A stretch of DNA of 64,000 nt from Natrinema pellirubrum DSM 15624 (GTDB lineage: Archaea > Halobacteriota > Halobacteria > Halobacteriales > Natrialbaceae), in the NCBI RefSeq assembly GCF_000230735.2, contig NC_019963.1, positions 186,001 to 250,000 on the forward strand, in the 5' to 3' direction. This document shows, piece by piece, positions 1 to 64,000 of the stretch. A model generated the notes under the pieces. It saw only the letters and a program-made list of their open reading frames with translations. It did no database searches and had not been told where the DNA came from. Both the position numbers and the translations under genes were made by a program. Numbering within the stretch: the stretch's first letter is position 1; the number at the start of each line of letters is the position of its first letter.

Positions 1-37
1 TCGTTGAACTCTCCACACTATGAGTCTCAACAACTTA

Positions 38-331
38 TCAATCATCCGCTGAATATGCTCCGTCTCGCTTCCGAACGCTCTCCACGCGTAAGATGCGTTC
101 TTCCGATCGAAGCCGACACCCCAGTCGATAGGTCCCAACTCGTAACTTCTTGTACGGCGAATTAGTCAATGGCTCAAGGAAGTCAGCTGGCTCGCGCCAC
201 TCTGAGGACACGACATCATCGAGTTTCGTGATGATTCGGTCCTGTGTTTCTGTAGGTAACTGCGCAAGTTGGTTTTCTGCTCGAGACGAAAATGCCCACT
301 CCCAATCGTCGTCATTCGTCGTCGGACCCAT
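38..331 (-). CDS. RelE/ParE-type toxin of a type II toxin-antitoxin pair
   Basis: About 97 residues. The layout, with a basic central part (SPYKKLRVGTYRLGCRL) followed by ERILRVESVRKRDGAY, is the usual one for the RelE/ParE fold: conserved LRVGxYR and a C-terminal strand with a basic patch. Such proteins are mRNA interferases or gyrase poisons. Which activity applies here cannot be told. The start is placed at the ATG ending at 331, because it overlaps the stop of the upstream antitoxin-like gene by 20 bases; a longer reading frame (to 418) would run far into that gene. The pair reads as one transcript with the antitoxin first. The assignment to the superfamily is firmer than the choice between RelE and ParE. 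Confidence 0.75.
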   Translation of the reverse strand: MGPTTNDDDWEWAFSSRAENQLAQLPTETQDRIITKLDDVVSSEWREPADFLEPLTNSPYKKLRVGTYRLGCRLRSEERILRVESVRKRDGAYSADD

Positions 332-587
332 ATGCTGCTTTGATTTCCTCGCTCGAGCGGCTCTCACCGTCATCAAACTGTGCTTCACTAATTGCAAGGT
401 CCTTCCAGAACCCAGCACCCTCCGGATGATTCACTGACTCTCGCAGTGCGTAGCGAATAAACTCACTTCGGCTATTGAATCCCCGCTCGCGCCACGTCTC
501 ATCAACGACCTCGCGGAAAGACTGGGAAATCCGAAGGTTGATTCGTTCAATCTCAGGATCACCATTGTTGGTTTCAGCTTCGGACAT
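312..587 (-). CDS. Ribbon-helix-helix antitoxin
   Basis: A 91-residue protein with an N-terminal strand-helix-helix pattern (IERINLRISQSFREVVDETW, then SRSEFIRYALRES). This is typical of CopG/MetJ-type DNA-binding antitoxins that bind as dimers and repress their own promoter. The acidic C-terminal tail is the expected toxin-neutralising part. The start is set at the ATG ending at 587; a longer frame to 614 adds only eight unremarkable residues. It precedes and overlaps the RelE-like toxin gene, which supports the pairing. Autoregulation is inferred from the family. Confidence 0.75.
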   Translation of the reverse strand: MSEAETNNGDPEIERINLRISQSFREVVDETWRERGFNSRSEFIRYALRESVNHPEGAGFWKDLAISEAQFDDGESRSSEEIKAAYGSDDE

Positions 588-780
588 ACGCTTGTACGTT
601 CGTAGTACATACACAAAACAGTACCGTCGAGATTGCTGAAATCAGATTATGGCCACACCTCACAACCGGTCCGTACAACCACGCAATGCGTTGTTCGTCT
701 CCCTGGTTGATTACAGTCATCGTTGAACTCCTCACCCCTCCGGGAGTCAATAAACCCGGCGGGGAGCGATGAATCGGGTT

Positions 781-2037
781 TCAGTCGCCGTCCCCAACGA
801 ATTGCTTTGCACGGCCCCAGATCGAGTCGCCTTCATTAGCACTGGCCTCATCCATCTCGGGGTTCGAAGCCTGATCACGACGCTCGAGTGTCTCCTGACA
901 GTCTCTGAGTTGTTCTCGAAGCGCTTCGTTGGTCGCCTCGAGTGCATCGATGCGTTCGTTTTTCTCCTCAAGCGTTGTCTCGAGGTCGTCGACGCGGTCA
1001 GTCAACAGTCGATTCTTCTCGACCAGATATGCATGATTTTCCGCTGGTTCGTCACGACTGCCGGTGATCGCCGACTCGTTCTGTCTGGAACTCGCTTCAC
1101 TCGAGTCGTCTCGAGCGTCCGGATCGTAGAACTCAGACGTGCTTGTAATCGCTCGTTCGATGGTCTTTTCGCCGTACGTCGATCCATCGGCATAGTGGAC
1201 GTCGTCCCATTTTTCGCGGAGAAGCCCTGACTGCCGGAAGAGTCGATCCATTCGAGTGTGGTCGCCGCCGGTCCAGAACGCCAGCAGACAGCACAGTGCC
1301 ATATCGGCCTCTGACTGGCTTTCGTACCCAGCAGTCGAGCCACGCCATAATCGCTCGAATTTCTCACCGTTCGACGCATTTCGAGCCTTCTCGAGCAGTT
1401 CCTCGTCCTCGAGGTCAACATCAACATCGCCTGCTGTGTCCGTCGAAGCCTGCTCGTCAGTCACACCACGGTACCCTGACTCGGACGCTCCATCGCTCTC
1501 ACTGTCTTTGACGTATTCACGATGAATCGCCTCGAGTGCATCCTGCCGACGAGCAACGCGACTAGGAGACTCCTCGAGGGTGTCACCAGTCACGGTGAAA
1601 AACCGGGCTGTGTCGTACAGTTCAATGCTTCCACGTCGATTCCGTCCGTCCGGGAGTTCACCCTCAATGAGTACATGGAAGCCAGTTCCCGACGGAGAAA
1701 TCTCCGTATAGGAATCAAGCCGCTCGATAATGTCCACTGCTAGGTCGTCGATGTCCCTAGTCTCCGGATTTCGGCAGTCATCGAGATCCACACCAACGAT
1801 AGGATCATCGTCGGTAAACACGAACCCGACGCCATCTGCATCCCCCGAATCAGCGTACTCGAGCGCGGTTTCGATCGACACCCATGTTTCGGGATCCGTT
1901 GAGGAGGCGAACTCACCACTGCCTGGTGTTACCGGGATTTTTGTTGGCTTCCCATCTCGAGGTTCTTCTCGCCAGCAGACCCACTGGTCACGCTCACGTA
2001 ACTGCTTGGGGAGTACCGAAACCGTCTGTTCAGACAT
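781..2037 (-). CDS. Primase-polymerase-like protein (AEP superfamily)
   Basis: A 418-residue protein. The N-terminal half has the three motifs of an archaeo-eukaryotic primase (PrimPol) core: DLDD around residue 84 (the DxD metal site), SPSGTGFHV at 114-122 (SxH-like), and IELYDTARFFTVTGD at 138-152. It resembles primase-polymerases of phages and plasmids such as the NrS-1 type. Residues around 225-310 form a helical domain (LLEKARNASNGEKFERLWRG and following, the type found after the polymerase domain). Residues about 335-400 are a predicted coiled coil. No helicase domain is present. The start at 2037 is preceded by a GAGG ribosome-binding motif; a longer frame to 2232 would run through the upstream repeats. 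It is the last gene of the conjugation block. DNA synthesis activity is inferred from the motifs. Confidence 0.7.
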   Translation of the reverse strand: MSEQTVSVLPKQLRERDQWVCWREEPRDGKPTKIPVTPGSGEFASSTDPETWVSIETALEYADSGDADGVGFVFTDDDPIVGVDLDDCRNPETRDIDDLAVDIIERLDSYTEISPSGTGFHVLIEGELPDGRNRRGSIELYDTARFFTVTGDTLEESPSRVARRQDALEAIHREYVKDSESDGASESGYRGVTDEQASTDTAGDVDVDLEDEELLEKARNASNGEKFERLWRGSTAGYESQSEADMALCCLLAFWTGGDHTRMDRLFRQSGLLREKWDDVHYADGSTYGEKTIERAITSTSEFYDPDARDDSSEASSRQNESAITGSRDEPAENHAYLVEKNRLLTDRVDDLETTLEEKNERIDALEATNEALREQLRDCQETLERRDQASNPEMDEASANEGDSIWGRAKQFVGDGD

Positions 2038-2136
2038 CGCCGATCCGCCTCGTACTTCGCGTCCATCTGGTCGCATACCACCCATCAGTGTGCTGATAAA
2101 CATGCCGTAGGCTGGTAGACTGTCCGTGACCCTGTC

Positions 2137-2155
2137 CAACGGGTGCAACCCGTTG
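2137..2155. repeat. Inverted repeat upstream of the PrimPol-like gene
   Basis: Perfect 7-base arms CAACGGG / CCCGTTG around a 5-base loop, about 100 bases upstream of the PrimPol-like start codon. It lies between that gene and the iterons at 2181-2266. It could be an operator, part of an origin, or a weak hairpin in the leader. The symmetry is seen directly; the role is not known. Confidence 0.5.
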
Positions 2156-2180
2156 TATACTAGTTGGTTTTGAGCGACGA

Positions 2181-2266
2181 TTTGCCCTGAACACCGCCAC
2201 CGTACTGCGGTTTTGCCCTGAACAGGTGCCAATTCCGTGACCTGAACGGGAAATTTGCCCTGAACA
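2181..2266. repeat. Iterons: three exact 13-bp direct repeats plus one degenerate copy
   Basis: TTTGCCCTGAACA occurs at 2181-2193, 2212-2224 and 2254-2266. A degenerate copy (CGTGACCTGAACG) lies at 2236-2248. The exact copies start 31 and 42 bases apart, close to three and four turns of B-DNA, so bound proteins would face the same side of the helix. The array lies in the 357-base gap between the VirD4-like gene and the PrimPol-like gene, upstream of the latter. Iterons near a replication gene suggest an origin of replication or an autorepression operator. Neither is proven here. Confidence 0.7.
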
Positions 2267-2394
2267 AATCCAGCTATATGGCGGATCCTGGCAGATATAC
2301 CAGATACTAATCGGATTTTGGAATTTTGGTTGTGGGGGAGAGATTTTCAGTAGTCCAAGTGCCTGAATTATATTCATTGCTCTGATATTATCTC

Positions 2395-5300
2395 TCACTC
2401 AAGGAACTCTGATCCATCACTGGTCAGATCGATACCGGTGTAGACCGTCACGAGATCGTCACCGTCTCTGACTCGGGTATCCCCATAGTCGACGACATTC
2501 GAAAGCTTCCGACCGAACCAGCTCGCGTTTGTTCCATCAATATCGTGCTGGTCGGTCCATCTCGAGTAGGCTTGAAACAGTGCTGCCTTTGGAATCTGTG
2601 CCCCATCTGCCTCTCTGATATACATCGCTGCGAACGCCTCAATGCCGTCGCCGTCTGGGTCAACCTCAACTGGCACCGATACTGCTGAACCAGACTTTAC
2701 TGATGGGGATGACTCCGTTACTCGAGAGTGATTACCTGAAGAGATCCTCGGCCATAGTTCCTCATCGCTTGGCGAATCCGACAAACCGTATGTCTCGCCC
2801 TGCTGGAAGAGTACAGGACGCTCATCGTCGGGGAGTATCAGAATGAGGTAGCTCTCCCGTGAATAATCCGAGTTTGGTAGATCAACAGCAGGTCGGAATG
2901 GCCGTTTGATCGGCGTCCATTCATCCTCAAAATCCTCTCTCGAGTCATAGACATGGGTTTCGCCAGCTTCGTAGACAGTATACTGCCCGGCTTCACGATC
3001 ATGGCTATAGTAGGCTGGTACACTGTCTTTCGAGAGTGGACCTTCATCTGGAACACGGGCAAACGCTGTTTCACCGTCTGAAAGGACGATCTCACCATTC
3101 TCTCGTATCCAAACAGTTCGATTCGTCTCAAATGTCTTGGGACGAACGGCAGTAACGCCACCGTGAGCGGTCGCACCACCACCGAAGGTCATGACCTCGT
3201 CGCAGTTGTAGAACTGTTCAGTGCCATCAGCCCGCTCTTGCAGCGGTGGTGAGATAATATTCTCAACTCGAGTCGCCCACTCCGTCTTGGAGTCACCAGG
3301 TCGAACGACGAAGATCGGAATCCGATCTGCTTCGTGGGCTCGCTTGAGATTCTGCAAGACCTTGACGGGTCGCTCTGGCGTCGTTGTCTCAGCCTCGATG
3401 TTGAACACGACATCGTGATCTGGATGCGTCGCGATGGCGTCCGGTTGCTCGCTTCCATCCTGCTCGAGGATTTCGACACTGAATCCACGTTCGATGAGTG
3501 CTGTTTCCGTCTCGAGGAGGACTGCATCGTGTGTAGAGCCACCGGCAGATCTGACAGTGCCTGTCTCAGGTTCGACCACTGTTTCTCCGTCGTCAGTGAG
3601 CCGAGCTACGATGTCGTCGTTTTGCAGCGTCACCTCGAGTAACCGGGATTCCTCACGAACGTCAGGCAACTCTTCGGGTGCAACGTCGATCTCAGGCTCA
3701 GTATCCTCGAGGCGGGCTGCAAGTTCCTCGTCGACGGTAGTGACATCGACCCAGCCGTTTTCCGCTCGCACGCGTTCTCGAATCTGAACTGCACGAACGG
3801 CTTCCGCCATCGTCTCCTCGAGAATCTGCGTGGGGTTCGCTGCTTCGTTCGAATCGCTATAGATGAGATCCTGCAGGATTTCAGCGTCCGTTAGCGGATC
3901 AGTCCCATACCGCTCGAGACTCTGTTTGATGATTCGATCGACAGCATCTGGTTCCCGAAGGGGTGGGTATGGCGGAAACGTCCGGATCAAGACCGGTTCA
4001 GAGTAGCGCCCACCCGAGAGCGGGATCCGTGTCCAGACTTTGAACTGGTCGGTCGTGATGAGGTCCTCTGCCGTATAGTCACGGAAGCGTTTCATCAACA
4101 GTTCGGCATCGTCACTGTCGTTGACTGAGAACGTGAGCAGGTTATCGCAGTTGTTCTGCATCGCCTTCAGCGTGTCCTCGTCGAACTGAGAGGGATACTG
4201 CGAAGCCAGAGTCACCGACAACCGCATCGACCGAGCACGGGCGAGCATTGACTCGATATCGAGATTGTCGCTCGCGATATCGTCGAACTCATCACAGAGA
4301 ACGAAGTAAGGTTCTGGCTCGGTATCGAGTTCGTATGAGCGCCGCTGAATCGCACTCCACAAATTCCGCATGACGCCGAGGGTAACCATCTTCTTGATGT
4401 CCGTATTCTCGACCGGCGTTCGAACGATAACGATCCGATCGTTGTCGATGATATCGCGGAAGTTGATTGTACTCTCGCGATGGGCGATAATCCGGCGAAT
4501 CACCGAGTTCTCGACCCAGGACTTGATCCGTTTCAAGAGTGGGCGGACCGTCTCCTCTTCCATATTCGCAATCTCGAGACAGAATTCTCGGATATAGGGA
4601 TCCTCGACATCGAGTGCGAAGTCTTCGCGACGGTCGGCATTCAGTAAGATGAAATACATATCGATGACCGAAAACGGCTGCTCGGATTTCATCATCGCCC
4701 GAGCCATCGACTCGGTGATCGCTTCCATGTTGATGCCCCAGTAGTCGGAGGTATCGAAGACCGCTTTCAGGTTCTCGACCCGGTTTTCGATCTCGTTCTC
4801 GAGTTCCTCAGTCGTCTCGCAGTCGGGCACCTCGAGGAAATTCATCCCGACCGTGTTCTCGTGGGTGGTCGACCCGGGCTCGATCCAGACCACGTCCTCG
4901 AGACGGTGTTTGGGAAGCATCCGGAGGAGTTCTCGAGAATCACGGCCCTTCGGGTCGAAGTACGTGAAGCCGTAGCCCGAATACGCCCACTGCACCATCA
5001 TATTCAAGAGTTGAGTCGTCTTTCCGTAGCCGGTCGTCCCTGCAATCCAGTTGTGCCGGAAGAGCGAGTCAAATCGGAGCGGAGCCTCACGAAAGCCAGT
5101 CTGGGGATCCTCCGTATAGCCGACCCAGAGTGGGGTCGGTGCGTCGTACATTCCAGCTTCAAACATTTCGCGAACGAACGGGCCAGCAACCGTGCCTTCG
5201 TCGACCGTTTCGGTGAGGATCGGCTTGCCACCGACACGGGTCGTGTCTTGGTCGACGACATGATATTCCTCACCAGCCATTGATTGCTGGTCAGTGGACG

Positions 5301-5406
5301 ACTCAGTGCCAGCATTCATGGATTTATCGTCTACTGGCTCGGACTCATTGCTTTGATCGCCGCTCGAGGCCTCCCCACCGTGTCCGAAGAACCGATCAAA
5401 TACCAT
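2395..5406 (-). CDS. Type IV coupling protein (VirD4/TraD-like ATPase) with extra C-terminal domains
   Basis: A 1003-residue protein. Walker A is GTTGYGKT (123-130) and Walker B is CDEFDD (371-376), followed by a sensor region SVTLASQYPSQF; this is a VirD4/TraG-type DNA-pumping motor. Residues about 585-710 look like a different domain, with PDAIA (D656) followed by FNIEAET (E671, E673), similar to a PD-(D/E)XK nuclease core though without a clear lysine. The last about 100 residues (AMYIREADGAQIPKAALFQAY and on) resemble the winged helix found at the C terminus of P4/D5-type primase-helicases. The start at 5406 has a strong AGGAGG signal. The gene overlaps the preceding gene by 11 bases. The usual N-terminal domain is encoded separately, in that gene. 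Confidence 0.85.
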   Translation of the reverse strand: MVFDRFFGHGGEASSGDQSNESEPVDDKSMNAGTESSTDQQSMAGEEYHVVDQDTTRVGGKPILTETVDEGTVAGPFVREMFEAGMYDAPTPLWVGYTEDPQTGFREAPLRFDSLFRHNWIAGTTGYGKTTQLLNMMVQWAYSGYGFTYFDPKGRDSRELLRMLPKHRLEDVVWIEPGSTTHENTVGMNFLEVPDCETTEELENEIENRVENLKAVFDTSDYWGINMEAITESMARAMMKSEQPFSVIDMYFILLNADRREDFALDVEDPYIREFCLEIANMEEETVRPLLKRIKSWVENSVIRRIIAHRESTINFRDIIDNDRIVIVRTPVENTDIKKMVTLGVMRNLWSAIQRRSYELDTEPEPYFVLCDEFDDIASDNLDIESMLARARSMRLSVTLASQYPSQFDEDTLKAMQNNCDNLLTFSVNDSDDAELLMKRFRDYTAEDLITTDQFKVWTRIPLSGGRYSEPVLIRTFPPYPPLREPDAVDRIIKQSLERYGTDPLTDAEILQDLIYSDSNEAANPTQILEETMAEAVRAVQIRERVRAENGWVDVTTVDEELAARLEDTEPEIDVAPEELPDVREESRLLEVTLQNDDIVARLTDDGETVVEPETGTVRSAGGSTHDAVLLETETALIERGFSVEILEQDGSEQPDAIATHPDHDVVFNIEAETTTPERPVKVLQNLKRAHEADRIPIFVVRPGDSKTEWATRVENIISPPLQERADGTEQFYNCDEVMTFGGGATAHGGVTAVRPKTFETNRTVWIRENGEIVLSDGETAFARVPDEGPLSKDSVPAYYSHDREAGQYTVYEAGETHVYDSREDFEDEWTPIKRPFRPAVDLPNSDYSRESYLILILPDDERPVLFQQGETYGLSDSPSDEELWPRISSGNHSRVTESSPSVKSGSAVSVPVEVDPDGDGIEAFAAMYIREADGAQIPKAALFQAYSRWTDQHDIDGTNASWFGRKLSNVVDYGDTRVRDGDDLVTVYTGIDLTSDGSEFLE

Positions 5407-6583
5407 CGTACCCCTCCTGATCGTGAGTAGGGCCATCAACGGGAACTGCTGCCTCGTCGGGGACACTGGATGTCTGTCCACCAACCGGTGACTCCTCAGC
5501 ATCGTATCGAGCCCCATCCGATGGAAGCCGGTCACCACGCTGCGTGTATCGCCAGTCGATCTTCGGCGTCTCAATTTCCGCATTGGGAATATGTGCGACG
5601 CCGGCGAGTTCGTCGACGGTCATGATCATACGGCGATCGATCCACTCGCGGTCGCGCATTCGAGAGAGGAATTGTCGGAGTCGTTTAGCTCGTTTCCGCT
5701 CTTTGCGATGCCAGACTGGAGTATCATCGAGTCCCTGCTCCGTAACCGCGTTGTAGTACTTCCTGAACATCCCCGCAACGCCGCGGGCTCGAGCCTCGGC
5801 TTCAGCCTTCTCTGATGACGCAGCGAGTACGCGGATATTCACGTGGAACGCCTGTTGCCCGCGTTGCTGTTCGATCGTCTTTGCGGCCTGCTTGTCCTTG
5901 GCGCTCGCTGGTCGTGTTCGGGGGCTGAGCCACCCCACGGATGTCCCTTGGCGAAGTGCGTGAGCGAGTTCATCGACGCTGTTGTGCTTGAAGCGGTCGC
6001 CATCAGTCCACGACTGCTTTGCAGGCCGGAAAATAACCTGTGTGACGACTGTATTCTCGTCGAGTGACAGCATTTCGCTCGTTATCTCGCCGTAGGGATC
6101 CGTCTCGAAGCCTTCGCTGTTGTGATGGCGAATCGGATAGTACGGAATTTTCTCCATCTCGAGCCACGCACCGGCAACGTACTGGTCAGAATCGATGACC
6201 GGGAACGTATGGCCCTTTTCGACAGGGAAAATCTCACTGTTCGCGTAGTTGTTCCCGACACGCCGTCGGAACTTGTCTGCGGCTGCCTCGGTAGCAGCGT
6301 GCATATAGAACGAAATTTTGCCCTCATCGAACCAGACCTCGAACGAATGGTGATCACTCGTATTCTTCCCGCGGAAGTTCGTCGTCACGTCGTGAACTGA
6401 TTGCAGGACGCCGGCCCCATCCACGACACCATTGTTCTCCTTGTAGGGGCGGATCCGAAGGAGCAGTCCTGGCGTATCTGCTTGCTGCTGGACGAACGAT
6501 CCCTTCTCTCCAAACTCGAGTTGCGTCGCCTCGTACTGGGGCGACGAACCGACCAGTTTCGTGAAACGATTGAGCGTCGTCAT
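5396..6583 (-). CDS. Conjugation protein, likely the detached N-terminal domain of the coupling ATPase
   Basis: A 395-residue soluble protein without a P-loop. The stretch FHVNIRVLAASSEKAEAEAR and the later MTVDELAGVAHIPNAEIETP, followed by a KIDW element, match the region that precedes the ATPase core in single-chain VirD4/HerA-type conjugation proteins (an ELAxLxHxPN...TPxIxW pattern, from memory of that family). The next gene supplies the missing ATPase core, so the two products probably act as one complex at the inner face of the membrane. The start is at 6583, four bases after the stop of the VirB4 gene; longer frames run into VirB4. The C-terminal tail is low-complexity and acidic. The domain assignment is inferred. 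Confidence 0.65.
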   Translation of the reverse strand: MTTLNRFTKLVGSSPQYEATQLEFGEKGSFVQQQADTPGLLLRIRPYKENNGVVDGAGVLQSVHDVTTNFRGKNTSDHHSFEVWFDEGKISFYMHAATEAAADKFRRRVGNNYANSEIFPVEKGHTFPVIDSDQYVAGAWLEMEKIPYYPIRHHNSEGFETDPYGEITSEMLSLDENTVVTQVIFRPAKQSWTDGDRFKHNSVDELAHALRQGTSVGWLSPRTRPASAKDKQAAKTIEQQRGQQAFHVNIRVLAASSEKAEAEARARGVAGMFRKYYNAVTEQGLDDTPVWHRKERKRAKRLRQFLSRMRDREWIDRRMIMTVDELAGVAHIPNAEIETPKIDWRYTQRGDRLPSDGARYDAEESPVGGQTSSVPDEAAVPVDGPTHDQEGYDGI

Positions 6584-6587
6584 GGTC

Positions 6588-9500
6588 TTAATTGTCACAT
6601 TCGGGGTCGGTTGTGCGCTGGTCGGGAGCTGACGCTCCGCCATCGGTCTGGATCGGTGCCTCTTCGGTGTCCGTCTCTGTCTCAAGAGCCTGTTCGACGA
6701 CTGCATCGAGGATTTCCGTTTTGCTGAAATCTTCTTCGAGGAGTTTGCTCGCCGTCTCAGCAGTGATATCGAGGCGGGTCGCAAGCGCGTTTTGTTGTGC
6801 TTCGGTTTCGACGAATTCCTCGAACGCGAGCAGTTCCGCTGAATCGTCGTTCATCGCCTGCTGGATGAAGGCCTGATCCGCTGGCTCGTAATCGATAACC
6901 CGCTTCTCGAACTCATCTGCGACCACGTGCAAGGGATAGGTGCCGTGTTCCTCAACGCGAACGAGTGCCTGACTGTAGCCGAGGTCCGCTTTCCCGGCGT
7001 CGGCACCTCTGACGTACTGGCGCTGTTCTTTCGTCAACCCGATTTTGTCGGCTGTCCGATCGTCAAGTTCAGGGAGTTTGTGGAAGACTTTGATCGGACA
7101 CATCCCAATGATCTTCTCGGCCTGCTCGGTCTCATAGAACTCCTGGGCCGTCTGAGAGAGCAAGACCATCCGGAGGCCAGCGTGGCGTTGGTGGCGGAAC
7201 GCCGTCTCGAGGAAGTCGAGATTGGCCTGATCCTCGAAGAGGTAGTGTGCCTCGTCGATCGCGAGTTCGACGTTCCGTTGGGTGTTCTTCGCCTGCTGGT
7301 AGATCGTCGATAGCAGTAGTTGCATTAGGAACGTCTGGCGGTCAATCCCCGAGGCGCTCCCCTCGATCTGACCAAGATCGATGTAGACGACCTTGTTGTC
7401 GCCCTCGAGGATATCGATCTCCGAGCGGTGGGAGAGGTTTTCGTAGGAGCCACCTTCGCGGAACGGCTGGAACGCAATCGCGAGTTCGTCCGCGTACTGT
7501 GCGGCACGTTCGCGAGCGGATTCGGATGCTGCAATGTTGTGTTCGTCCGGGTTCTCAGCGATATCACAGAGGATCCGGTGGATGTCCTGCATCGTCGGCG
7601 AGTTCTCTGATGTGTGCGTCGAGACGTCGTCCTCAACGATCCCTTCCTGTCGGTAGGCTTCGTCGATCACATACGAGAGGACACCAGTTTCGGCCCCGAG
7701 TTCGATATCACGAGCGTCGAGGAAGTTCTCGAGAACGGCGTAGACCTCGTCTTTCTTCGCCGAAAGGGGAGAGACCCCATCGCTGGACTCGAACACGTTC
7801 TGGGGCGTCTGACGGATCTCGAGGGGATTCAATTTCGTATCGCCCCCGACGGTGATTGTCTTCGCGTTCAGGGCATCTGCGATACCACGGAAGCCGCCGA
7901 CTGGATCGACGAGGACAAGCATCGTGTCGGTGCGCCGCTTCATCATCCGCAGGTGGCGCATAATCCCACCGAACGTCTTTCCAGCGCCGGGCATCCCGAC
8001 GACGAGTTCGCTGTGGCCCGTCTCGAGATTCCACGGATTGATGCGGATTGGAGAGCCATTGTGGCCGTGATAGCCGTACTCGATTCCGTCGTCCATCATC
8101 TGGTAGTTCGACGAGAACGGAAACATCGCGCCAATGGCCTGATTGGTCAGCGTCGACATTCGATCGCGACCGAGTTCGTTCCGACCGAGCGGTGAGACCG
8201 TTGCGAGTCCTCTCTCCTGCCATCGACTCGCGACTTTCAGCGTACAGTTGGCTGGTGCGTCTTTGATGATCGAGCGTAATCGAGTCGTCTGATTCTCGAG
8301 TTCCTGCTGACTCTCGGCAGCGAGGCGAATGAACACACCACCCCGATAGAATGACGCTTTGTTCGCTCGGACGAGCGACCGCATGTACTTCGCCTGGTCG
8401 ATATCGTCCTGCAGATCTTCGGCTTTGAGACTGTTCGAATCATGCTGGTTGATCTTCAAATCCGAAATCCAATCTGCCATCATGTCTTGGGCCGACTGAC
8501 TATCGAACGGATCGAGATGGATGCTGAGATCTGTCTGCAGATCTGTCTCGAGTAAGAGTCGCTCGAGAAGCCCATCGGATGGTTCCTCAGGGAACTGTTC
8601 GATCCAGAAGGTGCGAACGAACGTCTCGTCGTTGATCACGGCGTAGGTCGTCTCCCAATCGATCGACGACGGAGCAACCACTGACTGGTGCATCGTCGAC
8701 GTGTCCGGCAGACAATCGGCGTCGGAAACCGACGGTTCGTCAGCAGTGTCTTCTTCATCGAGATCCTCGAGGGAGTACTCCCAGTCCGCAGTTTCGTCAC
8801 TGCTGTCGTCCATCGCATCGATGACATCCTCTGGATCTGGCGTTGCTGGCACACCATCGCTGATGCCGTGAGAGACGACTGGGAACGTTCCGAGTGCGTT
8901 CGTGATATCGGCGTAGTCTTGCGATTGGCACGTCCAGTACTCCTTCGTGACTCGAGCGAGGTCATACGCGTCGACGGGGCTGATCGAACACCGATAGAGC
9001 GACGATCCACCTCGGCGGAGTTGTGCGAGTCGCGATTCGAGTTTCTCTTCTTTGAGTTGGTCGCGCTTGGACTCACTCAATTCCTCAGACTGAAAGCGAC
9101 CGAAGAGTCGCCCGAGAACTGGTACATCTACGAGATAGGACAGTACACTATCACCGGTTTCATCGAACTGTTCGATGTCGCTGTCGGTCACCGAAGTGAT
9201 GAGATAGTACTCTCGGATTGTCGTCTTTTCAGAGTCGATATCCCCATTTTCAGTCGTGTTGGAGGAGACGTACTCCTCGAGGAGGCGCTTCAGGACTGGC
9301 CGCGAGCGAACGTCAGTATCGCCAAGTCGATTCTGGTGTTCGCGAACGACGTCGTCTTCGTCGATTTCGCGGCTAGTGATGTAGATCTTCACGGGGAAGT
9401 CGACAGTCGAATTGACGAACTCTGAAAATGACTGCACGGCATTCGCCCAAGCCTCGTCGTCCTCGAGGGCCATATTCGCCGGTTCGACTTTCATCGCTCC

Positions 9501-9896
9501 GACGAGTGCGCCATCGGTTCGTTCGATGGCGTGTGGATACACCCGATTGAGACGGGTCAAATAGCGAACTTCGCTGTTGTCCTCGCCACCATGTGTGTAC
9601 TCCTTGTTCTTGATCGCCCAGCCGAATCGAGCGATGAGCCATTCGGTGAGCCAGAGGTAGTCGGGTTTGACTTTGTGGAGGAGGAAGAGAAGGATAATGA
9701 GCATGATCCCGAACCCGAGAATAGGAATCGTCAGTGCAGAGGGGACGAACGTTGCTGCGATGACGGTGACGAACGCCACCGTGAGAAACAACATGAGTTC
9801 GCCGATCGTGTAGCCTTGGAAGAACGCTGTCGTGCCACCCAGTGATTGATGAATTTTCCGTGCATTGTACTCGCTGTCTGCTGTATTCGAACTCAT
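6588..9896 (-). CDS. VirB4-like conjugation ATPase with VirB3-like membrane N terminus
   Basis: A 1102-residue protein. Residues about 30-80 form two membrane segments (FLTVAFVTVIAATFVPSAL, ILGFGIMLIILLFLLHKV), resembling the VirB3/PrgI domain often fused to VirB4. The ATPase has Walker A GMPGAGKT near residue 637 and Walker B LAIDEAHYLF near residue 880. A charged insert with many D/E residues (about 365-400) is a halophilic addition. VirB4 powers pilus assembly and substrate transfer at the cytoplasmic membrane. The ATG ending at 9896 is preferred over a GTG at 9908, because a GAGGTGGTGA ribosome-binding motif lies just upstream. It follows the VirB6-like gene closely and precedes the coupling-protein genes. 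Confidence 0.9.
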   Translation of the reverse strand: MSSNTADSEYNARKIHQSLGGTTAFFQGYTIGELMLFLTVAFVTVIAATFVPSALTIPILGFGIMLIILLFLLHKVKPDYLWLTEWLIARFGWAIKNKEYTHGGEDNSEVRYLTRLNRVYPHAIERTDGALVGAMKVEPANMALEDDEAWANAVQSFSEFVNSTVDFPVKIYITSREIDEDDVVREHQNRLGDTDVRSRPVLKRLLEEYVSSNTTENGDIDSEKTTIREYYLITSVTDSDIEQFDETGDSVLSYLVDVPVLGRLFGRFQSEELSESKRDQLKEEKLESRLAQLRRGGSSLYRCSISPVDAYDLARVTKEYWTCQSQDYADITNALGTFPVVSHGISDGVPATPDPEDVIDAMDDSSDETADWEYSLEDLDEEDTADEPSVSDADCLPDTSTMHQSVVAPSSIDWETTYAVINDETFVRTFWIEQFPEEPSDGLLERLLLETDLQTDLSIHLDPFDSQSAQDMMADWISDLKINQHDSNSLKAEDLQDDIDQAKYMRSLVRANKASFYRGGVFIRLAAESQQELENQTTRLRSIIKDAPANCTLKVASRWQERGLATVSPLGRNELGRDRMSTLTNQAIGAMFPFSSNYQMMDDGIEYGYHGHNGSPIRINPWNLETGHSELVVGMPGAGKTFGGIMRHLRMMKRRTDTMLVLVDPVGGFRGIADALNAKTITVGGDTKLNPLEIRQTPQNVFESSDGVSPLSAKKDEVYAVLENFLDARDIELGAETGVLSYVIDEAYRQEGIVEDDVSTHTSENSPTMQDIHRILCDIAENPDEHNIAASESARERAAQYADELAIAFQPFREGGSYENLSHRSEIDILEGDNKVVYIDLGQIEGSASGIDRQTFLMQLLLSTIYQQAKNTQRNVELAIDEAHYLFEDQANLDFLETAFRHQRHAGLRMVLLSQTAQEFYETEQAEKIIGMCPIKVFHKLPELDDRTADKIGLTKEQRQYVRGADAGKADLGYSQALVRVEEHGTYPLHVVADEFEKRVIDYEPADQAFIQQAMNDDSAELLAFEEFVETEAQQNALATRLDITAETASKLLEEDFSKTEILDAVVEQALETETDTEEAPIQTDGGASAPDQRTTDPECDN

Positions 9897-9901
9897 CTGA
9901 A

Positions 9902-11113
9902 TCACCACCTCGAGACCTTTTCTTTGGTGTTTCTGAGTCCTTGCTTGGCTTTGATCGACGTTTTTCGTGTGACCTGTTTGGCGTCGTCTTTGGCTTTGTC
10001 GCGCATCCGGCCCGAATCCGATTTCCGGAGAGTGTTATACTGGCGTGCATGGGCTTTCGTCGAGTTCGCTGATTGACCCAGCTTGTACGCTTTCGAACTG
10101 CCGCTCTCGAGTTTCGTCTGGCCGGTTTTGGTCACCGGACCGTACTTTCCGTTTGCGTAGCCCCGGTGGACGTTTCGGGCACCACGCACAGCACTCCCAG
10201 AGGCAGCTTTTGCTTTGCTAGCTCCAGCAGCAGCCGATGCCGGATTCGTGGCGGTAACACTCTTCTGGGCGATCGTCCGGACAGCAGGGCTGCTCCAGTA
10301 GACGGTCATGATCATCGCAATGATCGCGGCAGGAATCAGCGTCAACCCAATGAATAGCGCGAAAAGCTCATTTTGGCCGAGTGTCTCAATCCCACCGACT
10401 TCCCATCCAATTCGGAAGAGAAGCGCCGCTGGAACCCCAGCAAGTATGAGTCCGGGGTAAATCCCTGCTACTCGACGGGCCATATTCGCTGCTGGCGTGA
10501 ATGGCCAGACTTCAAGAGCCCAGATAACGCCTAGGAGCGGCATAGTGACCGTCAGCACGAAAATTCCGATCCACCGGAGAGCAACGACGAATCCAGCAAC
10601 AACTAGGAAGAAATTCGAGATGACAACCATTGCGAGAATCACAAACGTACCTCCAAGAGTCGCTTGAATAAGCCCACCAAGGCCTGCAGACATATCATCA
10701 ACCGGAGCAATAGTCGTACCAATTGCGTCGACAAATTGCAACGGGATCGACACCAACGGGAACCAAACGAAGGTTCCCATAAATACGATCCCTAGCCGCC
10801 TCAGAAGGCGTTTTCGACGGTAATCACTCATCGAACCTGCTCGAAGGCCAATGAACGAGAAACAGATAATTACCATCATAATCGCTAAGGGCATGATATA
10901 CGCCAGATACACATCCTGATACAAACTTGCCCAAGGCTCCCCACTTGGAGTCCCAACAACAATATACTGCGAGTCAGATTCCGGTGCCGGAACGCCGATA
11001 ATAGGCTCTAAGAGTGCTCCGTAGATATCGTTTACCAGCCCAAGAATTGCGTCAGTGAACCTCTCAATAACGTTTTCAATCCCATCTTCGACTTGGTCCT
11101 GCAGCCATGGCAT
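9902..11113 (-). CDS. VirB6/TrbL-like polytopic membrane protein
   Basis: A 403-residue protein with about seven hydrophobic segments between residues 70 and 275 and a long basic, Ala/Gly/Lys-rich cytoplasmic tail (about 285-403). This topology and its place between the lipoprotein and VirB4 genes fit the VirB6/TrbL channel component of type IV secretion. Archaeal members are very divergent, so the call rests on topology and context rather than motifs. The start ATG at 11113 lies directly beside the stop of the lipoprotein gene (11114), so translation is probably coupled. It also has a well-conserved WPFTPAANMARRVAG segment of unknown role. Confidence 0.7.
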   Translation of the reverse strand: MPWLQDQVEDGIENVIERFTDAILGLVNDIYGALLEPIIGVPAPESDSQYIVVGTPSGEPWASLYQDVYLAYIMPLAIMMVIICFSFIGLRAGSMSDYRRKRLLRRLGIVFMGTFVWFPLVSIPLQFVDAIGTTIAPVDDMSAGLGGLIQATLGGTFVILAMVVISNFFLVVAGFVVALRWIGIFVLTVTMPLLGVIWALEVWPFTPAANMARRVAGIYPGLILAGVPAALLFRIGWEVGGIETLGQNELFALFIGLTLIPAAIIAMIMTVYWSSPAVRTIAQKSVTATNPASAAAGASKAKAASGSAVRGARNVHRGYANGKYGPVTKTGQTKLESGSSKAYKLGQSANSTKAHARQYNTLRKSDSGRMRDKAKDDAKQVTRKTSIKAKQGLRNTKEKVSRW

Positions 11114-11989
11114 TTAGTTCTCACCACTAGTAGAATCCGAGTCAGTTGGACTGCCCTTGACAATCGTAAGGTCACAAGATTGGTCATCACCATACTCGAT
11201 TTGCTGTGTGTACGACGGATCTGGTCCCACCTGAACGACAGCTGTCACTGTCATCGGTTCAGTACCTAACCTGCTACAGTCCACCGAACCTCCTGCACCA
11301 CTCGTCTGGTAGATTTGGCCAAACGAATAGACAGTCGTCTCTCCGGGTGGCAAACGTATCTCATGATGATACGAGACTGTGTCGTCTCGACCTAACTTGG
11401 CGGCTGGTGCGCCTTTCCACTGAAGTTCGGTGAGTAGGGATGGAATCGTTCCCTTGTTCTCTATGACAACTGCCGCATACTCATCCCAGACTGGTGAGTT
11501 CTTGTCCCAGTCCATGTCTGGATTCTCTGCCGCCCAGAACACGTCGGTGATTCTGCACTCTGCATCGATCGAAATCGTCGTCGAGTCGAGTGGATCCTCG
11601 CTCTCGAGACTCTTGAGAGCGATGAGTTCGTACTCGCCAGTCGGAAGGTCGTCTTCATATCTGCCGAGAATCTCGAATGAGGCTTCAGTATCGTCTTCCT
11701 CGAGACGGGATTGGTCGAATAACTCGCCATTCGGATCGACGAGGTTGATGAATTCGGTTGCACTCTCCCCAGTGACTTCGACCTCGAGATTCTTCCCGTT
11801 CATCTCGACGTTCGCGAAGACATCACTGTCCTCGGTGTCGAGTCCAGAGCTATCCTCTGTACTATTGTTCGACGGACTCGTGGAGGAGTTTGACGTACAG
11901 CCAGCAAGTGCGGCGGTACTCAATCCGATACTGACAAGCACTGATCGGCGAGCGATACAACTCTCGTAAGTTGGATTGTTATCTGTCAT
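11114..11989 (-). CDS. Tat-exported lipoprotein of the conjugation operon
   Basis: A 291-residue protein. The N terminus has a twin-arginine element (ARRSVLVS), a hydrophobic stretch, and a lipobox LAGC followed by a Ser/Thr/Asn-rich linker, the standard form of a haloarchaeal lipoprotein anchored outside the membrane. The rest is a beta-rich acidic domain with two cysteines near the C terminus. No enzyme motif is seen. In this operon position it may play the part of VirB7 or a surface stabiliser, which is an inference from context. The ATG ending at 11989 is used rather than a TTG six codons upstream. It overlaps the preceding gene by 11 bases. Confidence 0.7.
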   Translation of the reverse strand: MTDNNPTYESCIARRSVLVSIGLSTAALAGCTSNSSTSPSNNSTEDSSGLDTEDSDVFANVEMNGKNLEVEVTGESATEFINLVDPNGELFDQSRLEEDDTEASFEILGRYEDDLPTGEYELIALKSLESEDPLDSTTISIDAECRITDVFWAAENPDMDWDKNSPVWDEYAAVVIENKGTIPSLLTELQWKGAPAAKLGRDDTVSYHHEIRLPPGETTVYSFGQIYQTSGAGGSVDCSRLGTEPMTVTAVVQVGPDPSYTQQIEYGDDQSCDLTIVKGSPTDSDSTSGEN

Positions 11990-13742
11990 CGGTATCTGTG
12001 AGTCCAAGGAACGTGCCGCCAGTCAGGTAGTCAAACCCGTAGACGGCTAGGACAACTGGGAGGAACCAGAGCAGCGTTACGAGCGCTAACTGGACGAGTT
12101 GAGCGAACTTCGGATACTTCGGTGGGATCTTCGCCCGATCCTCTGCAGTAGCGTACATCGTCTCTGCACGCCACCAATCCTCAGCAACGTATGTTCCGTC
12201 GACTACGAGCGATGGCCGTTCTTCGAGGTGGAGTCGAGCCATGCCACTGGCGTTGAGGGGAGCCGACTGGTTGCCGACTTCCACACGCCCAGTCGTCACT
12301 GGCTCTCCAGTTGCATTTTCCGTCACTGTTGCTTCGACGACTGCTCCCGAGGAATCGGCCTCGAGTACGGTCAGATTGAGATTGGTTTCGCGAACGATGC
12401 CGTCGTCCGCGAGCGAGACTGTTTGTGACTGGCCGCGAACAATGCCGTGAACGGTGACCGTGTCAAACGAATCGGCTGTAATCGATTCTGACTGCAGCGC
12501 CACGGACGATGAGTTTACGTACTGATCGACAGGGGTAACGTCGATTGCCTCAGCAAGGGACGGCCCAGCATGTTCACTCCCCCAGGCGTCTTCGATCTCG
12601 AGCGGTGGTTCGACCGTCTCCGTCGAGCCGCTCGAGACGTCCGGCTCCGCCTGCATGGGGACCGCGTAGAGCTGTGCCGGACGCACTGTGGAATTTGCTC
12701 GCGTCGTCTCGGTCTCTGTCCGTGAGACCATCGTGTGCCAGCCGGCGTCGCCGGCGGAATAGAAGCGCCAGTTCCCGCGAACTCGTATGTCATCGTTGGT
12801 CTCAATTGCCGACCAGACAGTACCTGGGTGAACGACAGCGCCCGTCTGCTCATCATCGGTTTCGAATGTCGTCTGGGTTCCAGTGGCAGTGTCGAATCGG
12901 TTGACAGTGGTGTTGCGCGAGTCGGTTACTGTGAGTTGTTCGAACGGATGGGTGAGTTCTGTCTCCCACGAGCCATCACAGGAGTCTGTACTCTGATTAT
13001 ACTCGTCACACGTCCGCCGTTCGTGGCGGAGTTGAGCAGAGATATCCACTTCAACTGTCAGCGTTGGGTCGCCTGACAGGCCGCTATACTCGAGGGTTGA
13101 CTGGTGGCTGGTGTTGGAATCCAGTTGCTGACCAGCGGCCCGAAGCTCAACCTCTTCGAGTTCCGCTTCCTCGAGGGACCACTCCTCACGCACTGGGCCG
13201 CTCTCACGATCGTCTGGAACCGCGACTCGATAATCAGCTGTCGCAAGTACCTCGCCTTTCGGTGCGATATATGTAGTCGACTCGGTACCCGACTGGAGGA
13301 CCGTCGATGGCTGAACAGCGAAGATGCTGGTGTGTGCGTCTTTGATGTACTGGCCATCCTCGAGGTCAGCCGACTCCGGATGAACTGACGTTGCTGCATC
13401 ACCAGCAGCATACTCACCGAAATCGCCACGGTTCCACTGCTCGACATCCTCGATCGGGTCGTCGAACAGGTAGTCCGTCGACCTCGAAAGGCGCTGTGTG
13501 AATTCTGCAGACGACGACGCGTTTACATCGAAATCGTCACTCGAGAGGTTTTCCTGCTCTGTATCTTCTGACCACAGCAAATAGAACCGCGACTCGTTGA
13601 CGCCGTTATCAGGCCCACTTGTAGGGACTGCTGTACTCGAGTGTGAATCCGCTGCGAGAATTGTGGTACTCGCAAGGCCAGCCACGAGACTACTCGTGCC
13701 GAGGAGGGCGACCACAACGAGCATCGAACGGGACGGGGCCAT
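11979..13742 (-). CDS. Large secreted membrane-anchored protein of the conjugation operon
   Basis: A 587-residue protein with an N-terminal signal peptide (MLVVVALLGTSSLVAGLAST) and one C-terminal membrane segment (LVQLALVTLLWFLPVVLAVY). The 500-residue part between them is acidic, Thr/Ser-rich and would face the outside. It carries many N-x-S/T sequons, suitable for archaeal glycosylation, and a pair of cysteines (RRTCDEYNQSTDSCDG). No catalytic motif is recognised. The two-ended anchoring and operon place suggest a surface scaffold or mating-contact protein; the function is not established. The start is at the ATG ending at 13742, 11 bases downstream of the pilin stop. Confidence 0.65.
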   Translation of the reverse strand: MAPSRSMLVVVALLGTSSLVAGLASTTILAADSHSSTAVPTSGPDNGVNESRFYLLWSEDTEQENLSSDDFDVNASSSAEFTQRLSRSTDYLFDDPIEDVEQWNRGDFGEYAAGDAATSVHPESADLEDGQYIKDAHTSIFAVQPSTVLQSGTESTTYIAPKGEVLATADYRVAVPDDRESGPVREEWSLEEAELEEVELRAAGQQLDSNTSHQSTLEYSGLSGDPTLTVEVDISAQLRHERRTCDEYNQSTDSCDGSWETELTHPFEQLTVTDSRNTTVNRFDTATGTQTTFETDDEQTGAVVHPGTVWSAIETNDDIRVRGNWRFYSAGDAGWHTMVSRTETETTRANSTVRPAQLYAVPMQAEPDVSSGSTETVEPPLEIEDAWGSEHAGPSLAEAIDVTPVDQYVNSSSVALQSESITADSFDTVTVHGIVRGQSQTVSLADDGIVRETNLNLTVLEADSSGAVVEATVTENATGEPVTTGRVEVGNQSAPLNASGMARLHLEERPSLVVDGTYVAEDWWRAETMYATAEDRAKIPPKYPKFAQLVQLALVTLLWFLPVVLAVYGFDYLTGGTFLGLTDTDDR

Positions 13743-13753
13743 ATGTGAAGGGG

Positions 13754-14221
13754 TCAGAATGGCTGCACGCAACTCGAGAACTCGAATCCCATCTGACTTC
13801 CAACATTGTCGATGAGTTCGGGCGAGATGAGCGCAAGGACGATGATGCCAAATCCAACACCCGACATCACCAGTCGCTCTTTGGCGGTGTTCTTTTTCTC
13901 AGGATTGCCGCCCGCACGCATGTACGAGAGCCCCGCTCGACAGACGTAGAAACCCGTTGCAGGGAGTCCAAGCCCGGCAATCGCCCCAAAGACGATCGTG
14001 ATCCCTGTTTCGACGCCAGTTCCACAGTAGACATCACCGACATCCGACTGGGCAGCCGCTGAGCCAGTCATAATGACGAGGAATGAGATCCACATGGCGA
14101 CTGGGGGAGCCTTCGACGTTGCTCGGGCAGACAGGGTTCGGAGTTGACCCGAAAACATGGATTGCTCATCAGGGCGTTTGGCAGACTGTTCAACGGAATC
14201 GGGAGTGGGACCATTATTCAT
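13754..14221 (-). CDS. VirB2/TrbC-like conjugative pilin
   Basis: A 155-residue precursor. A long N-terminal leader ends in a hydrophobic segment and an AAA cleavage-like site (WISFLVIMTGSAAA, then QSDVGD). The mature part would be about 100 residues with two hydrophobic helices (GITIVFGAIAGLGLPATGFY and LVMSGVGFGIIVLALI) joined by a short basic loop (RAGGNPEKKNTAKERL). This is the build of VirB2/TrbC pilins. Cysteines near both ends of the mature part (VYCGTG and SSCVQPF) could form a disulphide. It stands upstream of the membrane and ATPase genes, the usual order in type IV secretion operons. The start is the ATG ending at 14221, overlapping the small upstream gene by eight bases. Confidence 0.75.
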   Translation of the reverse strand: MNNGPTPDSVEQSAKRPDEQSMFSGQLRTLSARATSKAPPVAMWISFLVIMTGSAAAQSDVGDVYCGTGVETGITIVFGAIAGLGLPATGFYVCRAGLSYMRAGGNPEKKNTAKERLVMSGVGFGIIVLALISPELIDNVGSQMGFEFSSCVQPF

Positions 14222-14495
14222 ACGGGGAAATATTTGCGTGGGGTGCGTCAGGCTGTGGCTGGTAGGCCTCATCGTTGGATAGCGATGCAATCAGGTCCTC
14301 GAGGTCGTACGTTGTATCACGACTCACATCGGCAACCAGTACGTCCCAGTCTCGAGGGGTGCTCTTGCACCCGATCAATCGTGTAGTCAGTGTGTCTCGA
14401 ACCGACCTGGAGGCAGTAGTACTGCTACCCAACCTGAGGAACACTGCGTTGACGGATATGATTGGAATTCGTGTGTGGGAAGTCTTGCACAGCAT
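14214..14495 (-). CDS. Small protein at the head of the conjugation operon
   Basis: A 93-residue reading frame whose stop overlaps the pilin start by eight bases, the kind of overlap seen elsewhere in this operon. The N-terminal half is basic and the C-terminal half acidic (DWDVLVADVSRDTTYDLEDL, then a Pro-rich end), with a composition suited to a halophile. No family is recognised. The start could be the ATG ending at 14495 or a GTG further upstream (14522). It may be a regulator or a leader peptide gene, but it could also be a chance frame. Confidence 0.4.
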   Translation of the reverse strand: MLCKTSHTRIPIISVNAVFLRLGSSTTASRSVRDTLTTRLIGCKSTPRDWDVLVADVSRDTTYDLEDLIASLSNDEAYQPQPDAPHANISPYE

Positions 14496-14640
14496 TATTT
14501 TGCGTCTTAATGTAAGCACCAAAAACTCCTTATCGGTGCTACATAATAGTTACTATTGGGTCGTATTATTAGTAATTAAAGTATGAATGGCGTTCATCTA
14601 TAGACATCGACTATTGTATTTGGGGTGAGCGATCTTTCCA
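14496..14640 (-). promoter_or_regulatory. AT-rich region likely holding the conjugation operon promoter
   Basis: The 145 bases upstream of the minus-strand operon are much richer in A and T than the neighbouring genes. On the minus strand they include TTACTAATAATACG and similar TATA-like stretches. No other strong promoter-like gap occurs between here and the VirD4 gene, whose cluster is tightly packed. The exact TATA box cannot be fixed by eye. Confidence 0.35.
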
Positions 14641-14673
14641 ATACAGCGGTCACCGTGGGGGAAGGGTGATCTA

Positions 14674-14919
14674 CTATCCAATCAAATTAGAAGAAATAAT
14701 ATGATACAATACAAATATGGTGTTTTGATATGAGGTCTTGGACTTCAACCGCACAGCGAAACGATGGAAGATGGTGAAACGATTCCAGAAGATGTGAAAG
14801 CAGATCTGAAAGAAGTGATCGACGAGGCGGCTCGCTGCGAGCTGCCACGCTGCTCGCGAGAGTTCGGGATCGGCGTTGTCGTAGTGGACGCTGAACTCGG
14901 CCAGTGCGACTGCGACCAA
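14674..14919 (-). CDS. Possible small gene or remnant, function unknown
   Basis: An 81-residue frame starting at TTG, with a good AGGAGG signal a few bases upstream. The first half (LAEFSVHYDNADPELSRAAW and on) has haloarchaeal codon use and composition. The second half turns hydrophobic and aromatic in an AT-rich segment, as if the original 3' end had been replaced. The opposite strand also has an open frame (14764-14976), so the strand is not certain. No family is recognised. Confidence 0.2.
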   Translation of the reverse strand: MVAVALAEFSVHYDNADPELSRAAWQLAASRLVDHFFQICFHIFWNRFTIFHRFAVRLKSKTSYQNTIFVLYHIISSNLIG

Positions 14920-15063
14920 GAGATCCTCCTATCGTTCAGTGAGCGCCGCCGGCGTTGGCCGCGGCTCCGTATTTAAAGAACAGTATGTGAAAAGTGCCGT
15001 GTGGCCCTCTCGTGGGTGCGTGACGATGACTGTGCCTCGAAGGCGTTGGGTCCACAACGACCA

Positions 15064-15455
15064 TTACGCCGGCGCAACATCAGGCGAGTGCTGGCCGATT
15101 GGAATGTCGACATCGATCTCATCGTACCAGACGACCGGCCGCTTTGCACGGCCATTCTCCTCAAGGTCGACAAGGCCGCAATCGGCGAGTTCAGTGACGT
15201 TATCAGTCACTTCCGGCGGGTGACGGTCAACGGTCCGGGCGAGTTCACAAATGCTCTCAGGCTCATGGTCCGCGATTTCCTCGAGCAGTTCAAGGTTCGT
15301 CGGCCGGAAGATCCGGCCGAACGTCTCGAGGTCCGCAACGGAGAGCGTCGACGGCTTCGGGTCGACACCCTCATCGGCATCGAGAGCTGCAAGCGTGTCC
15401 TCGGGGTCGCTGCGGTCGGACGACGAATTGATTCGGATATGGAGTGTTTGGTCAT
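15064..15455 (-). pseudogene. Frameshifted winged-helix DNA-binding protein (HVO_A0114-like)
   Basis: Read on the minus strand in the frame ending with TAA at 15064-15066, this gives about 125 residues of clearly protein-like sequence: TLHIRINSSSDRSDPEDTLA, later ETFGRIFRPTNLELLEEIA, ELARTVDRHPPEVTDNV, and a C terminus RPVVWYDEIDVDIPIG. This is the build of a small haloarchaeal winged-helix protein that I recall as the HVO_A0114 family. That frame has no start codon. An ATG ACC AAA sits at 15455 in a frame one base off, so one missing base just after the start codon breaks the gene (or reflects a sequencing error). The length, 392 bases, fits 131 codons less one base. Confidence 0.7.
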
Positions 15456-15516
15456 GGCTTGGGATAGGGTTAGGTCGGTCACCAATCGGTTCGCTTGTCG
15501 AACAGAAGCGCCGACG

Positions 15517-15615
15517 CTAAGCATGATACAGTATCTGTAATCCCGGATAGTCGGCTTCGAATGTCCGTGAGCCGAGGTGCAGGTAGACACCGGGGTCATT
15601 GTTGAACCGGATTGA
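15517..15615 (-). pseudogene. C-terminal remnant of a small gene upstream of the winged-helix protein
   Basis: The minus-strand frame ending in TAG at 15517-15519 reads FNNDPGVYLHLGSRTFEADY and ends GLQILYHA; it is blocked by a TGA at 15616-15618. It looks like the tail of a real protein. From memory, HVO_A0114-like regulators often follow a gene for a TumE-like (DUF6516) toxin, so this could be a toxin remnant. That identity is a guess. Confidence 0.3.
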
Positions 15616-15650
15616 TCACAGCAAGACGACATTCGGAATTGAAATTTAAT

Positions 15651-16895
15651 TTAAGCAGAATCTATCTCGTTAAGGGCTTCCGTAGCAACATCGCCCAATT
15701 CGCCGGCCTCAATATGCGAATACCGTTCCCGCACCATTTCCTCGGAGTTATCAAGGTACCGGGCGGCAGCAGTGTATCCGAATGCCCGGACAAGAACTTC
15801 ACCCATCCCACGGCGGCCGCCGTGGGGTGCGAGATAGTCGTGTTTCGGATGATCAATGTCGATCTCTGCGATATCTGAGAGTCGTTGGAGAATCGACCGT
15901 GCGCCATCCGTCGTAATCGACGGTGGCCGAATATCCTCGTCGAGCGCCAACAAGAGGTCTCGAGCAGACTCCTCTCGTAGGCCATCGATTGAATCTGGGT
16001 GTTCCCCTCGATCGGCTAGCTCTTCCTGCACGAGTCCCGCGAGCGTCCGCTGGTCGAACGTCGGGAACACCGGCCAGCGCTCGGTTGGTGGGTTCATGAG
16101 TTTCCGGTAGCTCCGCAGCGGCGAAATTACCGGGTCAGGGAGACTCGCTGCGTCCCACTGCTGTTTCTTCCGGTAGACATCCATACTCCCGTCCTCGAGC
16201 GAGATCTCCTCCCAACGGATCCCGCGCCGGCGCGGGTCGTTCGGATCTCGAAGCAGTTCCCCGACACGAACAGCTGTGTACGCGAGGACGAACACGAGGG
16301 TTCGGTCACGAGACGCCTTCAGCGCCTCGTATCGCGCTCGCTGCCTGTCAAGTGGATCAACATCCTCCGGAAGCGTCGTGTACGTCTCAATGGCGTTGCG
16401 GGCTCGCTCGTCGACATAGCGGGTGAGTGCGTGACGCTGTTCAGACGTCCAAGCCTGCTGGTCACCGGGCTTACGGCCGTCATCCTCGGGAAGCGGCGCC
16501 ATCGCACTCGCCCGCTGGGCATAGTGGACTTCGAGGTAGCCCTCATTGACGCACCAGCCGCACCATGCAGAGATATAGCGGTAATAGGTTTGTACAGTAT
16601 TCTGTTTGAGTCCTCGATCACCGGCGAGGTGACGAGCGTACTCGCGGAACACGTGTTCGTCGAGGTCCTCAAAGATGGGTTCTCGGTCGATGTCGTCAGC
16701 AACGATTCCGGTCCAATCGTCATCGCCGCGGTCGCCGGCGGCCCACCCAGAGAACCGTTCGAGTTCGCGTGCTGCGTTTCTTCTGTAGTTCCCGCCATCG
16801 CCACCGCGGCCCTTCCCTTTGTCTTGCAAGTAGCGATCGAAGGAACTGGCGAGTGACCGCCCGGTGCCTTCTCTAGATACTTTCTCGGAGGTCAT
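15651..16895 (-). CDS. Tyrosine recombinase (phage-type integrase)
   Basis: A 414-residue site-specific recombinase. The N-terminal SAM-like core-binding domain is around residues 15-150 (SSFDRYLQDKGKGRG, then LKQNTVQTYYRYISAWCGWC). The catalytic domain shows the first Arg in AYTAVRVGELL, the H-x-x-R box in HGGRRGMGE, and the nucleophile Tyr in MVRERYSHIEAGEL. All key residues needed for strand exchange appear intact. The start ATG overlaps the stop of the preceding gene as ATGA. It is the last gene of a three-gene minus-strand operon with a winged-helix protein. It would integrate or resolve the element that carries it; no tRNA or att duplication was recognised nearby. Confidence 0.9.
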   Translation of the reverse strand: MTSEKVSREGTGRSLASSFDRYLQDKGKGRGGDGGNYRRNAARELERFSGWAAGDRGDDDWTGIVADDIDREPIFEDLDEHVFREYARHLAGDRGLKQNTVQTYYRYISAWCGWCVNEGYLEVHYAQRASAMAPLPEDDGRKPGDQQAWTSEQRHALTRYVDERARNAIETYTTLPEDVDPLDRQRARYEALKASRDRTLVFVLAYTAVRVGELLRDPNDPRRRGIRWEEISLEDGSMDVYRKKQQWDAASLPDPVISPLRSYRKLMNPPTERWPVFPTFDQRTLAGLVQEELADRGEHPDSIDGLREESARDLLLALDEDIRPPSITTDGARSILQRLSDIAEIDIDHPKHDYLAPHGGRRGMGEVLVRAFGYTAAARYLDNSEEMVRERYSHIEAGELGDVATEALNEIDSA

Positions 16896-17350
16896 GGTTC
16901 CCCGTTTGCGTATTGGTAGGTCGGACGGATCTCCTGAAGGAGGTCTTCGACGATTTCCCAGAGGATTAAAGAGGGTGTTCCGTGTTCGAACGTGATTCCC
17001 CACCGATCATCCTCCTCGGCGGCTGCATACTGGAAATGTGCCCGGCCGAGATCGGGGTGATCCTCGTCTTGGTGCCATCCAGCATGAAAGCCTGTGTTCG
17101 GGTCGGTGTAGTTGATACGGAACCAATCGTGGGGGTCCTGTCGGTACCATTTGATGGTTAGTTCCGGTGATTCAGGACCGGTAGGAGGATCAAGGAGGGT
17201 CGGATCGAAAATCGCCCGCAATTGCTTAGCCTCGATATCGTCTGGAACGTACTCGATTGCCGTGATCTGTGGGACACGGTCGAGGACATCCCGCTTCAGC
17301 TGGGCATAGAGATTCGCGTTCGGGTCACCACCGGGATGCGGGACCGACAT
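16892..17350 (-). CDS. Hypothetical protein of the integrase operon
   Basis: A 152-residue acidic protein. The first half carries a VPQITAIEYVPDDIEAKQL segment and a beta-rich WYRQDPHDWFRINYTD stretch; the second has aromatic strands and a terminal helix (LILWEIVEDLLQEIRP). It resembles small haloarchaeal proteins encoded after winged-helix regulators, in a layout like a toxin-antitoxin or recombination-accessory pair. No catalytic motif is seen. It lies three bases after the winged-helix gene and overlaps the integrase start, so the three are almost certainly co-transcribed. Confidence 0.6.
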   Translation of the reverse strand: MSVPHPGGDPNANLYAQLKRDVLDRVPQITAIEYVPDDIEAKQLRAIFDPTLLDPPTGPESPELTIKWYRQDPHDWFRINYTDPNTGFHAGWHQDEDHPDLGRAHFQYAAAEEDDRWGITFEHGTPSLILWEIVEDLLQEIRPTYQYANGEP

Positions 17351-17353
17351 CCG

Positions 17354-17893
17354 TTAGCTGCTGGCCTCAGCGGGCTCTGTCGTTGGGGACAGGAAGTCCC
17401 ACTCGCGGATGGCGAACCCGACGATTTTGATGCGGCGCTGGAGATGCTCCCACTCACGAGCGATCTCACGTCGATAGTCTTCTTCGTCAGCGTCAAGGGT
17501 CTCGTTGGCGAGCGTCCCACGAAGCTGGTTCGGTGACTCGACATCGAACTTATCCTCCCAGTCACGGATTTGTGCCTTCATATCGGCGAGCCGATCCGTG
17601 AGTTCCTCGACAGTGTGACCGCTATCTCGAAGGCGCATTGCCTCTTGCATCGCCTGACGACGGTAATCGGGATAGTACGTAGTATGAGTGCCACTCTCAT
17701 CACGGTGAAGGATCCCGTCGTCGACGAGTCGCTCGAGGGCGCGCTTGGTGGGTTCGTGTGACCAGCCCGCTTCAGACGCGATCCAGTTTGCCGTCCGCGG
17801 CTCCGACAGCTGCCGTGCGACCATCCGTACACGGTCTTCACCCGTGGTCTGACGGTCCATCAGGCTCTCAGAGTTTGATTTATCTTCGGTCAT
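17354..17893 (-). CDS. Winged-helix regulator heading the integrase operon
   Basis: A 179-residue protein. Residues about 25-80 form an ArsR-like winged helix-turn-helix (MVARQLSEPRTANWIASEAG, TKRALERLVDDGILHRDE). The rest is a charged helical part, probably a coiled coil (VEELTDRLADMKAQIRDWED), ending in helices (REIAREWEHLQRRIKIVG). It belongs to a group of haloarchaeal proteins that I recall as DUF7342. As first gene of the operon it likely controls its own transcription and that of the integrase. A long AT-containing gap follows upstream. Confidence 0.7.
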   Translation of the reverse strand: MTEDKSNSESLMDRQTTGEDRVRMVARQLSEPRTANWIASEAGWSHEPTKRALERLVDDGILHRDESGTHTTYYPDYRRQAMQEAMRLRDSGHTVEELTDRLADMKAQIRDWEDKFDVESPNQLRGTLANETLDADEEDYRREIAREWEHLQRRIKIVGFAIREWDFLSPTTEPAEASS

Positions 17894-18282
17894 AAGCGAC
17901 AGTTCGTGCCTTGTCTTAATATAGGTTGAGGTTGTTCGTTATATATCGATATAAGTTTCCAATCATTCTGTCGATGCACGCTAACTAAATTCAGAGCAAG
18001 GTGGCACCCCAGTCATAGCGTCTCTACCCGGGGAAGCGGCCTCACGAGGCGATTGCAGCATTCGTGCTTCACCGACGGCGGCGGGGTACTTCAAAGTGGT
18101 CGTGATTATTGGTGTAATCACGTCCAGACGCTTATTTGCCTAAAGTTCCGAATTCTGGCGGTAGTAGTGTTAATAGCCAAGAAACCGAATTTATAAATTA
18201 TATATCGCTATATCAAAACTGAGCCGGCGGTCTCCACAACCTCGGAGGATGGGCTAGTTTTGGGTCAAATCTCCGTCGACTC
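17894..18282. promoter_or_regulatory. Intergenic region upstream of the integrase operon
   Basis: The gap between the winged-helix gene and the insertion sequence. Near 17938-17955 the run GTTATATATCGATATAAG holds TATA-like sequence about 50 bases upstream of the winged-helix start, a plausible promoter. A second AT-rich run with the same flavour (ATTATATATCGCTATATC) lies at 18197-18214. A perfect dyad sits at 18101-18122. No gene is seen. Confidence 0.4.
18101..18122. repeat. Perfect dyad, candidate operator or recombination core
   Basis: CGTGATTA and TAATCACG form perfect 8-base arms around TTGGTG. The site lies about 210 bases upstream of the winged-helix gene that heads the integrase operon. 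It is a plausible binding site for that regulator or for the integrase. There is no T-run beside it, so a terminator is less likely. Confidence 0.45.
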
Positions 18283-20106
18283 GTGATGCTTCCCACTGAA
18301 CAAGCGTCGATTTCGGACCTTAGCGGCCGTGTCTATCAAGCGAGCATGGGAAATTACGCGGATTCTGGCGCTGCTGAACGGTGTTGCCACTCCCGAGTGG
18401 CGAGCCCAGTGCGGAATCGGTCGCTCAGTCGGGTGGTATCAAAGCCGAGGCGACGATCTCGACACACTCACCGGCCGTCAGCACGGGCGCGTAATTCATT
18501 TCGCCGTCGACGCCCGCTTTCAGGAGAAAGTCCGTCAGCCGCCAGATATTATACAGTAACACCGCGAACACGAAATAGAACAGTCGAACTCGATAGTCCT
18601 TTGAGGACGTTTTCGCCAGAAAATCACCCTTGATACTCTTGTACTCGTTTTCGATCTGCCACCGATGGCTATACCGCCGACAGAAGGTTTCGGCCTCATC
18701 TGGCCCGGCTCGGAGGTTCGTTGCGAAGACAGTAGTTCCCTCACCGCTCGTTGACGGAACGTACAGAAACCGCATCGGATGCGAGCCGGCCTCGACGTGG
18801 ACGGACGCGGATTCAACAGCGACCTCCTGGTTGTCCTCGTCCATCCGATCGATTACCTCGCGCTCGGAGCTGGTGATGCGCTTCGGGATGAGGTAGTTTA
18901 CGTCGAGATTCGAGAGGGTCTGAAACACGCGCATGGAATCGAACTCGCGGTCGCAGAGGACCGTCTCGATGGGGACGTGCTCTTTCGCCCGCTTGACAAG
19001 CCGACGGACGACCCGGTGAATCCGGTTCGGCGGGTTCTCGTCCCATGCTGAACTCTCACGCACCGGCTCGACAGCCAGGACGAGCGGGATATTCCATCCG
19101 ACAATCGAGAGTGTGGCGAATTTGAACGCCCGCCCCTCGCCGTCTTTCGTCCCGCTCACCATCGGCATCTCCTCGACATCCCCGTAGTAGGGAATGGTCG
19201 TGATGTCGATCGCAGCGGTCACTGGACGGTGGAACGAGGCTTCCGAGGCGATGACTGAGAGCAAGCGGTCCGTCGTCTCATTAAATCCGTTCACGAGATA
19301 TTTGGGCTCGAATTGTTTGACGGCGCGGAGGTGGGTGTCGCCATGTGGGCCGTAGTCCTCACCACGCCGATACTGGAAGCGCGCGGCTCCTTGCGCGGTA
19401 CCGCACCGAACCATCCCCATGAAGGTCTGCAACTCGAAGAACCGCGTGTCCTCGTAGGAGGCGTTCGCGGCACGGCCAGACTCGAAGTAACCGAAGGCGT
19501 GATCACGGGCGAGTCGCGTCGTCTGGACAATCTCGTCCTGTGAGAACGATTCATCCTCCGCTGAGTCCTCCTCTACTGGAGGCTCGTCGACGATCTCTGC
19601 TTTGGGTCGAATCTCAGGCGCAGGAATGTCGAAATCATGGACTTCCTTGACGACGAAGTGGGCCGCAGTCTGCACGTATTCGTGGACGGCATCGTCGAAT
19701 CGATTCCGCCACGCCCGCGAAAATGCTGATGCGTCAGGGACACGGCTGAATCCCAAGAGAGTGGCCACCTCTGGTTGCCGTGATAGTCGTCGAGTGAACG
19801 CGGCGTAGGAGTCGCCCGTAATCTCCATGAAGACGAACGCGAGGACCATCGCGTGAAAGGAGAGTGGGGAAGGATGCCACGCTGGATAGCCATCTTCGAT
19901 GGTATCAATCGAGTGATCTAGGTTCTCAAATATGGTGATGAGATCAGCATCTTGGAGATCGTTTCGGATGGCGATCCCAAGCTGGTACGCTTCACACAGA
20001 TAGCGCGTTCGCGGACTCTCACTCGGGTGCGAGTTGCCAGAACCACTCATGTAAGGTACTGCGGAAGTTTACAAAATCAACGCTTCGAGTGTGGTGGGGC
20101 CTTCAC
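18283..20106 (-). mobile_element. Insertion sequence with imperfect terminal inverted repeats
   Basis: The transposase gene at 18425-20050 is flanked by similar sequences in inverted order: CCCACTGAACAAGCGTCG at 18292-18309 on the left, and on the complement at 20074-20099 CCACACTCGAAGCGTTGATT, both followed by GATTT. These look like imperfect ends about 25-30 bases long. The outer limits given are approximate and no convincing target-site duplication was found, so the element may be old or the exact ends misjudged. Confidence 0.5.
18425..20050 (-). CDS. IS4-like DDE transposase
   Basis: A 541-residue transposase, larger than most haloarchaeal IS4 proteins. The DDE residues can be placed in AIDITTIPYYG (first Asp), VLCDREFDSMR (second Asp) and the YREK-like QIENEYKSIKG (Glu). 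An N-terminal region with SFHAMVLAFVFMEITGDSY and SRVPDASAFSRAWRNRF is typical of the family. An acidic insert (EEDSAEDESFSQDE) lies before the first Asp. The frame appears complete, so the element could be active. The exact ISfinder family (IS4, ISH-type or ISNCY) cannot be told without a search. Confidence 0.85.
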   Translation of the reverse strand: MSGSGNSHPSESPRTRYLCEAYQLGIAIRNDLQDADLITIFENLDHSIDTIEDGYPAWHPSPLSFHAMVLAFVFMEITGDSYAAFTRRLSRQPEVATLLGFSRVPDASAFSRAWRNRFDDAVHEYVQTAAHFVVKEVHDFDIPAPEIRPKAEIVDEPPVEEDSAEDESFSQDEIVQTTRLARDHAFGYFESGRAANASYEDTRFFELQTFMGMVRCGTAQGAARFQYRRGEDYGPHGDTHLRAVKQFEPKYLVNGFNETTDRLLSVIASEASFHRPVTAAIDITTIPYYGDVEEMPMVSGTKDGEGRAFKFATLSIVGWNIPLVLAVEPVRESSAWDENPPNRIHRVVRRLVKRAKEHVPIETVLCDREFDSMRVFQTLSNLDVNYLIPKRITSSEREVIDRMDEDNQEVAVESASVHVEAGSHPMRFLYVPSTSGEGTTVFATNLRAGPDEAETFCRRYSHRWQIENEYKSIKGDFLAKTSSKDYRVRLFYFVFAVLLYNIWRLTDFLLKAGVDGEMNYAPVLTAGECVEIVASALIPPD

Positions 20107-20213
20107 CTGTAGATAGTCTGTGACCGACCGCCACAACAGATCACTTGAGTAGCGGGTTTCCGATACCGGCGGAATACAGTAGTGGCAACGATATTGCTGA
20201 ATTGGTGTCATTC

Positions 20214-20404
20214 ACGGTTATGTCCTTGAGTCCACCATCTTTGTCGGAACTGAACGCGGTCGAAGGATGCTGGAATCAACTGCTAGACTGGTTCAAACAC
20301 CCGCTCATACCTAACCTGTCCACGCTGAAAGAGCATATTTTGAGAGGACTCAATGTGGTCAACGAACTATACCTCTGGACGCATTTGACTGGTAAAGAAA
20401 TTCG
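20214..20404 (+). pseudogene. C-terminal remnant of an IS630-type transposase
   Basis: The plus-strand frame reads PPSLSELNAVEGCWNQLLDW, then FKHPLIPNLSTLKEHILRGL. This matches the last part of IS630/Tc1-type transposases, in which the Glu of PELNxVEECW is the third catalytic residue. Here the usual P-E of SPELN is S-E, and no upstream part of the gene is present. The larger insertion sequence to the left or a deletion probably removed the rest. Confidence 0.7.
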
Positions 20405-20416
20405 TCTTAATCACTA

Positions 20417-20614
20417 TCAGAAGTCGTGTTCGGCCGGGCCCGCGTCAGTCTTTTGTATGATGATCGTGTCCTCTCGGACACGGACATACACCTCGTCGCC
20501 GATATCCATCCCCGCGACCGCTAGCTCGTCCTCGTGAAGGTTGATGTGCACGTTGTGGACGTGCCCATCCTCGTCCTTCGCGCCGCTGGGACTAAGCGTC
20601 TTTTTGCGTACCAT
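20417..20614 (-). CDS. Small AbrB/MazE-like protein
   Basis: A 65-residue protein ending in AGMDIGDEVYVRVREDTIII, the swapped-hairpin signature of SpoVT/AbrB-type DNA-binding proteins. The start (VRKKTLSPSGAKDEDGHVHN) resembles a family of very common small haloarchaeal proteins. Some such proteins are antitoxins, others free-standing regulators. No toxin gene is adjacent. A GGAGA motif lies just upstream of the ATG at 20614. Confidence 0.6.
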   Translation of the reverse strand: MVRKKTLSPSGAKDEDGHVHNVHINLHEDELAVAGMDIGDEVYVRVREDTIIIQKTDAGPAEHDF

Positions 20615-20796
20615 CGCCGTCTCCTATACGCCGAGTTGGCGTGTTGCGTACATAACTGTTCCCCACGGCCGCTGTTTCTCTTGAGGTAGTCTGCCGGCCT
20701 TGGGTAACGGCCCGGACCTGGACCTCATCCTTCCAGCCGATACTAACGTCATTTCGAGGTTCTCTGTAGCAGTAGATAGTAGCGCCATTTCTTTAT

Positions 20797-21402
20797 TTAG
20801 AACTGGTAGTAACTCCGATAATAGCACAGGTAGATGATTGAGTGCTCGGCCAGGTGAACGAGGGCGTCGTTAGGGTTCGAGACGTAGAGTTCCTCGGCGT
20901 CTGGGTCCCATTTCACGTCGACGTTATAGACGGGTCGCCACTCACCGTACTGGTTGGTGACACGTACGAACCACTCACCGTCGTTACTTTTGGGCCCGTC
21001 GTAGGTGTTCTTCTTATGCACGTTGATGAACTGCGTTTCTGTGTAGTACGGCATGCTGGAGTAGGGTTTCCACTCATCCTGGATGGGAATCGCGTTGTAA
21101 TCGGAGAGGTTCGTGATGTAGACACCGCTTGTTGTGGAATACCGAAGCGATTGCGAGGGTGACAGTGTAGCCCGCCCGAGGTCGACTGGGTAGGCCGGGT
21201 AGTCGTTCTCGAAGTAGCCAGTGTAACTGACATCCGCGGGATCGACATCCACGTCGTTGTTCGCGAGGACACGATAGGTTTCGTCGTAGGTCTTATCAAC
21301 ACCAGGCTCGGCGCTCGGAATGTCATAGATTAGGTCGAGACCCGCGGCGTAGACAACGGTGATGGGTGCGATAACGAGGCTGGTCGCTAAGAGGACGGTC
21401 AC
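20797..21402 (-). CDS. Exported protein of unknown function, possibly 5'-truncated
   Basis: A 201-residue frame beginning at GTG with a hydrophobic leader (VLLATSLVIAPITVVYAAG) that resembles a signal peptide. The mature part is rich in Tyr, Asp and Asn (YTGYFENDYPAYPVDLGRA; DGEWFVRVTNQYGEWRPVYN) and lacks known motifs. The frame stays open upstream for about 80 bases (reading SPLANALRGRSQRFSLF before the GTG) but has no ATG, so the true start may have been lost. The C terminus (YLCYYRSYYQF) is odd and may be a shifted or truncated end. It could be a surface protein or a remnant. Confidence 0.4.
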   Translation of the reverse strand: MTVLLATSLVIAPITVVYAAGLDLIYDIPSAEPGVDKTYDETYRVLANNDVDVDPADVSYTGYFENDYPAYPVDLGRATLSPSQSLRYSTTSGVYITNLSDYNAIPIQDEWKPYSSMPYYTETQFINVHKKNTYDGPKSNDGEWFVRVTNQYGEWRPVYNVDVKWDPDAEELYVSNPNDALVHLAEHSIIYLCYYRSYYQF

Positions 21403-21523
21403 GAAGAGACTGAATCGCTGTGACCGGCCCCGGAGAGCGTTCGCGAGGGGACTCGTTGTAGGACAGAATTTCAGCGAATCGTGGTGGTCGGTTATTTAAT
21501 CCCAGATCCGATATTGGCTAACG

Positions 21524-22927
21524 ATGGGAACGGAGCAGGGAGATCGATCACCGGCTACGAGTTTAGGGCTGCTGGACGCGACGATGGTCGGCATCGGCGC
21601 GATGATCGGTGCGGGAATCTTCGTCCTGACCGGGCTCGCTGCCGACATCGCAGGCCCAGCTGCGCTTCTCGTGTTCGCCCTCAATGGGGGTGTCACCACC
21701 TTCACCGCGTTGTCCTACGCTGAACTGGCGAGCGCGATCCCGAAGAACGGGGGCGGGTACGCCTTTGTCCGCGAGACGTTCTCCTCGCCCGTCGCGTTCG
21801 TGATGGGGTGGACCCGGTGGTTCACGTACACGGCCGCCGGTGCGCTGTACGCGCTCGGCTTCTCGTCAAACTTCGTCGGGTTCGTCCACCTCTACTGGAC
21901 GGGGCTGCCGTCAGGGCCGGTCTGGTACGTCGGCTACGCACTGCTTGCTGTCGTCTCGTTCGTCGCGCTGAACGCCCTCTCGACGGAGGCCAGCGGTGGC
22001 GCGGAGACGCTCGTGACGCTCGTGAAGATCGCGATTCTCGGGGTATTCATCCTCTTCGGCATCAGTGCCGTGTCGTCGGCGACGTTCTTCGGCATCGACT
22101 CGGGAACAACGCCGAGTCTGTCGGATTTCTTTTCGAACGGGGCGATGAAGGTTCTGCCGGCAATGGGGCTGACGTTCATCGCGTTCCAGGGATACGATCT
22201 CATTGCGACGGTCACCGAAGAAGTCGAGAACCCACGGAAAAACATCCCACGAGCGATCTTCATCAGTCTCGGCGTGACGGTTCTGATCTATCTCTTGGTC
22301 GTCGGCGTCGCTCTCGGGACGCTCGGGGCGCCACGAGTGGGTGAGGCCGGCGAGCAGGCGGTCCTCGAGGCTGCGATCAGTTTCATGCCAGACATCGGCC
22401 TGTTTGGCGCCTCGATTGGGGCAGCGCTCATCGCGTTCGGCGCCGTCTTCTCGACGATCAGCGCGCTCAATGCCGTCGTAATCGGCTCCAGCCGCGTGGC
22501 CTTCGCTATGGGTCGAGAAGGACAGTTACCGACCCGGTTCGGGAATATTCACCACAAGTACGGGACGCCGTTCGCAGCACTGATGGCGAGTGCGGCAATC
22601 ATGCTCGTGGCGACAGTCTTCGCCCCGATCAGTCTCGTCGGCAATCTCGCGAGTCTGTTCTCCCTGCTCGGATTTACTGTCGTGAACCTCGCGGTGATCA
22701 AGCTCCGCCGAGAGCAGCCGCATCTCAACCGGCCGTTCGAGATTCCGTTCTATCCGATTCCACCGATCCTCGGCTGCGTGCTCAACCTTCTCCTTGCTGC
22801 GTTCATTTCGCCTCTGACGTGGGCTATCGCGGTCGGATGGCTCCTGTTCGGTGCCGTCATCTACGTCGGGCTCAACCCAGCGCAGATCCGTGGGATCCTC
22901 TCAAGAAACCATCGACTCGGTGACTGA
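21524..22927 (+). CDS. APC-superfamily amino acid permease
   Basis: A 467-residue membrane protein with 12 predicted segments. The first carries the family hallmark GIGAMIGAGIFVLTG, which lines the substrate site. Later hallmarks are SYAELASAIPKNGGGYAFVR and TFIAFQGYDLIATVTEEVEN PRKNIPRA, split here only for length. It most likely imports amino acids by proton or sodium coupling; the substrate cannot be told. A TrkA-like gene follows 66 bases later on the same strand and may form part of its regulation, as some haloarchaeal APC transporters are linked to TrkA/UspA-type domains. Confidence 0.9.
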   Translation: MGTEQGDRSPATSLGLLDATMVGIGAMIGAGIFVLTGLAADIAGPAALLVFALNGGVTTFTALSYAELASAIPKNGGGYAFVRETFSSPVAFVMGWTRWFTYTAAGALYALGFSSNFVGFVHLYWTGLPSGPVWYVGYALLAVVSFVALNALSTEASGGAETLVTLVKIAILGVFILFGISAVSSATFFGIDSGTTPSLSDFFSNGAMKVLPAMGLTFIAFQGYDLIATVTEEVENPRKNIPRAIFISLGVTVLIYLLVVGVALGTLGAPRVGEAGEQAVLEAAISFMPDIGLFGASIGAALIAFGAVFSTISALNAVVIGSSRVAFAMGREGQLPTRFGNIHHKYGTPFAALMASAAIMLVATVFAPISLVGNLASLFSLLGFTVVNLAVIKLRREQPHLNRPFEIPFYPIPPILGCVLNLLLAAFISPLTWAIAVGWLLFGAVIYVGLNPAQIRGILSRNHRLGD

Positions 22928-22993
22928 ACCCAGTACGGAGTCGGATATGAGAAAGACACGTACTATTTTTGTGATCCGGATTCAAACTCAGCT

Positions 22994-23659
22994 ATGAGCA
23001 GAGACCTTCGCATCGTCATCGTCGGTGGTGAGCACGTCGGGTACCATACTGCACAGCGATTAGATAATCGCGGCCACGACGTCATAATCATCGAAAAGGA
23101 CGAAGACCGTGTGGAGTTCCTGAGCGACCAGTATATTGCCTCCGTGATCCAGGGGGATGGGGGTCGCCCGAGCGTTCTTCGAGAAGCGCGCCTAGAGCAA
23201 AGTGATGTCATCGCGGCGCTCACAAGTTACGGTGCGATGACAAATTTAGGGATCTGTATGACGGCCCAGCGGATCGCCCCGGATATCAAGACGGTCGCCC
23301 GGATCGACCACGGCGATCACGAGGAATACGAGGAGATGATCGACGCAGTCGTGTACCCCGAAGAGTTGGCCGCCCACGCAGCAGCCAACGATATCATCGA
23401 TGTTAGCGGCGGTGGTGTGCGGACGATTGAGGAGGTCACTAATCAGTTGGAACTGATCGAGATTGAAGTCGCCGAGGGAGCGCCAGCAGCTGGAAAGTCA
23501 TTAGAGGCAGTTTCGTTCCCCCGAGGATCACTCGTCGTCGCCGAACAGAGCACGGGGTCGTTCCCGGGGCCGGATATGGTATTTGAACCCGGCATCCAGT
23601 ACATTTTAGCAGTCCGAACAGACGTGACTGACGAGGTAGTTCGACTTCTCCGGGGATAA
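22994..23659 (+). CDS. TrkA-N/TrkA-C domain protein (RCK-type regulator)
   Basis: A 221-residue cytoplasmic protein. Residues 5-120 form a Rossmann-like RCK domain, with a nucleotide loop GGEHVGYHTAQRL that departs from the standard GxGxxG, and an acidic ligand IIEKDEDR after strand two. Residues about 140-221 are a TrkA-C domain (QLELIEIEVAEGAPAAGKSL; RGSLVVAEQ). Such proteins gate potassium channels or other transporters with NAD(H) or nucleotides. No TrkH gene is adjacent, so it may act on the upstream permease or on a remote potassium transporter. Confidence 0.85.
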   Translation: MSRDLRIVIVGGEHVGYHTAQRLDNRGHDVIIIEKDEDRVEFLSDQYIASVIQGDGGRPSVLREARLEQSDVIAALTSYGAMTNLGICMTAQRIAPDIKTVARIDHGDHEEYEEMIDAVVYPEELAAHAAANDIIDVSGGGVRTIEEVTNQLELIEIEVAEGAPAAGKSLEAVSFPRGSLVVAEQSTGSFPGPDMVFEPGIQYILAVRTDVTDEVVRLLRG

Positions 23660-23801
23660 CGGAGGGAGCGACGCACAGCATGCACCGCACGTCGAAACTG
23701 CTCCGGAGAGAGCCGGCTATACGCTCGGTCGACAATAATGCTCTGGATGCCTTGTTCGAGAATCCCGACAGACATCTTTTGATGGCTTAACGGTGGATAG
23801 C

Positions 23802-24641
23802 TCAAACGTACAACAGCGGCACCATCACTACGCCCCCGACAAGGGCTCCACCTGCGAGTTCGCGGTAGCCGCCGTGAGGAAGGTCGACACCGGTTTCGAG
23901 GGCTTCGGGAATAAATTCCGTGAGGACAAGGTAGATCATTGCACCCGCAGCAAAGCCAAACCCAAACGGGAGGAACGCCTGAGCCCAACTCACGAAGGCG
24001 AAGGCGATAACGGCACCAATCGGCTGCGGGAGGCTCGAAAACACTGCTGCGCCGACCATACGCCACTTTGATAGTCCCATCTCGCGCATCGGAATCGCGA
24101 TTGCAGTCCCCTCAGGGATGTTGTGAATCGAAATAGCGAGCGTCATAAAGACGGCCAACAGTGGTATTGCGACGCCGAAGACATCCATCCCGCCCCCGAT
24201 GCCGAGTTCTGCAAAGGAAACGCCGACGGCGACACCTTCGGGGAAGCTGTGGACAGTCAAGATCCCGAGAACTAACACTAACGTCTTCAGGTCGCCGTCA
24301 GCAAACGCTTCGGCTTCCAACCGGGTATCGTCGTCATCCTGATCGCTTGTAAGATCAATTCGGTCGAGTACACGTTCGGAACCTTCGACCAGGACAACCC
24401 CAGCCAAGAGACCAGCTAGCATCAGCATCGGAAGTCCCTCGTCGGTGTACTGCAACCCCTCGCTAATCAGGCCGAACAGCGACGCTGCGACCATGATGCC
24501 AGAGGCAATCCCCCAGAGGCCAACATTCCATCGGTCACTGAACTCCTCGACAAAAAAGAACGGAATAGCCCCCAACCCAGTGGCCAGCGCAGTTGCGAGA
24601 CCGGCAACGAACACGAGCGTGATGTTGCTCAAGAACCCCAT
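23802..24641 (-). CDS. ZIP-family metal transporter
   Basis: A 279-residue membrane protein with about eight segments. Two metal-binding signatures are present: HSFPEGVAVGVSFAE and the classic HNIPEGTAIAIPM. A charged loop (DLTSDQDDDDTRLEAEAFAD) lies in the third cytoplasmic region. ZIP proteins take up zinc or iron; some bacterial and archaeal members carry broader divalent metals. The start at 24641 gives a normal N-terminal membrane helix; the longer frame to 24701 adds a basic stretch in the AT-rich leader. A second, different ZIP gene lies at 42.7 kb. Confidence 0.9.
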   Translation of the reverse strand: MGFLSNITLVFVAGLATALATGLGAIPFFFVEEFSDRWNVGLWGIASGIMVAASLFGLISEGLQYTDEGLPMLMLAGLLAGVVLVEGSERVLDRIDLTSDQDDDDTRLEAEAFADGDLKTLVLVLGILTVHSFPEGVAVGVSFAELGIGGGMDVFGVAIPLLAVFMTLAISIHNIPEGTAIAIPMREMGLSKWRMVGAAVFSSLPQPIGAVIAFAFVSWAQAFLPFGFGFAAGAMIYLVLTEFIPEALETGVDLPHGGYRELAGGALVGGVVMVPLLYV

Positions 24642-24737
24642 AGTGGATATGTACTTATCTCGGCAAAGAAGCTTTGGAAACACAATATCTGTTTTTGACA
24701 ATCCTAAAAATCTGTTATAGAGACTATTCTCGAAACG

Positions 24738-27410
24738 TTACGAGTCGGTCAGGAGCTGTCGAAGGACGTAGTGCAGAATACCGCCGTGTTCGACGTATCG
24801 CACCCCAGCAGGGGTCCCAACCTGGGCCGTCACCGGGAACTCCACAGTCGATCCGTCCGAGCGCTCTGCGGTAACCGTCAGTTCGGCCATCGGCTCCAGC
24901 CCGTCGTCCAATCCGCCGATGGTGAATACCTCCGAGCCGTCTAGGCCGAGGGATTCCCAGGTGTCGCCCTCGTCGAACTGCAACGGCAGGACGCCCATGC
25001 CGACGAGATTGTCCCGGTAGATGCGCTCGTAGCTCGCGGCGATGGTCGCACGAATCCCGAGGAGGTCGGTTCCCTTCGCCGCCCAGTCACGACTCGACCC
25101 GGTCCCGAACTCTTCGCCCGCCATCACGACGAGGGGCGTCCCATCATCGCGGTAGCGCTGGCTGGCCTCGAAGACGGTCGTCTGCTCACCCGTCGGGTGA
25201 TGAATGGTGTAGCCGCCTTCGACGTCGTCGAGCATCTGGTTCTCGATGCGGACGTTGGCGAACGTCCCACGCATCATCACCTCGTGGTTGCCCCGGCGAG
25301 CACCATAGGTGTTGAATTCGTGGGGTTCGACGCCCTGCTCCTGAAGCCACTCGCCGGCGGGTACGTCGGTGCTGAACGGGCCGGCTGGACTGATGTGGTC
25401 GGTGGTGACGGTGTCACCGAGCGTCATGAGACTGCGCGCGTCCTCGACGTTGTCCACGCCGGGCTTCTCGATGGGGAAGTCCTGGAAGAACGGCGGGTCG
25501 CGGATGTACGTCGACTCTTCGTCCCATTCGTAGACGTCGCCGGTCGGGGCCTCGAGGGCGTTCCAGTTCTCGTCGCCTTCGGTGACGGCGGCGTATTTCT
25601 CCTGGAACATCTCCTTGTGGACGCTGGCTGTCATGACCTCGTGGATCTCCTCCTGGTCGGGCCAGATGTCCGCGAGGTAAACCGGCTGGCCGTTGGGATT
25701 GTATCCGAGCGGGTCCTCTTCCATGTCGATGTCGACGCGGCCCGCGAGACCGAACGCGACGACCAGCGGCGGGCTGGCGAGGTAGTTGGCGCGGATCTTC
25801 GGGTGAATGCGCGCCTCGAAGTTGCGGTTCCCGGAGAGCACGCTCGTCGCCCAGAGGTCGTGTTCGTCGATGGCATCCTCGACGGAGTCGGAAAGCGGTC
25901 CGGCGTTCCCGATGCAGGTCGTACAGCCATAGCCGACGACGTGGTAGCCGAGCGCCTCGAGGTCGCCGAGCAGATCCGATTCCTCGAGGTACTCGGTGAC
26001 GACCCGGCTCCCGGGGGCCAGGCTGGTCTTGACGTGCGGCGGGACGTCGATGCCGGCCTCGACGGCGTTCCGGGCGAGTAGCCCGGCAGCGATCATCACG
26101 GAGGGGTTGGAGGTGTTCGTACAGCTGGTGATGGCGCTCACCGCGATCGAGCCGTCGCCGAACTCGGTCGTCCGACCGTTCGGCATCTCGATCTCGTATT
26201 TTTCGTCGAGGTCGCCGTCGTCGACCTCGTCTGCGAGTAGTTTGCGGAACTGCGTTTCCATGTCGCCCAACGCAATGCGCTGGTTCGGTTCGCTCGGCCC
26301 CGAGAGGCTGGGCTCGATGTCGCCGAGGTCGAGTTCGACTTCCTCGGTGTATTCGGGGTTCTGCTCGCCGAACAGTCCCTGTTCGTCCAGGTACTGCTGG
26401 ACGACATCGATGTGGTCGGGATCGCGCCCGGTGAGTTCGAGATACTCGAGGGTGGCCTCGTCGACCGGGAACATGCTGATGGTCGATCCCTGTTCGGGTG
26501 CCATGTTCGAGATGGTCGCCCGGTCGGCGACGGTCAGCTCGGAGACGCCGGGCCCGTAGAACTCGACGAACCGATCGACGACGCCGACCTGCCGAAGTCG
26601 TTCGGTGACGTGAAGGACGAGGTCAGTCGCCGTCGCCCCGTCGGGGAGTTCACCCGTGAGTTTGACGCCGACGACCTCGGGGAGGGTCATCGTAATTGGC
26701 TGGCCGAGCATGGCCGCTTCGGCTTCGATGCCGCCAACGCCCCAGCCGACGACGCCGATGCCGCCGATCATCGGTGTGTGGCTGTCGGTTCCGACGAGCG
26801 TGTCTGGGATCAGCCAGTTCTCGCCGTCCTGCTCGCGCTCGTGGACGACCCGCCCAAGATATTCGAGGTTCACCTGATGGACGATGCCCGTTCCCGGCGG
26901 GACGACGCTGAAGTCCTCGAAGGCGTTCTGGGCCCACTTCAGCGCCCGATACCGTTCGCTGTTGCGCTCGTATTCGAGTTCGACGTTTTTGTCGTAGGCG
27001 TCTTCGCTGCCGAAGTAGTCGACCTGGACGCTGTGGTCGATGACCAGATCGATTGGGACCTCGGGTTCGACGAGGGTTGGGTCGCGGTCCTTGCGTTCGA
27101 CGGACGACCGGAGTGCGGCAAGGTCCACGACGGCGGGGACGCCGGTGAGGTCCTGGAGGACGACCCGTGAGGGTTGGAACGGGATGTCGGCGTCGGACAC
27201 GTCCGGTTGCCAGCCAGCGAGGCCACGGACATCGTCCTCGGTAACGTCCTCCCCATCGACGTTTCGGAGGACGGATTCGAGCAGGATTCGGATGCTGACC
27301 GGCAGGTCATCGAGGTCACAAAGGCCCTGCTCTTCGAGGACCGTGAGGTCCGCTATCTTGTAAGTCGTTCCGTCGGCTTCGAACTCGCGGATCGCCTCGA
27401 ATGGATTCAT
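24738..27410 (-). CDS. acnA: Aconitate hydratase, AcnA/IRP type
   Basis: An 890-residue enzyme that isomerises citrate to isocitrate in the citric acid cycle, using a [4Fe-4S] cluster. Cluster cysteines lie in AITSCTNTSN (about residue 430) and GYGCTTCIGNAGPL (about 495). The swivel domain follows (SLMTLGDTVTTDHISPAG; EEFGTGSSRDWAAKGT). Length and order match bacterial AcnA and the cytosolic IRP1, not the shorter aconitase common in haloarchaea; that shorter kind is encoded at 37.8 kb. The gene stands alone with its own TATA box about 30 bases upstream. Acidic residue content is that of a halophile. Confidence 0.95.
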   Translation of the reverse strand: MNPFEAIREFEADGTTYKIADLTVLEEQGLCDLDDLPVSIRILLESVLRNVDGEDVTEDDVRGLAGWQPDVSDADIPFQPSRVVLQDLTGVPAVVDLAALRSSVERKDRDPTLVEPEVPIDLVIDHSVQVDYFGSEDAYDKNVELEYERNSERYRALKWAQNAFEDFSVVPPGTGIVHQVNLEYLGRVVHEREQDGENWLIPDTLVGTDSHTPMIGGIGVVGWGVGGIEAEAAMLGQPITMTLPEVVGVKLTGELPDGATATDLVLHVTERLRQVGVVDRFVEFYGPGVSELTVADRATISNMAPEQGSTISMFPVDEATLEYLELTGRDPDHIDVVQQYLDEQGLFGEQNPEYTEEVELDLGDIEPSLSGPSEPNQRIALGDMETQFRKLLADEVDDGDLDEKYEIEMPNGRTTEFGDGSIAVSAITSCTNTSNPSVMIAAGLLARNAVEAGIDVPPHVKTSLAPGSRVVTEYLEESDLLGDLEALGYHVVGYGCTTCIGNAGPLSDSVEDAIDEHDLWATSVLSGNRNFEARIHPKIRANYLASPPLVVAFGLAGRVDIDMEEDPLGYNPNGQPVYLADIWPDQEEIHEVMTASVHKEMFQEKYAAVTEGDENWNALEAPTGDVYEWDEESTYIRDPPFFQDFPIEKPGVDNVEDARSLMTLGDTVTTDHISPAGPFSTDVPAGEWLQEQGVEPHEFNTYGARRGNHEVMMRGTFANVRIENQMLDDVEGGYTIHHPTGEQTTVFEASQRYRDDGTPLVVMAGEEFGTGSSRDWAAKGTDLLGIRATIAASYERIYRDNLVGMGVLPLQFDEGDTWESLGLDGSEVFTIGGLDDGLEPMAELTVTAERSDGSTVEFPVTAQVGTPAGVRYVEHGGILHYVLRQLLTDS

Positions 27411-27438
27411 AGCTTGGAAGATAGTTCAGTGGGTGTCT

Positions 27439-27446
27439 CTTTATAA
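27439..27446 (-). promoter_or_regulatory. TATA box of the acnA gene
   Basis: TTATAAAG on the minus strand, 29-36 bases before the ATG at 27410. The spacing suits a short or absent leader, as usual in haloarchaea. Confidence 0.55.
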
Positions 27447-27509
27447 CTGTGGATACCGCGGTGCAGCGGGGTCACGCTCTCTCTGTTCGGAGTCACACTC
27501 TGTTCGATG

Positions 27510-27912
27510 TCACGTGATGTTCGGGTCGAGGCGCTCGCGCTCGATTGGCCCGAGAACGACGAGAATCGGAACGAAAAGCAGGCCCGCAACCACGAACGGC
27601 GACTAGTACGCCACCGCGACGTACAGCAGCCCAGCGACTACTTGACCGAACGTTCAGGCGAGACCGCTGGCCGATGGCGTGAGTCCGAACGCCCCACCTT
27701 GGGCCTCGACAGTCGCGTTCAGCGAGACGTTCGTGAGCGCGTTTTCGACCGCGAGCGGTGTCGAGATCACGGCGAGTGCCACCGCGCCGGACTCGACCGG
27801 ACCGATTGACGGAACGAACGACCACGATAGCGAGAACGGAACAAGTACGAGCGTCACAACCTGGATCGCCGCGCCGGCGAGCGCGAGATGGTATTCACAA
27901 GTCACAAGGGCG
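27510..27912 (-). pseudogene. C-terminal remnant of an MFS-type transporter
   Basis: On the minus strand the frame reads LALAGAAIQVVTLVLVPFSL, VALAVISTPLAVENALTNVS, GQVVAGLLYVAVAY and PFVVAGLLFVPILVVLGPIE, then stops at 27510. Two in-frame stops (TGA at 27654-27656, TAG at 27603-27605) break it, and no 5' half is present. The helix pattern and the LTPSASGLA/QVVAG context are those of major facilitator permeases. The gene is dead. Confidence 0.7.
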
Positions 27913-28363
27913 GTTGCTCGGTAGTTGAATGAGGAGTGTAAGTGTTGAATCGATATCCAAATAGAAGCCAGCTCGCTCACTCTCATGGCGAACGTTCGCT
28001 CGCCCACGTTCGAACGATTGGGACTTGAAGACAGCTCAGAAATCCAAGTACGGATTCCGCAAGATTCGAATCACTTGATTCCGGAGCTCGAGTAGTTTCG
28101 AGGAGAGTACTGACCGATTCGCGTCTTGGCGAAGTACTTGGAGGAGAGAAGCCTATGCATTGAGACGATCAGCCTCAACTTTTGGTATTACTTGGTTCGT
28201 CGTCGAGGACTTCTATCAGATAGACGATCGGAGCGGCCCGGTTCACAGACGACATGTTGTGATTCGTGGTTAACTATCACACAATGCCACGAAATCCCCG
28301 AATCGGGTGTATTGGGAGTCTCGGTGCCATCGTTTTTTAGTTGATCGCGTACTCTGCTCAGTC
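27913..28363. other. Intergenic region with possible decayed coding remnants
   Basis: No intact gene. Short protein-like stretches are visible, for example ITWFVVEDFYQIDDRSGPVH on the plus strand near 28190-28250. These may be worn-out gene pieces, consistent with the adjacent MFS remnant. The universal stress protein promoter must lie in the last 60-80 bases. Confidence 0.3.
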
Positions 28364-28759
28364 ATGTATGTGTTAGTGCCGATAGACGGATCCGAATGTA
28401 GTCGTCGTGCCCTCAGGCACGCAGTCGATGTTGTCACAGCTCGTACTGGTAGAATCGATGTGGTTCATTTCACGGATATTCGTACCGAGGCGACCGACGA
28501 CGTTATCGAGGCTGCGGAGGAGATTTTTACGACGGCCGGTGTCGAGGGCGAGACGGAGATCATCACGGACACTCAGGTGAGTAAACCCCGATCCTCGACA
28601 CACATCGGGAAGCGTGTTCTGCAGCTCGTCGATGACCGCGAGTACGACCACGTGATTATGGGGCATCATGGGACTGGTGCCGTAGGAGAACTCATTCTTG
28701 GGAGTACGGCGAAAACCGTGATTGAGGCTGGTACCGTTCCTGTCACTGTCGTGCCCTGA
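28364..28759 (+). CDS. Universal stress protein (UspA family)
   Basis: A 131-residue single-domain protein. It opens with MYVLVPIDGSECSRRALRHA and ends with the ATP-binding pattern G-2x-G-9x-G(S/T) in GHHGTGAVGELILGSTA, followed by VPVTVV. ATP-binding Usp proteins respond to starvation and stress, but the precise role is unknown. The ATG at 28364 starts right at the first strand of the fold; a longer frame adds unrelated residues. It is followed on the same strand by a cation exchanger gene, a common haloarchaeal pairing of Usp with transporters. Confidence 0.9.
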   Translation: MYVLVPIDGSECSRRALRHAVDVVTARTGRIDVVHFTDIRTEATDDVIEAAEEIFTTAGVEGETEIITDTQVSKPRSSTHIGKRVLQLVDDREYDHVIMGHHGTGAVGELILGSTAKTVIEAGTVPVTVVP

Positions 28760-28825
28760 GTGGATGTGGGTACTCACGAGCCGCGGACATAGAACCGCTT
28801 AACTGACGGGCTACAGAACGCTGAG

Positions 28826-30007
28826 ATGATGATCGGTGGCACTCTTGAGCTACCCTTGTTGGTCAGCTTTCGGGTTATCGAAAATCTTGGATTGCTTATC
28901 ACGTCATTCCTCCTCTTGTTACTCGGCGCCGAGATCTTCACGAACGGTGTCGAGTGGCTTGGACATCGACTGGGTGTCTCGGAGAGCGCAACGGGTTCGA
29001 TTCTGGCAGCGGTCGGGACGGCGCTTCCCGAGACGATGATCCCGGTGATCGCTATCATCCATGGGTTTCTGACGGGTGATACTGCAGCTGCAGACCATGT
29101 CGGCGTTGGGGCAATTCTTGGAGCACCGTTTATGCTCGCAACGATTGCTATGTTTCTAGTTGGGGCAAGTGTTCTGTACTTCTCGGAACGACGCCTTCAC
29201 GGTCAGGAGTTTCACTTTAATGCGGCCGCAACGCGCCGTGACCTCCGATTCTTTCTCATTGGGTTCTCTCTGGCGTTGCTGGCCGCTGTTCTCCCGTCGA
29301 ACCTGTCTCTTGGACCAGTCCCTGTTACCGTCGGGATCGCAGGGGTGCTGGTCGGACTCTACGGTCTGTACGTGTATCGGTCGCTCCAGCACGGCGAACT
29401 TATCGCAGATGACGGACTCGACTCGCTGTATGTCGGCCGCATCGTCGAACGAAGCGAGGATCTTCTGTCGGATACTGCTTCATCAAGCAATCACGGTAGT
29501 GACCCGCATCGCGGGCTGGTCTTCGTCCAGACGCTTCTCGCACTGGTCATTATCGTCGCCGGCGCCCAACTGTTCGTAACTGAGGTCCAGTATTTCTCAG
29601 TCACCGTCTTGCATTTTCCCCCTGCCATCTTGGCGTTATTACTCGCACCACTCGCCACCGAGCTCCCCGAGAAGTTCAACAGCATCATCTGGATTTCGCG
29701 GGATAAAGACACTCTCGCGATCGGGAACATCACCGGGGCGATGGCGTTTCAAAGCACCCTCCCTGTGATGCTCGGGGTTCTGTTCACATCGTGGAATCTC
29801 ACATTTACGTGGGGCACGACTGGCTTTTTGAATGCCTTCTCGGCTATCTTGGCGCTACTGAGCGGGGCGATTCTGTACCACCGAGCGGGGTCGGTCGGGG
29901 ATGCAAATATGCAACCGTTGCCCTTTTTCGTAGGCGGAATCCTGTATCTCATCTTTATCATCGTCGTTCTATACCATGTTTTTTATCTGGGTATCTCCGT
30001 CAGTTGA
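28826..30007 (+). CDS. Cation/calcium exchanger-family membrane protein
   Basis: A 393-residue membrane protein with about ten segments. The two inverted repeat signatures of the CaCA superfamily are visible: SILAAVGTALPETMIPV near residue 60 and LLLAPLATELPEKFNSI near residue 270. The acidic residues in them bind the transported ion. A variable hydrophilic loop (SEDLLSDTASSSNHGSDPHR) joins the halves. It probably exchanges Na+ or H+ for Ca2+ or another cation. It follows the Usp gene by 66 bases. Confidence 0.85.
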   Translation: MMIGGTLELPLLVSFRVIENLGLLITSFLLLLLGAEIFTNGVEWLGHRLGVSESATGSILAAVGTALPETMIPVIAIIHGFLTGDTAAADHVGVGAILGAPFMLATIAMFLVGASVLYFSERRLHGQEFHFNAAATRRDLRFFLIGFSLALLAAVLPSNLSLGPVPVTVGIAGVLVGLYGLYVYRSLQHGELIADDGLDSLYVGRIVERSEDLLSDTASSSNHGSDPHRGLVFVQTLLALVIIVAGAQLFVTEVQYFSVTVLHFPPAILALLLAPLATELPEKFNSIIWISRDKDTLAIGNITGAMAFQSTLPVMLGVLFTSWNLTFTWGTTGFLNAFSAILALLSGAILYHRAGSVGDANMQPLPFFVGGILYLIFIIVVLYHVFYLGISVS

Positions 30008-30166
30008 GATCCTCACTGATTGGGATACGGTACAGCACATATGAGACCGATTCAAGCTGAACTTCATCTCGTCCGAGACAGGTCGCGGCGATAGCTCGTC
30101 GATCCAAAGAGGGAGAGTGACCACGTTTATTAGCGGGCAGACCCTGTCTTCCGGTAGAACAAAACA

Positions 30167-30919
30167 ATGGGATGCAAGGTCGACCCCATCATCGAACGCC
30201 ACTCGCTGACCGTGCCTGATCCGGGCTACGAGTCGGTCGACGAGTATCTGGTGGCGCGATGGACTGGTGCTGACGGGCGGTCTTCTGTCGGGTACAAAAC
30301 ACTCACCGAATGGTTCAATAAACGGCTATTGAAGCGGTTATACGAAGATCACAGTCGAGACACGGTAAGTGCACACCTCGATCGCGAGTACGAGCTCATC
30401 ACCGGCGACGAGGACCTCCAACGGGATGAATTGGCGGCGGATATCGCGACGGATGGTTTCGATATCGACGAACTCGCCACGATGATGGTATCGTGGAGTA
30501 CGATGCGGCACCACCTCAAGGACTGTCTCGGAGCCGAGAAAGACACGTCCACCGCAGAGACGGATTGGGAGTCGAACACCGTCCAGATGGCCCGAGAACG
30601 AGCGACAGAGAAAGCCCAGTCAGTCCTCTCGTCCCTCCATTCGAAGAACCGCCTTCGGGACGCAGACCAGGCCGAGGTCGATGTGCAGGTCAAACTCCGC
30701 TGTCCGGAGTGTTCGGTCCGAGTGCCATTCGAGGATGCAGTTGAGCGCGGCTACGTGTGTCGTACGCACGCCGAAACTCCGTCTGAAGAACCGGAGAGGG
30801 AGCGCGTTCAGAATCAGTATTCGTCGCTGGCACTCTCGTACGTCGCCATAGAGGCGCTTCAGGCGGTGGTCTCTGGAGAACCGTTCCTCCTCGAAGCTGC
30901 CACGATCGCTGCTTTCTAA
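30167..30919 (+). CDS. rdfA: Rod-determining factor A-like protein (RdfA)
   Basis: A 250-residue protein. It has a helical N-terminal half with EYLVARWTGADGRSSVGYKT and LTEWFNKRLLKRLYEDH, and a later zinc-ribbon-like element CPECSVRVPFEDAVERGYVC. Proteins of this type are always paired with an archaea-specific SMC-related protein in haloarchaea. In Haloferax one pair member was tied to rod cell shape. The next gene here starts two bases after the stop and is that SMC-related partner, which strongly supports the call. A TATA-like TTTATTA lies about 40 bases upstream of the ATG. Confidence 0.75.
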   Translation: MGCKVDPIIERHSLTVPDPGYESVDEYLVARWTGADGRSSVGYKTLTEWFNKRLLKRLYEDHSRDTVSAHLDREYELITGDEDLQRDELAADIATDGFDIDELATMMVSWSTMRHHLKDCLGAEKDTSTAETDWESNTVQMARERATEKAQSVLSSLHSKNRLRDADQAEVDVQVKLRCPECSVRVPFEDAVERGYVCRTHAETPSEEPERERVQNQYSSLALSYVAIEALQAVVSGEPFLLEAATIAAF

Positions 30920-30921
30920 TC

Positions 30922-32706
30922 ATGACGTGGCATCTTTCCCTGACGAACATCGCCGGGATCCGACACGGTGAGGCCCATATCGAGTCAGGCATTAATGCTG
31001 TCCGCGCCAGTAACTGGCAGGGAAAGTCCAGTTTCCTCGCCGGTATCCAGACTGCATTGGGCACAGCAACACCCCTGACTGAGGGACAGGCCTCCGGGGA
31101 GGTCAACTTGCAGACCGACGCGGACGAAATCACGATCCAGTTGGAACGGACCAACGGGACCGTTTCTCGCTCCGGACAGCCCTATCTGGCAGAGGAATAC
31201 GATCGTGTCTGTGCAGAGCTGTTCGCGTTCCTGGACGAGGACAACGAGATCCGGCAGGCCGTCCGAGCTGGCGAGAACCTGGAAAACCTTCTCACACGCC
31301 CCCTGGATTTCGAGAATATCGACGAACAGATTGCCGATCTCCGTCACGAACGTGAGCAGGTCGAGCGGGAACTCGATCGAGCGGACAAGGCTGCTGATCG
31401 ACTCCCGGATCTACAACAGCAGGTCACGAGCCTCGAAGACGATCTCGAAGAATTGCGTGCCGAACGTGATGAACTCGAGGAAGACCCTGCCGGCGACAGC
31501 GATGCCCGTGAGGAACTGAGCGAGTTGCGGGCCGAACGCGACCGCGTGACGACCAAGATCAACCGTCTCGAAACGACTGCCGAACGCGTTCGTGACACAC
31601 TCTCGGAGAAACAGGACGAACTAGAATCGCTCACGATTCCTTCAGAGACCAACATCGAAGGCGATCTTGAACGTCTCCAAACCGAACTGCGTGATCTCGA
31701 ACGTGACAAGGAACTACTGCAGTCGGTCTACGAGGCGAACAAACGGGTCCTCGACGAAGGTCGTGTCGAACTTCTCACGAAGGTATCGCACGATATGCTA
31801 TCGGACTCGGTCGCCTGTTGGCTCTGTGGAAGTGATACGGAGCGCGAGGAGATCGAGGGACAGCTCGCGGCACTCGATGAGCGAATTAGCGACCTCCGCT
31901 CGAAGGCAGCCGAGAGCCGCGAGCGTGTCGAAGAGCTCGAATCAAAGCGTGACGAGATTTCACAGGCACGACGCCGGGAAACCGAGTTGACCGATCGAAT
32001 TGGGGAACTCAGGTCCCGTCTCGCTGAAACCGAGGAGAGTCTCGACACGGCTCGTGACCGCCGCGACGACCTCGAGTCCCGTCTCGAGGATCTTGAGGAG
32101 GTCGTCGACACGACCGAGGACCGACTCACGGACCTCGAAAGCGAGATCAAGTACACTGAAGCGGAGTTAGCCGATGTCCGTGACGAACTCGAGGAGACCG
32201 AGACGTTTGCAGCACAACGGGATGGGCTTGAAGACGAGTACGAGTCGTTGACAGACGACATTACGGATCTTCGCACCCGGAAAGACGAGATCAAGCAGCG
32301 AACGCGTGATGCCTTTTCTACGGCGTTGGCGGATCTGCTGGAGGAGTTCGATACGGGCTTCGAGACGGCTCGCCTCACGAGTACGTTCGATCTCGTCGTT
32401 GCCCGAGAGGGACGAGAGGCACAGCTAGACGCGTTGAGTGAGGGTGAACGGGAACTTCTCGGAATCGTTGCGGCACTTGCTGGCCACGAGGCATTCGACG
32501 TCGGTGAGCGCGTCCCGGTGATGCTCCTCGACGAACTCGGTGGCCTTGCCAGTGAGAATCTCCAAATCCTGGTCGAGTACTTGGCGGCGCGAACTGAATA
32601 TCTCGTTCTTACGGCGTTCCCAGAACATGAGGGACTCGAAGCGAATGTGCTGTCGCCAGCTGATTGGCAAGTCGTTTCACATGAGCCGGACGTCGAGGCG
32701 GCGTAG
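30922..32706 (+). CDS. Archaea-specific SMC-related protein
   Basis: A 594-residue SMC/Rad50-like ATPase. The N-terminal half has a P-loop ASNWQGKSSFL near residue 31. A long coiled coil (about residues 135-510) is interrupted by a Rad50-type zinc hook CWLCGSDTE near residue 300. The C-terminal half has a signature LSEGERELLG and Walker B VMLLDELGGL. It is shorter than true SMC or Rad50. It likely forms dimers joined at the hook and acts on DNA or the cell envelope with the RdfA product. Co-transcription with rdfA is near certain, given the two-base gap. Confidence 0.85.
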   Translation: MTWHLSLTNIAGIRHGEAHIESGINAVRASNWQGKSSFLAGIQTALGTATPLTEGQASGEVNLQTDADEITIQLERTNGTVSRSGQPYLAEEYDRVCAELFAFLDEDNEIRQAVRAGENLENLLTRPLDFENIDEQIADLRHEREQVERELDRADKAADRLPDLQQQVTSLEDDLEELRAERDELEEDPAGDSDAREELSELRAERDRVTTKINRLETTAERVRDTLSEKQDELESLTIPSETNIEGDLERLQTELRDLERDKELLQSVYEANKRVLDEGRVELLTKVSHDMLSDSVACWLCGSDTEREEIEGQLAALDERISDLRSKAAESRERVEELESKRDEISQARRRETELTDRIGELRSRLAETEESLDTARDRRDDLESRLEDLEEVVDTTEDRLTDLESEIKYTEAELADVRDELEETETFAAQRDGLEDEYESLTDDITDLRTRKDEIKQRTRDAFSTALADLLEEFDTGFETARLTSTFDLVVAREGREAQLDALSEGERELLGIVAALAGHEAFDVGERVPVMLLDELGGLASENLQILVEYLAARTEYLVLTAFPEHEGLEANVLSPADWQVVSHEPDVEAA

Positions 32707-33626
32707 TCAGGCCAACCCGCTCCACAGTGTCTCGGAGTCTCTCAGACCGACCAACCAGACAAGAATGACCTTATTCCGTGAGTGGAAGCAGGATCCCAAA
32801 TATAAAGGGTGAAAGAAAAAATGCCCCTCGCCTCGGGCGCGTATACACTATTTGCTGACCCTGACGGTCGCTACTCCTCGCCACGCAAGTTTGTCGGCGG
32901 GATAACTGCTGGCGCACTCAGCGGCTGGCTCGCCCTCGAGGTGAGCGCACGAATTTGGTATCTACCCCCGCCCGAACAGTTGCAGGTTCACGCCAGTGCA
33001 GCTGCGCTCGGAATCTTTCTCACCGGTGTCGTAACATGGGGGCTGTCGCTGGAAGAACCCACGGCATTCTCGACTTCCCTCCTCGTCCTCGTAACTGGCG
33101 CCGAGCGGCTGACGTACGTGACCGGAATCGTGGTCTCGAGTCTCCTCGTCGCCGGTGTGTTCGTGGTCTGGCGACGCCGCGTCTATCACGAACGGGCACG
33201 CTACCTGTTCCAATCCGCCCAGAGCGACGATCAGATTCTCGTCCCGGTTCGCGGCGATGCTACTGATTCAGTAGTCCTGTTCGCTGCACGGTTGGCCGCT
33301 GCTCACGATGCCGGAAAGATCGTTCTCATGAAAACGGTCAGTACGGAGACGATCGAAAAAACGGAAACAGAACTGGAAGCGACCGGACGAGAATCTGTTT
33401 CTGGAGACAGTGACGAACCGTCAGAGGACTCCGTCACCCAGGCGGCTGAAGAGCACCTCGCCGAACAGCAACTTCGCGACCTTGAACGACTCCAGGATCG
33501 GATCGCCTCCGTCGTCGACGTGCCCTGTGAATTCGTCGTCGCCGTCGAAGATGGTTCTGCCGGCGAAACCGTTCTCAGGACTGCAGAAACCGAGAATTGT
33601 GATTTGATCGTCTGCCCCTATGAAAC

Positions 33627-34552
33627 TGCTCTGTAGGATCGCTAGACGGCGGGGCCACGGCTACGCTATATTGGTAGAATGCGAAGAGGCGGGTGTATGT
33701 GCTCCGAAATCCGCCTCTTCACTCGTGAATCGGTGGCGAGAGCAAAAGACGTTGTCGCGAACCCTGCCGAACCGGCCGATCCAGTGGGTGGCGGCAGCTA
33801 CGCCGAATGGGCGATGCTGACGGTGAATGCCCTCCGGGTTGAGTTGGGCAAATCCTACCGCGGGACGTGTGATTTGCTCGCGGAGATGCCCGGCATTCTG
33901 GCCGAGATCGGCCTCTCGCGCGTGCCACACTTCACGACGGTCCACGCGTGGTTCGTCGAAGTGCCGACCGAGCGCTGGCGGGCGTTTCTGGGCGCCTCCG
34001 CCCAGAAACGCAGCGGCCACGCCGCGCTCGACGCAACCGGCTTCGACCGCGACCATCCCAGCCGTCACTACGCCCAGCGCGCGCACTACCACCTGCGCGC
34101 GCTGAAAGTCACCGCGCTCGTCGACGTCGAGACGCTCTACATCACCGATATTCACTCGGCGGCGGGCAAACCGTCGGACTTCCGGGTCGGCCCACAGGTC
34201 GCCCGGCGCAACGCGGGCGACCTGCGGAGCCTCGCGGCCGATTCGGGCTACGACTCGATGGCGTTCCGGGGCGGACTCCGTGAAAACGGCGTTCGACCAC
34301 TGATCAAACACCGGATCCTCGCGCCGTTCGACCACGCCCACAACGGTCGGATGGACACCGACGCGTACAACCAGCGCTGGATGGCCGAAACCGCCTTTTC
34401 CAGCCTCAAACGCACGCTCGGTGCCACTGTCCACGCGCGCAGCTGGTGGCTGGAATTCCGCGAGATGACGCTGAAAGCGACCGTCTACAACCTCCGCCGG
34501 AGCGTCAGATATTCGTGAAAATCACGCAGATGCCGGGCGATCCTACAGAGCA
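33627..34552 (+). mobile_element. ISH1-like insertion sequence (IS5 family), complete
   Basis: A 926-bp element with perfect 16-bp terminal inverted repeats: TGCTCTGTAGGATCGC at 33627-33642 and its complement at 34537-34552. An 8-bp target duplication, TATGAAAC, flanks it (33619-33626 and 34553-34560). One intact transposase gene fills it. The size, 8-bp duplication and transposase match ISH1. The perfect ends and duplication mean a recent insertion. Confidence 0.95.
33679..34518 (+). CDS. ISH1-like IS5-family transposase
   Basis: A 279-residue DDE transposase. The catalytic residues lie in AALDATGFDRDH, LAADSGYDSMAF and MAETAFSSLKRTLG (the last is the Y/AExxxxxxKR box). The frame is complete from an ATG just inside the left terminal repeat (or the next ATG, six codons on) to a stop near the right one. 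It should be able to move the element. Codon use is very GC-rich compared with the surrounding genes, as often seen in recently arrived ISH1 copies. Confidence 0.9.
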   Translation: MRRGGCMCSEIRLFTRESVARAKDVVANPAEPADPVGGGSYAEWAMLTVNALRVELGKSYRGTCDLLAEMPGILAEIGLSRVPHFTTVHAWFVEVPTERWRAFLGASAQKRSGHAALDATGFDRDHPSRHYAQRAHYHLRALKVTALVDVETLYITDIHSAAGKPSDFRVGPQVARRNAGDLRSLAADSGYDSMAFRGGLRENGVRPLIKHRILAPFDHAHNGRMDTDAYNQRWMAETAFSSLKRTLGATVHARSWWLEFREMTLKATVYNLRRSVRYS

Positions 34553-35174
34553 TATGAAACCGAGGAGGACGATCCGAGCCCATTTGTTCGACGGATCCTG
34601 AATGGAAATTCGGATGCCATCGTGTTCCGGTCATCGAACGGGCGGACGAACTGGCAGCGCATCCTGGTGATGGTTCGCTCGTCGGGGGAGCTCGCCAACG
34701 CAATGCTCGATTTCGCCAATCGACTTCTCCCCAGTGGGGGAACAATTAGTGCGTGTACCTGTGTGTCCAAGCGACGCGAGCGACGAATGGCCGAGATAAT
34801 GCTCGAGAATCTCATCGAGTCGTTCACGGCACCGATTGAGACGCGAGTCGATAGCGGCTCGGTCGAAGCGTTCATCGATCGCAACGCGTCCCTCTACGAT
34901 TTGGTCGTTATCGGGGCGAGTACCGATCGAAGTGCTGTCTCACGTCTCGTTTCTACGCCGACATTCGAACGTATCCACGAGGTTGACTGTGATGTCGCAC
35001 TCGTCCACCGGGCATAGATGGCTGCGTGGTCCTGATTTCAGGAATCGATATAACTATCGTATGGACTGTTGTATCGACCGCGAACGGTGAAGAGAATCGA
35101 CTCTCCTTGTAGTGATCTGTCTGGGTTCTTCCGTTGTTGGGTCCGATACCTTATTGCTGCTTGAACCAGTTGTC

Positions 35175-35182
35175 TTTTATAA
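35175..35182 (+). promoter_or_regulatory. TATA box, probably of the TBP gene
   Basis: TTTTATAA lies within CTTTTATAAGACG in the 287-base gap before the TBP gene. It is the clearest TATA element in the gap and would give a leader of about 100 bases. No other gene reads in that direction. Confidence 0.45.
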
Positions 35183-35304
35183 GACGATGCGAGCCAGTAC
35201 ATGAGTCGCCCCATTCAGTCACCAGTACCTATGCAAACACGACAGCTAGGTCAGAAATGTAGCGCCCTGACGCACAGTAGACACCGAGACATTCATCGAG
35301 TGCT

Positions 35305-35889
35305 ATGAGTAGTCTTACAGCACCCCTAAAAATAGAGAACGTGGTGGCATCGACAGGCGTTGGCCAGGAACTCAACCTCGAGGCACTTGCTGATGATCTC
35401 CCGCATTCAGAATACAATCCGGGTAATTTTCCAGGGATGGTCCATCGGATTCAGGACCCGAACGCGGTCACACTCCTCTTTCGGTCGGGGAAGATCGTCT
35501 GTACCGGTGCCCAAAGCACTGCAGACGTGACGGATGCGTTGAATATCCTCTTTCAGGACCTGCGTGATCTCGGTATCGACGTCGTCGACCAACCGGAGAT
35601 AACTATCCAGAATATCGTCTCCAGTGGGGACCTGGGTGAACAGATCGATCTCAATGCCATTGCGATCGGGCTCGGATTAGAACATACCGAGTATGAACCT
35701 GAGCAATTCCCCGGCCTCGTGTATCGATTGACGTCACCACCGGTCGTTGTGTTGCTCTTCGGAAGCGGGAAACTAGTGATTACAGGCGCCAAGACGCGGG
35801 ATAATGCACAGAGCGCGCTTGAAACGGTACATTCTCGACTCAGGGAGCTCGATTTGCTCAACAATCCCTGGGACGGTCTCTATCAATAG
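35305..35889 (+). CDS. tbp: TATA-box-binding protein paralogue
   Basis: A 194-residue general transcription factor that binds the TATA box and recruits TFB and RNA polymerase. The two imperfect direct repeats of the saddle are plain: IENVVASTGVGQELNLEALA / FPGMVHRIQDPNAVTLLF / SGKIVCTGAQS in the first, and IQNIVSSGDLGEQIDLNAIA / FPGLVYRL / GSGKLVITGAKT in the second. The first repeat has substitutions against the usual haloarchaeal TBP (PGMVHRI for PGLVYR, and PHSEYNPGNF). Haloarchaea often have several TBPs that set promoter choice; this is likely a secondary one. The neighbours are metabolic genes. Confidence 0.95.
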   Translation: MSSLTAPLKIENVVASTGVGQELNLEALADDLPHSEYNPGNFPGMVHRIQDPNAVTLLFRSGKIVCTGAQSTADVTDALNILFQDLRDLGIDVVDQPEITIQNIVSSGDLGEQIDLNAIAIGLGLEHTEYEPEQFPGLVYRLTSPPVVVLLFGSGKLVITGAKTRDNAQSALETVHSRLRELDLLNNPWDGLYQ

Positions 35890-35947
35890 CTGAGTCAGAC
35901 AGAGGAAACACAGGTCTTTTGCTACTTGCCCTCGCACGCTGAGGGGA

Positions 35948-37210
<1,263 letters not shown>

Positions 37211-37294
37211 TCCCATACCCAACAAATGGTGAATCCCAGTTGTTGGTGGTGACGGCGGATGAATAACGGTTAATCGGAGCGGTTGAACGCTACA

Positions 37295-37696
37295 ATGGAA
37301 CTCAAGCTTCCATCGGGGTGGAGCCAGCGACCCGATGAGGAGCAACAGCGCTCAGCTCTGGTGGAATTTCAGTGCGCTCCGTCCACCACGACGACGTTTG
37401 TCGTATCTCTCCTTCAGCGATCAGCGGATGCTGAAGAGTACACGCTCCAACTCTCGACGATCAATCGAACAGCAGCAACCCATATCCGTCACGACTACTC
37501 ACTCGAGGAATACCGTACACAGGATGCGGCACTGACAGCAGCTGAATCCCTCATCACCTCTCTCGATACCCGATTCCGCGACGGAGCCATCTCGCCCGCA
37601 GATCCCACACTCGAGGAGATAGACGAGATACTCCAGGAAGCCACGGAATCCCATCGATTCCCGCGCATCCGACGGTTCTTTCGGCGCCTCGGTTGA
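37295..37696 (+). CDS. Hypothetical protein between icd and aconitase
   Basis: A 133-residue acidic protein without a recognised family. It has a beta-rich N-terminal half (STTTTFVVSLLQRSADAEEY) and a helical second half (EEIDEILQEATESHRFPRIR) ending in a basic patch. No signal or membrane segment. The ATG at 37295 is chosen over a TTG four codons upstream. It stands between two citric-acid-cycle genes on the same strand, but gaps of 85-130 bases on each side leave operon membership open. Confidence 0.55.
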   Translation: MELKLPSGWSQRPDEEQQRSALVEFQCAPSTTTTFVVSLLQRSADAEEYTLQLSTINRTAATHIRHDYSLEEYRTQDAALTAAESLITSLDTRFRDGAISPADPTLEEIDEILQEATESHRFPRIRRFFRRLG

Positions 37697-37826
37697 GATG
37701 AGACCAGCAGAGTGAATAACGCGGTAAATACGGGCAAAACGCCGGTATAGCCATCAGAGACGGTTTCAGCTGACGATAGGCGGCAGACGCGGGATTTATG
37801 CTCCCACACTCTCGACGACTATACGT

Positions 37827-39800
37827 ATGGGACAGACGCTCACAGAAAAGATTCTCGACAACCATCTCGTCGACGGGGAACTGACTCCTGGCGAGGAAAT
37901 TGGCATCGAGATTGATCAGGTACTCACACAGGACACGACTGGGACGTTGGTCTGGCTCCAGTTCGAGGCGCTCGACCTCGACGACGTCCAGACGGACCTC
38001 GCCGCACAGTACTGTGATCACCAGACGTACCAGTTCGATTTTAAGAACACGGACGACCACCGCTTCCTGCGTTCAGCCGCGGGTACGTTCGGCGCGCACT
38101 TCTCGCGCCCGGGCAATGGTATCTGCCACAACGTGCACAAGGAGAACTTCGCCGCGCCCGGCAAGACGATGCTCGGGTCGGACTCGCACACGCCGACGCC
38201 TGGCGGCCTGGGCGAACTCGCGATCGGTGCCGGTGGGCTGGACGTGGCTGTCGCCATGGGCGGCGGCGCGTACTACATCGACATGCCCGAAGTCGTCAGC
38301 GTCCGCCTCGAAGGCGCGTTGCCGGAGTGGGCCACAGCCAAAGACGTCATCCTCGAATTGCTCCGTCGCCTGTCGGTCAAGGGCGGCGTCGGCAAGGTGC
38401 TCGAATACACCGGCCCCGGCGTCGAGACCCTGACCGTCCCCGAACGGACCACCATCACCAACATGGGGACCGAACTCGGTGCGACCACCTCGATTTTCCC
38501 GAGCGACCACCAGACACGGGACTACCTCGAACGCCTCGGACGCGATGACGACTTCGTCGAAATCGGCCCCGACGAGGACGCCGAGTACGACGACGAGATC
38601 GTCGTCGATCTCGCGGATCTCGAACCGCTCATCGCCACGCCGTCGATGCCCGACAGCGTCGTTCCGGTCTCTGACGTCGCGGGGACTACGGTCGATCAGG
38701 TCATGATCGGCTCCTGTACGAACGGCGGCTACGAGGACATCCTCCCTGCTGCGAAGATGCTGGACGGACGAACCATCGAGAAGAAAACCGAGATGATCGT
38801 CGCGCCGGGCTCGAAGAAAGCCTCCGAAATGTTGGCGCGGCAGGGCTGGACGGCGGAACTGATGGCTGCTGGCGTCAACTTCTCGGAATCCACGTGTGGT
38901 GCCTGTATCGGTATCGGCCACGTACCCGCCTCCGACTCCGTCTCGCTGCGAACCTTCAACCGGAACTTCGAGGGGCGCTCCGGTCTCGAAGACGACTCGG
39001 TCTACCTCTGCTCGCCGGAAGTCGCGGCCGCAGCCGCGATCAAGGGCGAAATCATCGATCCACGAACGCTTGCCGAGGAGCTGGACGACCTCGAAGCTCC
39101 CGGCGTCGAGTTACCCGAGACATACATCGAGAGTTCCGACGCCGATCTGATCGCACCCGATGAGGCGGTCGACGACGAGCTCATCAAGGGGCCGAACATC
39201 GCCGACGTGCCACTGAAAGATCCGCTAGAGACAGCGGTCGGTGGTGAAGCGTTGTTGAAGATGGGAGACAACGTCACCACAGATCACATTCTCCCGGCGA
39301 CCCAGGACGTCCTGATGTACCGGTCGAACATCCCGAAACTCTCGGAATTCACGCTCTCGCGAATCGACGAGACGTTTTCCCAGCGTGCGCTCGAGGCTGA
39401 TGGCGGCGTCCTCGTTGCTGGGGAGAACTACGGACAGGGATCCTCGCGCGAACACGCCGCTCTCTGTCCGATGTATCTCGGAATCGAGACTGTTCTCGCC
39501 CAGAGTTTCGCCCGCATCCACAAGGCGAACCTCTTCAACTTCGGCATCGTCCCGCTCGAGATCGACGAGGACACCTACGAACGAATCGAGCAGGGCGACG
39601 ACATCGAAATCGTCGACAATGCAGCCGACGCTGTTCGCTCCGGTCAAGAGAAGTTCACCATCCGTGTCAACGGCGACTGGGACGCGTCCGGGCACCTAGA
39701 CGCATCCGAGCGTGAACGAGAGATTCTCGCGGCCGGTGGGAAACTCTCGCACACGAAGATGCAACACGACGAGGGCGGCGCCGCTCCGGCCGACGACTGA
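37827..39800 (+). CDS. acn: Aconitate hydratase, short haloarchaeal type
   Basis: A 657-residue aconitase. Iron-sulphur cluster ligands sit in IGSCTNGGYEDILPAA (near residue 295) and FSESTCGACIGIGHVPAS (near 355). The swivel domain has TTDHILPATQDVLMYRSN and GENYGQGSSREHAA. It is the mitochondrial/archaeal-like kind and only distantly related to the 890-residue enzyme at 24.7 kb. It catalyses citrate-isocitrate isomerisation; specialised roles, such as 2-methyl-cis-aconitate hydration, are possible in this family but nothing here shows it. The C-terminal tail is short and acidic. Confidence 0.95.
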   Translation: MGQTLTEKILDNHLVDGELTPGEEIGIEIDQVLTQDTTGTLVWLQFEALDLDDVQTDLAAQYCDHQTYQFDFKNTDDHRFLRSAAGTFGAHFSRPGNGICHNVHKENFAAPGKTMLGSDSHTPTPGGLGELAIGAGGLDVAVAMGGGAYYIDMPEVVSVRLEGALPEWATAKDVILELLRRLSVKGGVGKVLEYTGPGVETLTVPERTTITNMGTELGATTSIFPSDHQTRDYLERLGRDDDFVEIGPDEDAEYDDEIVVDLADLEPLIATPSMPDSVVPVSDVAGTTVDQVMIGSCTNGGYEDILPAAKMLDGRTIEKKTEMIVAPGSKKASEMLARQGWTAELMAAGVNFSESTCGACIGIGHVPASDSVSLRTFNRNFEGRSGLEDDSVYLCSPEVAAAAAIKGEIIDPRTLAEELDDLEAPGVELPETYIESSDADLIAPDEAVDDELIKGPNIADVPLKDPLETAVGGEALLKMGDNVTTDHILPATQDVLMYRSNIPKLSEFTLSRIDETFSQRALEADGGVLVAGENYGQGSSREHAALCPMYLGIETVLAQSFARIHKANLFNFGIVPLEIDEDTYERIEQGDDIEIVDNAADAVRSGQEKFTIRVNGDWDASGHLDASEREREILAAGGKLSHTKMQHDEGGAAPADD

Positions 39801-39904
39801 TTCGGTATTCCCTGGGTCGTTCTTTTGTGAGGTACGGAACTCGCGCGTAGTCTTCCATTGACCAAACTACTAAGCCAACTCTAAATAATCAATAGACACC
39901 AGGA

Positions 39905-40114
39905 ATGCCTCACCGACATCAGACGCTTGAAATCAACGGACAACTCATCTGGGGCGGTCAGTCTCTGTATCATACTCGAACGAATGAGGTCTTTTGGTAT
40001 ATGGGTGTAGAGGATAGCCAGGTCAAGTTAGAAGGCCTCCAAGATACACTCGAGCTATCGTTGGCTGTCTTCCGAGAGAAAGTCTCAGTCGGTGACTTCG
40101 AAATCGAACGATGA
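39905..40114 (+). CDS. Small hypothetical protein
   Basis: A 69-residue protein (MPHRHQTLEINGQLIWGGQS and on) with several aromatic residues and a strand-rich first half, ending in a short helix. A TATA-like CTCTAAATAA lies about 20-25 bases before the ATG, which suits a leaderless transcript. No family is recognised, and it may be specific to this lineage. Confidence 0.4.
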   Translation: MPHRHQTLEINGQLIWGGQSLYHTRTNEVFWYMGVEDSQVKLEGLQDTLELSLAVFREKVSVGDFEIER

Positions 40115-40213
40115 CAGAATGGTAATCGTCCCGTTGCGTCGATTCGAATAGCGAGCTGTCTCCACCTGTCGTGTCGCCCAGACCACACAGAAAATTGGCC
40201 GAACGAGGTGGGT

Positions 40214-41233
40214 TCATCCTCTTGCATTCGTCTGCTCGAATTGTGCTATGAGGCTATCGATGACGTCGCGAGCAGCGTCGGATACCTCACAGTCTTCCGT
40301 GGTTGGCTGATAGCCACTGCAGACGTCATATACCATCTGAATGCTTTCGGAGAGCGTATCGAGGCTGTAGCCGCCTTCGAGCACAAATCCCAAACCAGCA
40401 CCGGTGCTGACCGCAATCTTTCGAACCTGCTGGGTCAGTAAGCCATACCCATCGGTTGAAACGGACATCCGCGAAATTGGATCATGTCTGTGTGCGTCGA
40501 AGCCGGCACTTACCAGAAGCAGATCAGGATCGAACGCGAGTAATTCGGGGCCGACCACCTCGTCGATCGCGGTGAGATAGCCATGTTCAGTCGTTCCAGG
40601 TGGAAACGGCACATTCAGTGTCGTCCCCGTGCCGTCACCTGTGCCGGTTTCTTCAACGAAGCCGGTGCCCGGATAGAGTCCGTCCTCGTGGAACGAGACG
40701 TAGAAGACGCTGCCGTCGTCGTAGAAAATCTCCTGTGTCCCGTTCCCGTGATGGACGTCCCAATCGATGATTGCCACCCGCTCAGCGGTCCCGACATCGA
40801 TGACGGACTGGGCAGCGATTGCGATGTTATTGAAGAAGCAAAAGCCCATCGCGTCATCTTCGACAGCATGGTGACCCGGCGGCCGGCCGAGTGAGAACGG
40901 AGGAAATTGCTCGGTTCGTTGGTCAAGGGCCGTTTTGGCGGCCCACTCGGCAAGACCAGCGCTGGCAAGGCTTGCCTCCCACGTGCTCTCAACAGCGACG
41001 GTATCAGCATCCCAGTTTCCTCCGCCAGACGCACAGAACGATTCGAACTCGGCGACGTAGTCCTCGTCGTGCACCGCAAGAATACGATCACGTGTCGCCG
41101 GAGCCGCGTCGACGTACTTGACGTCGTTGTAGTCTGTAAGTGCCCGCCGGATGGCTCGCAGTCTGTCCGAGTTTTCGGGATGACGTGGCCCGGTTTCGTG
41201 GTCGAGGCAGACTTCAGAATACCCGAATTTCAT
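40214..41233 (-). CDS. Histone deacetylase-family amidohydrolase
   Basis: A 339-residue zinc enzyme of the AcuC/HDAC superfamily, which removes acetyl groups from lysines or polyamines. Active-site motifs are intact: RPPGHHA (catalytic His pair), IIDWDVHHGNGTQEIFY (metal Asp and His), SAGFDAHRHDP (second metal Asp) and VLEGGYSLDTLSES. The start (MKFGYSEVCLDHETGPRHPE) is standard. Targets in haloarchaea may include acetylated metabolic enzymes. It is alone on the minus strand between plus-strand genes. Confidence 0.95.
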   Translation of the reverse strand: MKFGYSEVCLDHETGPRHPENSDRLRAIRRALTDYNDVKYVDAAPATRDRILAVHDEDYVAEFESFCASGGGNWDADTVAVESTWEASLASAGLAEWAAKTALDQRTEQFPPFSLGRPPGHHAVEDDAMGFCFFNNIAIAAQSVIDVGTAERVAIIDWDVHHGNGTQEIFYDDGSVFYVSFHEDGLYPGTGFVEETGTGDGTGTTLNVPFPPGTTEHGYLTAIDEVVGPELLAFDPDLLLVSAGFDAHRHDPISRMSVSTDGYGLLTQQVRKIAVSTGAGLGFVLEGGYSLDTLSESIQMVYDVCSGYQPTTEDCEVSDAARDVIDSLIAQFEQTNARG

Positions 41234-41659
41234 ACATGACTAATTTCGAAACGGGAATGATCTCCGTGATATGAGTGGGTTCGTCCATCGCGCCTCTGGT
41301 TCACCGATTTGGTCAGTACATCATTGTGCACCCGCCATCGTGATTTCCCGTACGTCGGTTGGGTACTCTGCTGGCTACCGACCGTGTGGGGAGTCTCCCC
41401 CTCTCGCCGGGTTCGCGAAGCTGATAACTCAGTGCTCATAGTACCAATCAGGCAGATAGCCTGCTTAAGGGTTTCCGAACCAGTTACAGGCCCAGTCTCT
41501 GCGATGAAATCTTCGGTCACGATCGTCGTATTTGGAGGGAGATCTCTTGCCCGAACACCACGGTAATCCCATGTAGGGATCTGTCGCCACGTGAAGCGGT
41601 CATTGCGTCAGGCGCGGCTGTGTACTGTCGGATATACCGCTAGAACATCGCTCAAAGAA
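41234..41659. other. Intergenic region without a supported gene
   Basis: A gap of 426 bases. Short open frames exist on both strands, but their composition is not convincing and no start signal stands out. The HDAC-like gene promoter must lie in the left part. Confidence 0.4.
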
Positions 41660-41899
41660 TCAGTCGGCAGTTGGAGCGACCGGTTCGGTTTCTGAATCTA
41701 TCTCCATGTCGGAGGTGATATCTCGTGCGAGTGCAAACATAGCGGCCTTGTGGTCGTCTTTCGATTTGTGGATCGATGTTGGTCGGGTATCGAGCGTCTC
41801 GTACTCGTCGAGTTCAAGATCGCCTGATATCCGTGATTCGTACTGTTCTGATACTTCTGCCAGGAGACCATGGAGGTGCAGGAACGCTTGCTTGTTCAT
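41660..41899 (-). CDS. UPF0058-family protein
   Basis: A 79-residue acidic helical protein. The pattern NKQAFLHLHGLLAEVSEQYE and, near the middle, DTRPTSIHKSKDDHKAAMFA fit the UPF0058 family (YxxLDxxPxHVHKSKxEHKxAVF), small archaeal proteins of unknown function. The ATG ending at 41899 is preferred over a GTG two codons upstream. An IS6-type element sits 52 bases upstream of the start; a TATA-like CTATAAG remains between them. Confidence 0.8.
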   Translation of the reverse strand: MNKQAFLHLHGLLAEVSEQYESRISGDLELDEYETLDTRPTSIHKSKDDHKAAMFALARDITSDMEIDSETEPVAPTAD

Positions 41900-41951
41900 T
41901 ACCAAATTCCGCTTTCGATTCCAGACTTATAGTAGTATTCTGTGTCGCGTT

Positions 41952-42648
41952 GGTCGTGTTTAGTTAAGGATGAAGAGTGAGGCGGGGTGATTTCTTGGTG
42001 CTCTATGCCAAAAATCAACCGCCTCAGCGGATGTACAGACTGGATTGATTTGGATTTTGTGGAACGACAGCGGACACCCGAGCGTGCGATGAAGCTCGGT
42101 ATTCAACTGCAGTTAGCGGGGGTCTCGCTGTCGAATACCGTCTCTATCCTCGAAGAACTGGGTGTCGATCGATCTCGTAAAGCAGTCCACGATTGGGTCC
42201 AAAAGGCCGATTTACAGCCCACAGAGGGTCGAAGCCCGAATCACGTTGCTGTGGACGAAACCGTGATTCGAATTAATGATCAGCAATTCTGGCTGTATGC
42301 TGCCGCCGATCCCGACATTAACAATTTGCTGCATCTTCGACTATTTTCGACAACAACGACCGCATTAACCGAGATCTTTCTACGAGAACTTCGTCAGAAA
42401 CACGATGTCGAATCCGCCGTGTTTCTGGTCGATGGCGCTCAACACCTCCAAACTGCGCTGGCCAGAGCTGGGCTCCGATTTCAAACAGAACGAAATGGAA
42501 ATCGGAACGCCATCGAACGAATTTTTCGAGAACTCAAACGCCGAACTTCCTCGTTCTCAAACTGTTTTAGCCACGTTGAGCCGCAAACCGCTGAAAATTG
42601 GCTCCAAGCATTTGCTGCCTGGCTCAATGCTCCTAACTAAACACGACC
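41952..42648 (+). mobile_element. IS6-family insertion sequence, complete
   Basis: A 697-bp element. The ends are inverted repeats with 15 identical bases (GGTCGTGTTTAGTTA at 41952-41966; complement ending at 42648). The flanks carry an 8-bp target duplication, GTCGCGTT, at 41944-41951 and 42649-42656. The size, ends and transposase match haloarchaeal IS6-type elements. The intact duplication points to a fairly recent insertion. Confidence 0.95.
42005..42640 (+). CDS. IS6-family transposase
   Basis: A 211-residue DDE transposase that fills almost the whole element. An N-terminal helix-turn-helix (MKLGIQLQLAGVSLSNTVSI) is followed by the catalytic residues in HVAVDETVIRINDQQFWLYA, VFLVDGAQHLQTAL and NAIERIFRELKRRTSSF. 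The reading frame is intact. The ATG at 42005 gives the standard MPKINRL start. Confidence 0.9.
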   Translation: MPKINRLSGCTDWIDLDFVERQRTPERAMKLGIQLQLAGVSLSNTVSILEELGVDRSRKAVHDWVQKADLQPTEGRSPNHVAVDETVIRINDQQFWLYAAADPDINNLLHLRLFSTTTTALTEIFLRELRQKHDVESAVFLVDGAQHLQTALARAGLRFQTERNGNRNAIERIFRELKRRTSSFSNCFSHVEPQTAENWLQAFAAWLNAPN

Positions 42649-42726
42649 GTCGCGTTAGCATTCACCTTGCTCGGATGGTGTAGAGGTGCTATCTAGAACC
42701 TCGTCCTGTTTTGTAATCGGCTGTGT

Positions 42727-43560
42727 TTAGCCCAAACTGACGTCGAGATACAGCATCACGATGACGCCAGCCATCACCCCGAGTGTGGCGGTCCGCTCGT
42801 AGCCATGCGTATGAGTCTCGGGGATGATTTCGTCGGAGATCACAAACAGCATTGCGCCCGCGGCGAACCCCATCGCATACGGGAGGAGGGGTTCGACAAC
42901 ATTCACCGCCAGGGCACCCACCACCGCGAGCGGGATTTCGACGATTCCCGACCGCAACCCAGCGAAGACGGCATAGGAGCGCCGATCGAGCCCTGCATTG
43001 ATCGCCGCTACCGAGACGGCAAGTCCTTCAGGAATATTTTGGATACCGATCGCCAGCATCAGCGAAATTGCGTTATCAATGTCCCCGGAGCCGAACCCGA
43101 CGCCGACTGCCAGTCCTTCTGGCATATTGTGAAGTGTAATCGCTAAAATGAACAGCACGACGGGAACCAGTCGTTCGTTAGCGACTGGGAGGGACGTACT
43201 GGGGTTGGCCTCATCTGCCCGTCTGCGCCCGGTCAGCAAGTAGTGTGCGTGTGGGACGAGCCGGTCGGCTTGATCGAGAAAGATGACGCCGAGTACGATG
43301 CCGACCAGCGTCGGAATCGGATTTCCACCAGAATATTGCTCGATTCCGGGGATGATGAGACTCGTGAAGGCTGCGGCCAGCATCACACCAGCTGCAAACC
43401 CGAGGGCACCATCGAGCGCCCGTTCCGACGGGTCGCGCCAGACGAACACCAACAACGCGCCGAACAAATTGAGTCCCGCGATAACGATGCCACCGACAAA
43501 CCCCTGAATTACGGGGTTTTCACCAGCGACTCGAACAAATAGCTCAGCTACTGAAACCAT
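42727..43560 (-). CDS. ZIP-family metal transporter (second copy)
   Basis: A 277-residue membrane protein with about eight segments. ZIP metal-site motifs are LHNMPEGLAVGVGFGSGDID and IQNIPEGLAVSVAA; the second has Gln-Asn in place of His-Asn. A His-containing loop (DRLVPHAHYLLTGRR) and a DEIIPETHTHGYE segment may add metal ligands. It is only moderately similar to the ZIP protein at 23.8 kb, so this is not a recent duplicate. A dyad overlaps its likely TATA box. Confidence 0.9.
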   Translation of the reverse strand: MVSVAELFVRVAGENPVIQGFVGGIVIAGLNLFGALLVFVWRDPSERALDGALGFAAGVMLAAAFTSLIIPGIEQYSGGNPIPTLVGIVLGVIFLDQADRLVPHAHYLLTGRRRADEANPSTSLPVANERLVPVVLFILAITLHNMPEGLAVGVGFGSGDIDNAISLMLAIGIQNIPEGLAVSVAAINAGLDRRSYAVFAGLRSGIVEIPLAVVGALAVNVVEPLLPYAMGFAAGAMLFVISDEIIPETHTHGYERTATLGVMAGVIVMLYLDVSLG

Positions 43561-43587
43561 CGAGTTAGTATCTGATTCACGTTCCCG

Positions 43588-43601
43588 GGGATAAATATCC
43601 C
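43588..43601 (-). promoter_or_regulatory. TATA box within a dyad upstream of the ZIP gene
   Basis: GGGATAAATATCCC has perfect 6-base arms around AA and lies 28-41 bases before the ZIP start codon, where a TATA box should be. A repressor binding this dyad would block TBP directly. A metal-responsive regulator of the DtxR type would be a natural candidate, but this is inference. Confidence 0.45.
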
Positions 43602-43812
43602 GTTGTTGGTGTGGATTTGTACGACCAAGCCCGTCACAAGACTCGTCACAACGTCACGGGCCCATCCCCGTTTGAGGACAAGCGTCTCGACCCACTGCGG
43701 AACTGCGAGAGGAATCTCGCGGAAAGATAGGAACCTTTGGATACCACCTTGCTCAACGATACGGTACAGACGTGCATACGTACATGAACACGAAATTGAG
43801 AGGTGCCGCTGC

Positions 43813-44589
43813 ATGAGACAGACCCCAACGCGCGAGGTCCTCGAGTTGTTGATCGACGGCGGCCTCAACGAGATCAACCGCCAGACGTCCGGCCTGTTAC
43901 TCTCTGGGTTCTCGGCTGGTCTCGATATTGGATTCGGCCCGCTCATGATGGGCGTGGTACTGACACTCTCCCCCGGTGGCTTTGGGGACCTCCCGACGGA
44001 GTTACTCATGGCGAGCGTGTACTCCATCGGGTTCCTCTTCGTCATCCTAGGTCAATCGGAGCTGTTCACCGAACACACCACCCTCGCCGTGATGCCTGTA
44101 CTCGACGGGCAAGCAACGATGCGGCAGCTCACTCGGCTCTGGGGACTGGTCTACGTTGGGAACATCGTCGGCGGGGTCGTGTTTACACTCCTCGTCGTCG
44201 TTCTGCTCCCAGGCCTGGGAGTCGTTACACCGGCCGCCTTCGAAGCAATCGCGTCGAATCTTGTCTTCGCTGACGTACAGCGACTGTTCGTCGGTGCGGT
44301 GTTCGCCGGGTGGCTGATGGGGTTGCTGGCCTGGCTGATCACCGCCGCTCAGGAGACGACGAGCCAAATGATCGTCATCTGGGTCATCACTGCGATGATC
44401 GGGATCCTGCACCTGCCGCACTCTATCGCGGGGAACGTCGAGGTGCTCTTTGGTGTGTTCACCGCATCATCGATCTCTGTCCTGGACTATCTCGAGTTCG
44501 TTCTCCTTGCGACGGTCGGAAACGCATTCGGCGGCGTGACGTTCGTCGCTCTGCTGAAATACGGCCACGTTGTTCGAGGAGCTGAGTAA
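43813..44589 (+). CDS. Formate/nitrite transporter (FNT) family protein
   Basis: A 258-residue membrane protein with six segments. The family's pattern is visible in LLSGFSAGLDIGFGPLMMGV, LFVILGQSELFTEHTT and LVYVGNIVGGVVF, with the second half-repeat in SIAGNVEVLFGVFTAS and VGNAFGGVTFVALLKYG. FNT channels carry small monovalent anions such as formate, nitrite or hydrosulphide. The ATG at 43813 is preceded by a GAGGTG signal. No formate or nitrite enzyme is adjacent, so the substrate is open. Confidence 0.85.
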   Translation: MRQTPTREVLELLIDGGLNEINRQTSGLLLSGFSAGLDIGFGPLMMGVVLTLSPGGFGDLPTELLMASVYSIGFLFVILGQSELFTEHTTLAVMPVLDGQATMRQLTRLWGLVYVGNIVGGVVFTLLVVVLLPGLGVVTPAAFEAIASNLVFADVQRLFVGAVFAGWLMGLLAWLITAAQETTSQMIVIWVITAMIGILHLPHSIAGNVEVLFGVFTASSISVLDYLEFVLLATVGNAFGGVTFVALLKYGHVVRGAE

Positions 44590-44790
44590 CGAGTTTGCCG
44601 TTGAAGTCAGAGGATATTCTGGTGGATTGGAGTTGTGCCTGGGTTAAGCGACAACCGCTTAGGGGTTGTTACCCTGGATGCCGATACACTTTCGGGTTAC
44701 AGCTCTTATCAGTCGGAGAACGGCAGTTCAGCGTGGAATACCGCGGGGAAAAGGGACTGATTCTGACACCGAAACGAGGCAGGTCCGTTG

Positions 44791-45072
44791 CTATCCGTTC
44801 CGATGGAACGGACGTTCGATATCGTCGAGGAGATGGCTAACACGCTGATTGCTCCGAAGGTACGATATCCCGCTGGTAGCAAGAAATACAATACCAACGA
44901 GAATGAACGCCGTCCCGACGAAAGAAAGTGAGTCACCAAATAACCCGAGGACGGCTGCTCCAAAGAGAAACGAGGCGAAGCCAGTTCTGATATGGGCCAG
45001 GATGGTCCGCTCGCGTGCTAGCCGGGTCCTTTCTTGTGCAAGTTCCAGCTGAACGTCCGCTTTTTCGACCAT
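44791..45072 (-). CDS. DUF202/YidH-type small membrane protein
   Basis: A 93-residue protein that opens with LAQERTRLARERTILAHIRT, the conserved ERTxLAWxRT-like segment of DUF202, followed by two membrane helices (FGAAVLGLFGDSLSFVGTAF and the next). These are small inner-membrane proteins of unknown role. The short C-terminal tail is charged. It stands alone on the minus strand. Confidence 0.8.
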   Translation of the reverse strand: MVEKADVQLELAQERTRLARERTILAHIRTGFASFLFGAAVLGLFGDSLSFVGTAFILVGIVFLATSGISYLRSNQRVSHLLDDIERPFHRNG

Positions 45073-45188
45073 AGGTCACGAATGAACCCCTCGTGGATGA
45101 AATTATGGATAGCCAATCGATGGTGTAGAGATGATGTAATCTACTTTTGAGCGACAGTGATTTCCAGAACCACAGTCATGATTACCGT

Positions 45189-45827
45189 ATGGCTGATACC
45201 TATCGGACTGTCGGCGGCCGTGGTCAGACACGGTTCACAGTCCAGGGATCGGAGTTTATCGGCCATGTCGCCCCGGCGGAGTCGGTTGACGCCGCGGAGT
45301 CGTTCATCGAGGAGATCCAGGAGGAGTACGACGACGCGACACACAACGTCCCGGCCTACCGCGTGCCTGCGGAACCGACAGCCGGAGGGTCCACAGATGA
45401 GGGATTCCTCCGGGAGTACGCGAGCGACGCTGACGAACCCTCGGGATCGGCCGGGAAACCCGCTCTAAACGTCCTTCAAGGCCAGGAGTTGCGAAACGTG
45501 GTCGTGGTCATCACCCGCTACTACGGCGGGACGAACCTGGGTATTGGCGGACTGGCTCGGGCCTACGCCCGGGCGACGACCGATGCCATCACGGACGCTG
45601 GAGTGATTGAGGAGCGTCCCCACGAACGGTTCGCCATCGCCGTCGCATACGATGACTCTGGGACGGTTCGTTCGATCTTGGAGAGTGCTGACGTCGAGTT
45701 CGATGCCGACTACGAGGCGGACGTTCGGTTCACGGTTCGGGTTCCTCTCGAGACGGCAGCGGACCTCCGCGATAGGCTCCGTAGCGCAACCAGCAATCGA
45801 GTCCAATTCCCTGATCAGGGGCGTTAG
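45189..45827 (+). CDS. IMPACT/YigZ family protein
   Basis: A 212-residue protein. The N-terminal domain carries the family signature SDADEPSGSAGKPALNVLQG and RNVVVVITRYYGGTNLGIGG, which identifies the IMPACT/YigZ (UPF0029) fold linked to translation control in eukaryotes. The C-terminal part is a ferredoxin-like domain (DSGTVRSILESADVEFDADY). The ATG at 45189 is chosen because it starts the conserved domain. The cellular role in archaea is not known. Confidence 0.9.
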   Translation: MADTYRTVGGRGQTRFTVQGSEFIGHVAPAESVDAAESFIEEIQEEYDDATHNVPAYRVPAEPTAGGSTDEGFLREYASDADEPSGSAGKPALNVLQGQELRNVVVVITRYYGGTNLGIGGLARAYARATTDAITDAGVIEERPHERFAIAVAYDDSGTVRSILESADVEFDADYEADVRFTVRVPLETAADLRDRLRSATSNRVQFPDQGR

Positions 45828-45898
45828 GGGACTGACACCACTGAATACTGGCACAGGAAGATAGGCACCTTTTAGCCGATACGTAAAAACTCTGTACT

Positions 45899-48157
45899 AT
45901 GGGATTAGACGAGGACTCTCTGGAGTACCATCGAACGCCGCCAGCCGGGAAGATCGAGATCTCGACGACGAAACCAACGAATACACAACGGGATCTGAGC
46001 CTAGCATACTCGCCAGGTGTCGCTGCCCCGTGCCGCGCCATCCGTGACACCCCGGCAGATGCGTTCACCTATACGGCGAAGGGCAATCTCGTGGGCGTCG
46101 TTTCGGATGGCAGTGCGGTCCTCGGATTAGGCGATATCGGTGCACAAGCCTCGAAACCCGTCATGGAGGGGAAGGGCGTCCTGTTCAAGCGCTTCGCAGA
46201 CATCGACGTCTTCGACATCGAACTCGATGAAGCTGACACAGACGCGATGAGCCGTGCGATTGCCTCGATGGAACCGACCTTTGGGGGAATCAACCTCGAA
46301 GACATCAAGGCCCCCAAGTGTTTCAAACTCGAAGAGCGACTCCGCGAGGAGCTAGATATCCCTGTCTTCCACGATGACCAGCACGGGACGGCGATCATCA
46401 GTGGTGCGGCACTGCTCAACGCCGCCGCTATCGCGGAGAAACGCCTCGAAGATCTCGAGATAGTCTTCTCTGGGGCGGGTGCTGCTGCCATCGCAACAGC
46501 TCGCTTTTACGTCTCACTCGGTGTCTCTCGGGACAATATCACGATGTGTGATTCATCGGGGATCATTACGGAGCATCGCGTCGAGACGGATGGCGTCAAC
46601 GAATATAAACGCGAGTTCACGCGCGACGTCTCCGACGGCGACCTCAGCGATGCGATGATCGGCGCGGACGTGTTCGTCGGGCTGTCGGTGGGCGGTATCG
46701 TCGATCAAGCGATGGTTCGATCGATGGCGGACGACCCCATCATCTTCGCGCTGGCAAACCCGGATCCTGAGATCGACTACGAGACGGCTAAGGAGGCTCG
46801 CGATGACACCGTGATCATGGCTACGGGCCGATCGGACTACCCGAATATGGTGAACAACGTGCTCGGGTTCCCCTTCATCTTCCGGGGGGCACTCGACGTG
46901 CGGGCTACCGAAATCAATGAAGAGATGAAGGTCGCCGCCGCTCGGGCCCTCGCAGACCTCGCCCGCCAGGACGTCCCGGATGCCGTTGTCAAAGCCTACG
47001 GCGATCAACCGTTGCAGTTCGGGTCCGAGTACATCCTCCCCAAGCCGTTAGACCCACGGGTTCTGTTCGAGCTTGCGCCCGCCGTTGCGCGAGCAGCGAT
47101 GGAAAGCGGGGCCGCCCGCCGCGAACTCGACCTCGAGGCGTACGTCGAAGAACTGGAGGCCCGACTCGGGAAGTCCCGGGAGATGATGCGGATCGTATTA
47201 AATAAGGCGAAAACTGCTCCGAAGCGGGTCGTCTTGGCCGAGGGTGATAACGAGAAGATGATCCGGGCGGCCGCCCAGCTCGTCGAACAGGGTATCGCCG
47301 AGCCCGTGCTCGTCGGCGACCGCAATCGCATCGAAACGATTATCGAGACGCTGGCGCTCGACGTCGACCCCGAAATCGTCGATCCTACAGAGACCAATCT
47401 TGACCCGTACGCTGAGCGACTCTACGAACTCCGGCAGCGTAAGGGCATTACGCGCCGCGAAGCACACACACTCGTCCAGGATAGCAACTACCTGAGTTCG
47501 GTCATGGTCGAGATGGGTGATGCCGACGCAATGCTCACCGGGCTCATGCATCACTATCCGTCGGCACTGCGCCCACCGCTCCAGGTCATCGGTACCGCCG
47601 CTGACACCGAGTACGCGGCTGGCGTCTACATGCTCACGTTCAAGAATCGGGTCGTCTTCTGTGCCGATGCGACCGTCAACCAACAGCCCGACGAGGCAGT
47701 GCTCGCGGAAGTGACCAAACACACGGCGGAGTTAGCCCGGCGGTTCAATATCGAGCCGCGGGCCGCCCTGCTGTCGTACTCGAATTTCGGCTCGGTCGAC
47801 AACGAGGGGACGCGCAAGCCTCGCCGTGCGGCTGCCAGCCTGCGCGAGGACCCCGATGTCGATTTCCCTGTCGACGGCGAAATGCAGGCGGACACTGCCG
47901 TCGTTGAGGATATCCTCCAGGGGACCTACGAGTTCGCCGACCTCGATGACCCGGCGAACATCCTGGTGTTCCCGAACTTGGAAGCGGGCAATATCGGATA
48001 CAAACTGCTCCAGCGGCTCGGCGGAGCCGAGGCGATCGGTCCGATGCTCGTCGGGATGGACAAGCCAGTCCACGTCTTGCAGCGTGGCGACGAAGTCAAC
48101 GACATCGTAAATCTGGCGAGTGTCGCGGTCGTCGACGCACAGCAGAGAATTATGTGA
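45899..48157 (+). CDS. maeB: NADP-malic enzyme with phosphotransacetylase-like C-terminal domain
   Basis: A 752-residue two-domain enzyme. Residues 1-420 are the malic enzyme, decarboxylating malate to pyruvate: SLAYSPGVAAPCRAI, the metal/substrate segment IPVFHDDQHGTAIISGAALL, and a dinucleotide site VFSGAGAAAIATARFY. Residues about 430-752 resemble phosphate acetyltransferase (VVLAEGDNEKMIRAAAQLVE; YSNFGSVDNEGTRKPR; LVFPNLEAGNIGYKLLQRL). In bacterial MaeB this domain is regulatory, sensing acetyl-CoA, rather than catalytic. A TTTTAG element 25-30 bases upstream suits a leaderless transcript. A 14-base T-run follows the gene. Confidence 0.95.
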   Translation: MGLDEDSLEYHRTPPAGKIEISTTKPTNTQRDLSLAYSPGVAAPCRAIRDTPADAFTYTAKGNLVGVVSDGSAVLGLGDIGAQASKPVMEGKGVLFKRFADIDVFDIELDEADTDAMSRAIASMEPTFGGINLEDIKAPKCFKLEERLREELDIPVFHDDQHGTAIISGAALLNAAAIAEKRLEDLEIVFSGAGAAAIATARFYVSLGVSRDNITMCDSSGIITEHRVETDGVNEYKREFTRDVSDGDLSDAMIGADVFVGLSVGGIVDQAMVRSMADDPIIFALANPDPEIDYETAKEARDDTVIMATGRSDYPNMVNNVLGFPFIFRGALDVRATEINEEMKVAAARALADLARQDVPDAVVKAYGDQPLQFGSEYILPKPLDPRVLFELAPAVARAAMESGAARRELDLEAYVEELEARLGKSREMMRIVLNKAKTAPKRVVLAEGDNEKMIRAAAQLVEQGIAEPVLVGDRNRIETIIETLALDVDPEIVDPTETNLDPYAERLYELRQRKGITRREAHTLVQDSNYLSSVMVEMGDADAMLTGLMHHYPSALRPPLQVIGTAADTEYAAGVYMLTFKNRVVFCADATVNQQPDEAVLAEVTKHTAELARRFNIEPRAALLSYSNFGSVDNEGTRKPRRAAASLREDPDVDFPVDGEMQADTAVVEDILQGTYEFADLDDPANILVFPNLEAGNIGYKLLQRLGGAEAIGPMLVGMDKPVHVLQRGDEVNDIVNLASVAVVDAQQRIM

Positions 48158-48257
48158 GCACATACCAGGTATCTGAGCGATGGATGACACGAGCGCAGGG
48201 AAGAGTTGCACATGAACTGCCCGCTCCACTGGCTCCCCACGCATTAATGTAGCGGAG

Positions 48258-48271
48258 TTTTTTTTTTTTTT
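48258..48271 (+). terminator. Poly-T terminator after the malic enzyme gene
   Basis: Fourteen consecutive T residues, the longest such run in the window, about 100 bases past the malic enzyme stop codon. Archaeal transcription stops at T-rich tracts without a hairpin. The tract ends just upstream of the promoter of the next small gene. Confidence 0.6.
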
Positions 48272-48296
48272 AATATCTCCCACGAACATGTGGGGT

Positions 48297-48476
48297 ATGT
48301 CCAAACCACCAACGGGACAATCAGCCCGGTGTCCCGAGTTTAATGCGGAAGCTATGGCGATAATCCCACAGAATAGCTTCCTGATCAAGTCAGAGGAGAA
48401 CGCCGATGGAAAGGCATGGGTTAATTGTCGCGAATGTGGCGAACGATTCCTCGCTTTCTTTCAATTCAAGGAGTGA
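48297..48476 (+). CDS. Small zinc-finger-like protein with a lost cysteine
   Basis: A 59-residue protein. The layout is a C-x-x-C knuckle, a spacer, and a second knuckle CRECGERF, which I recall from a very common haloarchaeal zinc-binding family (DUF7837-like, normally CPECNAEAMA). Here the first knuckle reads CPEFNAEAMA, so the second cysteine is Phe. The remainder (IPQNSFLIKSEENADGKAWV) is standard. The ATG at 48297 follows a TTTTAATATC promoter-like stretch about 25 bases upstream. Zinc binding is doubtful. Confidence 0.65.
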   Translation: MSKPPTGQSARCPEFNAEAMAIIPQNSFLIKSEENADGKAWVNCRECGERFLAFFQFKE

Positions 48477-48598
48477 GACTTGTTCTTGTTATTTGTTCGT
48501 TACTGGTATTTCATGATAGTGATGATTGGAAGCTACTCGCTAGCTGCGTCGAGAACTCCGGCTTGCGAACAGGCCGGGCAATTCTAGCTTCGATCCTG

Positions 48599-50338
48599 TT
48601 AGTTCTCGCGCTTGAGGCTGGGATTCGTGACGGCGCCGTTTGCCGCCGACCCGAACGCGAATCCGTACTTTGCCAAAACACCAGATGGATAGGGGGGATC
48701 AGGTTGCTCCCAGTCGTCGAGTCGGCCCTCTAGCTCGGAGTCCGAGAGATCCACGTCGATCGATCGGTTCGGGATATCGATGGTGACGTGGTCGCCGTCT
48801 TCGAGGGCGGCTATCGGACCACCAACGTAGGCTTCGGGGGCAACGTGACCGATCATCGGTCCCCTCGTTGCACCGGAGAACCGGCCGTCCGTTAGCATCG
48901 CGACGTCGTCTTCGTGGCCGGCACCGACCACGGCGGCGGTGACGCCGAGCATCTCCCGCATCCCCGGGCCGCCCTGGGGCCCCTCGTTGCGGATGACGAT
49001 GACGTCACCCGATTCGATGTGGCCGTCTTGGACGTACTGCATGGCAGCTTCCTCGGTTTCGAAGACCCGTGCTGGCCCCTCGTGATGGAAATTGTCGTCT
49101 GCGGTCACCTTGAGGGCTGCACCGTCGGGCGCGATGTTCCCCGTCAAGATCTTGATCGCACCCTCGTCATGAATCGGCTCCTCGACCGAGTACAGGAAAT
49201 CAACATCGATCTCCTCGTCTGGTGGCAGATCGAGTTCATCGAGTTCTGCTTCGATCGTCCGGCCCGTCACTGTCAGTGCGTCGCCGTGGATCAACCCGGC
49301 GTTCAGTAGTCGGCGGAGGACGACGGGGACGCCACCGATTTCGTGGAGGTCGTTCATGACGCGTTCCCCGCCGGGCTGGAGATTTACGATCTTGGGTGTG
49401 CGCCGAGAGATACGGTCGAACTCCTCGATCTCGAGGTCGATCCCGGCTTCGGCGGACAGCGCGAGCAGGTGTAAGATACCGTTGGTCGACCCCCCGATCG
49501 CGACCTGCAGCGCGATCGCGTTCTCGAAGCTCTCCTTCGAGAGGATGTCGGATGGCTTTCGGTCGTGTTCAACGCAGTCGAGCACGAGTTCACCGGCTCG
49601 CCTCCCGACAGTATACCGTTCCTCACTCTCAGCGGGCGCGCTGGCAGATCCGAGCGGGGCAAGCCCGAGCGCCTCGCTCAGCGACGCCATCGTGTTTGCG
49701 GTGAACATCCCACCACAGGAGCCGGCACCGGGACAGGCGTGGCGCTCGAGGTCGTCGAGGTCGTCCTCGGACATCTCTCCTGAGGCGACCGCCCCGACAC
49801 CCTCGAAGACGTTCTGGATCGTTACCTCGCGGCCGTCGTGTTCGCCAGGCATAATCGATCCGCCATAGAGGAACACGGACGGTAAGTCGGTTCGGATCGC
49901 CGCCATCATCATTCCAGGGAGGTTTTTGTCACACCCAGCGACGGTAACGAGTGCGTCCATGCGTTCGCCGAAGGCGACGAGTTCGACCGAATCGGCGATC
50001 ACCTCCCGTGAGATGAGCGAGGCTTTCATGCCTTCGGTCCCCATCGAGATCGCGTCGGAGATTGTGATCGTCCCGAATTCGATCGGCATTCCACCAGCTT
50101 GGTCGATGCCGTCGATCGCGCTGTCGGCCACGTCGTCAAGGTGGACGTTACACGGTGTGATATCTCCTGCAGGATTCGGGATGCCGACCATCGGCGAGGT
50201 TAGATCCTCGTCGTCGTATCCCATCGCCCGAAACATAGCACGGTGCGGGGCACGTTCGACGCCATCAGTCACCTCGCCGCTGCGCAGGTCTGCTGATTTC
50301 TGTCGATCCGACTGTTCGGACGCTAGCTGTCGGCTCAT
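48599..50338 (-). CDS. ilvD: Dihydroxy-acid dehydratase
   Basis: A 579-residue iron-sulphur enzyme that makes 2-keto acids for valine, leucine and isoleucine. The cluster cysteines appear in [28 protein letters not shown] and [16 protein letters not shown]. The conserved end [19 protein letters not shown] follows. The start ([20 protein letters not shown]) gives the standard length. A CTATTAAG element about 30 bases upstream can serve as TATA box. No other branched-chain gene is adjacent. Related dehydratases act on sugar acids, but the motifs and length favour IlvD. Confidence 0.9.
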
Positions 50339-51352
50339 AAGGGGAGTCTGTATCGGAGGGGCTTAATAGGGTCGTCTAGACGCGACGCCACTCAGATATC
50401 TATATCGAAACTGGCGATTGTTATTTTGGTGGCCAGAATTTGACGCGGAGGGTTTGACAGAGATATTATAGTAAGAAGTTATAATCATTAAAAATATAAA
50501 ATTTATCGATATACTCGGCCCTTCTAGTCAGAATTTATTGTTCAAGCGAGTATCGCTTCCGAAGACACCTTATCTAAGGGCGATCTCGCCGTAGTCTACC
50601 ACTGAATCAGCTATGGGGGGAAAATATCGGAACAATCAACAACGATATATGGCCAGTATTGCTCATTATCAAGCTAATTTACGGTTGTACCAACTGAAAC
50701 AGGACTCAGGCCTGAATAGCTAACAATTATAAATTTTCATTCCGTAATCACATATACCAGTTAAAAGAGAACGACCGATACATCAGTATCAGTAATTGAT
50801 GTAATAATGAGAATTGATAATATAGTCAATTAGGAGCTAGGTGATGAGCTTGAACGCAGGCGAGATTGATCGAGATGCGAACGCATACCCCCGCCTTCCA
50901 GTGAGTGACGAGCGTTCCGACACAACGCGGAGGAGGTCAATACCGGATCGAAGGCGGGAAGATTGACCTCATCCCCTGGGAAATCAGGGCATGGATCGTC
51001 GACGCGAACGAGATATCGTTGACCGGCGTCGGCTTCGACTCACTGCAACAGCGGCACGAAACGGTGGCAAGCTATCGCGACCTCTGTGAGGATGTGGCTC
51101 GCACTCGACAGCAATTCCGTCGGGGAACGACGAACAACGGTTTGACGCCGGCGTCCGCCATCTTGATACAGCGAAGGAATCCCGTCCTTCACGTGAGTGA
51201 CGAGTGTTCCGACTGGTCGGAACCGAGGAACGAACAGGCGGGAGCGAATCGCGTAAACTCCGTGTGGCAATTCACCGACTACACCACCGATGACTCCCTA
51301 GAGTTGTTCCACCATATAAATAACTTTTATACTTTCGTAAATATAAATACAT
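50339..51352. other. AT-rich decayed segment with two imperfect repeats
   Basis: About one kilobase, very AT-rich from 50400 to 50870, without a supported gene. Two similar segments occur at 50891-50921 and 51182-51213; their core, 50901-50921 and 51193-51213, is 21 bases with one mismatch. The second begins CCGTCCTTCACG, which resembles the right end of haloarchaeal IS200/IS605-type (TnpB) elements. A TnpB fragment follows at 51353. I read the stretch as debris of such elements. Confidence 0.5.
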
Positions 51353-51595
51353 ATGGTAACTGTCGAGTTTCGACGTCCTGCCGTCGTGAAACTCGACGTG
51401 GGCGATGATGCTCACCAACTCCTTCAACAGACGATAGACCGCTTCAAACAGGCCGCACAGATGGTTGCAGACGACGGCTGGAACGGCACAGAAGACGGAT
51501 ACATCGTCACGTCAAAAACTGAGCTACACGACCGGACGCGTCACCGACGACTCGCGAGGCGTCTGCCAGTTGATGACCCCAGTAGAGGATCGTAA
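51353..51595 (+). pseudogene. N-terminal fragment of a TnpB (IS200/IS605-type) protein
   Basis: Eighty residues. KLDVGDDAHQLLQQTIDRFK, then AAQMVADDGWNGTEDGYIVT and SKTELHD, match the start of haloarchaeal TnpB proteins (KLDV...LLxETIDxFxxAAxxVxDxxW...TSKxxLHD). After residue about 62 the similarity stops and the frame runs out; the RuvC nuclease and zinc-finger parts are absent. It is a dead end piece. AT-rich DNA with TATA-like words precedes its ATG. Confidence 0.7.
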
Positions 51596-51648
51596 ATCCA
51601 GACCGAAATCTGGTGGGTTCACAAGGATACTGGACTGACTGTCGCTGA

Positions 51649-52839
51649 ATGGTCTCCGAAACACTGGTGACTGGCTTGGTCGGCCTCACGTTCGGCCTGC
51701 TCTTTTTTCGCCAGATTCGGGTGTATCCGCTCACCCGTGCCGTCACGGCGGCAACCGGGGCGGTGGTCGTCGTCGCCCTCGGGGCCACATCACCGGAACA
51801 GGCGCTCGCGAGCATCGATACCGAGACGATCCTGCTTCTGTTCGGGATGCTCGCACACGTCGAAGCGCTCTCTCGAAGCGGCTTCTACCCATGGGCAGCC
51901 ACACTCCTCGTGCGGCGGACTGGGACCGTTCGGCGACTCGTCATCGGCACGCTCTGGGTCGCCGCCGGATTGAGCGCGCTCGCACTCAACGACGCGGTCG
52001 TCCTGTTGATGACGCCCGTATTGATACAGGCGGTCAAGGGAACGGATACGACGCCGACCGGACCGCTGATTGCGGTTATTCTCGGGGCGAACATCGGTAG
52101 CCTCGCGACACCACTCGGTAACCCCCAGAACGCGTACATTCTAAGTCAGAGCGGCCTCTCGACCGTCGCGTTCGTGAAGACGCTGGCTCCGGTCGCGTTC
52201 GTCTCGTTGCTCGTGGCAAGTCTTCTCCTGGCCGTCCAGTACGACGGGACGGCCGTCCGATCGACGGTATCGCTGCCTGACCTCGATCGACAGTGGGCGC
52301 TCTCTAGCGGTGGCTTTCTGCTCGCGACGTTCGTACTGTTGGCTGCGTTCCCGTCGACGAACGCGGGCATCGTTGCAGCCTCGATGGGTGTGCTCCATCT
52401 CGCGTGGCTGCAGCTGTTCCGAAAAGTGCCCGGAAACGACATTCTCGCGGAGATGGACTGGGGAATTCTCGTCCTCTTCGTGGGACTGTTCGTTCTCGTC
52501 GGGAGTCTCGAAGGCACGACACTGGTGGACCGGCTCCGTGCAGTCGATAGCGGGATCGGGTTCGCTGGCGTGATCTTTCTACTCTCGAACGTCGTGAGCA
52601 ATGTCCCGGCGGTCGTGCTGCTATCGACGACAGTCACCGACCCGCAGTCGTGGTACTTGCTGGCCGCGGTGAGTACACTCGCCGGGAACGCCACGCCCGT
52701 GGCGAGTGCTGCGACGTTGATCGTTCTGGATCAGGCGAGTCGCCGTGGGGTCGACATTTCGGTCGGACAACTTGTTCGAGTCGGCTTCCCGATCGCAGTG
52801 GTGACGACCGCTGTTGCGACGGGACTGCTTTTATTCTGA
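51649..52839 (+). CDS. SLC13/ArsB-type permease
   Basis: A 396-residue membrane protein with about eleven segments. The ion-transporter-superfamily pattern is visible: LSALALNDAVVLLMTPVLIQ, then GANIGSLATPLGNPQNAYIL in the first half, and NVVSNVPAVVLLS, then STLAGNATPVASAATLIVL in the second. These twin hairpins bind anion and cation. Family members carry di- and tricarboxylates, sulphate or arsenite. Given the citric-acid-cycle genes nearby a carboxylate is tempting, but substrate is undetermined. Confidence 0.85.
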   Translation: MVSETLVTGLVGLTFGLLFFRQIRVYPLTRAVTAATGAVVVVALGATSPEQALASIDTETILLLFGMLAHVEALSRSGFYPWAATLLVRRTGTVRRLVIGTLWVAAGLSALALNDAVVLLMTPVLIQAVKGTDTTPTGPLIAVILGANIGSLATPLGNPQNAYILSQSGLSTVAFVKTLAPVAFVSLLVASLLLAVQYDGTAVRSTVSLPDLDRQWALSSGGFLLATFVLLAAFPSTNAGIVAASMGVLHLAWLQLFRKVPGNDILAEMDWGILVLFVGLFVLVGSLEGTTLVDRLRAVDSGIGFAGVIFLLSNVVSNVPAVVLLSTTVTDPQSWYLLAAVSTLAGNATPVASAATLIVLDQASRRGVDISVGQLVRVGFPIAVVTTAVATGLLLF

Positions 52840-52986
52840 GCGGTGAAGAGGGGACACCGGACGGAGACGAGATGTTCGTTCGGAGCTTTATTACTAGCAA
52901 GTAGTATCGGATAGAAGGCACACATCAAAACCATCCTCCGAGGTTGTGCGGTCTCAACTGAGTTCACCGTATAGAGGCGGAATCAG

Positions 52987-53051
52987 ACTATTCTGAGGTT
53001 GCTGTTGGGGTATTGTAGAATAGCTTTCTATTTTGGAATAGTACACTATTC
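52987..53051. repeat. ACTATTC/GAATAGT repeats downstream of the parA operon
   Basis: ACTATTC occurs at 52987-52993. AATAG/CTATT arms face each other at 53019-53023 and 53028-53032. GAATAGT at 53036-53042 and ACTATTC at 53045-53051 form a dyad with a two-base centre, overlapping the stop codon of the ParA partner gene. The same word is found upstream of parA. The array could be a centromere-like partition site or terminator-linked operator. Confidence 0.5.
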
Positions 53052-53447
53052 AGTCGATTCTGAAGAAGCAGATTCGCGAGCTTGTTCGAATCGTTCGGCC
53101 ACTTCGTCTACGAGATCTTCCTCCACGACGGTTCGGAGAAGAGCATCAGTCATCTCCCGAACGACGATGTTCTGGTAGCCCTGCTGGTTGAGATCGCGTT
53201 CCAGTTCGTACTTCAACCAAGAATCGAAGTCCTCGATCGTAACCTCCCGGGCGTAGAAAGGCCGCTGTTTGGCGGCCTCATAGCTGAACGCTGAATCGGT
53301 CATCGGGTTTCGTCGTTCGACGGGTTCCTGAGAGGGCGTCTGATCGTCGCCTTCCGATTCAGACGCGTCATCCGTATCTTGGGGTTCGTCGTCCGGTTCA
53401 TCTTCGAGTGTCTCCCCGAGGTCGGCAAACGGATCGTCGTCAGACAT
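53046..53447 (-). CDS. Small ParA partner protein, probable partition adaptor
   Basis: A 133-residue protein. The first third is an acidic disordered region (DDEPQDTDDASESEGDDQTP), the rest a helical domain (EVTIEDFDSWLKYELERDLN; NIVVREMTDALLRTVVEEDL). It is encoded directly after parA with an eight-base overlap and a GAGGTGG signal. In plasmid partition operons this position is taken by the DNA-binding ParB or a small adaptor. No helix-turn-helix typical of large ParB is seen; the helical part could instead be RHH- or coiled-coil-like. The call rests on context. Confidence 0.6.
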   Translation of the reverse strand: MSDDDPFADLGETLEDEPDDEPQDTDDASESEGDDQTPSQEPVERRNPMTDSAFSYEAAKQRPFYAREVTIEDFDSWLKYELERDLNQQGYQNIVVREMTDALLRTVVEEDLVDEVAERFEQARESASSESTE

Positions 53448-54387
53448 GGCGGACCACCTCACCTGCCTCGACGATGTGCGCCAACTCGTCGAAACACTGC
53501 AACTGGTCACAGTCAGGGTCGTAGTCCAGCAGGGGTTTGCGCTCGCCATAGGCCTTCGTGATGCTTGTTCGGTCTCGGATGCCCGGTGAGGGTTTGAGAT
53601 CGCCGGCGTCGACAGCCTCCCAGTCCGTGATTCTCGCGAAATTCGGGATGCGGTCCTGAAGGTTATCGTGCGAGTTGAGACGTTCGAGGAGCTGTCGATC
53701 TTGAGTCTGCTGGTCGATACGGCCGCTCAACATGTTCGGAACCAGCGACAGGACGTCGACGTCCATATGCTGCCGAAGCGGGGAGATCTGTCGCTCGATG
53801 GTTCGCTCCAAGCCGGCCATTGCCTCGTTTCCCGGGGCGAGCGGAAGTACCAAGTTTGCCGTCGCGACCAGCGCGTTGTCCGTGAGTCGGGATCGGTACG
53901 CCGGCGAATCCGTGACGATGTAATCGTACGTTCCCCCGAGGAGTGGGTCTACCACTTCCCGTTTGAGCAGCGCAGAGGGTTGAAACACGTCGCCCACGAC
54001 GATCTCCCGCTCGACCTGTTCTAAATCCTCGCTGGACGGGAGAATATCGAACTCGTAGCTGGTATCATAGACAACAGAAGTCGGGTCAGCATCGTCGAAG
54101 AAGACGTCACCGATGGTTTCCTCGGTGTTGTGATACTGGTCGTCAAAGCCTAAACCGACGGATGCGTGGCCGTTCGGATCAAGATCGATGAGGAGTACAT
54201 CGTGGTCCTGTGCGGCCAGCTGTCGAGCGAGGTTGACAGCGATCGTCGATTTGCCGACACCCCCCTTCAGCATACAAACCGACACAGCCCGAGAGTTCCC
54301 ATCGGTCTGTACCGAACCATATGGGCTATTCGGGCTATTCGTTCTATCTATGCTATTCTTGCTATCTGAGCCACTCATACTATTCAT
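53440..54387 (-). CDS. parA: ParA/SopA-type partition ATPase
   Basis: A 315-residue Walker-type ATPase. The deviant Walker A is CMLKGGVGKSTIAVNLARQL; the Walker A' is LLIDLDPNGHASVGLG; Walker B is YIVTDSPAYRSR. It segregates low-copy plasmids by surfing on the nucleoid. The first 35 residues are Ser/Asn-rich (SDSKNSIDRTNSPNSPYGS) and encoded by 9-base-spaced copies of CTATTC/GAATAG. The start at 54387 has a GAGGGGTTGAT signal; a second ATG is three codons on. It is co-transcribed with the small partner gene. Confidence 0.9.
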   Translation of the reverse strand: MNSMSGSDSKNSIDRTNSPNSPYGSVQTDGNSRAVSVCMLKGGVGKSTIAVNLARQLAAQDHDVLLIDLDPNGHASVGLGFDDQYHNTEETIGDVFFDDADPTSVVYDTSYEFDILPSSEDLEQVEREIVVGDVFQPSALLKREVVDPLLGGTYDYIVTDSPAYRSRLTDNALVATANLVLPLAPGNEAMAGLERTIERQISPLRQHMDVDVLSLVPNMLSGRIDQQTQDRQLLERLNSHDNLQDRIPNFARITDWEAVDAGDLKPSPGIRDRTSITKAYGERKPLLDYDPDCDQLQCFDELAHIVEAGEVVRHV

Positions 54388-54465
54388 CAGTATCAACCCC
54401 TCTCGACTTAACTTTGTGGTGAATAGTACGAGTAGTATTCTATTCAAAAAATTTGAACTATTTCA
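54325..54465. repeat. CTATTC/GAATAG repeats across the parA start and promoter
   Basis: Within the 5' end of parA the words GCTATTC, GCTATTC, GCTATTC, GCTATC and ACTATTC start at 54325, 54334, 54352, 54361 and 54379, intervals of 9 or 18 bases. Upstream, GAATAGTA is at 54421-54428 with TATTCTATTC at 54436-54445 as a partial opposite arm, and GAACTATTTC at 54455-54464. Related words flank the downstream end of the operon (52987-53051). This suggests binding sites for a partition protein. Confidence 0.55.
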
Positions 54466-54508
54466 AGATAGCATACTACTCTGGAATATCCACAATAGAG
54501 TTAGCGGC

Positions 54509-57500
54509 TCAGGCGACGAGAGCCAACATAGAGCGAAGTTCGGATTCGATATCAGTCAGTTCACTCCGTTGCCACTCAAACTGTTCTTCGACGCCGACAT
54601 CGGTAAACCGGAGTGAAGCACGAACCTGTCGTGCGGGATCGTGCTGGAAGAGCGCGAGAGCGTAGGCAAGCATCTGCGGCCGATAGTGGTCAGCGAGGGC
54701 ACCAGTCGTCGTCGAAGACAGGTCGTTCGTCTTGTAGTCGATGATGTGATACGCATCTGGAGTAACCAGAAGACGGTCAATATCACCCACTATGCGGGAG
54801 TCATCAAGACGAGCGACAACTGAGTACTCGTCGTAGGAAGCTTCAAGCGAGAGGTCCGCCTCAGTTTCATCGACGAACCGGATCGCATCCTGGGCATGGC
54901 ACACCGCCGCCTGAAGATCGTTATCCGTCGGTTCCTCACCTTCCATACGACTCAACTGACGAATGAACGAGGGCCACTCATCCCGTGGAAGACGGAGCTC
55001 ATTGAGTCGATGGACAACAGTTCCGAAGGTGGTCGGACTCAATCCGATTGTCCCACCCCCCGACGTGTAGCTGTGTCCGTTCTCGGAAGCGTCTGCAACG
55101 GCACTGACGAGGGTTGTTGCGGCAACGCGAACTGCGTCCTGTCGTTCCGGCGGAGAGGGGACAGTAATCGCAGGGTCTACCGCTTCCGTGGGAGCCTCAG
55201 ACTGCCATTCAACCGGCCGAGGTGGCGTCTGAATAGTGTATGAAGCATCACCGATTCGAGCGTCCGTAGCTCCCTCGTAGACCGCCTCAACGACTAGCTC
55301 TTGGTCGTCAAACAGAATTGGCTGAAGCCAATCCCGCCACCGGCTGGCGTCAGCGAAGTCATCTGGCTCACCGAGTTCGATGTGTCCAGACTCATCAGTA
55401 TCGATGTCGTGTGTTCCACACAGCAGCAGGTGGTCCCGAGTTCGGGTACAGGCCACGTAGAGCAGGCGTTTGGATTCCGCACGCTCTTGCGGGAGTGAGC
55501 GACGATCGGCATATTCGTGGACTGCCGTCTTCTCGATTGCGAACGCATCGTTGGGGTGGGGAGCACCTACTGCAGGAATCGGTGGGGCATCAGTCGTCCC
55601 CTCAACGAGGCGGACATAGCCGTGATCGTCAACGGACCGCCCGAAATTGAGGTCACTTCCGAGATCGGGGACAGTGACGATTGGGAACTCGAGTCCCTTC
55701 GCGGCGTGAATCGTCATTATCCGGACGCCCTCCACATCGCCGGGGATGTCAGCCTCCCCTTCTCGGGGGTCGATCTCTGCTTGGCGGTCGATCCGGTGGA
55801 GCAACCCAGCAGCTGTGTGAACACCGTTCTCGCTCCAAGTACGGACCTGGTCGCGGAACTTCTCGACGTTCTCGACGGCCTGGTGACCGCGTTCGTCAGC
55901 ACTCACGCTCGCCAGATACCCCGTGTCGTCGATCACTCGGGACAACAGACGGTACCACGGGAGGACGCCATCTTCAGACGGCGTCGCGCAGCCACTAAGG
56001 GTACGCCATGTCGTGAGGAGGTCGAAAGCATCCGCGAGCTGTGGATCGTCCGTCTCGGCGAGTGCATCCCACACTGAATCAGCCTCGGCAACTGCCGGTG
56101 CGAGGCGGTCATCGGTGAAGCCAAACAGCGGGGACCGAAGCACCCCATAGAGAGAGACGTCGTCCTGCGGATCACCAAGCACCCGAAGTAGGTTCGTCAG
56201 CGCCTGGACCTCGGGCGTATCGTAGAATCCGACGCCACCGACGACAGTATAGGGAATGTCGTACTCCTCAAGGGCCCGCTGATACCGATCCAGATGGGTT
56301 CGCCGGCGGAGGAGGATTGCCGTGTCGTCCGGCGTAGCGTCGCGATGAACACCCGTGTCGGGGTCTTGGACTGTCGGTGGATCGTCGAACAGGTTGGTCA
56401 GTCGAGCAGCGAGCGCTTGCGCCTCGGCCTCGATGGTGTGGTCGAGCGCACCTTCAGCAACCGGATGGTCACCGCCGAAGAGTTCCGCCGCCGTGTCGGC
56501 GTCGTCGGGCACAGCGAGATACTCGACACTCCCGGTCAGTCCCTCGATGTCCTCGATACGGTCGCGTTGTGTGGTCAACTCCTGCGGTGGCGCTTCGTGG
56601 GGTTCGTGGCTGTCACCCTCCGGCTGGAACAGGTACTCGAAGAGCTCGTTCAGGAACGACAGCGGCTCATCCAGCGTCCGGAAGTTCCCGGAGAGTTCGA
56701 GCGCGGTCGGACTCTCGGCATCGCTGTCGGGGACGTCGTCGACCCCACGGGCTTCGTTGACAGTCTGGAGTTCCGCTCTCGCTTCCCCGAACGTCGTCAC
56801 GTCGGCACCACGGAATCCGTAGATACTCTGTTTCTCGTCGCCGACCAGAAAGACGTTCGACGCCGTCTGCTCGTCGACGCCCGTGAGGAGCTTGACCAGC
56901 TCCCACTGGCGCGGGTCCGTGTCCTGGAACTCGTCGACCATCACGGCCGCAAACTGCTCTCGTAGCCGCTCCGTGACGGCATCGTTCGTTCGCAAGAACT
57001 CAAGGGTGGTCTCGATCACGTCGGGGAAGTCGAGCGTATCGCGACGCTCTTTCTCGTCGGCGTAGGCGGCGAGGACGTCATCGAAGACCCGCATCAGAGC
57101 CAGCGCGTAATGGGCGCTGTTTGCTTCGAGCTCACCGGGTGTCGTCTCGACTGCATCCGCGTGCGGTTCGACGGCCGCGATGACCGCGTCGATAGCGTCC
57201 TTCAGGTCGTCGTAGACGTCACCGTACTCATTCCACTCGTCCCGGTCACCGACGACGTATCCCGAACTGCTGTACAGGCCACCGTTCTTCTTCTCACAGG
57301 CCTCGTAGAGGTCGAGGATTGCCCGCTGACAGTCGCGGGGATCGCTTTCCTCGGGGTTGGCAGGGAGTGTCGTCGCGACCTCGGTGAAGGTCCGGTAGAC
57401 CCCAAGGCCGTCCTCGTCGGCGATAGCGCCCTCACGGTCGACGCGGCCCGCGACCGTGCGTAGCTGCTCAAGGAGTCCGTCCGCAAACAGCGTCTGTCGA

Positions 57501-58147
57501 GCGTCGGCAACGTCGAGATCACAAACGACCTCCCAGCAGATATCGACGTAGTCGTCGACCTCGGCGTCACGCCACGCCTCGAGGACGGACTCGCTCTGTG
57601 GGCGTTCATCGAGTAATCCAGCGAGTGTATCGACCAACTGGTCGCGACTCCAGAGCTGGGCAAGGAGCTCCACGTCGTCTTCGTCCTGGTTGCGTTCGAG
57701 GAACTCCGTCACAACTTCGCGTTGGAGTGTCGCGGCGCCGTCTTCGTCAAGCACGTCGAAGCCGAGCGGAACCGGAGCCTCGACGGCCCGTTCTCGCAAG
57801 AGCCGGGTACAGAACGCGTGAATGGTGTGGACATAGCCGTCCTCCAGATCGTCGAGAACGTTTCGCCAGCGGTGGTAGGCCTCTGGTGAGTCGACAGCCT
57901 CGAGCCTGTCGTACACCTCCTCCCGAACGCGCTCAGTCAGTTCGGCAGCAGCCTTTCGCGTGAAAGTAATCGTGACTATTTTCTCCGGCGTGAGCGACGG
58001 GTTCTCGGCCAGTATCGTCACGTACCGCTCGGTGAGCGTTGTCGTCTTCCCTGTCCCGGCGCCGGCAGTGATCGCGACGTTCCGGCCCTGGACGAGCGCA
58101 TCCTCCTGTTCCTCCGTGAGCTGAATCTCCTCGGGTTCCTCAGTCAT
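54509..58147 (-). CDS. addA: AddA-like UvrD-family helicase with RecB-type nuclease domain
   Basis: A 1212-residue helicase-nuclease. Motif I is ITAGAGTGKTTTLTERYV (about 26-43); motif Ia TITFTRKAAAELTERV; motif II VMVDEFQDTDPRQWE; motif III FLVGDEKQSIYGFRGADV; motif V RIMTIHAAKGLEFPIV; motif VI RLLYVACTRTRDHLLL. The C-terminal nuclease has GDIDRLLV and HIIDYKTN, the PD-(D/E)XK core of RecB/AddA. Together with the AddB-like gene, with which it overlaps by eight bases, it should form a dimer that resects broken or linear DNA. Haloarchaea usually rely on Mre11-Rad50-HerA-NurA, so the presence of an AddAB pair next to BREX is unusual. Confidence 0.9.
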   Translation of the reverse strand: MTEEPEEIQLTEEQEDALVQGRNVAITAGAGTGKTTTLTERYVTILAENPSLTPEKIVTITFTRKAAAELTERVREEVYDRLEAVDSPEAYHRWRNVLDDLEDGYVHTIHAFCTRLLRERAVEAPVPLGFDVLDEDGAATLQREVVTEFLERNQDEDDVELLAQLWSRDQLVDTLAGLLDERPQSESVLEAWRDAEVDDYVDICWEVVCDLDVADARQTLFADGLLEQLRTVAGRVDREGAIADEDGLGVYRTFTEVATTLPANPEESDPRDCQRAILDLYEACEKKNGGLYSSSGYVVGDRDEWNEYGDVYDDLKDAIDAVIAAVEPHADAVETTPGELEANSAHYALALMRVFDDVLAAYADEKERRDTLDFPDVIETTLEFLRTNDAVTERLREQFAAVMVDEFQDTDPRQWELVKLLTGVDEQTASNVFLVGDEKQSIYGFRGADVTTFGEARAELQTVNEARGVDDVPDSDAESPTALELSGNFRTLDEPLSFLNELFEYLFQPEGDSHEPHEAPPQELTTQRDRIEDIEGLTGSVEYLAVPDDADTAAELFGGDHPVAEGALDHTIEAEAQALAARLTNLFDDPPTVQDPDTGVHRDATPDDTAILLRRRTHLDRYQRALEEYDIPYTVVGGVGFYDTPEVQALTNLLRVLGDPQDDVSLYGVLRSPLFGFTDDRLAPAVAEADSVWDALAETDDPQLADAFDLLTTWRTLSGCATPSEDGVLPWYRLLSRVIDDTGYLASVSADERGHQAVENVEKFRDQVRTWSENGVHTAAGLLHRIDRQAEIDPREGEADIPGDVEGVRIMTIHAAKGLEFPIVTVPDLGSDLNFGRSVDDHGYVRLVEGTTDAPPIPAVGAPHPNDAFAIEKTAVHEYADRRSLPQERAESKRLLYVACTRTRDHLLLCGTHDIDTDESGHIELGEPDDFADASRWRDWLQPILFDDQELVVEAVYEGATDARIGDASYTIQTPPRPVEWQSEAPTEAVDPAITVPSPPERQDAVRVAATTLVSAVADASENGHSYTSGGGTIGLSPTTFGTVVHRLNELRLPRDEWPSFIRQLSRMEGEEPTDNDLQAAVCHAQDAIRFVDETEADLSLEASYDEYSVVARLDDSRIVGDIDRLLVTPDAYHIIDYKTNDLSSTTTGALADHYRPQMLAYALALFQHDPARQVRASLRFTDVGVEEQFEWQRSELTDIESELRSMLALVA

Positions 58148-61100
58148 CGCTCATCACCGTCTCGATGTCCTCGTCGTCGCGAACACGGAGCGGAACGTAC
58201 GCTGCGTCGTCCTTGTGAACCTCGTCGACGAACTCCCGCTTGCGGTGATGGCGGACATCGCACGCCCGACGATAGTCACAGTATCGGCAGTTCGCTCCGC
58301 TGGCCGACAGAAGCGTCGTGTGGAACCGTCCGTTGCCGATTGCCTCGTCGATCTGGCCCAACCACTCCGGAACGACATCGTTCAGGAACCGGCGGAGTTC
58401 GACCTCTGAATCGAACTTCGATTCGACGCCGCGTGGAACCTTGAGGTCGTTTGGCGGTCGCACCTGATAGTACGTCGCCGAGAGCGAACCCTGTTCGAAA
58501 AGGTCACCGTCGACGACCTCGGCGGCAGCGAGCAGATAGATGGGGAGCTGGAACTTCGTTCCGCCGGTCGTCTTCGTCATATACGGTGCCCGTCCAGTCT
58601 TGTAGTCGTAGAGCGTGAGCGTCGGTTGTTCGCCACCCTGGCTCACGTCAACGCGGTCGATGTATCCCCGAATCGAGATAGTCGAGCCGTCCGGTCGCTC
58701 AACTGTGAACGGCCCAACATCCGAGTCGGGAAGTCCCTCGCCGAACGGGGCCTCGAACAAGTGTGGTCGGTCAGCGCCGTCCCGCGAGAGTTCGTTGTCG
58801 AGGAAGGAAGCGAACAACCCCTGTTCCGGCGCGTCGTGAGGTTTGCTCCCGGCCTCGTACGGAGCACTCTCGCCGTCACACAGGCCCGCGAACAGCTCCG
58901 CCTTCCACCGTTCGTAGAACAGGCCGTCGTACTCGAAGTCAGCAACCCGGAGTTCTTCGACGGCAATCTCGCGAAGGTGTATCGCCAGGTCGTTCCGGTC
59001 GAACTCGGTGAGGTCGACACCATCTTCGGTTTCGTCCTGTAGATCCGCGAAGAACCGTTCGAGGACGTCGTGGACGTACGATCCGGTTTCGAGGGGCGTA
59101 GGGACGACCTCGACGTCGTCGGGATCCTCGATTCCGAGCACTTCGTCGGCGTAGAACTTGAACCCACACTCGACGTATCGCTCGATTCGACTCGCGCTGT
59201 AGGGTTCCCGCGCCGACGGAGGGTATACCTCATCGACCGTCTCGGGTTCTAAAACGCCGTCGTGTTCGGAGAGGCCAGTCGTTCCCCTGTTGTCCGCACA
59301 GTGGAGTCCCCGATCCGTGCGCTTGGTCTGCTCGGGGGAGAGATCACCTCGGTCGCCGGCGCGGCTGACTGCCGCACGCCGGTCGGCCGTTGCAGCGACA
59401 TGCCGCTGTAGGTCCTCGCGGGAGCCCACGCGGTCGTCGACGCCGTCTTCGGGTTCGATGCCGGTCACGCGCTGGAGTTCGTCGAGCACCGGCGACCGGA
59501 CGACGGCGGATTCGTCGTCGCCCGTCTCTGGTGTGGTGATCGTGAGTTCGTCGACGTTCGCGAGGAGCGTCGCGAAGAGATAGCGCCCCCGGAGGCGCTC
59601 GTCGCCAGTGTCGAACCGCGGATGGGCGTCGGTCATCTCCTCGAAGAAGGCCGGGCGTTCCGGCGTTACCGGGAAATGCCCGCTCGTCAGGCCCACGAGG
59701 AACACCTTCTCGAACGAGCGCATCCGGGCGTCGAGCAGCCCCATCACCTCAACGTGGCCGCCAGCAGCGCGCTGTGGAACCCGAATCGGCACGCCATCGA
59801 ACGCACGGGTGAACAGTGCCAACGGAGAGAGGTCGCTATTGACTGCCGCCAGCGACTCGAACGAGGAGAGGACCTCGTCCACGAGGTCGTAGGCTCGCTG
59901 TTCGACGGCTTGCTCGGCGCCGCTATCGTAGTCCTCCGTCGCCGCCTCCAAGCCGAATCGGTCGTCCAACAGTCGTCGGAGCGTCTCGGTTGCGGCTTCG
60001 ATGTCCTCCGTTCGGAGCGTCTCTAGCGTGGCCAGCAGCTCCTCGATTAGGGGCGCCGCCTCGCCGTCGACGTCATCGAGCAGGGGTGACACAGAAACCG
60101 TGTCACGCCGGCGAGCAGCTGCCGTGACGGCGTTGGCTTGGTCGGTGTCGACGACGTCAACCAGTGGATTTGCTAACAGGGACGTGAGGTCCTCGGCCCG
60201 CGGATCCGGTTCGGCGAGGTTCAGGAGATCGTGGACGACACTCCCGGTGAACGTCCGGTTCAGCTGTGAGGCGGCAGTCGTGACGTGCGGAATGTCGAAC
60301 GTATCGAACGTGTCCTCGATGTACCCCGAATAGGCCTCGGTCCCGGGGACGACGACGGCCAGGTCGTCGGGGTCGCGACCATTGGCCAACTCGGTCCGGA
60401 GCTCGCGAGCGACGAAGCGAATCTCGCGCTCAGGCGTCGGGAGTTCCCGCCACCGGAGGCCGTCTGGAGCAGGGACGGTGTCGGGATCCGGGCGGTAGAG
60501 CGACTCGGTGATCGTTCCAAAGGCCTGCCCTGACTCGTCGACAGGCTCGAGTTCTACTGTCTCAAAGTCAAGTGCTTCGTAGACATCCAAGGCGTCCTCC
60601 GCAACGGCGTCGACTCCGCTCCGGCCATCTTGGTGGAGGGGCAGCAGTGCGATCATCGGAAGTTCGTCGACAAGGCGTTCGATGAGGCGGCGTTCGACGG
60701 GGCGGAACTCGTGATACCCGGAAAGGATGACGACATCCAGTTCCGGGGAGAGCGCCGATAATGACTGCTCCGCCGTTGCGACGGCGTCGAACATTTCTCC
60801 CCGGGTACAGACCCACTCATCGACATAGTCGACATGGAGATTCCGGTAGTGTCGGTACGCGTCGACAGTGGCTGTCGCGATACGGTCATCGAGGTCTGAG
60901 CCCTCGAACTCCGCCGCCAGTGCGTCAGCAGTCCCGACGCCGGCGTCGTCGAAGAGTGAGAAGCGGCTACTGAACGAATCAGCGAGGGCGGCAGAGGCTG
61001 GTTCGCCAGCAAGAGCGCCATCTGTCTCGGCTGTTGTTCGGTCAAGCGCGTACTCCGCGAGTCGACGGTTCAGCTGCCCGGAGAGCGGTTGGGCCGGACC

Positions 61101-61328
61101 GTGGAGATGCTCGTACCACTCCCGAACGACTGCGTCGAGCGTCTCGGCACGAAGACTGAGAGGGTCGTGTGTCGTAGCCCAATTGTCCTCAACTTCACTT
61201 CGACGAGCGTCGTTCCGGGTGATGTAGAGAACACTCCCAAGTGAATTCTCAGCAATCTCCGCAGCCCGTTCAAAAGCCGCCTTCTCTAAATGTACATGCT
61301 GAGAACCAGTTAGGAGCGTAGAGGTCAT
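58140..61328 (-). CDS. addB: AddB-like helicase-nuclease subunit with iron-sulphur nuclease domain
   Basis: A 1062-residue protein. The N-terminal part has helicase-like folds, but the Walker A loop of active helicases is not visible (the start reads LTGSQHVHLEKAAFERAAE), so it is probably an inactive helicase as in known AddB. The C terminus has an AddB-type PD-(D/E)XK nuclease: IRGYIDRVDV, then LYDYKTGRAPYM. The four cluster cysteines are in YVECGFKFYADEV and ANCRYCDYRRACD. All nuclease and cluster residues are intact. The ATG at 61328 is used; an alternative lies three codons upstream. It is the first gene of an addB-addA operon, divergent from the BREX genes. Confidence 0.85.
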   Translation of the reverse strand: MTSTLLTGSQHVHLEKAAFERAAEIAENSLGSVLYITRNDARRSEVEDNWATTHDPLSLRAETLDAVVREWYEHLHGPAQPLSGQLNRRLAEYALDRTTAETDGALAGEPASAALADSFSSRFSLFDDAGVGTADALAAEFEGSDLDDRIATATVDAYRHYRNLHVDYVDEWVCTRGEMFDAVATAEQSLSALSPELDVVILSGYHEFRPVERRLIERLVDELPMIALLPLHQDGRSGVDAVAEDALDVYEALDFETVELEPVDESGQAFGTITESLYRPDPDTVPAPDGLRWRELPTPEREIRFVARELRTELANGRDPDDLAVVVPGTEAYSGYIEDTFDTFDIPHVTTAASQLNRTFTGSVVHDLLNLAEPDPRAEDLTSLLANPLVDVVDTDQANAVTAAARRRDTVSVSPLLDDVDGEAAPLIEELLATLETLRTEDIEAATETLRRLLDDRFGLEAATEDYDSGAEQAVEQRAYDLVDEVLSSFESLAAVNSDLSPLALFTRAFDGVPIRVPQRAAGGHVEVMGLLDARMRSFEKVFLVGLTSGHFPVTPERPAFFEEMTDAHPRFDTGDERLRGRYLFATLLANVDELTITTPETGDDESAVVRSPVLDELQRVTGIEPEDGVDDRVGSREDLQRHVAATADRRAAVSRAGDRGDLSPEQTKRTDRGLHCADNRGTTGLSEHDGVLEPETVDEVYPPSAREPYSASRIERYVECGFKFYADEVLGIEDPDDVEVVPTPLETGSYVHDVLERFFADLQDETEDGVDLTEFDRNDLAIHLREIAVEELRVADFEYDGLFYERWKAELFAGLCDGESAPYEAGSKPHDAPEQGLFASFLDNELSRDGADRPHLFEAPFGEGLPDSDVGPFTVERPDGSTISIRGYIDRVDVSQGGEQPTLTLYDYKTGRAPYMTKTTGGTKFQLPIYLLAAAEVVDGDLFEQGSLSATYYQVRPPNDLKVPRGVESKFDSEVELRRFLNDVVPEWLGQIDEAIGNGRFHTTLLSASGANCRYCDYRRACDVRHHRKREFVDEVHKDDAAYVPLRVRDDEDIETVMSDD

Positions 61329-61456
61329 CGAATACATTCCTCAAGATATCGCTCTCACTTCATTTTTATTGGTTCCTCTATGCGTATTCTGACTAACGCG
61401 GAGTGAATATCCAACAATGACAAATAGTAAAGTGGGTTGGTTGACTCCACCATCGT
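61329..61456. promoter_or_regulatory. Divergent promoter between addB and brxA
   Basis: A 128-base gap between two divergent genes. Reading leftwards, an AATAAAAATG stretch about 35-40 bases before addB can serve as TATA box. Reading rightwards, an AAATAGTAAAG stretch about 27-40 bases before brxA can do so. A shared regulatory region would allow joint control of the AddAB-like and BREX genes. Confidence 0.45.
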
Positions 61457-62290
61457 ATGAACACTCTACCGGACGGCGATAACGGACCGCCGTCTCTTTC
61501 CCGTACATTCTCTCCCGAAGAGGTCAACATGGATTTGACCATGTGCGGCCTCCTACCCGACCGAGCAGAAGAGATCGCTCGGTTGTACCGTGAACACGGG
61601 AACTGGAACCAGGTCAAGGAGATCTGGTTTGAGGAACGACGTGCGAACCGCAGTACGAAGGGGAGTTCCCAGAAGATACACCGCGTTCTCTCATCACGAT
61701 TCAAAAACGCACCTGCCACCCTCCCTAATCCGAGTGATCTTCCCGCCGTCTTGGATACCTGTTCGTCATCGCGAGACAAAGCTCAAGTGCTCTACCTCTA
61801 TCTAGTCGCCGATGACGCGCTCGTTCGATATGCTGTTCACGAATATGCCCGACGCCTTGCTGAGGACTTTCCCGAACCTCTTGACTTCTCTAATGAGACA
61901 CTCACCTCTGTCTTGAATCAGTTCGAATACACTGACGAGACACCGTTCGACTATGCGGACTCAACGACAGAGAGATGGTGCGAAGGACTGCGGTCAGTTA
62001 TGCGCGAGATCGGCGTCCTGGAGAATCAGCAAACGGTCGTCGGTAATCCACCATCACTAGGAGAGACGCCACTCCTTGTCGCAATGGGCTACTCGTATGA
62101 GGAAGGCGACGAAGAGTGGTTCGAATCACCAACTGGACTCCAGTACCTATTCCAGCCGAGTGCCCGTTGGGAGGAACTCTACAATCGGGCAGCAGAGACT
62201 GAGGCGTGGGAGTTTGTCGATCTCCATGGAAGTCTCCAACTGCGGCCGACCGACGAGCCGTACTCATCGATTACGAGTGGAGGGATCTGA
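61457..62290 (+). CDS. brxA: BREX protein BrxA (DUF1819-like)
   Basis: A 277-residue helical protein. MDLTMCGLLPDRAEEIARLY, then NWNQVKEIWFEERRANRSTK and KIHRVLSSRF, give the DUF1819 layout: an early helix pair followed by a W-x-x-x-R-S-T-region. Later segments AQVLYLYLVADDALVRYAVH and EGLRSVMREIGVL fit too. BrxA is a DNA-binding component of BREX phage defence in types 1, 3, 5 and 6. The next gene, three bases on, encodes a BrxC-like ATPase, which confirms the locus. It is the first gene of the defence operon. Confidence 0.8.
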   Translation: MNTLPDGDNGPPSLSRTFSPEEVNMDLTMCGLLPDRAEEIARLYREHGNWNQVKEIWFEERRANRSTKGSSQKIHRVLSSRFKNAPATLPNPSDLPAVLDTCSSSRDKAQVLYLYLVADDALVRYAVHEYARRLAEDFPEPLDFSNETLTSVLNQFEYTDETPFDYADSTTERWCEGLRSVMREIGVLENQQTVVGNPPSLGETPLLVAMGYSYEEGDEEWFESPTGLQYLFQPSARWEELYNRAAETEAWEFVDLHGSLQLRPTDEPYSSITSGGI

Positions 62291-62293
62291 ATA

Positions 62294-64000
62294 ATGGTCG
62301 ACACAACGTGGTTTGAGGACTTACCGGAGGACTTCGAGGAATCGGTACGCATCGACCGCGAGGACCAATCTGCAGACGAGAAACGTCACCGGAAACAAGC
62401 CATCGAGTCATATCACGTTACGGCTGACTCCCAGCGGTTCCTCGAAGACTTCGTCAAACGACTGCTCGGCGAAGCAGAGGATATGCGTACGGGGTCAAAC
62501 TACTGGCTCTACGGTTACTACGGGAGCGGAAAGAGCCACCTCCTAACCGTTCTGGATGGGCTGATGGATACTCAGTGGCTCCAAGACCGCTCCGACGAGG
62601 TTTGGAGGAACCTCGTCCCGGATGCGTCAGCGAGCGGGGACCTCGATACGCTCCGAACCCAGTGGGAATCCGTTCATTCCGAATATCACGTCATCCCTGT
62701 CTCAGTGAACCTGCTGAAGTATCAGGGTCAGAAGCAACGTAGCTTTAGTGAAATCGTTCTCCGGCACGCCCACCAGAATCCGATTCTCACGGGCGTCAAT
62801 AACGGGGTCTCGACTGGATTGTCCTCCCAGCTTGACGTCGCATACTTCGAAGATTGGTATCAAACGACCGACGCTTGGCCGGAACGGGAGGATCGAGCTG
62901 CATCAGTCGTCGAGGGAGTGACACCAGACCAACCGCGATACGAGTGGGGAACTGACGGCCTCTGGACCGACGTCCAGGAGTACAGTGCGCTGTCCGATGT
63001 TGTGCTTCCGAAGCTGTTCGAGGGCGTTACGGGGACACGCGATGGCTACACTGACCTCCAACCCTCGGATATTGACCCAGAAGAGGTTGTCAGTCGACTG
63101 GAATCGCTGCGCCTGGAACGTGAAGCGGAGCTTGAGCAACCTGTCAAGCTCGTCCTCCTGCTCGACGAGGTGAGCCTCTTCATTGGGACCGACTTCGAGC
63201 GGCTCACCGAACTACAGACACTCGCGGAAAACGTCGACGACATCGGAGACGGCGACATTCAGCTCGTCGCGACGGCGCAGGCAAAAATCGAAGACGTCCA
63301 ACCCAAGTTCGCGGCCCACGGGGCCGATTTCAGTATCGTCAAAGACCGGTTCCCACACCGGTATCAGCTTCCGAGCAAGCACGTCGGCGACATCGCCAAA
63401 CGCCGGCTATTCCAGAAGTCGGAGACGGGCGAGGACGCGGTTCGGCGAGTCCTTGACGACGCCGACGTGAAACCGAGTGAGTCGCTCGTGTACAACGAAA
63501 TCAAACAGAACACCAAGCCGGCACTCGATGCGATTGATGATGAGGAGCTCGTAGAGTTCTACCCCTTCCTGCCGTATCACGCGCCGCTGTTCCTCGAAAT
63601 CCTGTTCAATCTCCGTCGAGAGGCGAACGACCCGGCGAAGTCCATCTTCTCGGGGACTGCCCGTGCCATTCTCGCGCTTATGCACGGGTTGCTGGACGAC
63701 TGGGTCGACGAGGGCAGAGGAGACCATATCGTCTCGCTGGTCGACTTCTTCGAGTTGATTGAGCCTGAACTCCGTGAAATCTTACCGCAGGATATGCGGG
63801 TCGTCGAGGGCGCCGAAGAGACGACCGGCATCGCTGACGAGGTAGGCGACGACGAAAGTGAGCTTCAAGAGTTCGACCTCGACGTTGCGAAGGCCGTACT
63901 CCTGCTCCAGCACGTCCACGAAATCGTTCCCCTGAACGAGGGGAATATCGCGGTCGCCGTCATGGACAACCTGAACGGCCAATCGTGGATTAGCACGACC
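62294..64000 (+). CDS. brxC: BREX ATPase BrxC/PglY (partial, runs off the window)
   Basis: At least 569 residues, cut by the window end. The P-loop is YGYYGSGKSHLLTVLDGLM near residue 75, and Walker B is VLLLDEVSLFIGTD near 285. A sensor-like strand IQLVATAQAKIEDVQ follows. The first 60 residues (MVDTTWFEDLPEDFEESVRI) are acidic. BrxC is a large P-loop protein essential in most BREX systems. It follows brxA by three bases. BREX type 5, known in haloarchaea, carries brxA, brxB, one or two brxC-like genes, pglX, pglZ and a helicase; those should lie beyond 64 kb. Confidence 0.85.
   Translation, partial: MVDTTWFEDLPEDFEESVRIDREDQSADEKRHRKQAIESYHVTADSQRFLEDFVKRLLGEAEDMRTGSNYWLYGYYGSGKSHLLTVLDGLMDTQWLQDRSDEVWRNLVPDASASGDLDTLRTQWESVHSEYHVIPVSVNLLKYQGQKQRSFSEIVLRHAHQNPILTGVNNGVSTGLSSQLDVAYFEDWYQTTDAWPEREDRAASVVEGVTPDQPRYEWGTDGLWTDVQEYSALSDVVLPKLFEGVTGTRDGYTDLQPSDIDPEEVVSRLESLRLEREAELEQPVKLVLLLDEVSLFIGTDFERLTELQTLAENVDDIGDGDIQLVATAQAKIEDVQPKFAAHGADFSIVKDRFPHRYQLPSKHVGDIAKRRLFQKSETGEDAVRRVLDDADVKPSESLVYNEIKQNTKPALDAIDDEELVEFYPFLPYHAPLFLEILFNLRREANDPAKSIFSGTARAILALMHGLLDDWVDEGRGDHIVSLVDFFELIEPELREILPQDMRVVEGAEETTGIADEVGDDESELQEFDLDVAKAVLLLQHVHEIVPLNEGNIAVAVMDNLNGQSWISTT

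Follow-up and report, generated by a model that had tools for sequence, protein, structure and literature searches.

Iteron arrays with a conserved core beside a VirD4/TraG-type coupling protein gene: a candidate transfer origin of haloarchaeal plasmids

In bacteria the roles in conjugation are divided among a relaxase, an accessory DNA-binding protein and a coupling protein (T4CP), and the transfer origins (oriT) of plasmids such as F, RP4 and R388 consist of an inverted repeat and type-specific repeats beside the transfer genes, with orphan copies on small plasmids. The Streptomyces translocase TraB, which is FtsK-like and moves double-stranded DNA without a type IV secretion channel, recognizes its target through a C-terminal winged helix, and the target site clt is located near traB. 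The recognized sequences are the 8-bp TRS repeats at clt (PMC4170104). Archaeal conjugative plasmids are stated to have no recognizable relaxase (PMC9905601), and an earlier survey found very few relaxases in archaea and suggested that there are unknown ones (PMC3158045). Among replication systems, the alpha protein of phage P4, a primase-helicase, binds origin repeats with a winged-helix domain (PMC4234260), ORF904 of the Sulfolobus plasmid pRN1 combines an AEP primase with a winged helix and has an origin-like site (PMC4234260), and the polymerase of phage NrS-1 has the recognition site TTTGGTTA (PMC8718748).

The locus described here is located in a 64,000-nt stretch of Natrinema pellirubrum DNA (the window), which is part of the 276-kb contig C2 of the genome, and it has something in common with each of these systems. 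Like a bacterial oriT it has an inverted repeat, type-specific repeats, adjacent transfer genes and orphan copies, but no relaxase is detected by Pfam in the operon of the window, and recognition is proposed to be by the T4CP itself. As in the TraB/clt system, short plasmid repeats occur together with a translocase that carries a C-terminal winged helix, here judged from sequence and fold, whereas the ATPase is VirD4/TraG-like, belongs to a VirB4/VirB6 operon and contains a nuclease-like domain, with a conserved core sequence and a primase-polymerase (PrimPol) gene after it. The winged helix is folded like the origin-binding domain of P4 and stands beside an iteron array, but it is fused to a conjugative ATPase, and in P4 the domain is part of a primase-helicase that acts in replication. 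The PrimPol shares the HBD domain (PF22763) with the NrS-1 polymerase, and the NrS-1 site has a hexamer in common with the complement of the core, but the C-terminal helicase domain is absent. An AEP primase and a winged helix are linked to an origin-like site also in pRN1, where in contrast a stem-loop with no iterons serves as the origin and an SF3 helicase is part of the protein; in the present locus the functions are divided between proteins, with an ATPase that is VirD4-like. Neither the array nor the T4CP architecture was found described in the open-licence literature, which is weak evidence of absence.

Table 1. Features of the iteron locus and the adjoining genes, with positions in the window.
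Feature	Position	Strand	Evidence or remark
PrimPol, AEP type, with NrS-1-polymerase-like HBD and no helicase, 418 aa	781..2037	-	PF22763, E=6.6e-32
Conserved core AAAACCAACTAGTATACAACGGGTTGCACCCGTTGG (gene strand)	2136..2171	-	Outer inverted repeat CCAAC (2136-2140) / GTTGG (2163-2167); local hairpin 2137-2144/2148-2155
Iteron 1	2181..2193	-	TGTTCAGGGCAAA on gene strand; position -26 from core
Iteron 2	2212..2224	-	Position -57 from core
Iteron 3, degenerate	2236..2248	-	Position -81 from core
Iteron 4	2254..2266	-	Position -99 from core
VirD4/TraG-type T4CP with nuclease-like domain and winged-helix tail	2395..5406	-	Pfam TraG-D_C, TrwB_AAD_bind, T4SS-DNA_transf
C-terminal winged helix of T4CP, proposed iteron-binding domain	2398..2661	-	Fold match and co-segregation with iteron type
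PD-(D/E)XK-like nuclease domain of T4CP, proposed processing nuclease	2752..3558	-	AF2 pLDDT 86.9
Operon protein between T4CP and VirB4-like gene	5396..6706	-	Best Pfam 0.036 (not meaningful); NCBIfam none
VirB4-like transfer ATPase	6588..9908	-	NCBIfam conju_CD1110 3.2e-52, below curated cut-off
TrbL/VirB6-like membrane protein	9902..11113	-	Pfam TrbL_3 1.9e-16

The array is built from the 13-mer TTTGCCCTGAACA, which is present in three exact copies on the forward strand, starting at 2181, 2212 and 2254, with a degenerate copy between the second and the last, and no further exact copy is found across the whole 64,000-nt window. A threefold 13-mer was obtained in 0 of 3000 dinucleotide shuffles of the region 2038-2394, and the three exact repeats and one degenerate copy reported in the preliminary description are confirmed. 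That description also noted a near-helical spacing, which is correct for the distances of 31 and 42 but is lost once the degenerate copy is counted (31/24/18), and a hairpin with 7-bp arms beside the repeats, which is present but has arms of 8 bp. It had seen the array and the PrimPol gene, but had overlooked the core, the T4CP's DNA-binding tail and the paralogues of the locus in other parts of the genome. No Rfam family matches positions 1-12000 of the window.

The core, with the pattern AAAACCAACTAGTATA[G/C] or a close variant, is located about 100–175 bp upstream of PrimPol in most of 80 haloarchaeal loci with PrimPol homologues, and it is more conserved than the adjoining iterons. A scan of 392 genomes of the order found the pattern in 77, and the reversed control pattern matched once; the core matches in genomes G171 and G327, which either lack an iteron array or could not be confirmed as a core, were taken as chance. 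The outer inverted repeat is conserved and wider than the hairpin, and its pairing is kept through double changes such as CCGAC/GTCGG and ACGAC/GTCGT; 99% of the cells are paired, and the covariation exceeds that of all 500 shuffles and of all slid controls. In the clade with TCCACGC iterons the outer repeat is lost. The 8-bp-arm hairpin folds on its own (-9.3 kcal/mol, z -2.3) but is poorly conserved as a hairpin and was rejected as a functional unit, its pairing being barely above that of shuffled controls, which the outer inverted repeat exceeds. The complement of the core, CTAGTTGGTTTTG, has TTGGTT in common with the NrS-1 primase site, a short match that may be due to chance.

In the window the array adjoins transfer genes, namely those for the T4CP and the VirB4-like ATPase, and a T4CP gene is found upstream in most loci. 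In almost every complete locus about 150–270 bp separate its end from the core (328 bp in locus L075). The three Pfam families of the T4CP are above threshold, FtsK_SpoIIIE reaches only E=0.15, and the NCBIfam matches SXT_TraD (5.6e-9) and conju_CD1115 (8.6e-8) are both below their curated cut-offs. Pfam Relaxase (PF03432), the only relaxase family searched genome-wide, has no match in this genome and is positive in one of 41 genomes; matches above the cut-off are present in genome G014 at C3:29697-30053 and C5:22533-22889. Upstream of the transfer operon there is a tyrosine-recombinase-like gene at 15651-17003 (minus strand, Phage_int_SAM_5), and a DDE transposase gene (PF01609) is located at 18425-20050 (minus strand).

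The last part of the T4CP, about 77 residues, is a winged helix in the AlphaFold2 model of the tail, resembling the DNA-binding domain of RFX (1dp7, Z 12.1), and it can also be superimposed on the origin-binding domain of phage P4 (1ka8, Z 9.3, rmsd 2.2, 80 residues). For the model of the middle region the top VIA-align rows are mostly PD-(D/E)XK nucleases, with PaqCI at Z 8.7 and FokI at 7.9, and further rows include Can2, EndoMS, Hjc and the nickase BspD6I, at Z values of 7–9 that are moderate. This nuclease-like region is strongly conserved in both T4CP families, and the residues PD, E-x-E and K are invariant in 43 of 43 T4CPs, with a glutamate replacing the lysine of the canonical ExK; an ExE in place of ExK has a precedent in BamHI.

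The catalytic motifs of the PrimPol (DLDD, SPSGTGFHV and ELYDTARFF) are intact, and no helicase domain was found by Pfam in its 418 residues, as had been stated in the preliminary description. Over its N-terminal half it matches PHROG 1829, annotated as DNA primase, at 7e-97. The N-terminal part of this one phage primase family resembles PrimPol and its C-terminal part resembles the tail of the T4CP, and the match of the two proteins to its two ends suggests that the tail is derived from a primase of PrimPol's own kind. Downstream of PrimPol, at 38-614 (minus strand), a ParE-like toxin (PF05016, E=5.6e-4, just under the cut-off) lies beside a ribbon-helix-helix protein (PF01402), and these two are likely to constitute a toxin-antitoxin pair. 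In two loci, L184 and L225 (Halococcus dombrowskii plasmid), the T4CP and the core are present and the downstream PrimPol homologue is absent.

In the same genome the array is found, with orientation and spacing unchanged, upstream of three paralogous PrimPols, of which C2 carries one and the 288-kb contig C3 the other two, and each of these two plasmids carries two arrays of one type. Both also encode several Orc1/Cdc6 proteins, and the array is therefore not needed as the sole origin. Near-matches to the repeat on the chromosome are single and isolated and were taken as chance. Arrays of sequence-diverged types precede most of the haloarchaeal PrimPol homologues tested, and the iterons differ from locus to locus, with TTCAGGG, TCCACGC, TTCCACCC, TTACGGCA, TTACGACA and others as types, which were assigned by eye from computed repeats. 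Measured from the core, the iterons keep almost the same positions within each of two geometries, -99/-81/-57/-26 for direct repeats and -112+/-89-/-60-/-15+ for mixed orientations. Genome G000 has a module with T4CP, array and PrimPol at C3:23321-28018, and the ORFs listed upstream of this T4CP include no gene of VirB4 size. Another module, with a longer shared operon, is found on the same contig.

The iteron type follows the winged helix of the T4CP. As a predictor of whether two loci have the same iteron type, the identity of the winged helix gives an AUC of 0.983, against 0.89 for the rest of the T4CP and 0.78 for PrimPol. Pairs of T4CPs with an identity of 85% or more outside the winged helix were counted after near-identical loci had been collapsed, with relatedness only partly corrected; where the winged helices are at least 60% identical, 77 pairs have the same iteron type and two have different types, and below 60% none has the same type and 63 have different types. 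In both exceptional pairs the types are TTCAGGG and the related TCCGGGGT. The pattern is illustrated by loci L072 and L066, whose PrimPols are 97% identical and whose T4CPs share 93% identity apart from the winged helix, whereas the identity of the winged helices is 38% and the iterons differ; in the reverse case PrimPols up to 95% identical are found beside T4CPs with only about 30% identity. In four such swap pairs the DNA identity is mostly 80–100% up to about position -750, falls to roughly 26–78% from -700 to -1, and is back at 96–100% in the first 50 bases of the core, indicating that the exchanged cassette consists of the T4CP tail and the iterons and ends at the core in these four pairs; the boundaries are blurrier in a fifth pair, L050/L049. 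In addition, one position of the recognition helix is occupied by K in every scored locus of a TTC/TCC type and by R in those of TTA types, with relatedness uncorrected. That the iterons would be recognized by the winged helix of the T4CP is thus well supported by the sequence comparisons.

Iterons and core also occur without either gene, for example on plasmids of Halobacterium sp. DL1 and Natribaculum and on pHG4. By tblastn of the core loci examined, six orphan arrays (L182, L215, L224, L232, L235 and L238) lack a T4CP as well as a PrimPol gene, L182 being on a plasmid of Halobacterium sp. DL1; L183 is a weak orphan array, L211 retains a fragment of PrimPol and L240 a fragment of the T4CP. 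The L183 array is near a gene of 1268 aa that by eye looks like an SNF2-type helicase, possibly in a defence island. L224 is the 35,465-bp plasmid pHG4 of Haloferax gibbonsii ARA6, which encodes an Orc1/Cdc6 and a ParA of its own and is at present classed as non-mobilizable; over the whole plasmid there is no PrimPol or T4CP match at E below 0.1. Its array segment can be aligned over 496 bp to Haloferax modules, with about the last 140 bp of the T4CP gene remaining, and array and core are better conserved than this adjacent remnant. The plasmid collection, searched for H. gibbonsii ARA6, yielded no helper T4CP of the matching type. In the annotated orphans, on the DL1 plasmid, on pHG4 and in Natribaculum luteum, there is no co-oriented gene just downstream of the core. 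Taken together the orphan arrays fit a candidate transfer site that is used in trans, in the way small mobilizable plasmids use oriT, better than a promoter or an origin acting only in cis, and some of them may be relics, as L240, L211 and pHG4 keep pieces of the genes.

We consider it probable that the region 2136-2266 is a transfer origin of the oriT/clt kind, recognized by the T4CP, and that PrimPol primes the transferred strand. We infer a series of steps in which the winged-helix tail of the T4CP would bind the four iterons at their fixed distances from the core, so that the ATPase is loaded there, and the T4CP would cut or nick at or near the core with its PD-(D/E)XK-like domain. The ATPase of the T4CP would then feed the DNA to a channel of the VirB4/VirB6 type, and the complementary strand would be primed by PrimPol, whose gene comes next after the core. 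A wider proposal, which we put forward tentatively and with rather less than even confidence, is that a single haloarchaeal T4CP unites the roles of relaxase, accessory DNA-binding protein and coupling protein while PrimPol restores the second strand, which would make this a relaxase-free form of conjugation with its own type of transfer origin.

The preliminary description had interpreted the repeats as a plasmid origin with PrimPol as the iteron-binding initiator, and the array is indeed real, conserved next to the PrimPol family and in some way origin-like. We too started from a replication origin bound by PrimPol, an idea that fell behind after the swap analysis. The initiator role is not supported, as PrimPols with 97% identity have different iterons, the iteron specificity tracks the T4CP winged helix and not PrimPol, and arrays exist without any PrimPol gene, so that the coupling of array and PrimPol is only positional. 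Of the two observations named in that description as counting jointly against a plasmid origin, Orc1/Cdc6 genes are found on both plasmids, but the repeats, when searched beside PrimPol homologues, are conserved as an array with a sequence that varies by type. An iteron replication origin might instead be modelled on phage P4 and NrS-1 with the activities split over two proteins, the T4CP-type ATPase opening the DNA with its P4-like domain and PrimPol starting synthesis at the core. The fold of the winged helix, the match of PrimPol and winged helix to the two ends of PHROG 1829, the TTGGTT shared by the core complement and the NrS-1 site, the PrimPol gene adjoining nearly all non-orphan arrays, and direct repeats near a replication-type gene and conserved beside it would all suit such an origin. 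It is nevertheless unlikely, given the several Orc1/Cdc6 genes and the two arrays of one type on each plasmid, the orphan arrays that lack both proteins, one of them on a plasmid with its own Orc1/Cdc6, and an ATPase that belongs to the VirD4/TraG family and is encoded in a VirB4/VirB6 operon.

Another reading takes the core as the promoter of PrimPol, with GTATA as a TATA-like element and a palindromic operator, and the iterons as regulator sites that might be bound by the T4CP tail for autoregulation; an operator of an autorepressed primase had been suggested in the preliminary description too. The distance of the core from PrimPol, its TATA-like element and inverted repeat, and the T4CP and PrimPol genes being neighbours are consistent with regulation. 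Across genera, however, the conserved stretch of the core is longer than a promoter requires, and one would not expect the sites of a regulator to be exchanged along with one coupling-protein domain. The annotated orphans, with no co-oriented gene just downstream of the core, led us to demote this explanation, which we now regard as very unlikely, and they leave the autorepressed-primase operator weak. A centromere, or a site-specific recombination site where an element-encoded recombinase carries out the swaps at the core, would agree with the swap boundaries coinciding with the core in four pairs and with the tyrosine-recombinase-like gene in the window. The iteron type follows the T4CP tail, though, and not a partition or recombinase gene, and the boundaries can be explained by homologous exchange between conserved flanks, which makes this possibility hardly credible.

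As a candidate transfer origin, the site supplies a defined DNA target, a putative domain for reading it and a candidate nuclease. Repeats recognized by a translocase are already known in Streptomyces (PMC4170104), but a confirmed role of the nuclease would make this a system of a new kind. If the proposal is true, archaeal plasmids could be typed by their transfer origin, and mobilizable ones among them could be recognized.

Follow-up and report, generated by a model that had tools for sequence, protein, structure and literature searches.

A haloarchaeal coupling ATPase with nuclease-like and winged-helix domains beside a repeat array: a possible route to DNA selection without a relaxase

The window analysed here is a 64,000-nucleotide stretch of Natrinema pellirubrum DSM 15624 (contig NC_019963.1, positions 186,001 to 250,000). 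It encodes a TraG/VirD4-type coupling ATPase, a partner protein, an NrS-1-type primase-like protein and components of a T4SS (Table 1). The two open reading frames at the centre of an earlier, sequence-only reading of this DNA were confirmed in coordinates and length, as was the placement of the motor in the gene that follows the one for the 395-aa protein: besides TraG-D_C, the TrwB_AAD_bind and T4SS-DNA_transf profiles also matched the 1003-aa product above their Pfam cut-offs. The CedD model (NF053655) gave the motor 14.9 bits, against an NCBIfam cut-off of 600. The VirB4, VirB6 and pilin genes stand in one cluster with the coupling gene, and the gene order is the same in relatives.

Table 1. 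Genes and features of the coupling-primase locus and its transfer cluster, in window coordinates.
Feature	Position	Strand	Basis
NrS-1-type primase-like protein (HBD domain), 417 aa	781..2034	-	PF22763 6.6e-32
Block CAAAACCAACTAGTATACAACGG, strictly conserved, separating the array from the primase gene; possible promoter or origin element	2149..2171	-	Alignment A12
Four direct repeats TGTTCAGGGCAAA (gene strand), candidate clt/oriT-like site	2180..2268	-	Repeat scans, genome motif search
Coupling ATPase, TraG/VirD4-type motor, 1003 aa	2395..5406	-	Pfam TraG-D_C 25.6 bits (cut-off 22)
RFX/D5-type winged helix, residues 919-998	2413..2652	-	Pox_D5 and RFX profiles, structure match
Conserved beta-rich 'mid' domain, residues 740-871, fold unassigned	2794..3189	-	HMM built here, alignment A9
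PD-(D/E)XK-type nuclease domain (predicted), residues 589-735	3202..3642	-	Invariant residues, AF2 topology, structural matches
Motor core, residues 73-498	3913..5190	-	HMM built here
Walker A GTTGYGKT, residues 123-130	5017-5040	-	Located with DEF box in motor core
Partner protein, 395 aa, pre-motor domain as separate gene	5396..6583	-	Matches single-chain relatives
VirB4 ATPase	6588..9908	-	NF045971 3e-52
VirB6/TrbL-like membrane protein	9902..11113	-	PF19590 1.9e-16
Lipoprotein-like protein of transfer cluster	11114..12007	-	Translation; neighbour in a relative
Large surface-anchored protein, C-terminal membrane helix	11979..13772	-	Translation, hydropathy
T4SS pilin	13754..14290	-	PF18895 1.3e-8

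The partner and motor reading frames overlap by 11 nt, the partner stop codon overlapping the motor start (ATGGTATTTGA), and this junction is conserved in window-type relatives. In single-chain relatives the partner segment precedes the motor within one polypeptide, an arrangement from which the sequence-only reading had concluded that a coupling protein was split into two genes. That direction is probably wrong, since rooting on bacterial TraG-like motors put the two-gene form, which looks ancestral, at the base and implied three or more independent fusions. The equation of the partner with the pre-motor segment held, but nothing pointed to its being a VirD4 N-terminal domain: hydropathy revealed no transmembrane-like stretch in the motor or the partner, the AlphaFold2 model of the partner reached a pLDDT of 35, and profile comparison found no homology with the N-terminus of the neighbouring VirB4. 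Coupling proteins of a soluble kind are known, and the lack of membrane helices therefore lowers only the claim of a VirD4 N-terminal domain. Predicted strands and helices of the partner hint at ferredoxin-like repeats. A match of the partner to 4ewi (E 0.001) was judged to be due to chance.

No relaxase had been noticed near these genes, and none was recognisable when the search was widened to the whole genome. The profiles PF03432, TrwC, MobA_MobL and TraI_2 (PF08751, PF03389 and PF07514 being among those used) gave no match, with positive controls; the negatives for Mob_Pre (PF01076, no genome match) and MOBC/Replic_Relax (PF13814, none over cut-off in 146 genomes) are weak, no control being positive for either. 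Among 114 such plasmids in PLSDB, 112 are called non-mobilizable. A negative relaxase call by MOB-suite carries little weight as proof here, since the tool also labels as non-mobilizable the MOBC plasmid CloDF13, whose record has no annotated MobC. No close relatives turned up in viral contigs, no report of transfer for these plasmids was found in the literature, and no clear fusexin candidate stood out near the cluster.

The motor continues beyond its core with a stretch previously described as PD-(D/E)XK-like around D656, E671 and E673, a description borne out here. These residues and H626 are invariant in 60 of 60 non-redundant relatives, which reach down to about 22% identity, and Q649 is found in 59 of them; mean column identity over the rest of the domain is 33%. 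An AlphaFold2 model of residues 520-1003, of moderate confidence (only 11 sequences, mean pLDDT 61, pTM 0.41), predicted, in the nuclease stretch, the topology helix-strand-strand-strand-helix-strand, with D656 just before strand 2 and E671/E673 at the end of strand 3, in line with the a-b-b-b-a-b core of the superfamily, whose acidic residues sit on strands 2 and 3. Solved structures matching this stretch at Z 5.6-8.3 were overwhelmingly PD-(D/E)XK enzymes (PaqCI, Hjc, FokI, BspD6I, VRR-NUC, NucS, HindIII and DdmD). The NurA fold was absent among the structural matches listed, and there was no Pfam match. Profiles of the nuclease domain, the mid domain and the partner, searched by sequence against solved structures, returned nothing credible; 1mw7, at E 0.2 for the nuclease domain, was judged a chance match. 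A C-terminal nuclease fold with an intact acidic triad is thus supported by conservation and modelling, the cutting itself being putative, and the earlier proposal that such a domain could take the place of a relaxase is plausible, the present data giving it a sharper form.

It seems quite improbable that the domain has lost catalysis and acts only as a platform for binding DNA or proteins. Glutamate (E673) replaces the lysine of the canonical D-ExK triad in all members and three motors lack the domain altogether (L083, L127 and L143), but the invariance of H626 and the triad contrasts with the low identity elsewhere in the domain, and D...ExE triads are found in active endonucleases, BamHI among them. 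It also appears unlikely that the C-terminal part is itself a genuine MOBC-type relaxase, in which a PD-(D/E)XK domain and winged helix fused to the coupling protein would nick one strand site-specifically and pilot single-stranded DNA. The intact triad fits this idea, the adjoining primase would suit single-strand transfer, and MOBC relaxases are themselves PD-(D/E)XK proteins related to endonucleases of this type, with a winged HTH in TraX (PMC12857230). However, beyond the weak negative in 146 genomes, PF13814 matched none of the 53 members of the domain examined, even with E values up to 1 allowed, and no invariant Tyr or Lys was found after the E-x-E of the nuclease domain in the 60 relatives.

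Sequence search yielded no solved relative of the mid domain. The terminal winged helix, likened earlier to that of P4/D5 primase-helicases, was recognised by the Pox_D5 profile in 29 of 31 family members (best 4e-9) and by RFX in 19 of 31, and RFX1 is a structural match (Z 9.3). The winged helix is present in 26 of 65 motors. An NrS-1-type primase gene lies directly downstream of 58 of 63 winged-helix motors versus 2 of 55 motors lacking the winged helix. The winged helix is an optional part, tied to the primase gene next door and to an array of repeats, the latter absent from the sequence-only reading.

The array forms an 89-bp site between the motor and primase genes, its repeats spaced 31, 24 and 18 from start to start in window order; three to five direct repeats are found in this gap at winged-helix loci. 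Across the 4.35-Mb genome the motif has 11 matches, all of them at the four coupling-primase loci (control, 0). An array type beside the one at 2180-2268 is of the TGTCCACGCAAA type. Arrays of at least four repeats accompany 25 of 61 winged-helix motors versus none of 63 others, and at least three copies accompany 48 of 61 versus 10 of 63; a simple scan detected no array at 13 of the 61 winged-helix loci. All six plasmids checked later carry an array whose unit fits their winged-helix type.

The sequence of the repeats covaries with that of the winged helix (Mantel r 0.61, and 0.78 within the class to which the window motor belongs; partial p 0.0005) in a test that corrects only in part for shared ancestry, and with the winged helix controlled the repeats do not follow the nuclease, mid domain, core or primase. 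Physical closeness of winged helix and repeats could inflate this correlation through linkage, an effect argued against by the primase, which lies close on the other side and shows an r of only 0.17. As in the TraB-clt pair, a C-terminal DNA-binding domain is here matched, by covariation, to direct repeats beside its own gene, and there is good reason to suppose from these comparisons that the winged helix binds the repeats. Motors without a winged helix keep the nuclease, and targeting must therefore differ there.

We regard as rather unlikely a reading in which the repeats act as an operator or as an origin of replication: the winged helix (or else the primase) would bind them to initiate replication of the plasmid or to control the primase gene, and the nuclease would process DNA ends non-specifically, like NurA for HerA. 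The array is linked to the primase and is followed, immediately ahead of that gene, by a block that is strictly conserved and possibly promoter-like, so an operator role is conceivable; a part for HerA-NurA in feeding transfer systems of archaea has been proposed (PMC9905601), and a NurA-like nuclease is required in Thermus TdtA transjugation (PMC5365140). Yet allowing for the winged helix leaves the repeats without any tracking of the primase (partial r -0.16), and the winged helix is part of a coupling motor, not of a replication protein.

The nuclease/winged-helix cassette moves between motors, recombining independently of the core (AU p about 1e-52), as concluded from the rejection of the core clade by the nuclease data and from the L033/L134 breakpoint. 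This is as would be expected of a specificity module. Class-2 motors may have taken their cassette from the window's class, or the reverse: the core branch of the class-2 motors is very long, and the core data do not reject a bipartition that sets the winged-helix motors apart. Two standalone C-terminal modules (L076 and L077) are at least partly decayed, with no upstream motor found nearby.

Taken together, sequence analysis argues strongly for the domains, the invariant residues, the array and its match to the winged helix, cassette exchange and the primase linkage; from these we infer binding, cutting, the type of strand and transfer itself. We lean towards a relaxase-less haloarchaeal T4SS in which the coupling protein would select DNA at a clt-like array through its winged helix and cut it with its own nuclease. 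The winged helix would bind the direct repeats just downstream of the motor gene, a clt/oriT-like site, where the adjoining PD-(D/E)XK domain would cut or nick; the hexameric motor and its separately encoded pre-motor partner would pump the DNA into a VirB4/VirB6 channel, and the NrS-1-type primase next door would prime the complementary strand. More tentatively, this may represent relaxase-free conjugation in which a coupling ATPase is both DNA selector and cutter, an exchangeable cassette reading the array that adjoins its gene, alongside a dedicated primase.

How archaeal conjugative elements with no recognisable relaxase choose and prepare their DNA has been an open question since at least 2011 (PMC3158045) and was raised again in 2023 (PMC9905601). 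The system outlined here may let these plasmids select and ready DNA for transfer without the enzymes that bacteria use. If true, it would explain the non-mobilizable calls made on them by relaxase-seeking tools, provide a marker for archaeal transfer origins and offer, in the exchangeable cassette, a natural example of DNA-specificity swapping among transfer pumps. Specific proteins and residues, and an 89-bp DNA site, are now identified for direct study in culturable haloarchaea. We found no described counterpart of such transfer initiation, which would be widespread in haloarchaea.

The known systems each share part of these features. Streptomyces TraB reads 8-bp clt repeats via a C-terminal HTH and, like the window motor, combines a translocase with such recognition of short direct repeats and needs no relaxase (PMC5365140, PMC12857230); TraB, however, is FtsK-type and moves double-stranded DNA without other T4SS parts, whereas the window motor is TraG/VirD4-type, stands with VirB4, VirB6 and pilin genes, and adds a nuclease domain and an RFX/D5-type winged helix. 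The MOBC relaxases TraX of pAD1 and MobC of CloDF13 likewise use a PD-(D/E)XK fold in conjugative DNA processing (PMC12857230), but are separate proteins in bacteria, whereas the window domain is fused to the coupling ATPase and has neither Pfam similarity to them nor a conserved candidate tyrosine. Haloarchaeal fusexin IMEs are comparable as integrated mobile elements that bear genes for VirB4 and for TraG/VirD4-like proteins; they carry HerA genes as well, and no nuclease, winged helix or repeat array was found described for them (PMC9259645). Finally, in HerA-NurA and TdtA-NurA a pump of the HerA/FtsK superfamily works with a nuclease and no relaxase (PMC9905601, PMC5365140), as proposed here, but that nuclease is a separate subunit, whereas the predicted nuclease of the window motor is fused, probably belongs to another family and is joined by a putative DNA-reading domain.

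The window comprises positions 186001-250000 of a 275.8-kb replicon, and a conjugation-type cluster lies on the minus strand at its left end. In order of transcription it encodes a pilin, a surface protein, a lipoprotein-like protein, VirB6/TrbL, VirB4, a 395-aa partner protein, the TraG/VirD4-type coupling motor (1003 aa), a primase-like protein (417 aa) and a small toxin–antitoxin pair. Each of the two smaller replicons of the genome carries two motor copies, four in all, and the window's copy is 75-78% identical to the other three. In a close relative, RefSeq annotates the motor as 'TraM recognition domain-containing protein' and the partner and primase as 'hypothetical protein'. Coordinates of the array, related loci and other observations are collected in the table.

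Both open reading frames of the split coupling system proposed by the sequence-only reading, and every residue it named (D656, E671 and E673), were verified, and the motor exceeds the Pfam cut-offs of coupling-protein families. H626, D656, E671 and E673 are invariant in 60 non-redundant relatives, with Q649 and P680 each present in 59 and N686 in 58, within a nuclease domain of 33% mean column identity. The proposed PD-(D/E)XK fold is supported by an AlphaFold2 model of the C-terminal part, shallow (11 sequences) and of moderate quality (pLDDT 61, pTM 0.41), in which the order of elements is present and the acids occupy the active-site positions of the fold. The top structural matches to this stretch are almost all PD-(D/E)XK enzymes (Z up to 8.3); such values are weak individually, and the weight comes from the agreement among matches. 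The terminal winged helix, previously likened to that of P4/D5 primase-helicases, is of the RFX/D5 type by both sequence and fold (Z 9.3 to RFX1). At three related loci the motor stops at the end of the core, with no nuclease domain, and no nuclease ORF was found nearby. In Haloterrigena sp. H1 the coupling gene is broken by ~1.2 kb where the nuclease domain starts, perhaps by an insertion element.

In single-chain coupling proteins of ~1200-1560 aa, and also in giant ones of 2441-3296 aa, the N-terminal part is a relative of the partner. A motor-core tree with bacterial TraG-like motors at the root makes the two-gene form the ground state and requires three separate gains of the fused form. 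Where the two genes are separate and of the window's type, the partner stop overlaps the motor start (ATGGTGTTTGATCG), suggesting translational coupling; the junction in other groups is ATGA, TAATG or TAGATG. Neither partner nor motor has a membrane helix. The giants combine pre-motor domain, motor, nuclease and mid domains with long tails, L068 matching the DnaG N-terminal domain and L069 containing a toprim-looking stretch.

Judged from sequence comparisons, the C-terminal cassette (nuclease and winged helix) is exchangeable between motors. The window motor and that of L030 share 72% identity in the core and only 33% in the nuclease domain, while the corresponding values against 'class 2' single-chain proteins are ~25% and mostly 50-58%. 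L033 and L134 are ~30% identical up to residue 480 and 73-97% identical across residues 540-870. The core-defined clade was rejected by the nuclease-domain data (log-likelihood difference 416, AU p 3.5e-52), and the nuclease domains of winged-helix motors form a single group (support 99/97).

Among motors with enough downstream sequence, at loci not all independent, a relative of the NrS-1-type primase of the window directly follows 58 of the 63 with a winged helix and 2 of the 55 without one. Short direct repeats are arrayed between the motor and primase genes, at almost constant positions within the window's class. The unit differs among loci, all copies changing together (TGTCCACGCAAA, TGTCCAGGGTAAA, TGTTCCACCCAA, GTTACGGCAA and others). 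Arrays of at least four copies were found downstream of 25/61 winged-helix motors versus 0/63 others. Genome-wide there are 11 occurrences of TGTTCAGGGNAAA, every one at the four coupling–primase junctions and in a single orientation; a control pattern gave none.

Across 40 loci, repeat sequence correlated with the winged helix (Mantel r 0.61, and 0.78 within the window's class) more than with nuclease (0.37), mid domain (0.40), core (0.33) or primase (0.17), in a test that corrects only partly for shared ancestry. The partial correlation of the winged helix was 0.57-0.61 whichever other part was held constant (p 0.0005), and those of the other four fell below zero when the winged helix was held constant. 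All six named plasmids fetched later carry an array whose unit had been seen with the same winged-helix type (ASWF, TTCAGGG; KGWFTRKL, TCCACGC; VWF(A/G)RKL, TCCAGGGT; PSWFSRKLG, TTCCACCC), in a comparison made by eye, some of the plasmids being closely related to loci already in the set. The sequence itself shows the domain make-up, conserved residues, array, linkage and covariation, and on a simple reading of the covariation the coupling protein's own winged helix would bind the repeats. With a conserved block following them, the repeats may instead be an operator or a replication origin.

Nuclease-bearing motors occur on chromosomes as well as plasmids. Several haloarchaea have a compact chromosomal set of four genes (a membrane protein predicted to have several helices, VirB4, partner and motor with nuclease), possibly a domesticated DNA-exchange system. 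Elsewhere in the phylum, in families outside the haloarchaeal order, there are related VirB4 and motor–nuclease pairs with no detectable partner. Since no winged helix was detectable in either arrangement, the nuclease seems to have come first, with winged helix, primase and array added later in one group.

Features and their coordinates in the window and in loci of relatives (L numbers)
Locus	Position	Feature
Window	2180-2268	array of four repeats, each TGTTCAGGGCAAA or a close variant
Window	38-614	toxin of the RelE/ParE type and ribbon-helix-helix gene, immediately after the primase; kept in L152, L160
Window	54509-61337	AddAB-like pair: UvrD-helicase plus PD-(D/E)XK protein (1212 aa) adjoining second PD-(D/E)XK protein (1065 aa)
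Window	61457-62290	BrxA-like gene, after AddAB-like pair
L193	3554-10158	compact four-gene set
L194	3573-10020	compact four-gene set
L198	5521-12071	compact four-gene set
L202	3106-9642	compact four-gene set
L203	5881-12328	compact four-gene set
L195	75-4672	VirB4, motor–nuclease pair
L196	6666-11275	VirB4, motor–nuclease pair
L197	11225-16342	VirB4, motor–nuclease pair
L199	4553-8823	VirB4, motor–nuclease pair
L083	2457-5447	motor ending after core
L127	1935-4814	motor ending after core
L143	2862-4529	motor ending after core
L157	7677-8847	broken coupling gene (Haloterrigena sp. H1)
L067	3423-10745	giant coupling protein
L068	3367-13254	giant coupling protein
L069	1789-11388	giant coupling protein
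L200	6566-8899	motorless protein, nuclease-like and mid-like domains, in tandem with second related ORF
L201	6658-9039	as L200

In a few other haloarchaea (genomes G014, G040, G057 and others), short proteins of ~170-250 aa exceed the Relaxase PF03432 cut-off and are possibly unrecognised archaeal relaxases. Streptomyces TraB is a translocase that needs no relaxase, and its C-terminal helix-turn-helix recognises 8-bp repeats, clt (PMC5365140; PMC12857230); PD-(D/E)XK enzymes can themselves act as relaxases, as in MOBC (PMC12857230). Given these precedents, and as no relaxase of the tested families was found in the N. pellirubrum genome, we infer binding, cutting, strand type and transfer along the following most likely course: the winged helix would sit on the repeats, the nuclease would cut or nick near them, the motor would pump the DNA into the VirB4/VirB6 channel, and the primase would prime the transferred or the remaining strand. 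Repeat recognition by a C-terminal DNA-binding domain would follow the same logic as in TraB–clt, a logic that the window system would join to a T4SS and a nuclease.

Follow-up and report, generated by a model that had tools for sequence, protein, structure and literature searches.

Haloferax volcanii mutants that lack RdfA, or the Sph3 encoded next to it, form only disks and are non-motile, and among RdfA proteins the requirement for rod shape and motility is described there for HVO_2174 only (PMC10869688). The same source places 42 of 54 RdfA genes, from 24 genomes, beside an SMC-like gene. All four Sph proteins of H. volcanii are needed for survival in a gene-conversion assay, their effects on shape differ, and delta-sph1 cells are described as having a wild-type appearance (PMC11276520). 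Sph3 is described as plate-promoting in PMC13286277, contrary to PMC10869688. In the classification of PMC9389158, archaea-specific SMC-related ATPases (ASRP, also called Sph) share a clade with coalescin and Sph, and by this classification coalescin (ClsN) of Sulfolobus is likened to the protein described here. Three of the four H. volcanii sph genes carry plasmid locus numbers (PMC11276520), the locus letter B standing for pHV3 (PMC10869688). In Halobacterium salinarum, Sph1 and Sph2 are both encoded on pNRC200, each beside rdfA, and ASRP matches were found in 129 plasmid records. The H. volcanii locus letter A is taken by us to stand for pHV4. Plasmid-borne RdfA–Sph copies are thus usual and not new.

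The window (the whole stretch of 64,000 nucleotides from Natrinema pellirubrum DSM 15624 that was analysed) holds an RdfA–ASRP pair of the same two families and in the same adjacency as RdfA–Sph3 (HVO_2174/HVO_2175) of H. volcanii (PMC10869688). Haloferax Sph3 belongs to the Sph2-4 group (PMC11276520), whereas the window ASRP falls on the Sph1 side, and the aligned Sph2-4-type RdfA proteins lack the C-terminal tail that the window RdfA carries. The RdfA–Sph1 pair on pNRC200 of H. salinarum is likewise on the Sph1 side and plasmid-borne, with rdfA directly upstream, but its Sph1 is 36.7% identical to the window ASRP and its RdfA lacks the hydrophobic tail. Pairs on plasmids of Haloarcula pelagica (locus L037) and Halobaculum magnesiiphilum (L035) are 61-78% identical to the window pair and resemble it in having a tailed RdfA, a two-base gap between the genes and permease/HPP neighbours. 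Both of these plasmid loci carry genes for z73 and DUF106 proteins, and L037 also for m229 and SecY (all four are described below), whereas the window has none of them. The first-pass annotation of this DNA had called the pair a known haloarchaeal module of unsolved mechanism, and the RdfA/Sph3 pair of Haloferax and the Sph1 of Halobacterium with its rdfA bear this out.

Genes, motifs and replicon of the pair

The rdfA gene (30167..30919, + strand) encodes an RdfA-family protein of 250 aa that scored 130.5 bits with PF21811 (cut-off 27, profile positions 1-194 of 195). It is followed by asrp (30922..32706, + strand), which encodes an ASRP of 594 aa that scored 485.3 bits with NF045487 in a profile search (cut-off 300, full-length profile 1-593 of 593) and was designated Sph1-type by its tree position. 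Both scores exceed the curated cut-offs, and the earlier naming of the two genes is therefore upheld. The open reading frames are intact, lie in tandem and start with ATG, and two bases separate the rdfA stop from the asrp start, as had been read before from the window sequence. Among the 21 nearest loci (window included), 17 have the two-base gap and in the other 4 the genes overlap by four bases, so this spacing is a trait of the clade.

Motif conservation was followed in a clade set of 58 fetched loci (window included, out of the matches at E ≤ 1e-100) and in a 14-row alignment. The ASRP is a split ABC ATPase, with Walker A, signature and Walker B arranged around a coiled coil and hook. Walker A reads NWQGKSS (31012..31032, + strand), and its NWxGKSS form was present in all 58 clade loci. 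The zinc hook CWLC (31816..31827, + strand), at the apex between two coiled-coil arms, is intact as first annotated, and CxxC was found in 58 of 58 clade loci. In the window the hook reads CWLCG, with C299, W300, C302 and G303 invariant across the 14 rows, and the predicted structure model likewise places it as the apex between long helices; the heads were poorly modelled (pLDDT mostly < 60). The ABC signature LSEGE (32434..32448, + strand) occurred in 57 of the clade loci and as LSQGE in the other one. For Walker B, VMLLDE (32518..32535, + strand), conservation was taken from the 14-row alignment (M534, L535, L536 and D537 invariant), the regular expression having missed most clade rows. An ABC head, coiled coil and CxxC hook are also common to Rad50 of Rad50–Mre11, but the best Rad50 model reached 44.6 bits with the ASRP against a cut-off of 700, and the ASRP has RdfA and not a nuclease as its partner.

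The window corresponds to C2:186001-250000, where C2 is a contig of 275,821 bases in a genome of three contigs given as 99.91% complete. Three Orc1/Cdc6 matches over the cut-off were found on C2 (at C2:140, 103186 and 110329), and profile searches located the only SecY of the genome and its two EMC3 matches on C1, the 3.79-Mb contig. As a separate contig with its own Orc1/Cdc6 genes, and with SecY and EMC3 matches only on C1, C2 is well supported as an accessory, plasmid-like replicon, in agreement with the setting proposed in the first-pass annotation. Conjugation-like genes, ParA and transposases are present in the window.

Two further RdfA–ASRP pairs were found on C1, and the window copy is thus the third in the genome. 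One of these pairs is common to many Natrinema; a C1 ASRP matches its N. thermotolerans counterpart at 99% identity. The second (L131, G000:C1:1834359-1836877) has an Orc1/Cdc6 gene about 2 kb away, and the third-position GC of its ASRP is 0.55 versus 0.86 for the other C1 ASRP, which together suggest that this pair sits within an integrated element or plasmid.

Distribution and transfer

In the comparison of plasmid with chromosomal pairs that had been proposed at first pass, a 79-row ASRP tree placed the window ASRP on the Sph1 side, apart from both C1 copies and from Sph2. The branch that sets this copy and H. salinarum Sph1 off from Sph2 and the Sph2-4 type had an SH-aLRT of 99, a value to be read with caution because long branches meet there. 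All trees were "quick" trees of rows other than SMC, Rad50 or coalescin.

Of the 391 genomes in the class, 81 have close ASRP relatives (E ≤ 1e-100), as do 8 of the 22 in the genus, the source genome included. Three other families, together with another genus of the same family, account for the seven nearest copies (74-79% identity), and congeneric copies are 50-70% identical to the window ASRP. A tree in which five congeneric copies were forced into one clade was rejected (p-AU 0.0011), the congeneric group having been picked after the 79-row tree had been seen. Thirty clade loci could be placed on a replicon type, 21 on secondary replicons and 9 on contigs of at least 2 Mb; the other 28 were drafts. 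These counts, the rejected clade and the patchy spread speak against a strictly chromosomal, vertically inherited pair, the pattern with which the earlier reading was to fall. The window copy is patchily distributed and has moved horizontally. A draft congener (G034:C24:39980-40549) was also seen to carry, besides its own 70% copy, a fragment that matches the window ASRP over residues 1-190 at 99% identity. No RdfA match was obtained at E 0.01 in 50,697 phage records, and IMG/VR yielded no ASRP relatives and one weak RdfA match (L168; 25% identity over residues 2-69).

RdfA adjoins ASRP in 57 of the 58 clade loci, on the same strand in 51 and divergently in 6, and lies 6 kb apart in the remaining one; for RdfA presence at L072-L131, ORF calling was supplemented by tblastn. 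Given the six divergent arrangements, the link between the two genes is independent of any one operon layout. Differences to four relatives amounted to 0.06-0.10 at codon position 2 as against 0.47-0.56 at position 3, and both genes are therefore under purifying selection.

The RdfA tail and the SecY/EMC3 genes of tailed relatives

The predicted model of RdfA shows a helical N-terminal domain of high confidence (~90 pLDDT over residues 1-60), one long helix and a part resembling a zinc ribbon, with C179, C182, C198 and H201 as putative ligands (30701..30769, + strand). The first three of these, all cysteines, are invariant in 19 aligned RdfA proteins, and the CxxC...C.[CH] pattern occurs in 57 of 58 clade RdfA, L128 being the exception. 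The model gave no Foldseek match to solved structures at E ≤ 0.001 and no usable match with VIA-align 2 (best Z 4.3 among 109 chains), a comparison that is blind to any fold that Foldseek missed; the RdfA profile found nothing convincing among PDB sequences (best E 3.7). A weak match to TFE (20.1 bits, cut-off 149.5) was set aside as a putative shared zinc ribbon.

After the zinc ribbon, RdfA ends in a hydrophobic tail almost without positive charge (residues 217-250; 30815..30916, + strand), in which two predicted hydrophobic stretches flank a GEP turn. The tail is present in 26 of the 58 clade loci, namely all 21 of the tight clade (L072-L092) together with L107, L109, L111, L113 and L129, and is absent from the other 32. 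It changes once on the clade tree, which points to a single origin; a larger tree with outgroups did not join the tailed groups. Its hydrophobicity (median of mean score) was 1.05 versus -0.46 for the protein ends of 340 background ORFs, of which 7.6% reach the weakest tail score. The usual transmembrane level on this scale is 1.6. Since only 2 of the 26 tails score at least that much, this segment may be amphipathic in nature or have a part in assembly. It could bring the complex to the membrane or to a hydrophobic partner.

Around the tailed pairs a further set of genes was observed, with RdfA-ASRP-z73-EMC3-m229-SecY as the common order in the tight clade. Here z73 is a 73-aa protein with zinc-binding-like cysteines, EMC3 an EMC3/TMCO1-type (DUF106) protein and m229 a 229-aa protein with a hydrophobic N-terminus, predicted to be membrane-anchored. 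Across the 21 tight-clade loci EMC3 occurs in 16, z73 in 13, m229 in 11 and SecY in 10, to which L107, L109 and L111 add SecY and m229. At least one of the four genes is nearby in 20 of 26 tailed loci versus 0 of 32 tail-less loci, and the genes are rearranged yet still near the pair in L086, L107, L109 and L111. All four are absent from the fetched stretches of the window, L084, L087, L092, L113 and L129, absences that are upper bounds because several loci stop at contig ends. On C2, tblastn of the tight-clade clusters found no z73, m229, EMC3 or SecY at E 1e-10.

Among the m229 matches listed with the N-terminal part, 13 of 14 are at most 10 kb away from an ASRP of the clade (that of genome G336 is on a different contig); genomes G189 and G334 have second matches beyond this listing. 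An m229-like sequence occurs in 376 of 391 genomes of the class, in most of them as the C-terminal half only. SecY and EMC3 of the set are ~68% and 61% identical, respectively, to the C1 copies of the window genome (tblastn). With the near-universal m229-like sequence, these identities suggest that SecY, EMC3 and m229 are paralogs of proteins of the host. The spare SecY genes in L078-L082, L086, L088-L091, L107, L109, L111, L037 and L038 (the last on plasmid pSVX82-2 of a Haloferax lucentense strain) are 75-98% identical to each other and accompany tailed RdfA–ASRP pairs on plasmids and in drafts. Literature searches found no link of RdfA or DUF106 with SecY. What is new here is the branch of RdfA proteins with a tail and, in relatives, the linkage of this branch to an alternative set of SecY/EMC3 genes. 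On the clade tree the tail changes 1 time and the gene set 4 times; their association is one evolutionary event and not independent evidence, and as it has one origin no p-value is attached to it.

The tailed branch, window included, might on these grounds be a membrane-tethered SMC-related complex, often with its own protein-insertion set. The tailed RdfA would anchor the ASRP at the membrane, whether or not DNA (perhaps of the plasmid or the nucleoid) is bound to it, and the spare SecY/EMC3 would insert the tailed RdfA or its partners in relatives, while the window pair would rely on the host machinery. Such tethering would suit a conserved hydrophobic tail gained once, a gene set confined to tailed loci (20 of 26 versus 0 of 32) and often in fixed order, and the closeness of 13 of the 14 listed N-terminal m229 matches to a clade ASRP. 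It has to be set against the window and the five other tailed loci that lack the set, against an association that counts as a single event, and against the two tails in 26 that attain 1.6, so that we hold tethering to be a tentative and rather doubtful reading.

Gene neighbourhood and function of the window pair

The pair is neighboured in the window by genes for a Na/Ca exchanger, Usp, HPP-Usp, an IS5 transposase and TBP. The HPP-transmembrane/Usp protein (32809..33636, + strand; PF00582, weak PF04982) is 64% identical to its tight-clade neighbour, and the TATA-box-binding protein paralog (35305..35889, + strand; PF00352, cluster c43) is 65% identical to its clade neighbour and stands beside the pair in L073 and L075 too. 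HPP-Usp, TBP, an amino-acid permease and a TrkA-type protein are neighbours common to the window and the clade. Among the neighbours no shape or DNA gene was found, which counts against the action on DNA and shape favoured below. In the best 25 of 203 families, the genes flanking the clade loci are mostly metabolic or transport genes that differ between subclades. The rdfA-sph2 pair of H. salinarum on pNRC200 (L169) is flanked by a universal stress protein on one side and by TrkA/kdp genes for potassium transport on the other, a setting that echoes the Usp and TrkA neighbours of the window pair.

Elsewhere in the window, central-metabolism genes occupy 24738-52839 (two aconitases, isocitrate dehydrogenase, malic enzyme-PTA and dihydroxy-acid dehydratase), together with a citrate-type transporter, the TBP paralog and a histone-deacetylase-like gene. 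The conjugation-like genes lie at 781-14290 on the - strand and encode a TraG/TrwB-like ATPase, a TrbL-like protein, a T4SS pilin and an NrS-1-polymerase-domain protein. Within the block at 54509-62290, a strong BrxA match (61457-62290; PADLOC, 421.5 bits) lies beside a UvrD-PD-(D/E)XK protein and, on the other strand, another PD-(D/E)XK protein; this may belong to a BREX-like system that extends beyond the right edge of the window.

Plasmid maintenance, by which the pair would organise or segregate its own replicon, would fit the 21 of 30 placeable clade loci on secondary replicons and the Orc1/Cdc6 gene ~2 kb from the second C1 pair. We judge it unlikely, given that 9 of the 30 lie on contigs of at least 2 Mb, that no replication or partition gene recurs among the clusters present in at least 4 loci, and that C2 has its own ParA 20 kb away. 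That the pair is carried along passively on C2, without a function there, would agree with neighbours that vary between subclades and are mostly metabolic, but this is made quite improbable by intact genes under purifying selection and by a pairing kept in 57 of 58 loci.

A defence role, Wadjet-like or otherwise anti-plasmid or anti-phage, starts from an SMC-type ATPase on mobile DNA, which the window ASRP has in common with Wadjet (JetABCD), and from weak PADLOC matches of the ASRP to LmuB (62.6 bits) and JetC (37.1 bits). These matches run mainly through the coiled coil, RdfA had no PADLOC match, and JetA, JetB and the toprim protein JetD, which together with JetC define Wadjet, were not found among the window neighbours. 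Two flanking genes on each side of the pair were scanned in the 58 loci (228 genes, 128 cluster representatives); among the defence families listed (25 of 31), none matched more than 2 of the 128 representatives, and the Cas12f matches accompany OrfB_IS605 transposases. The toprim or nuclease partner that the first-pass annotation had suggested looking for in other loci did not recur beside the pair in relatives. Its proposals of plasmid maintenance and of Wadjet-like defence are both left unsupported, since no Wadjet, nuclease or partition partner recurs there, and we regard defence as very improbable.

We rather favour the reading that the window pair is an extra, horizontally acquired RdfA–Sph copy of Sph1 type, on a plasmid-like replicon, that acts on DNA and shape. 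The ASRP would dimerise in the manner of Rad50/SMC, by way of its ATPase heads and its zinc hook, and act on DNA, with RdfA as its dedicated adaptor, made of the helical N-terminal domain and the zinc ribbon and here extended by the hydrophobic tail. As the RdfA fold matched nothing in the PDB, we infer this adaptor role. The output would be a modulation of DNA transactions or of nucleoid layout and, thereby or in parallel, of cell shape, as with the Haloferax paralogs. By homology with these, an effect of the window pair on cell shape is plausible; a copy of Sph1 type may also be without action on shape, because delta-sph1 cells of H. volcanii looked like the wild type.

The window pair itself is an ordinary member of a known system, without the SecY/EMC3 set. 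For the tailed branch, the once-gained RdfA tail and the company of spare SecY/EMC3 genes provide a concrete hypothesis of membrane contact in the setting of shape. If true, tethering would connect membrane-protein biogenesis with an SMC-type ATPase, and the organisation of DNA would gain a physical means of acting on cell shape. The Sph1-type pair moves between haloarchaeal families on secondary replicons, so that traits of shape and DNA organisation may be exchanged horizontally.
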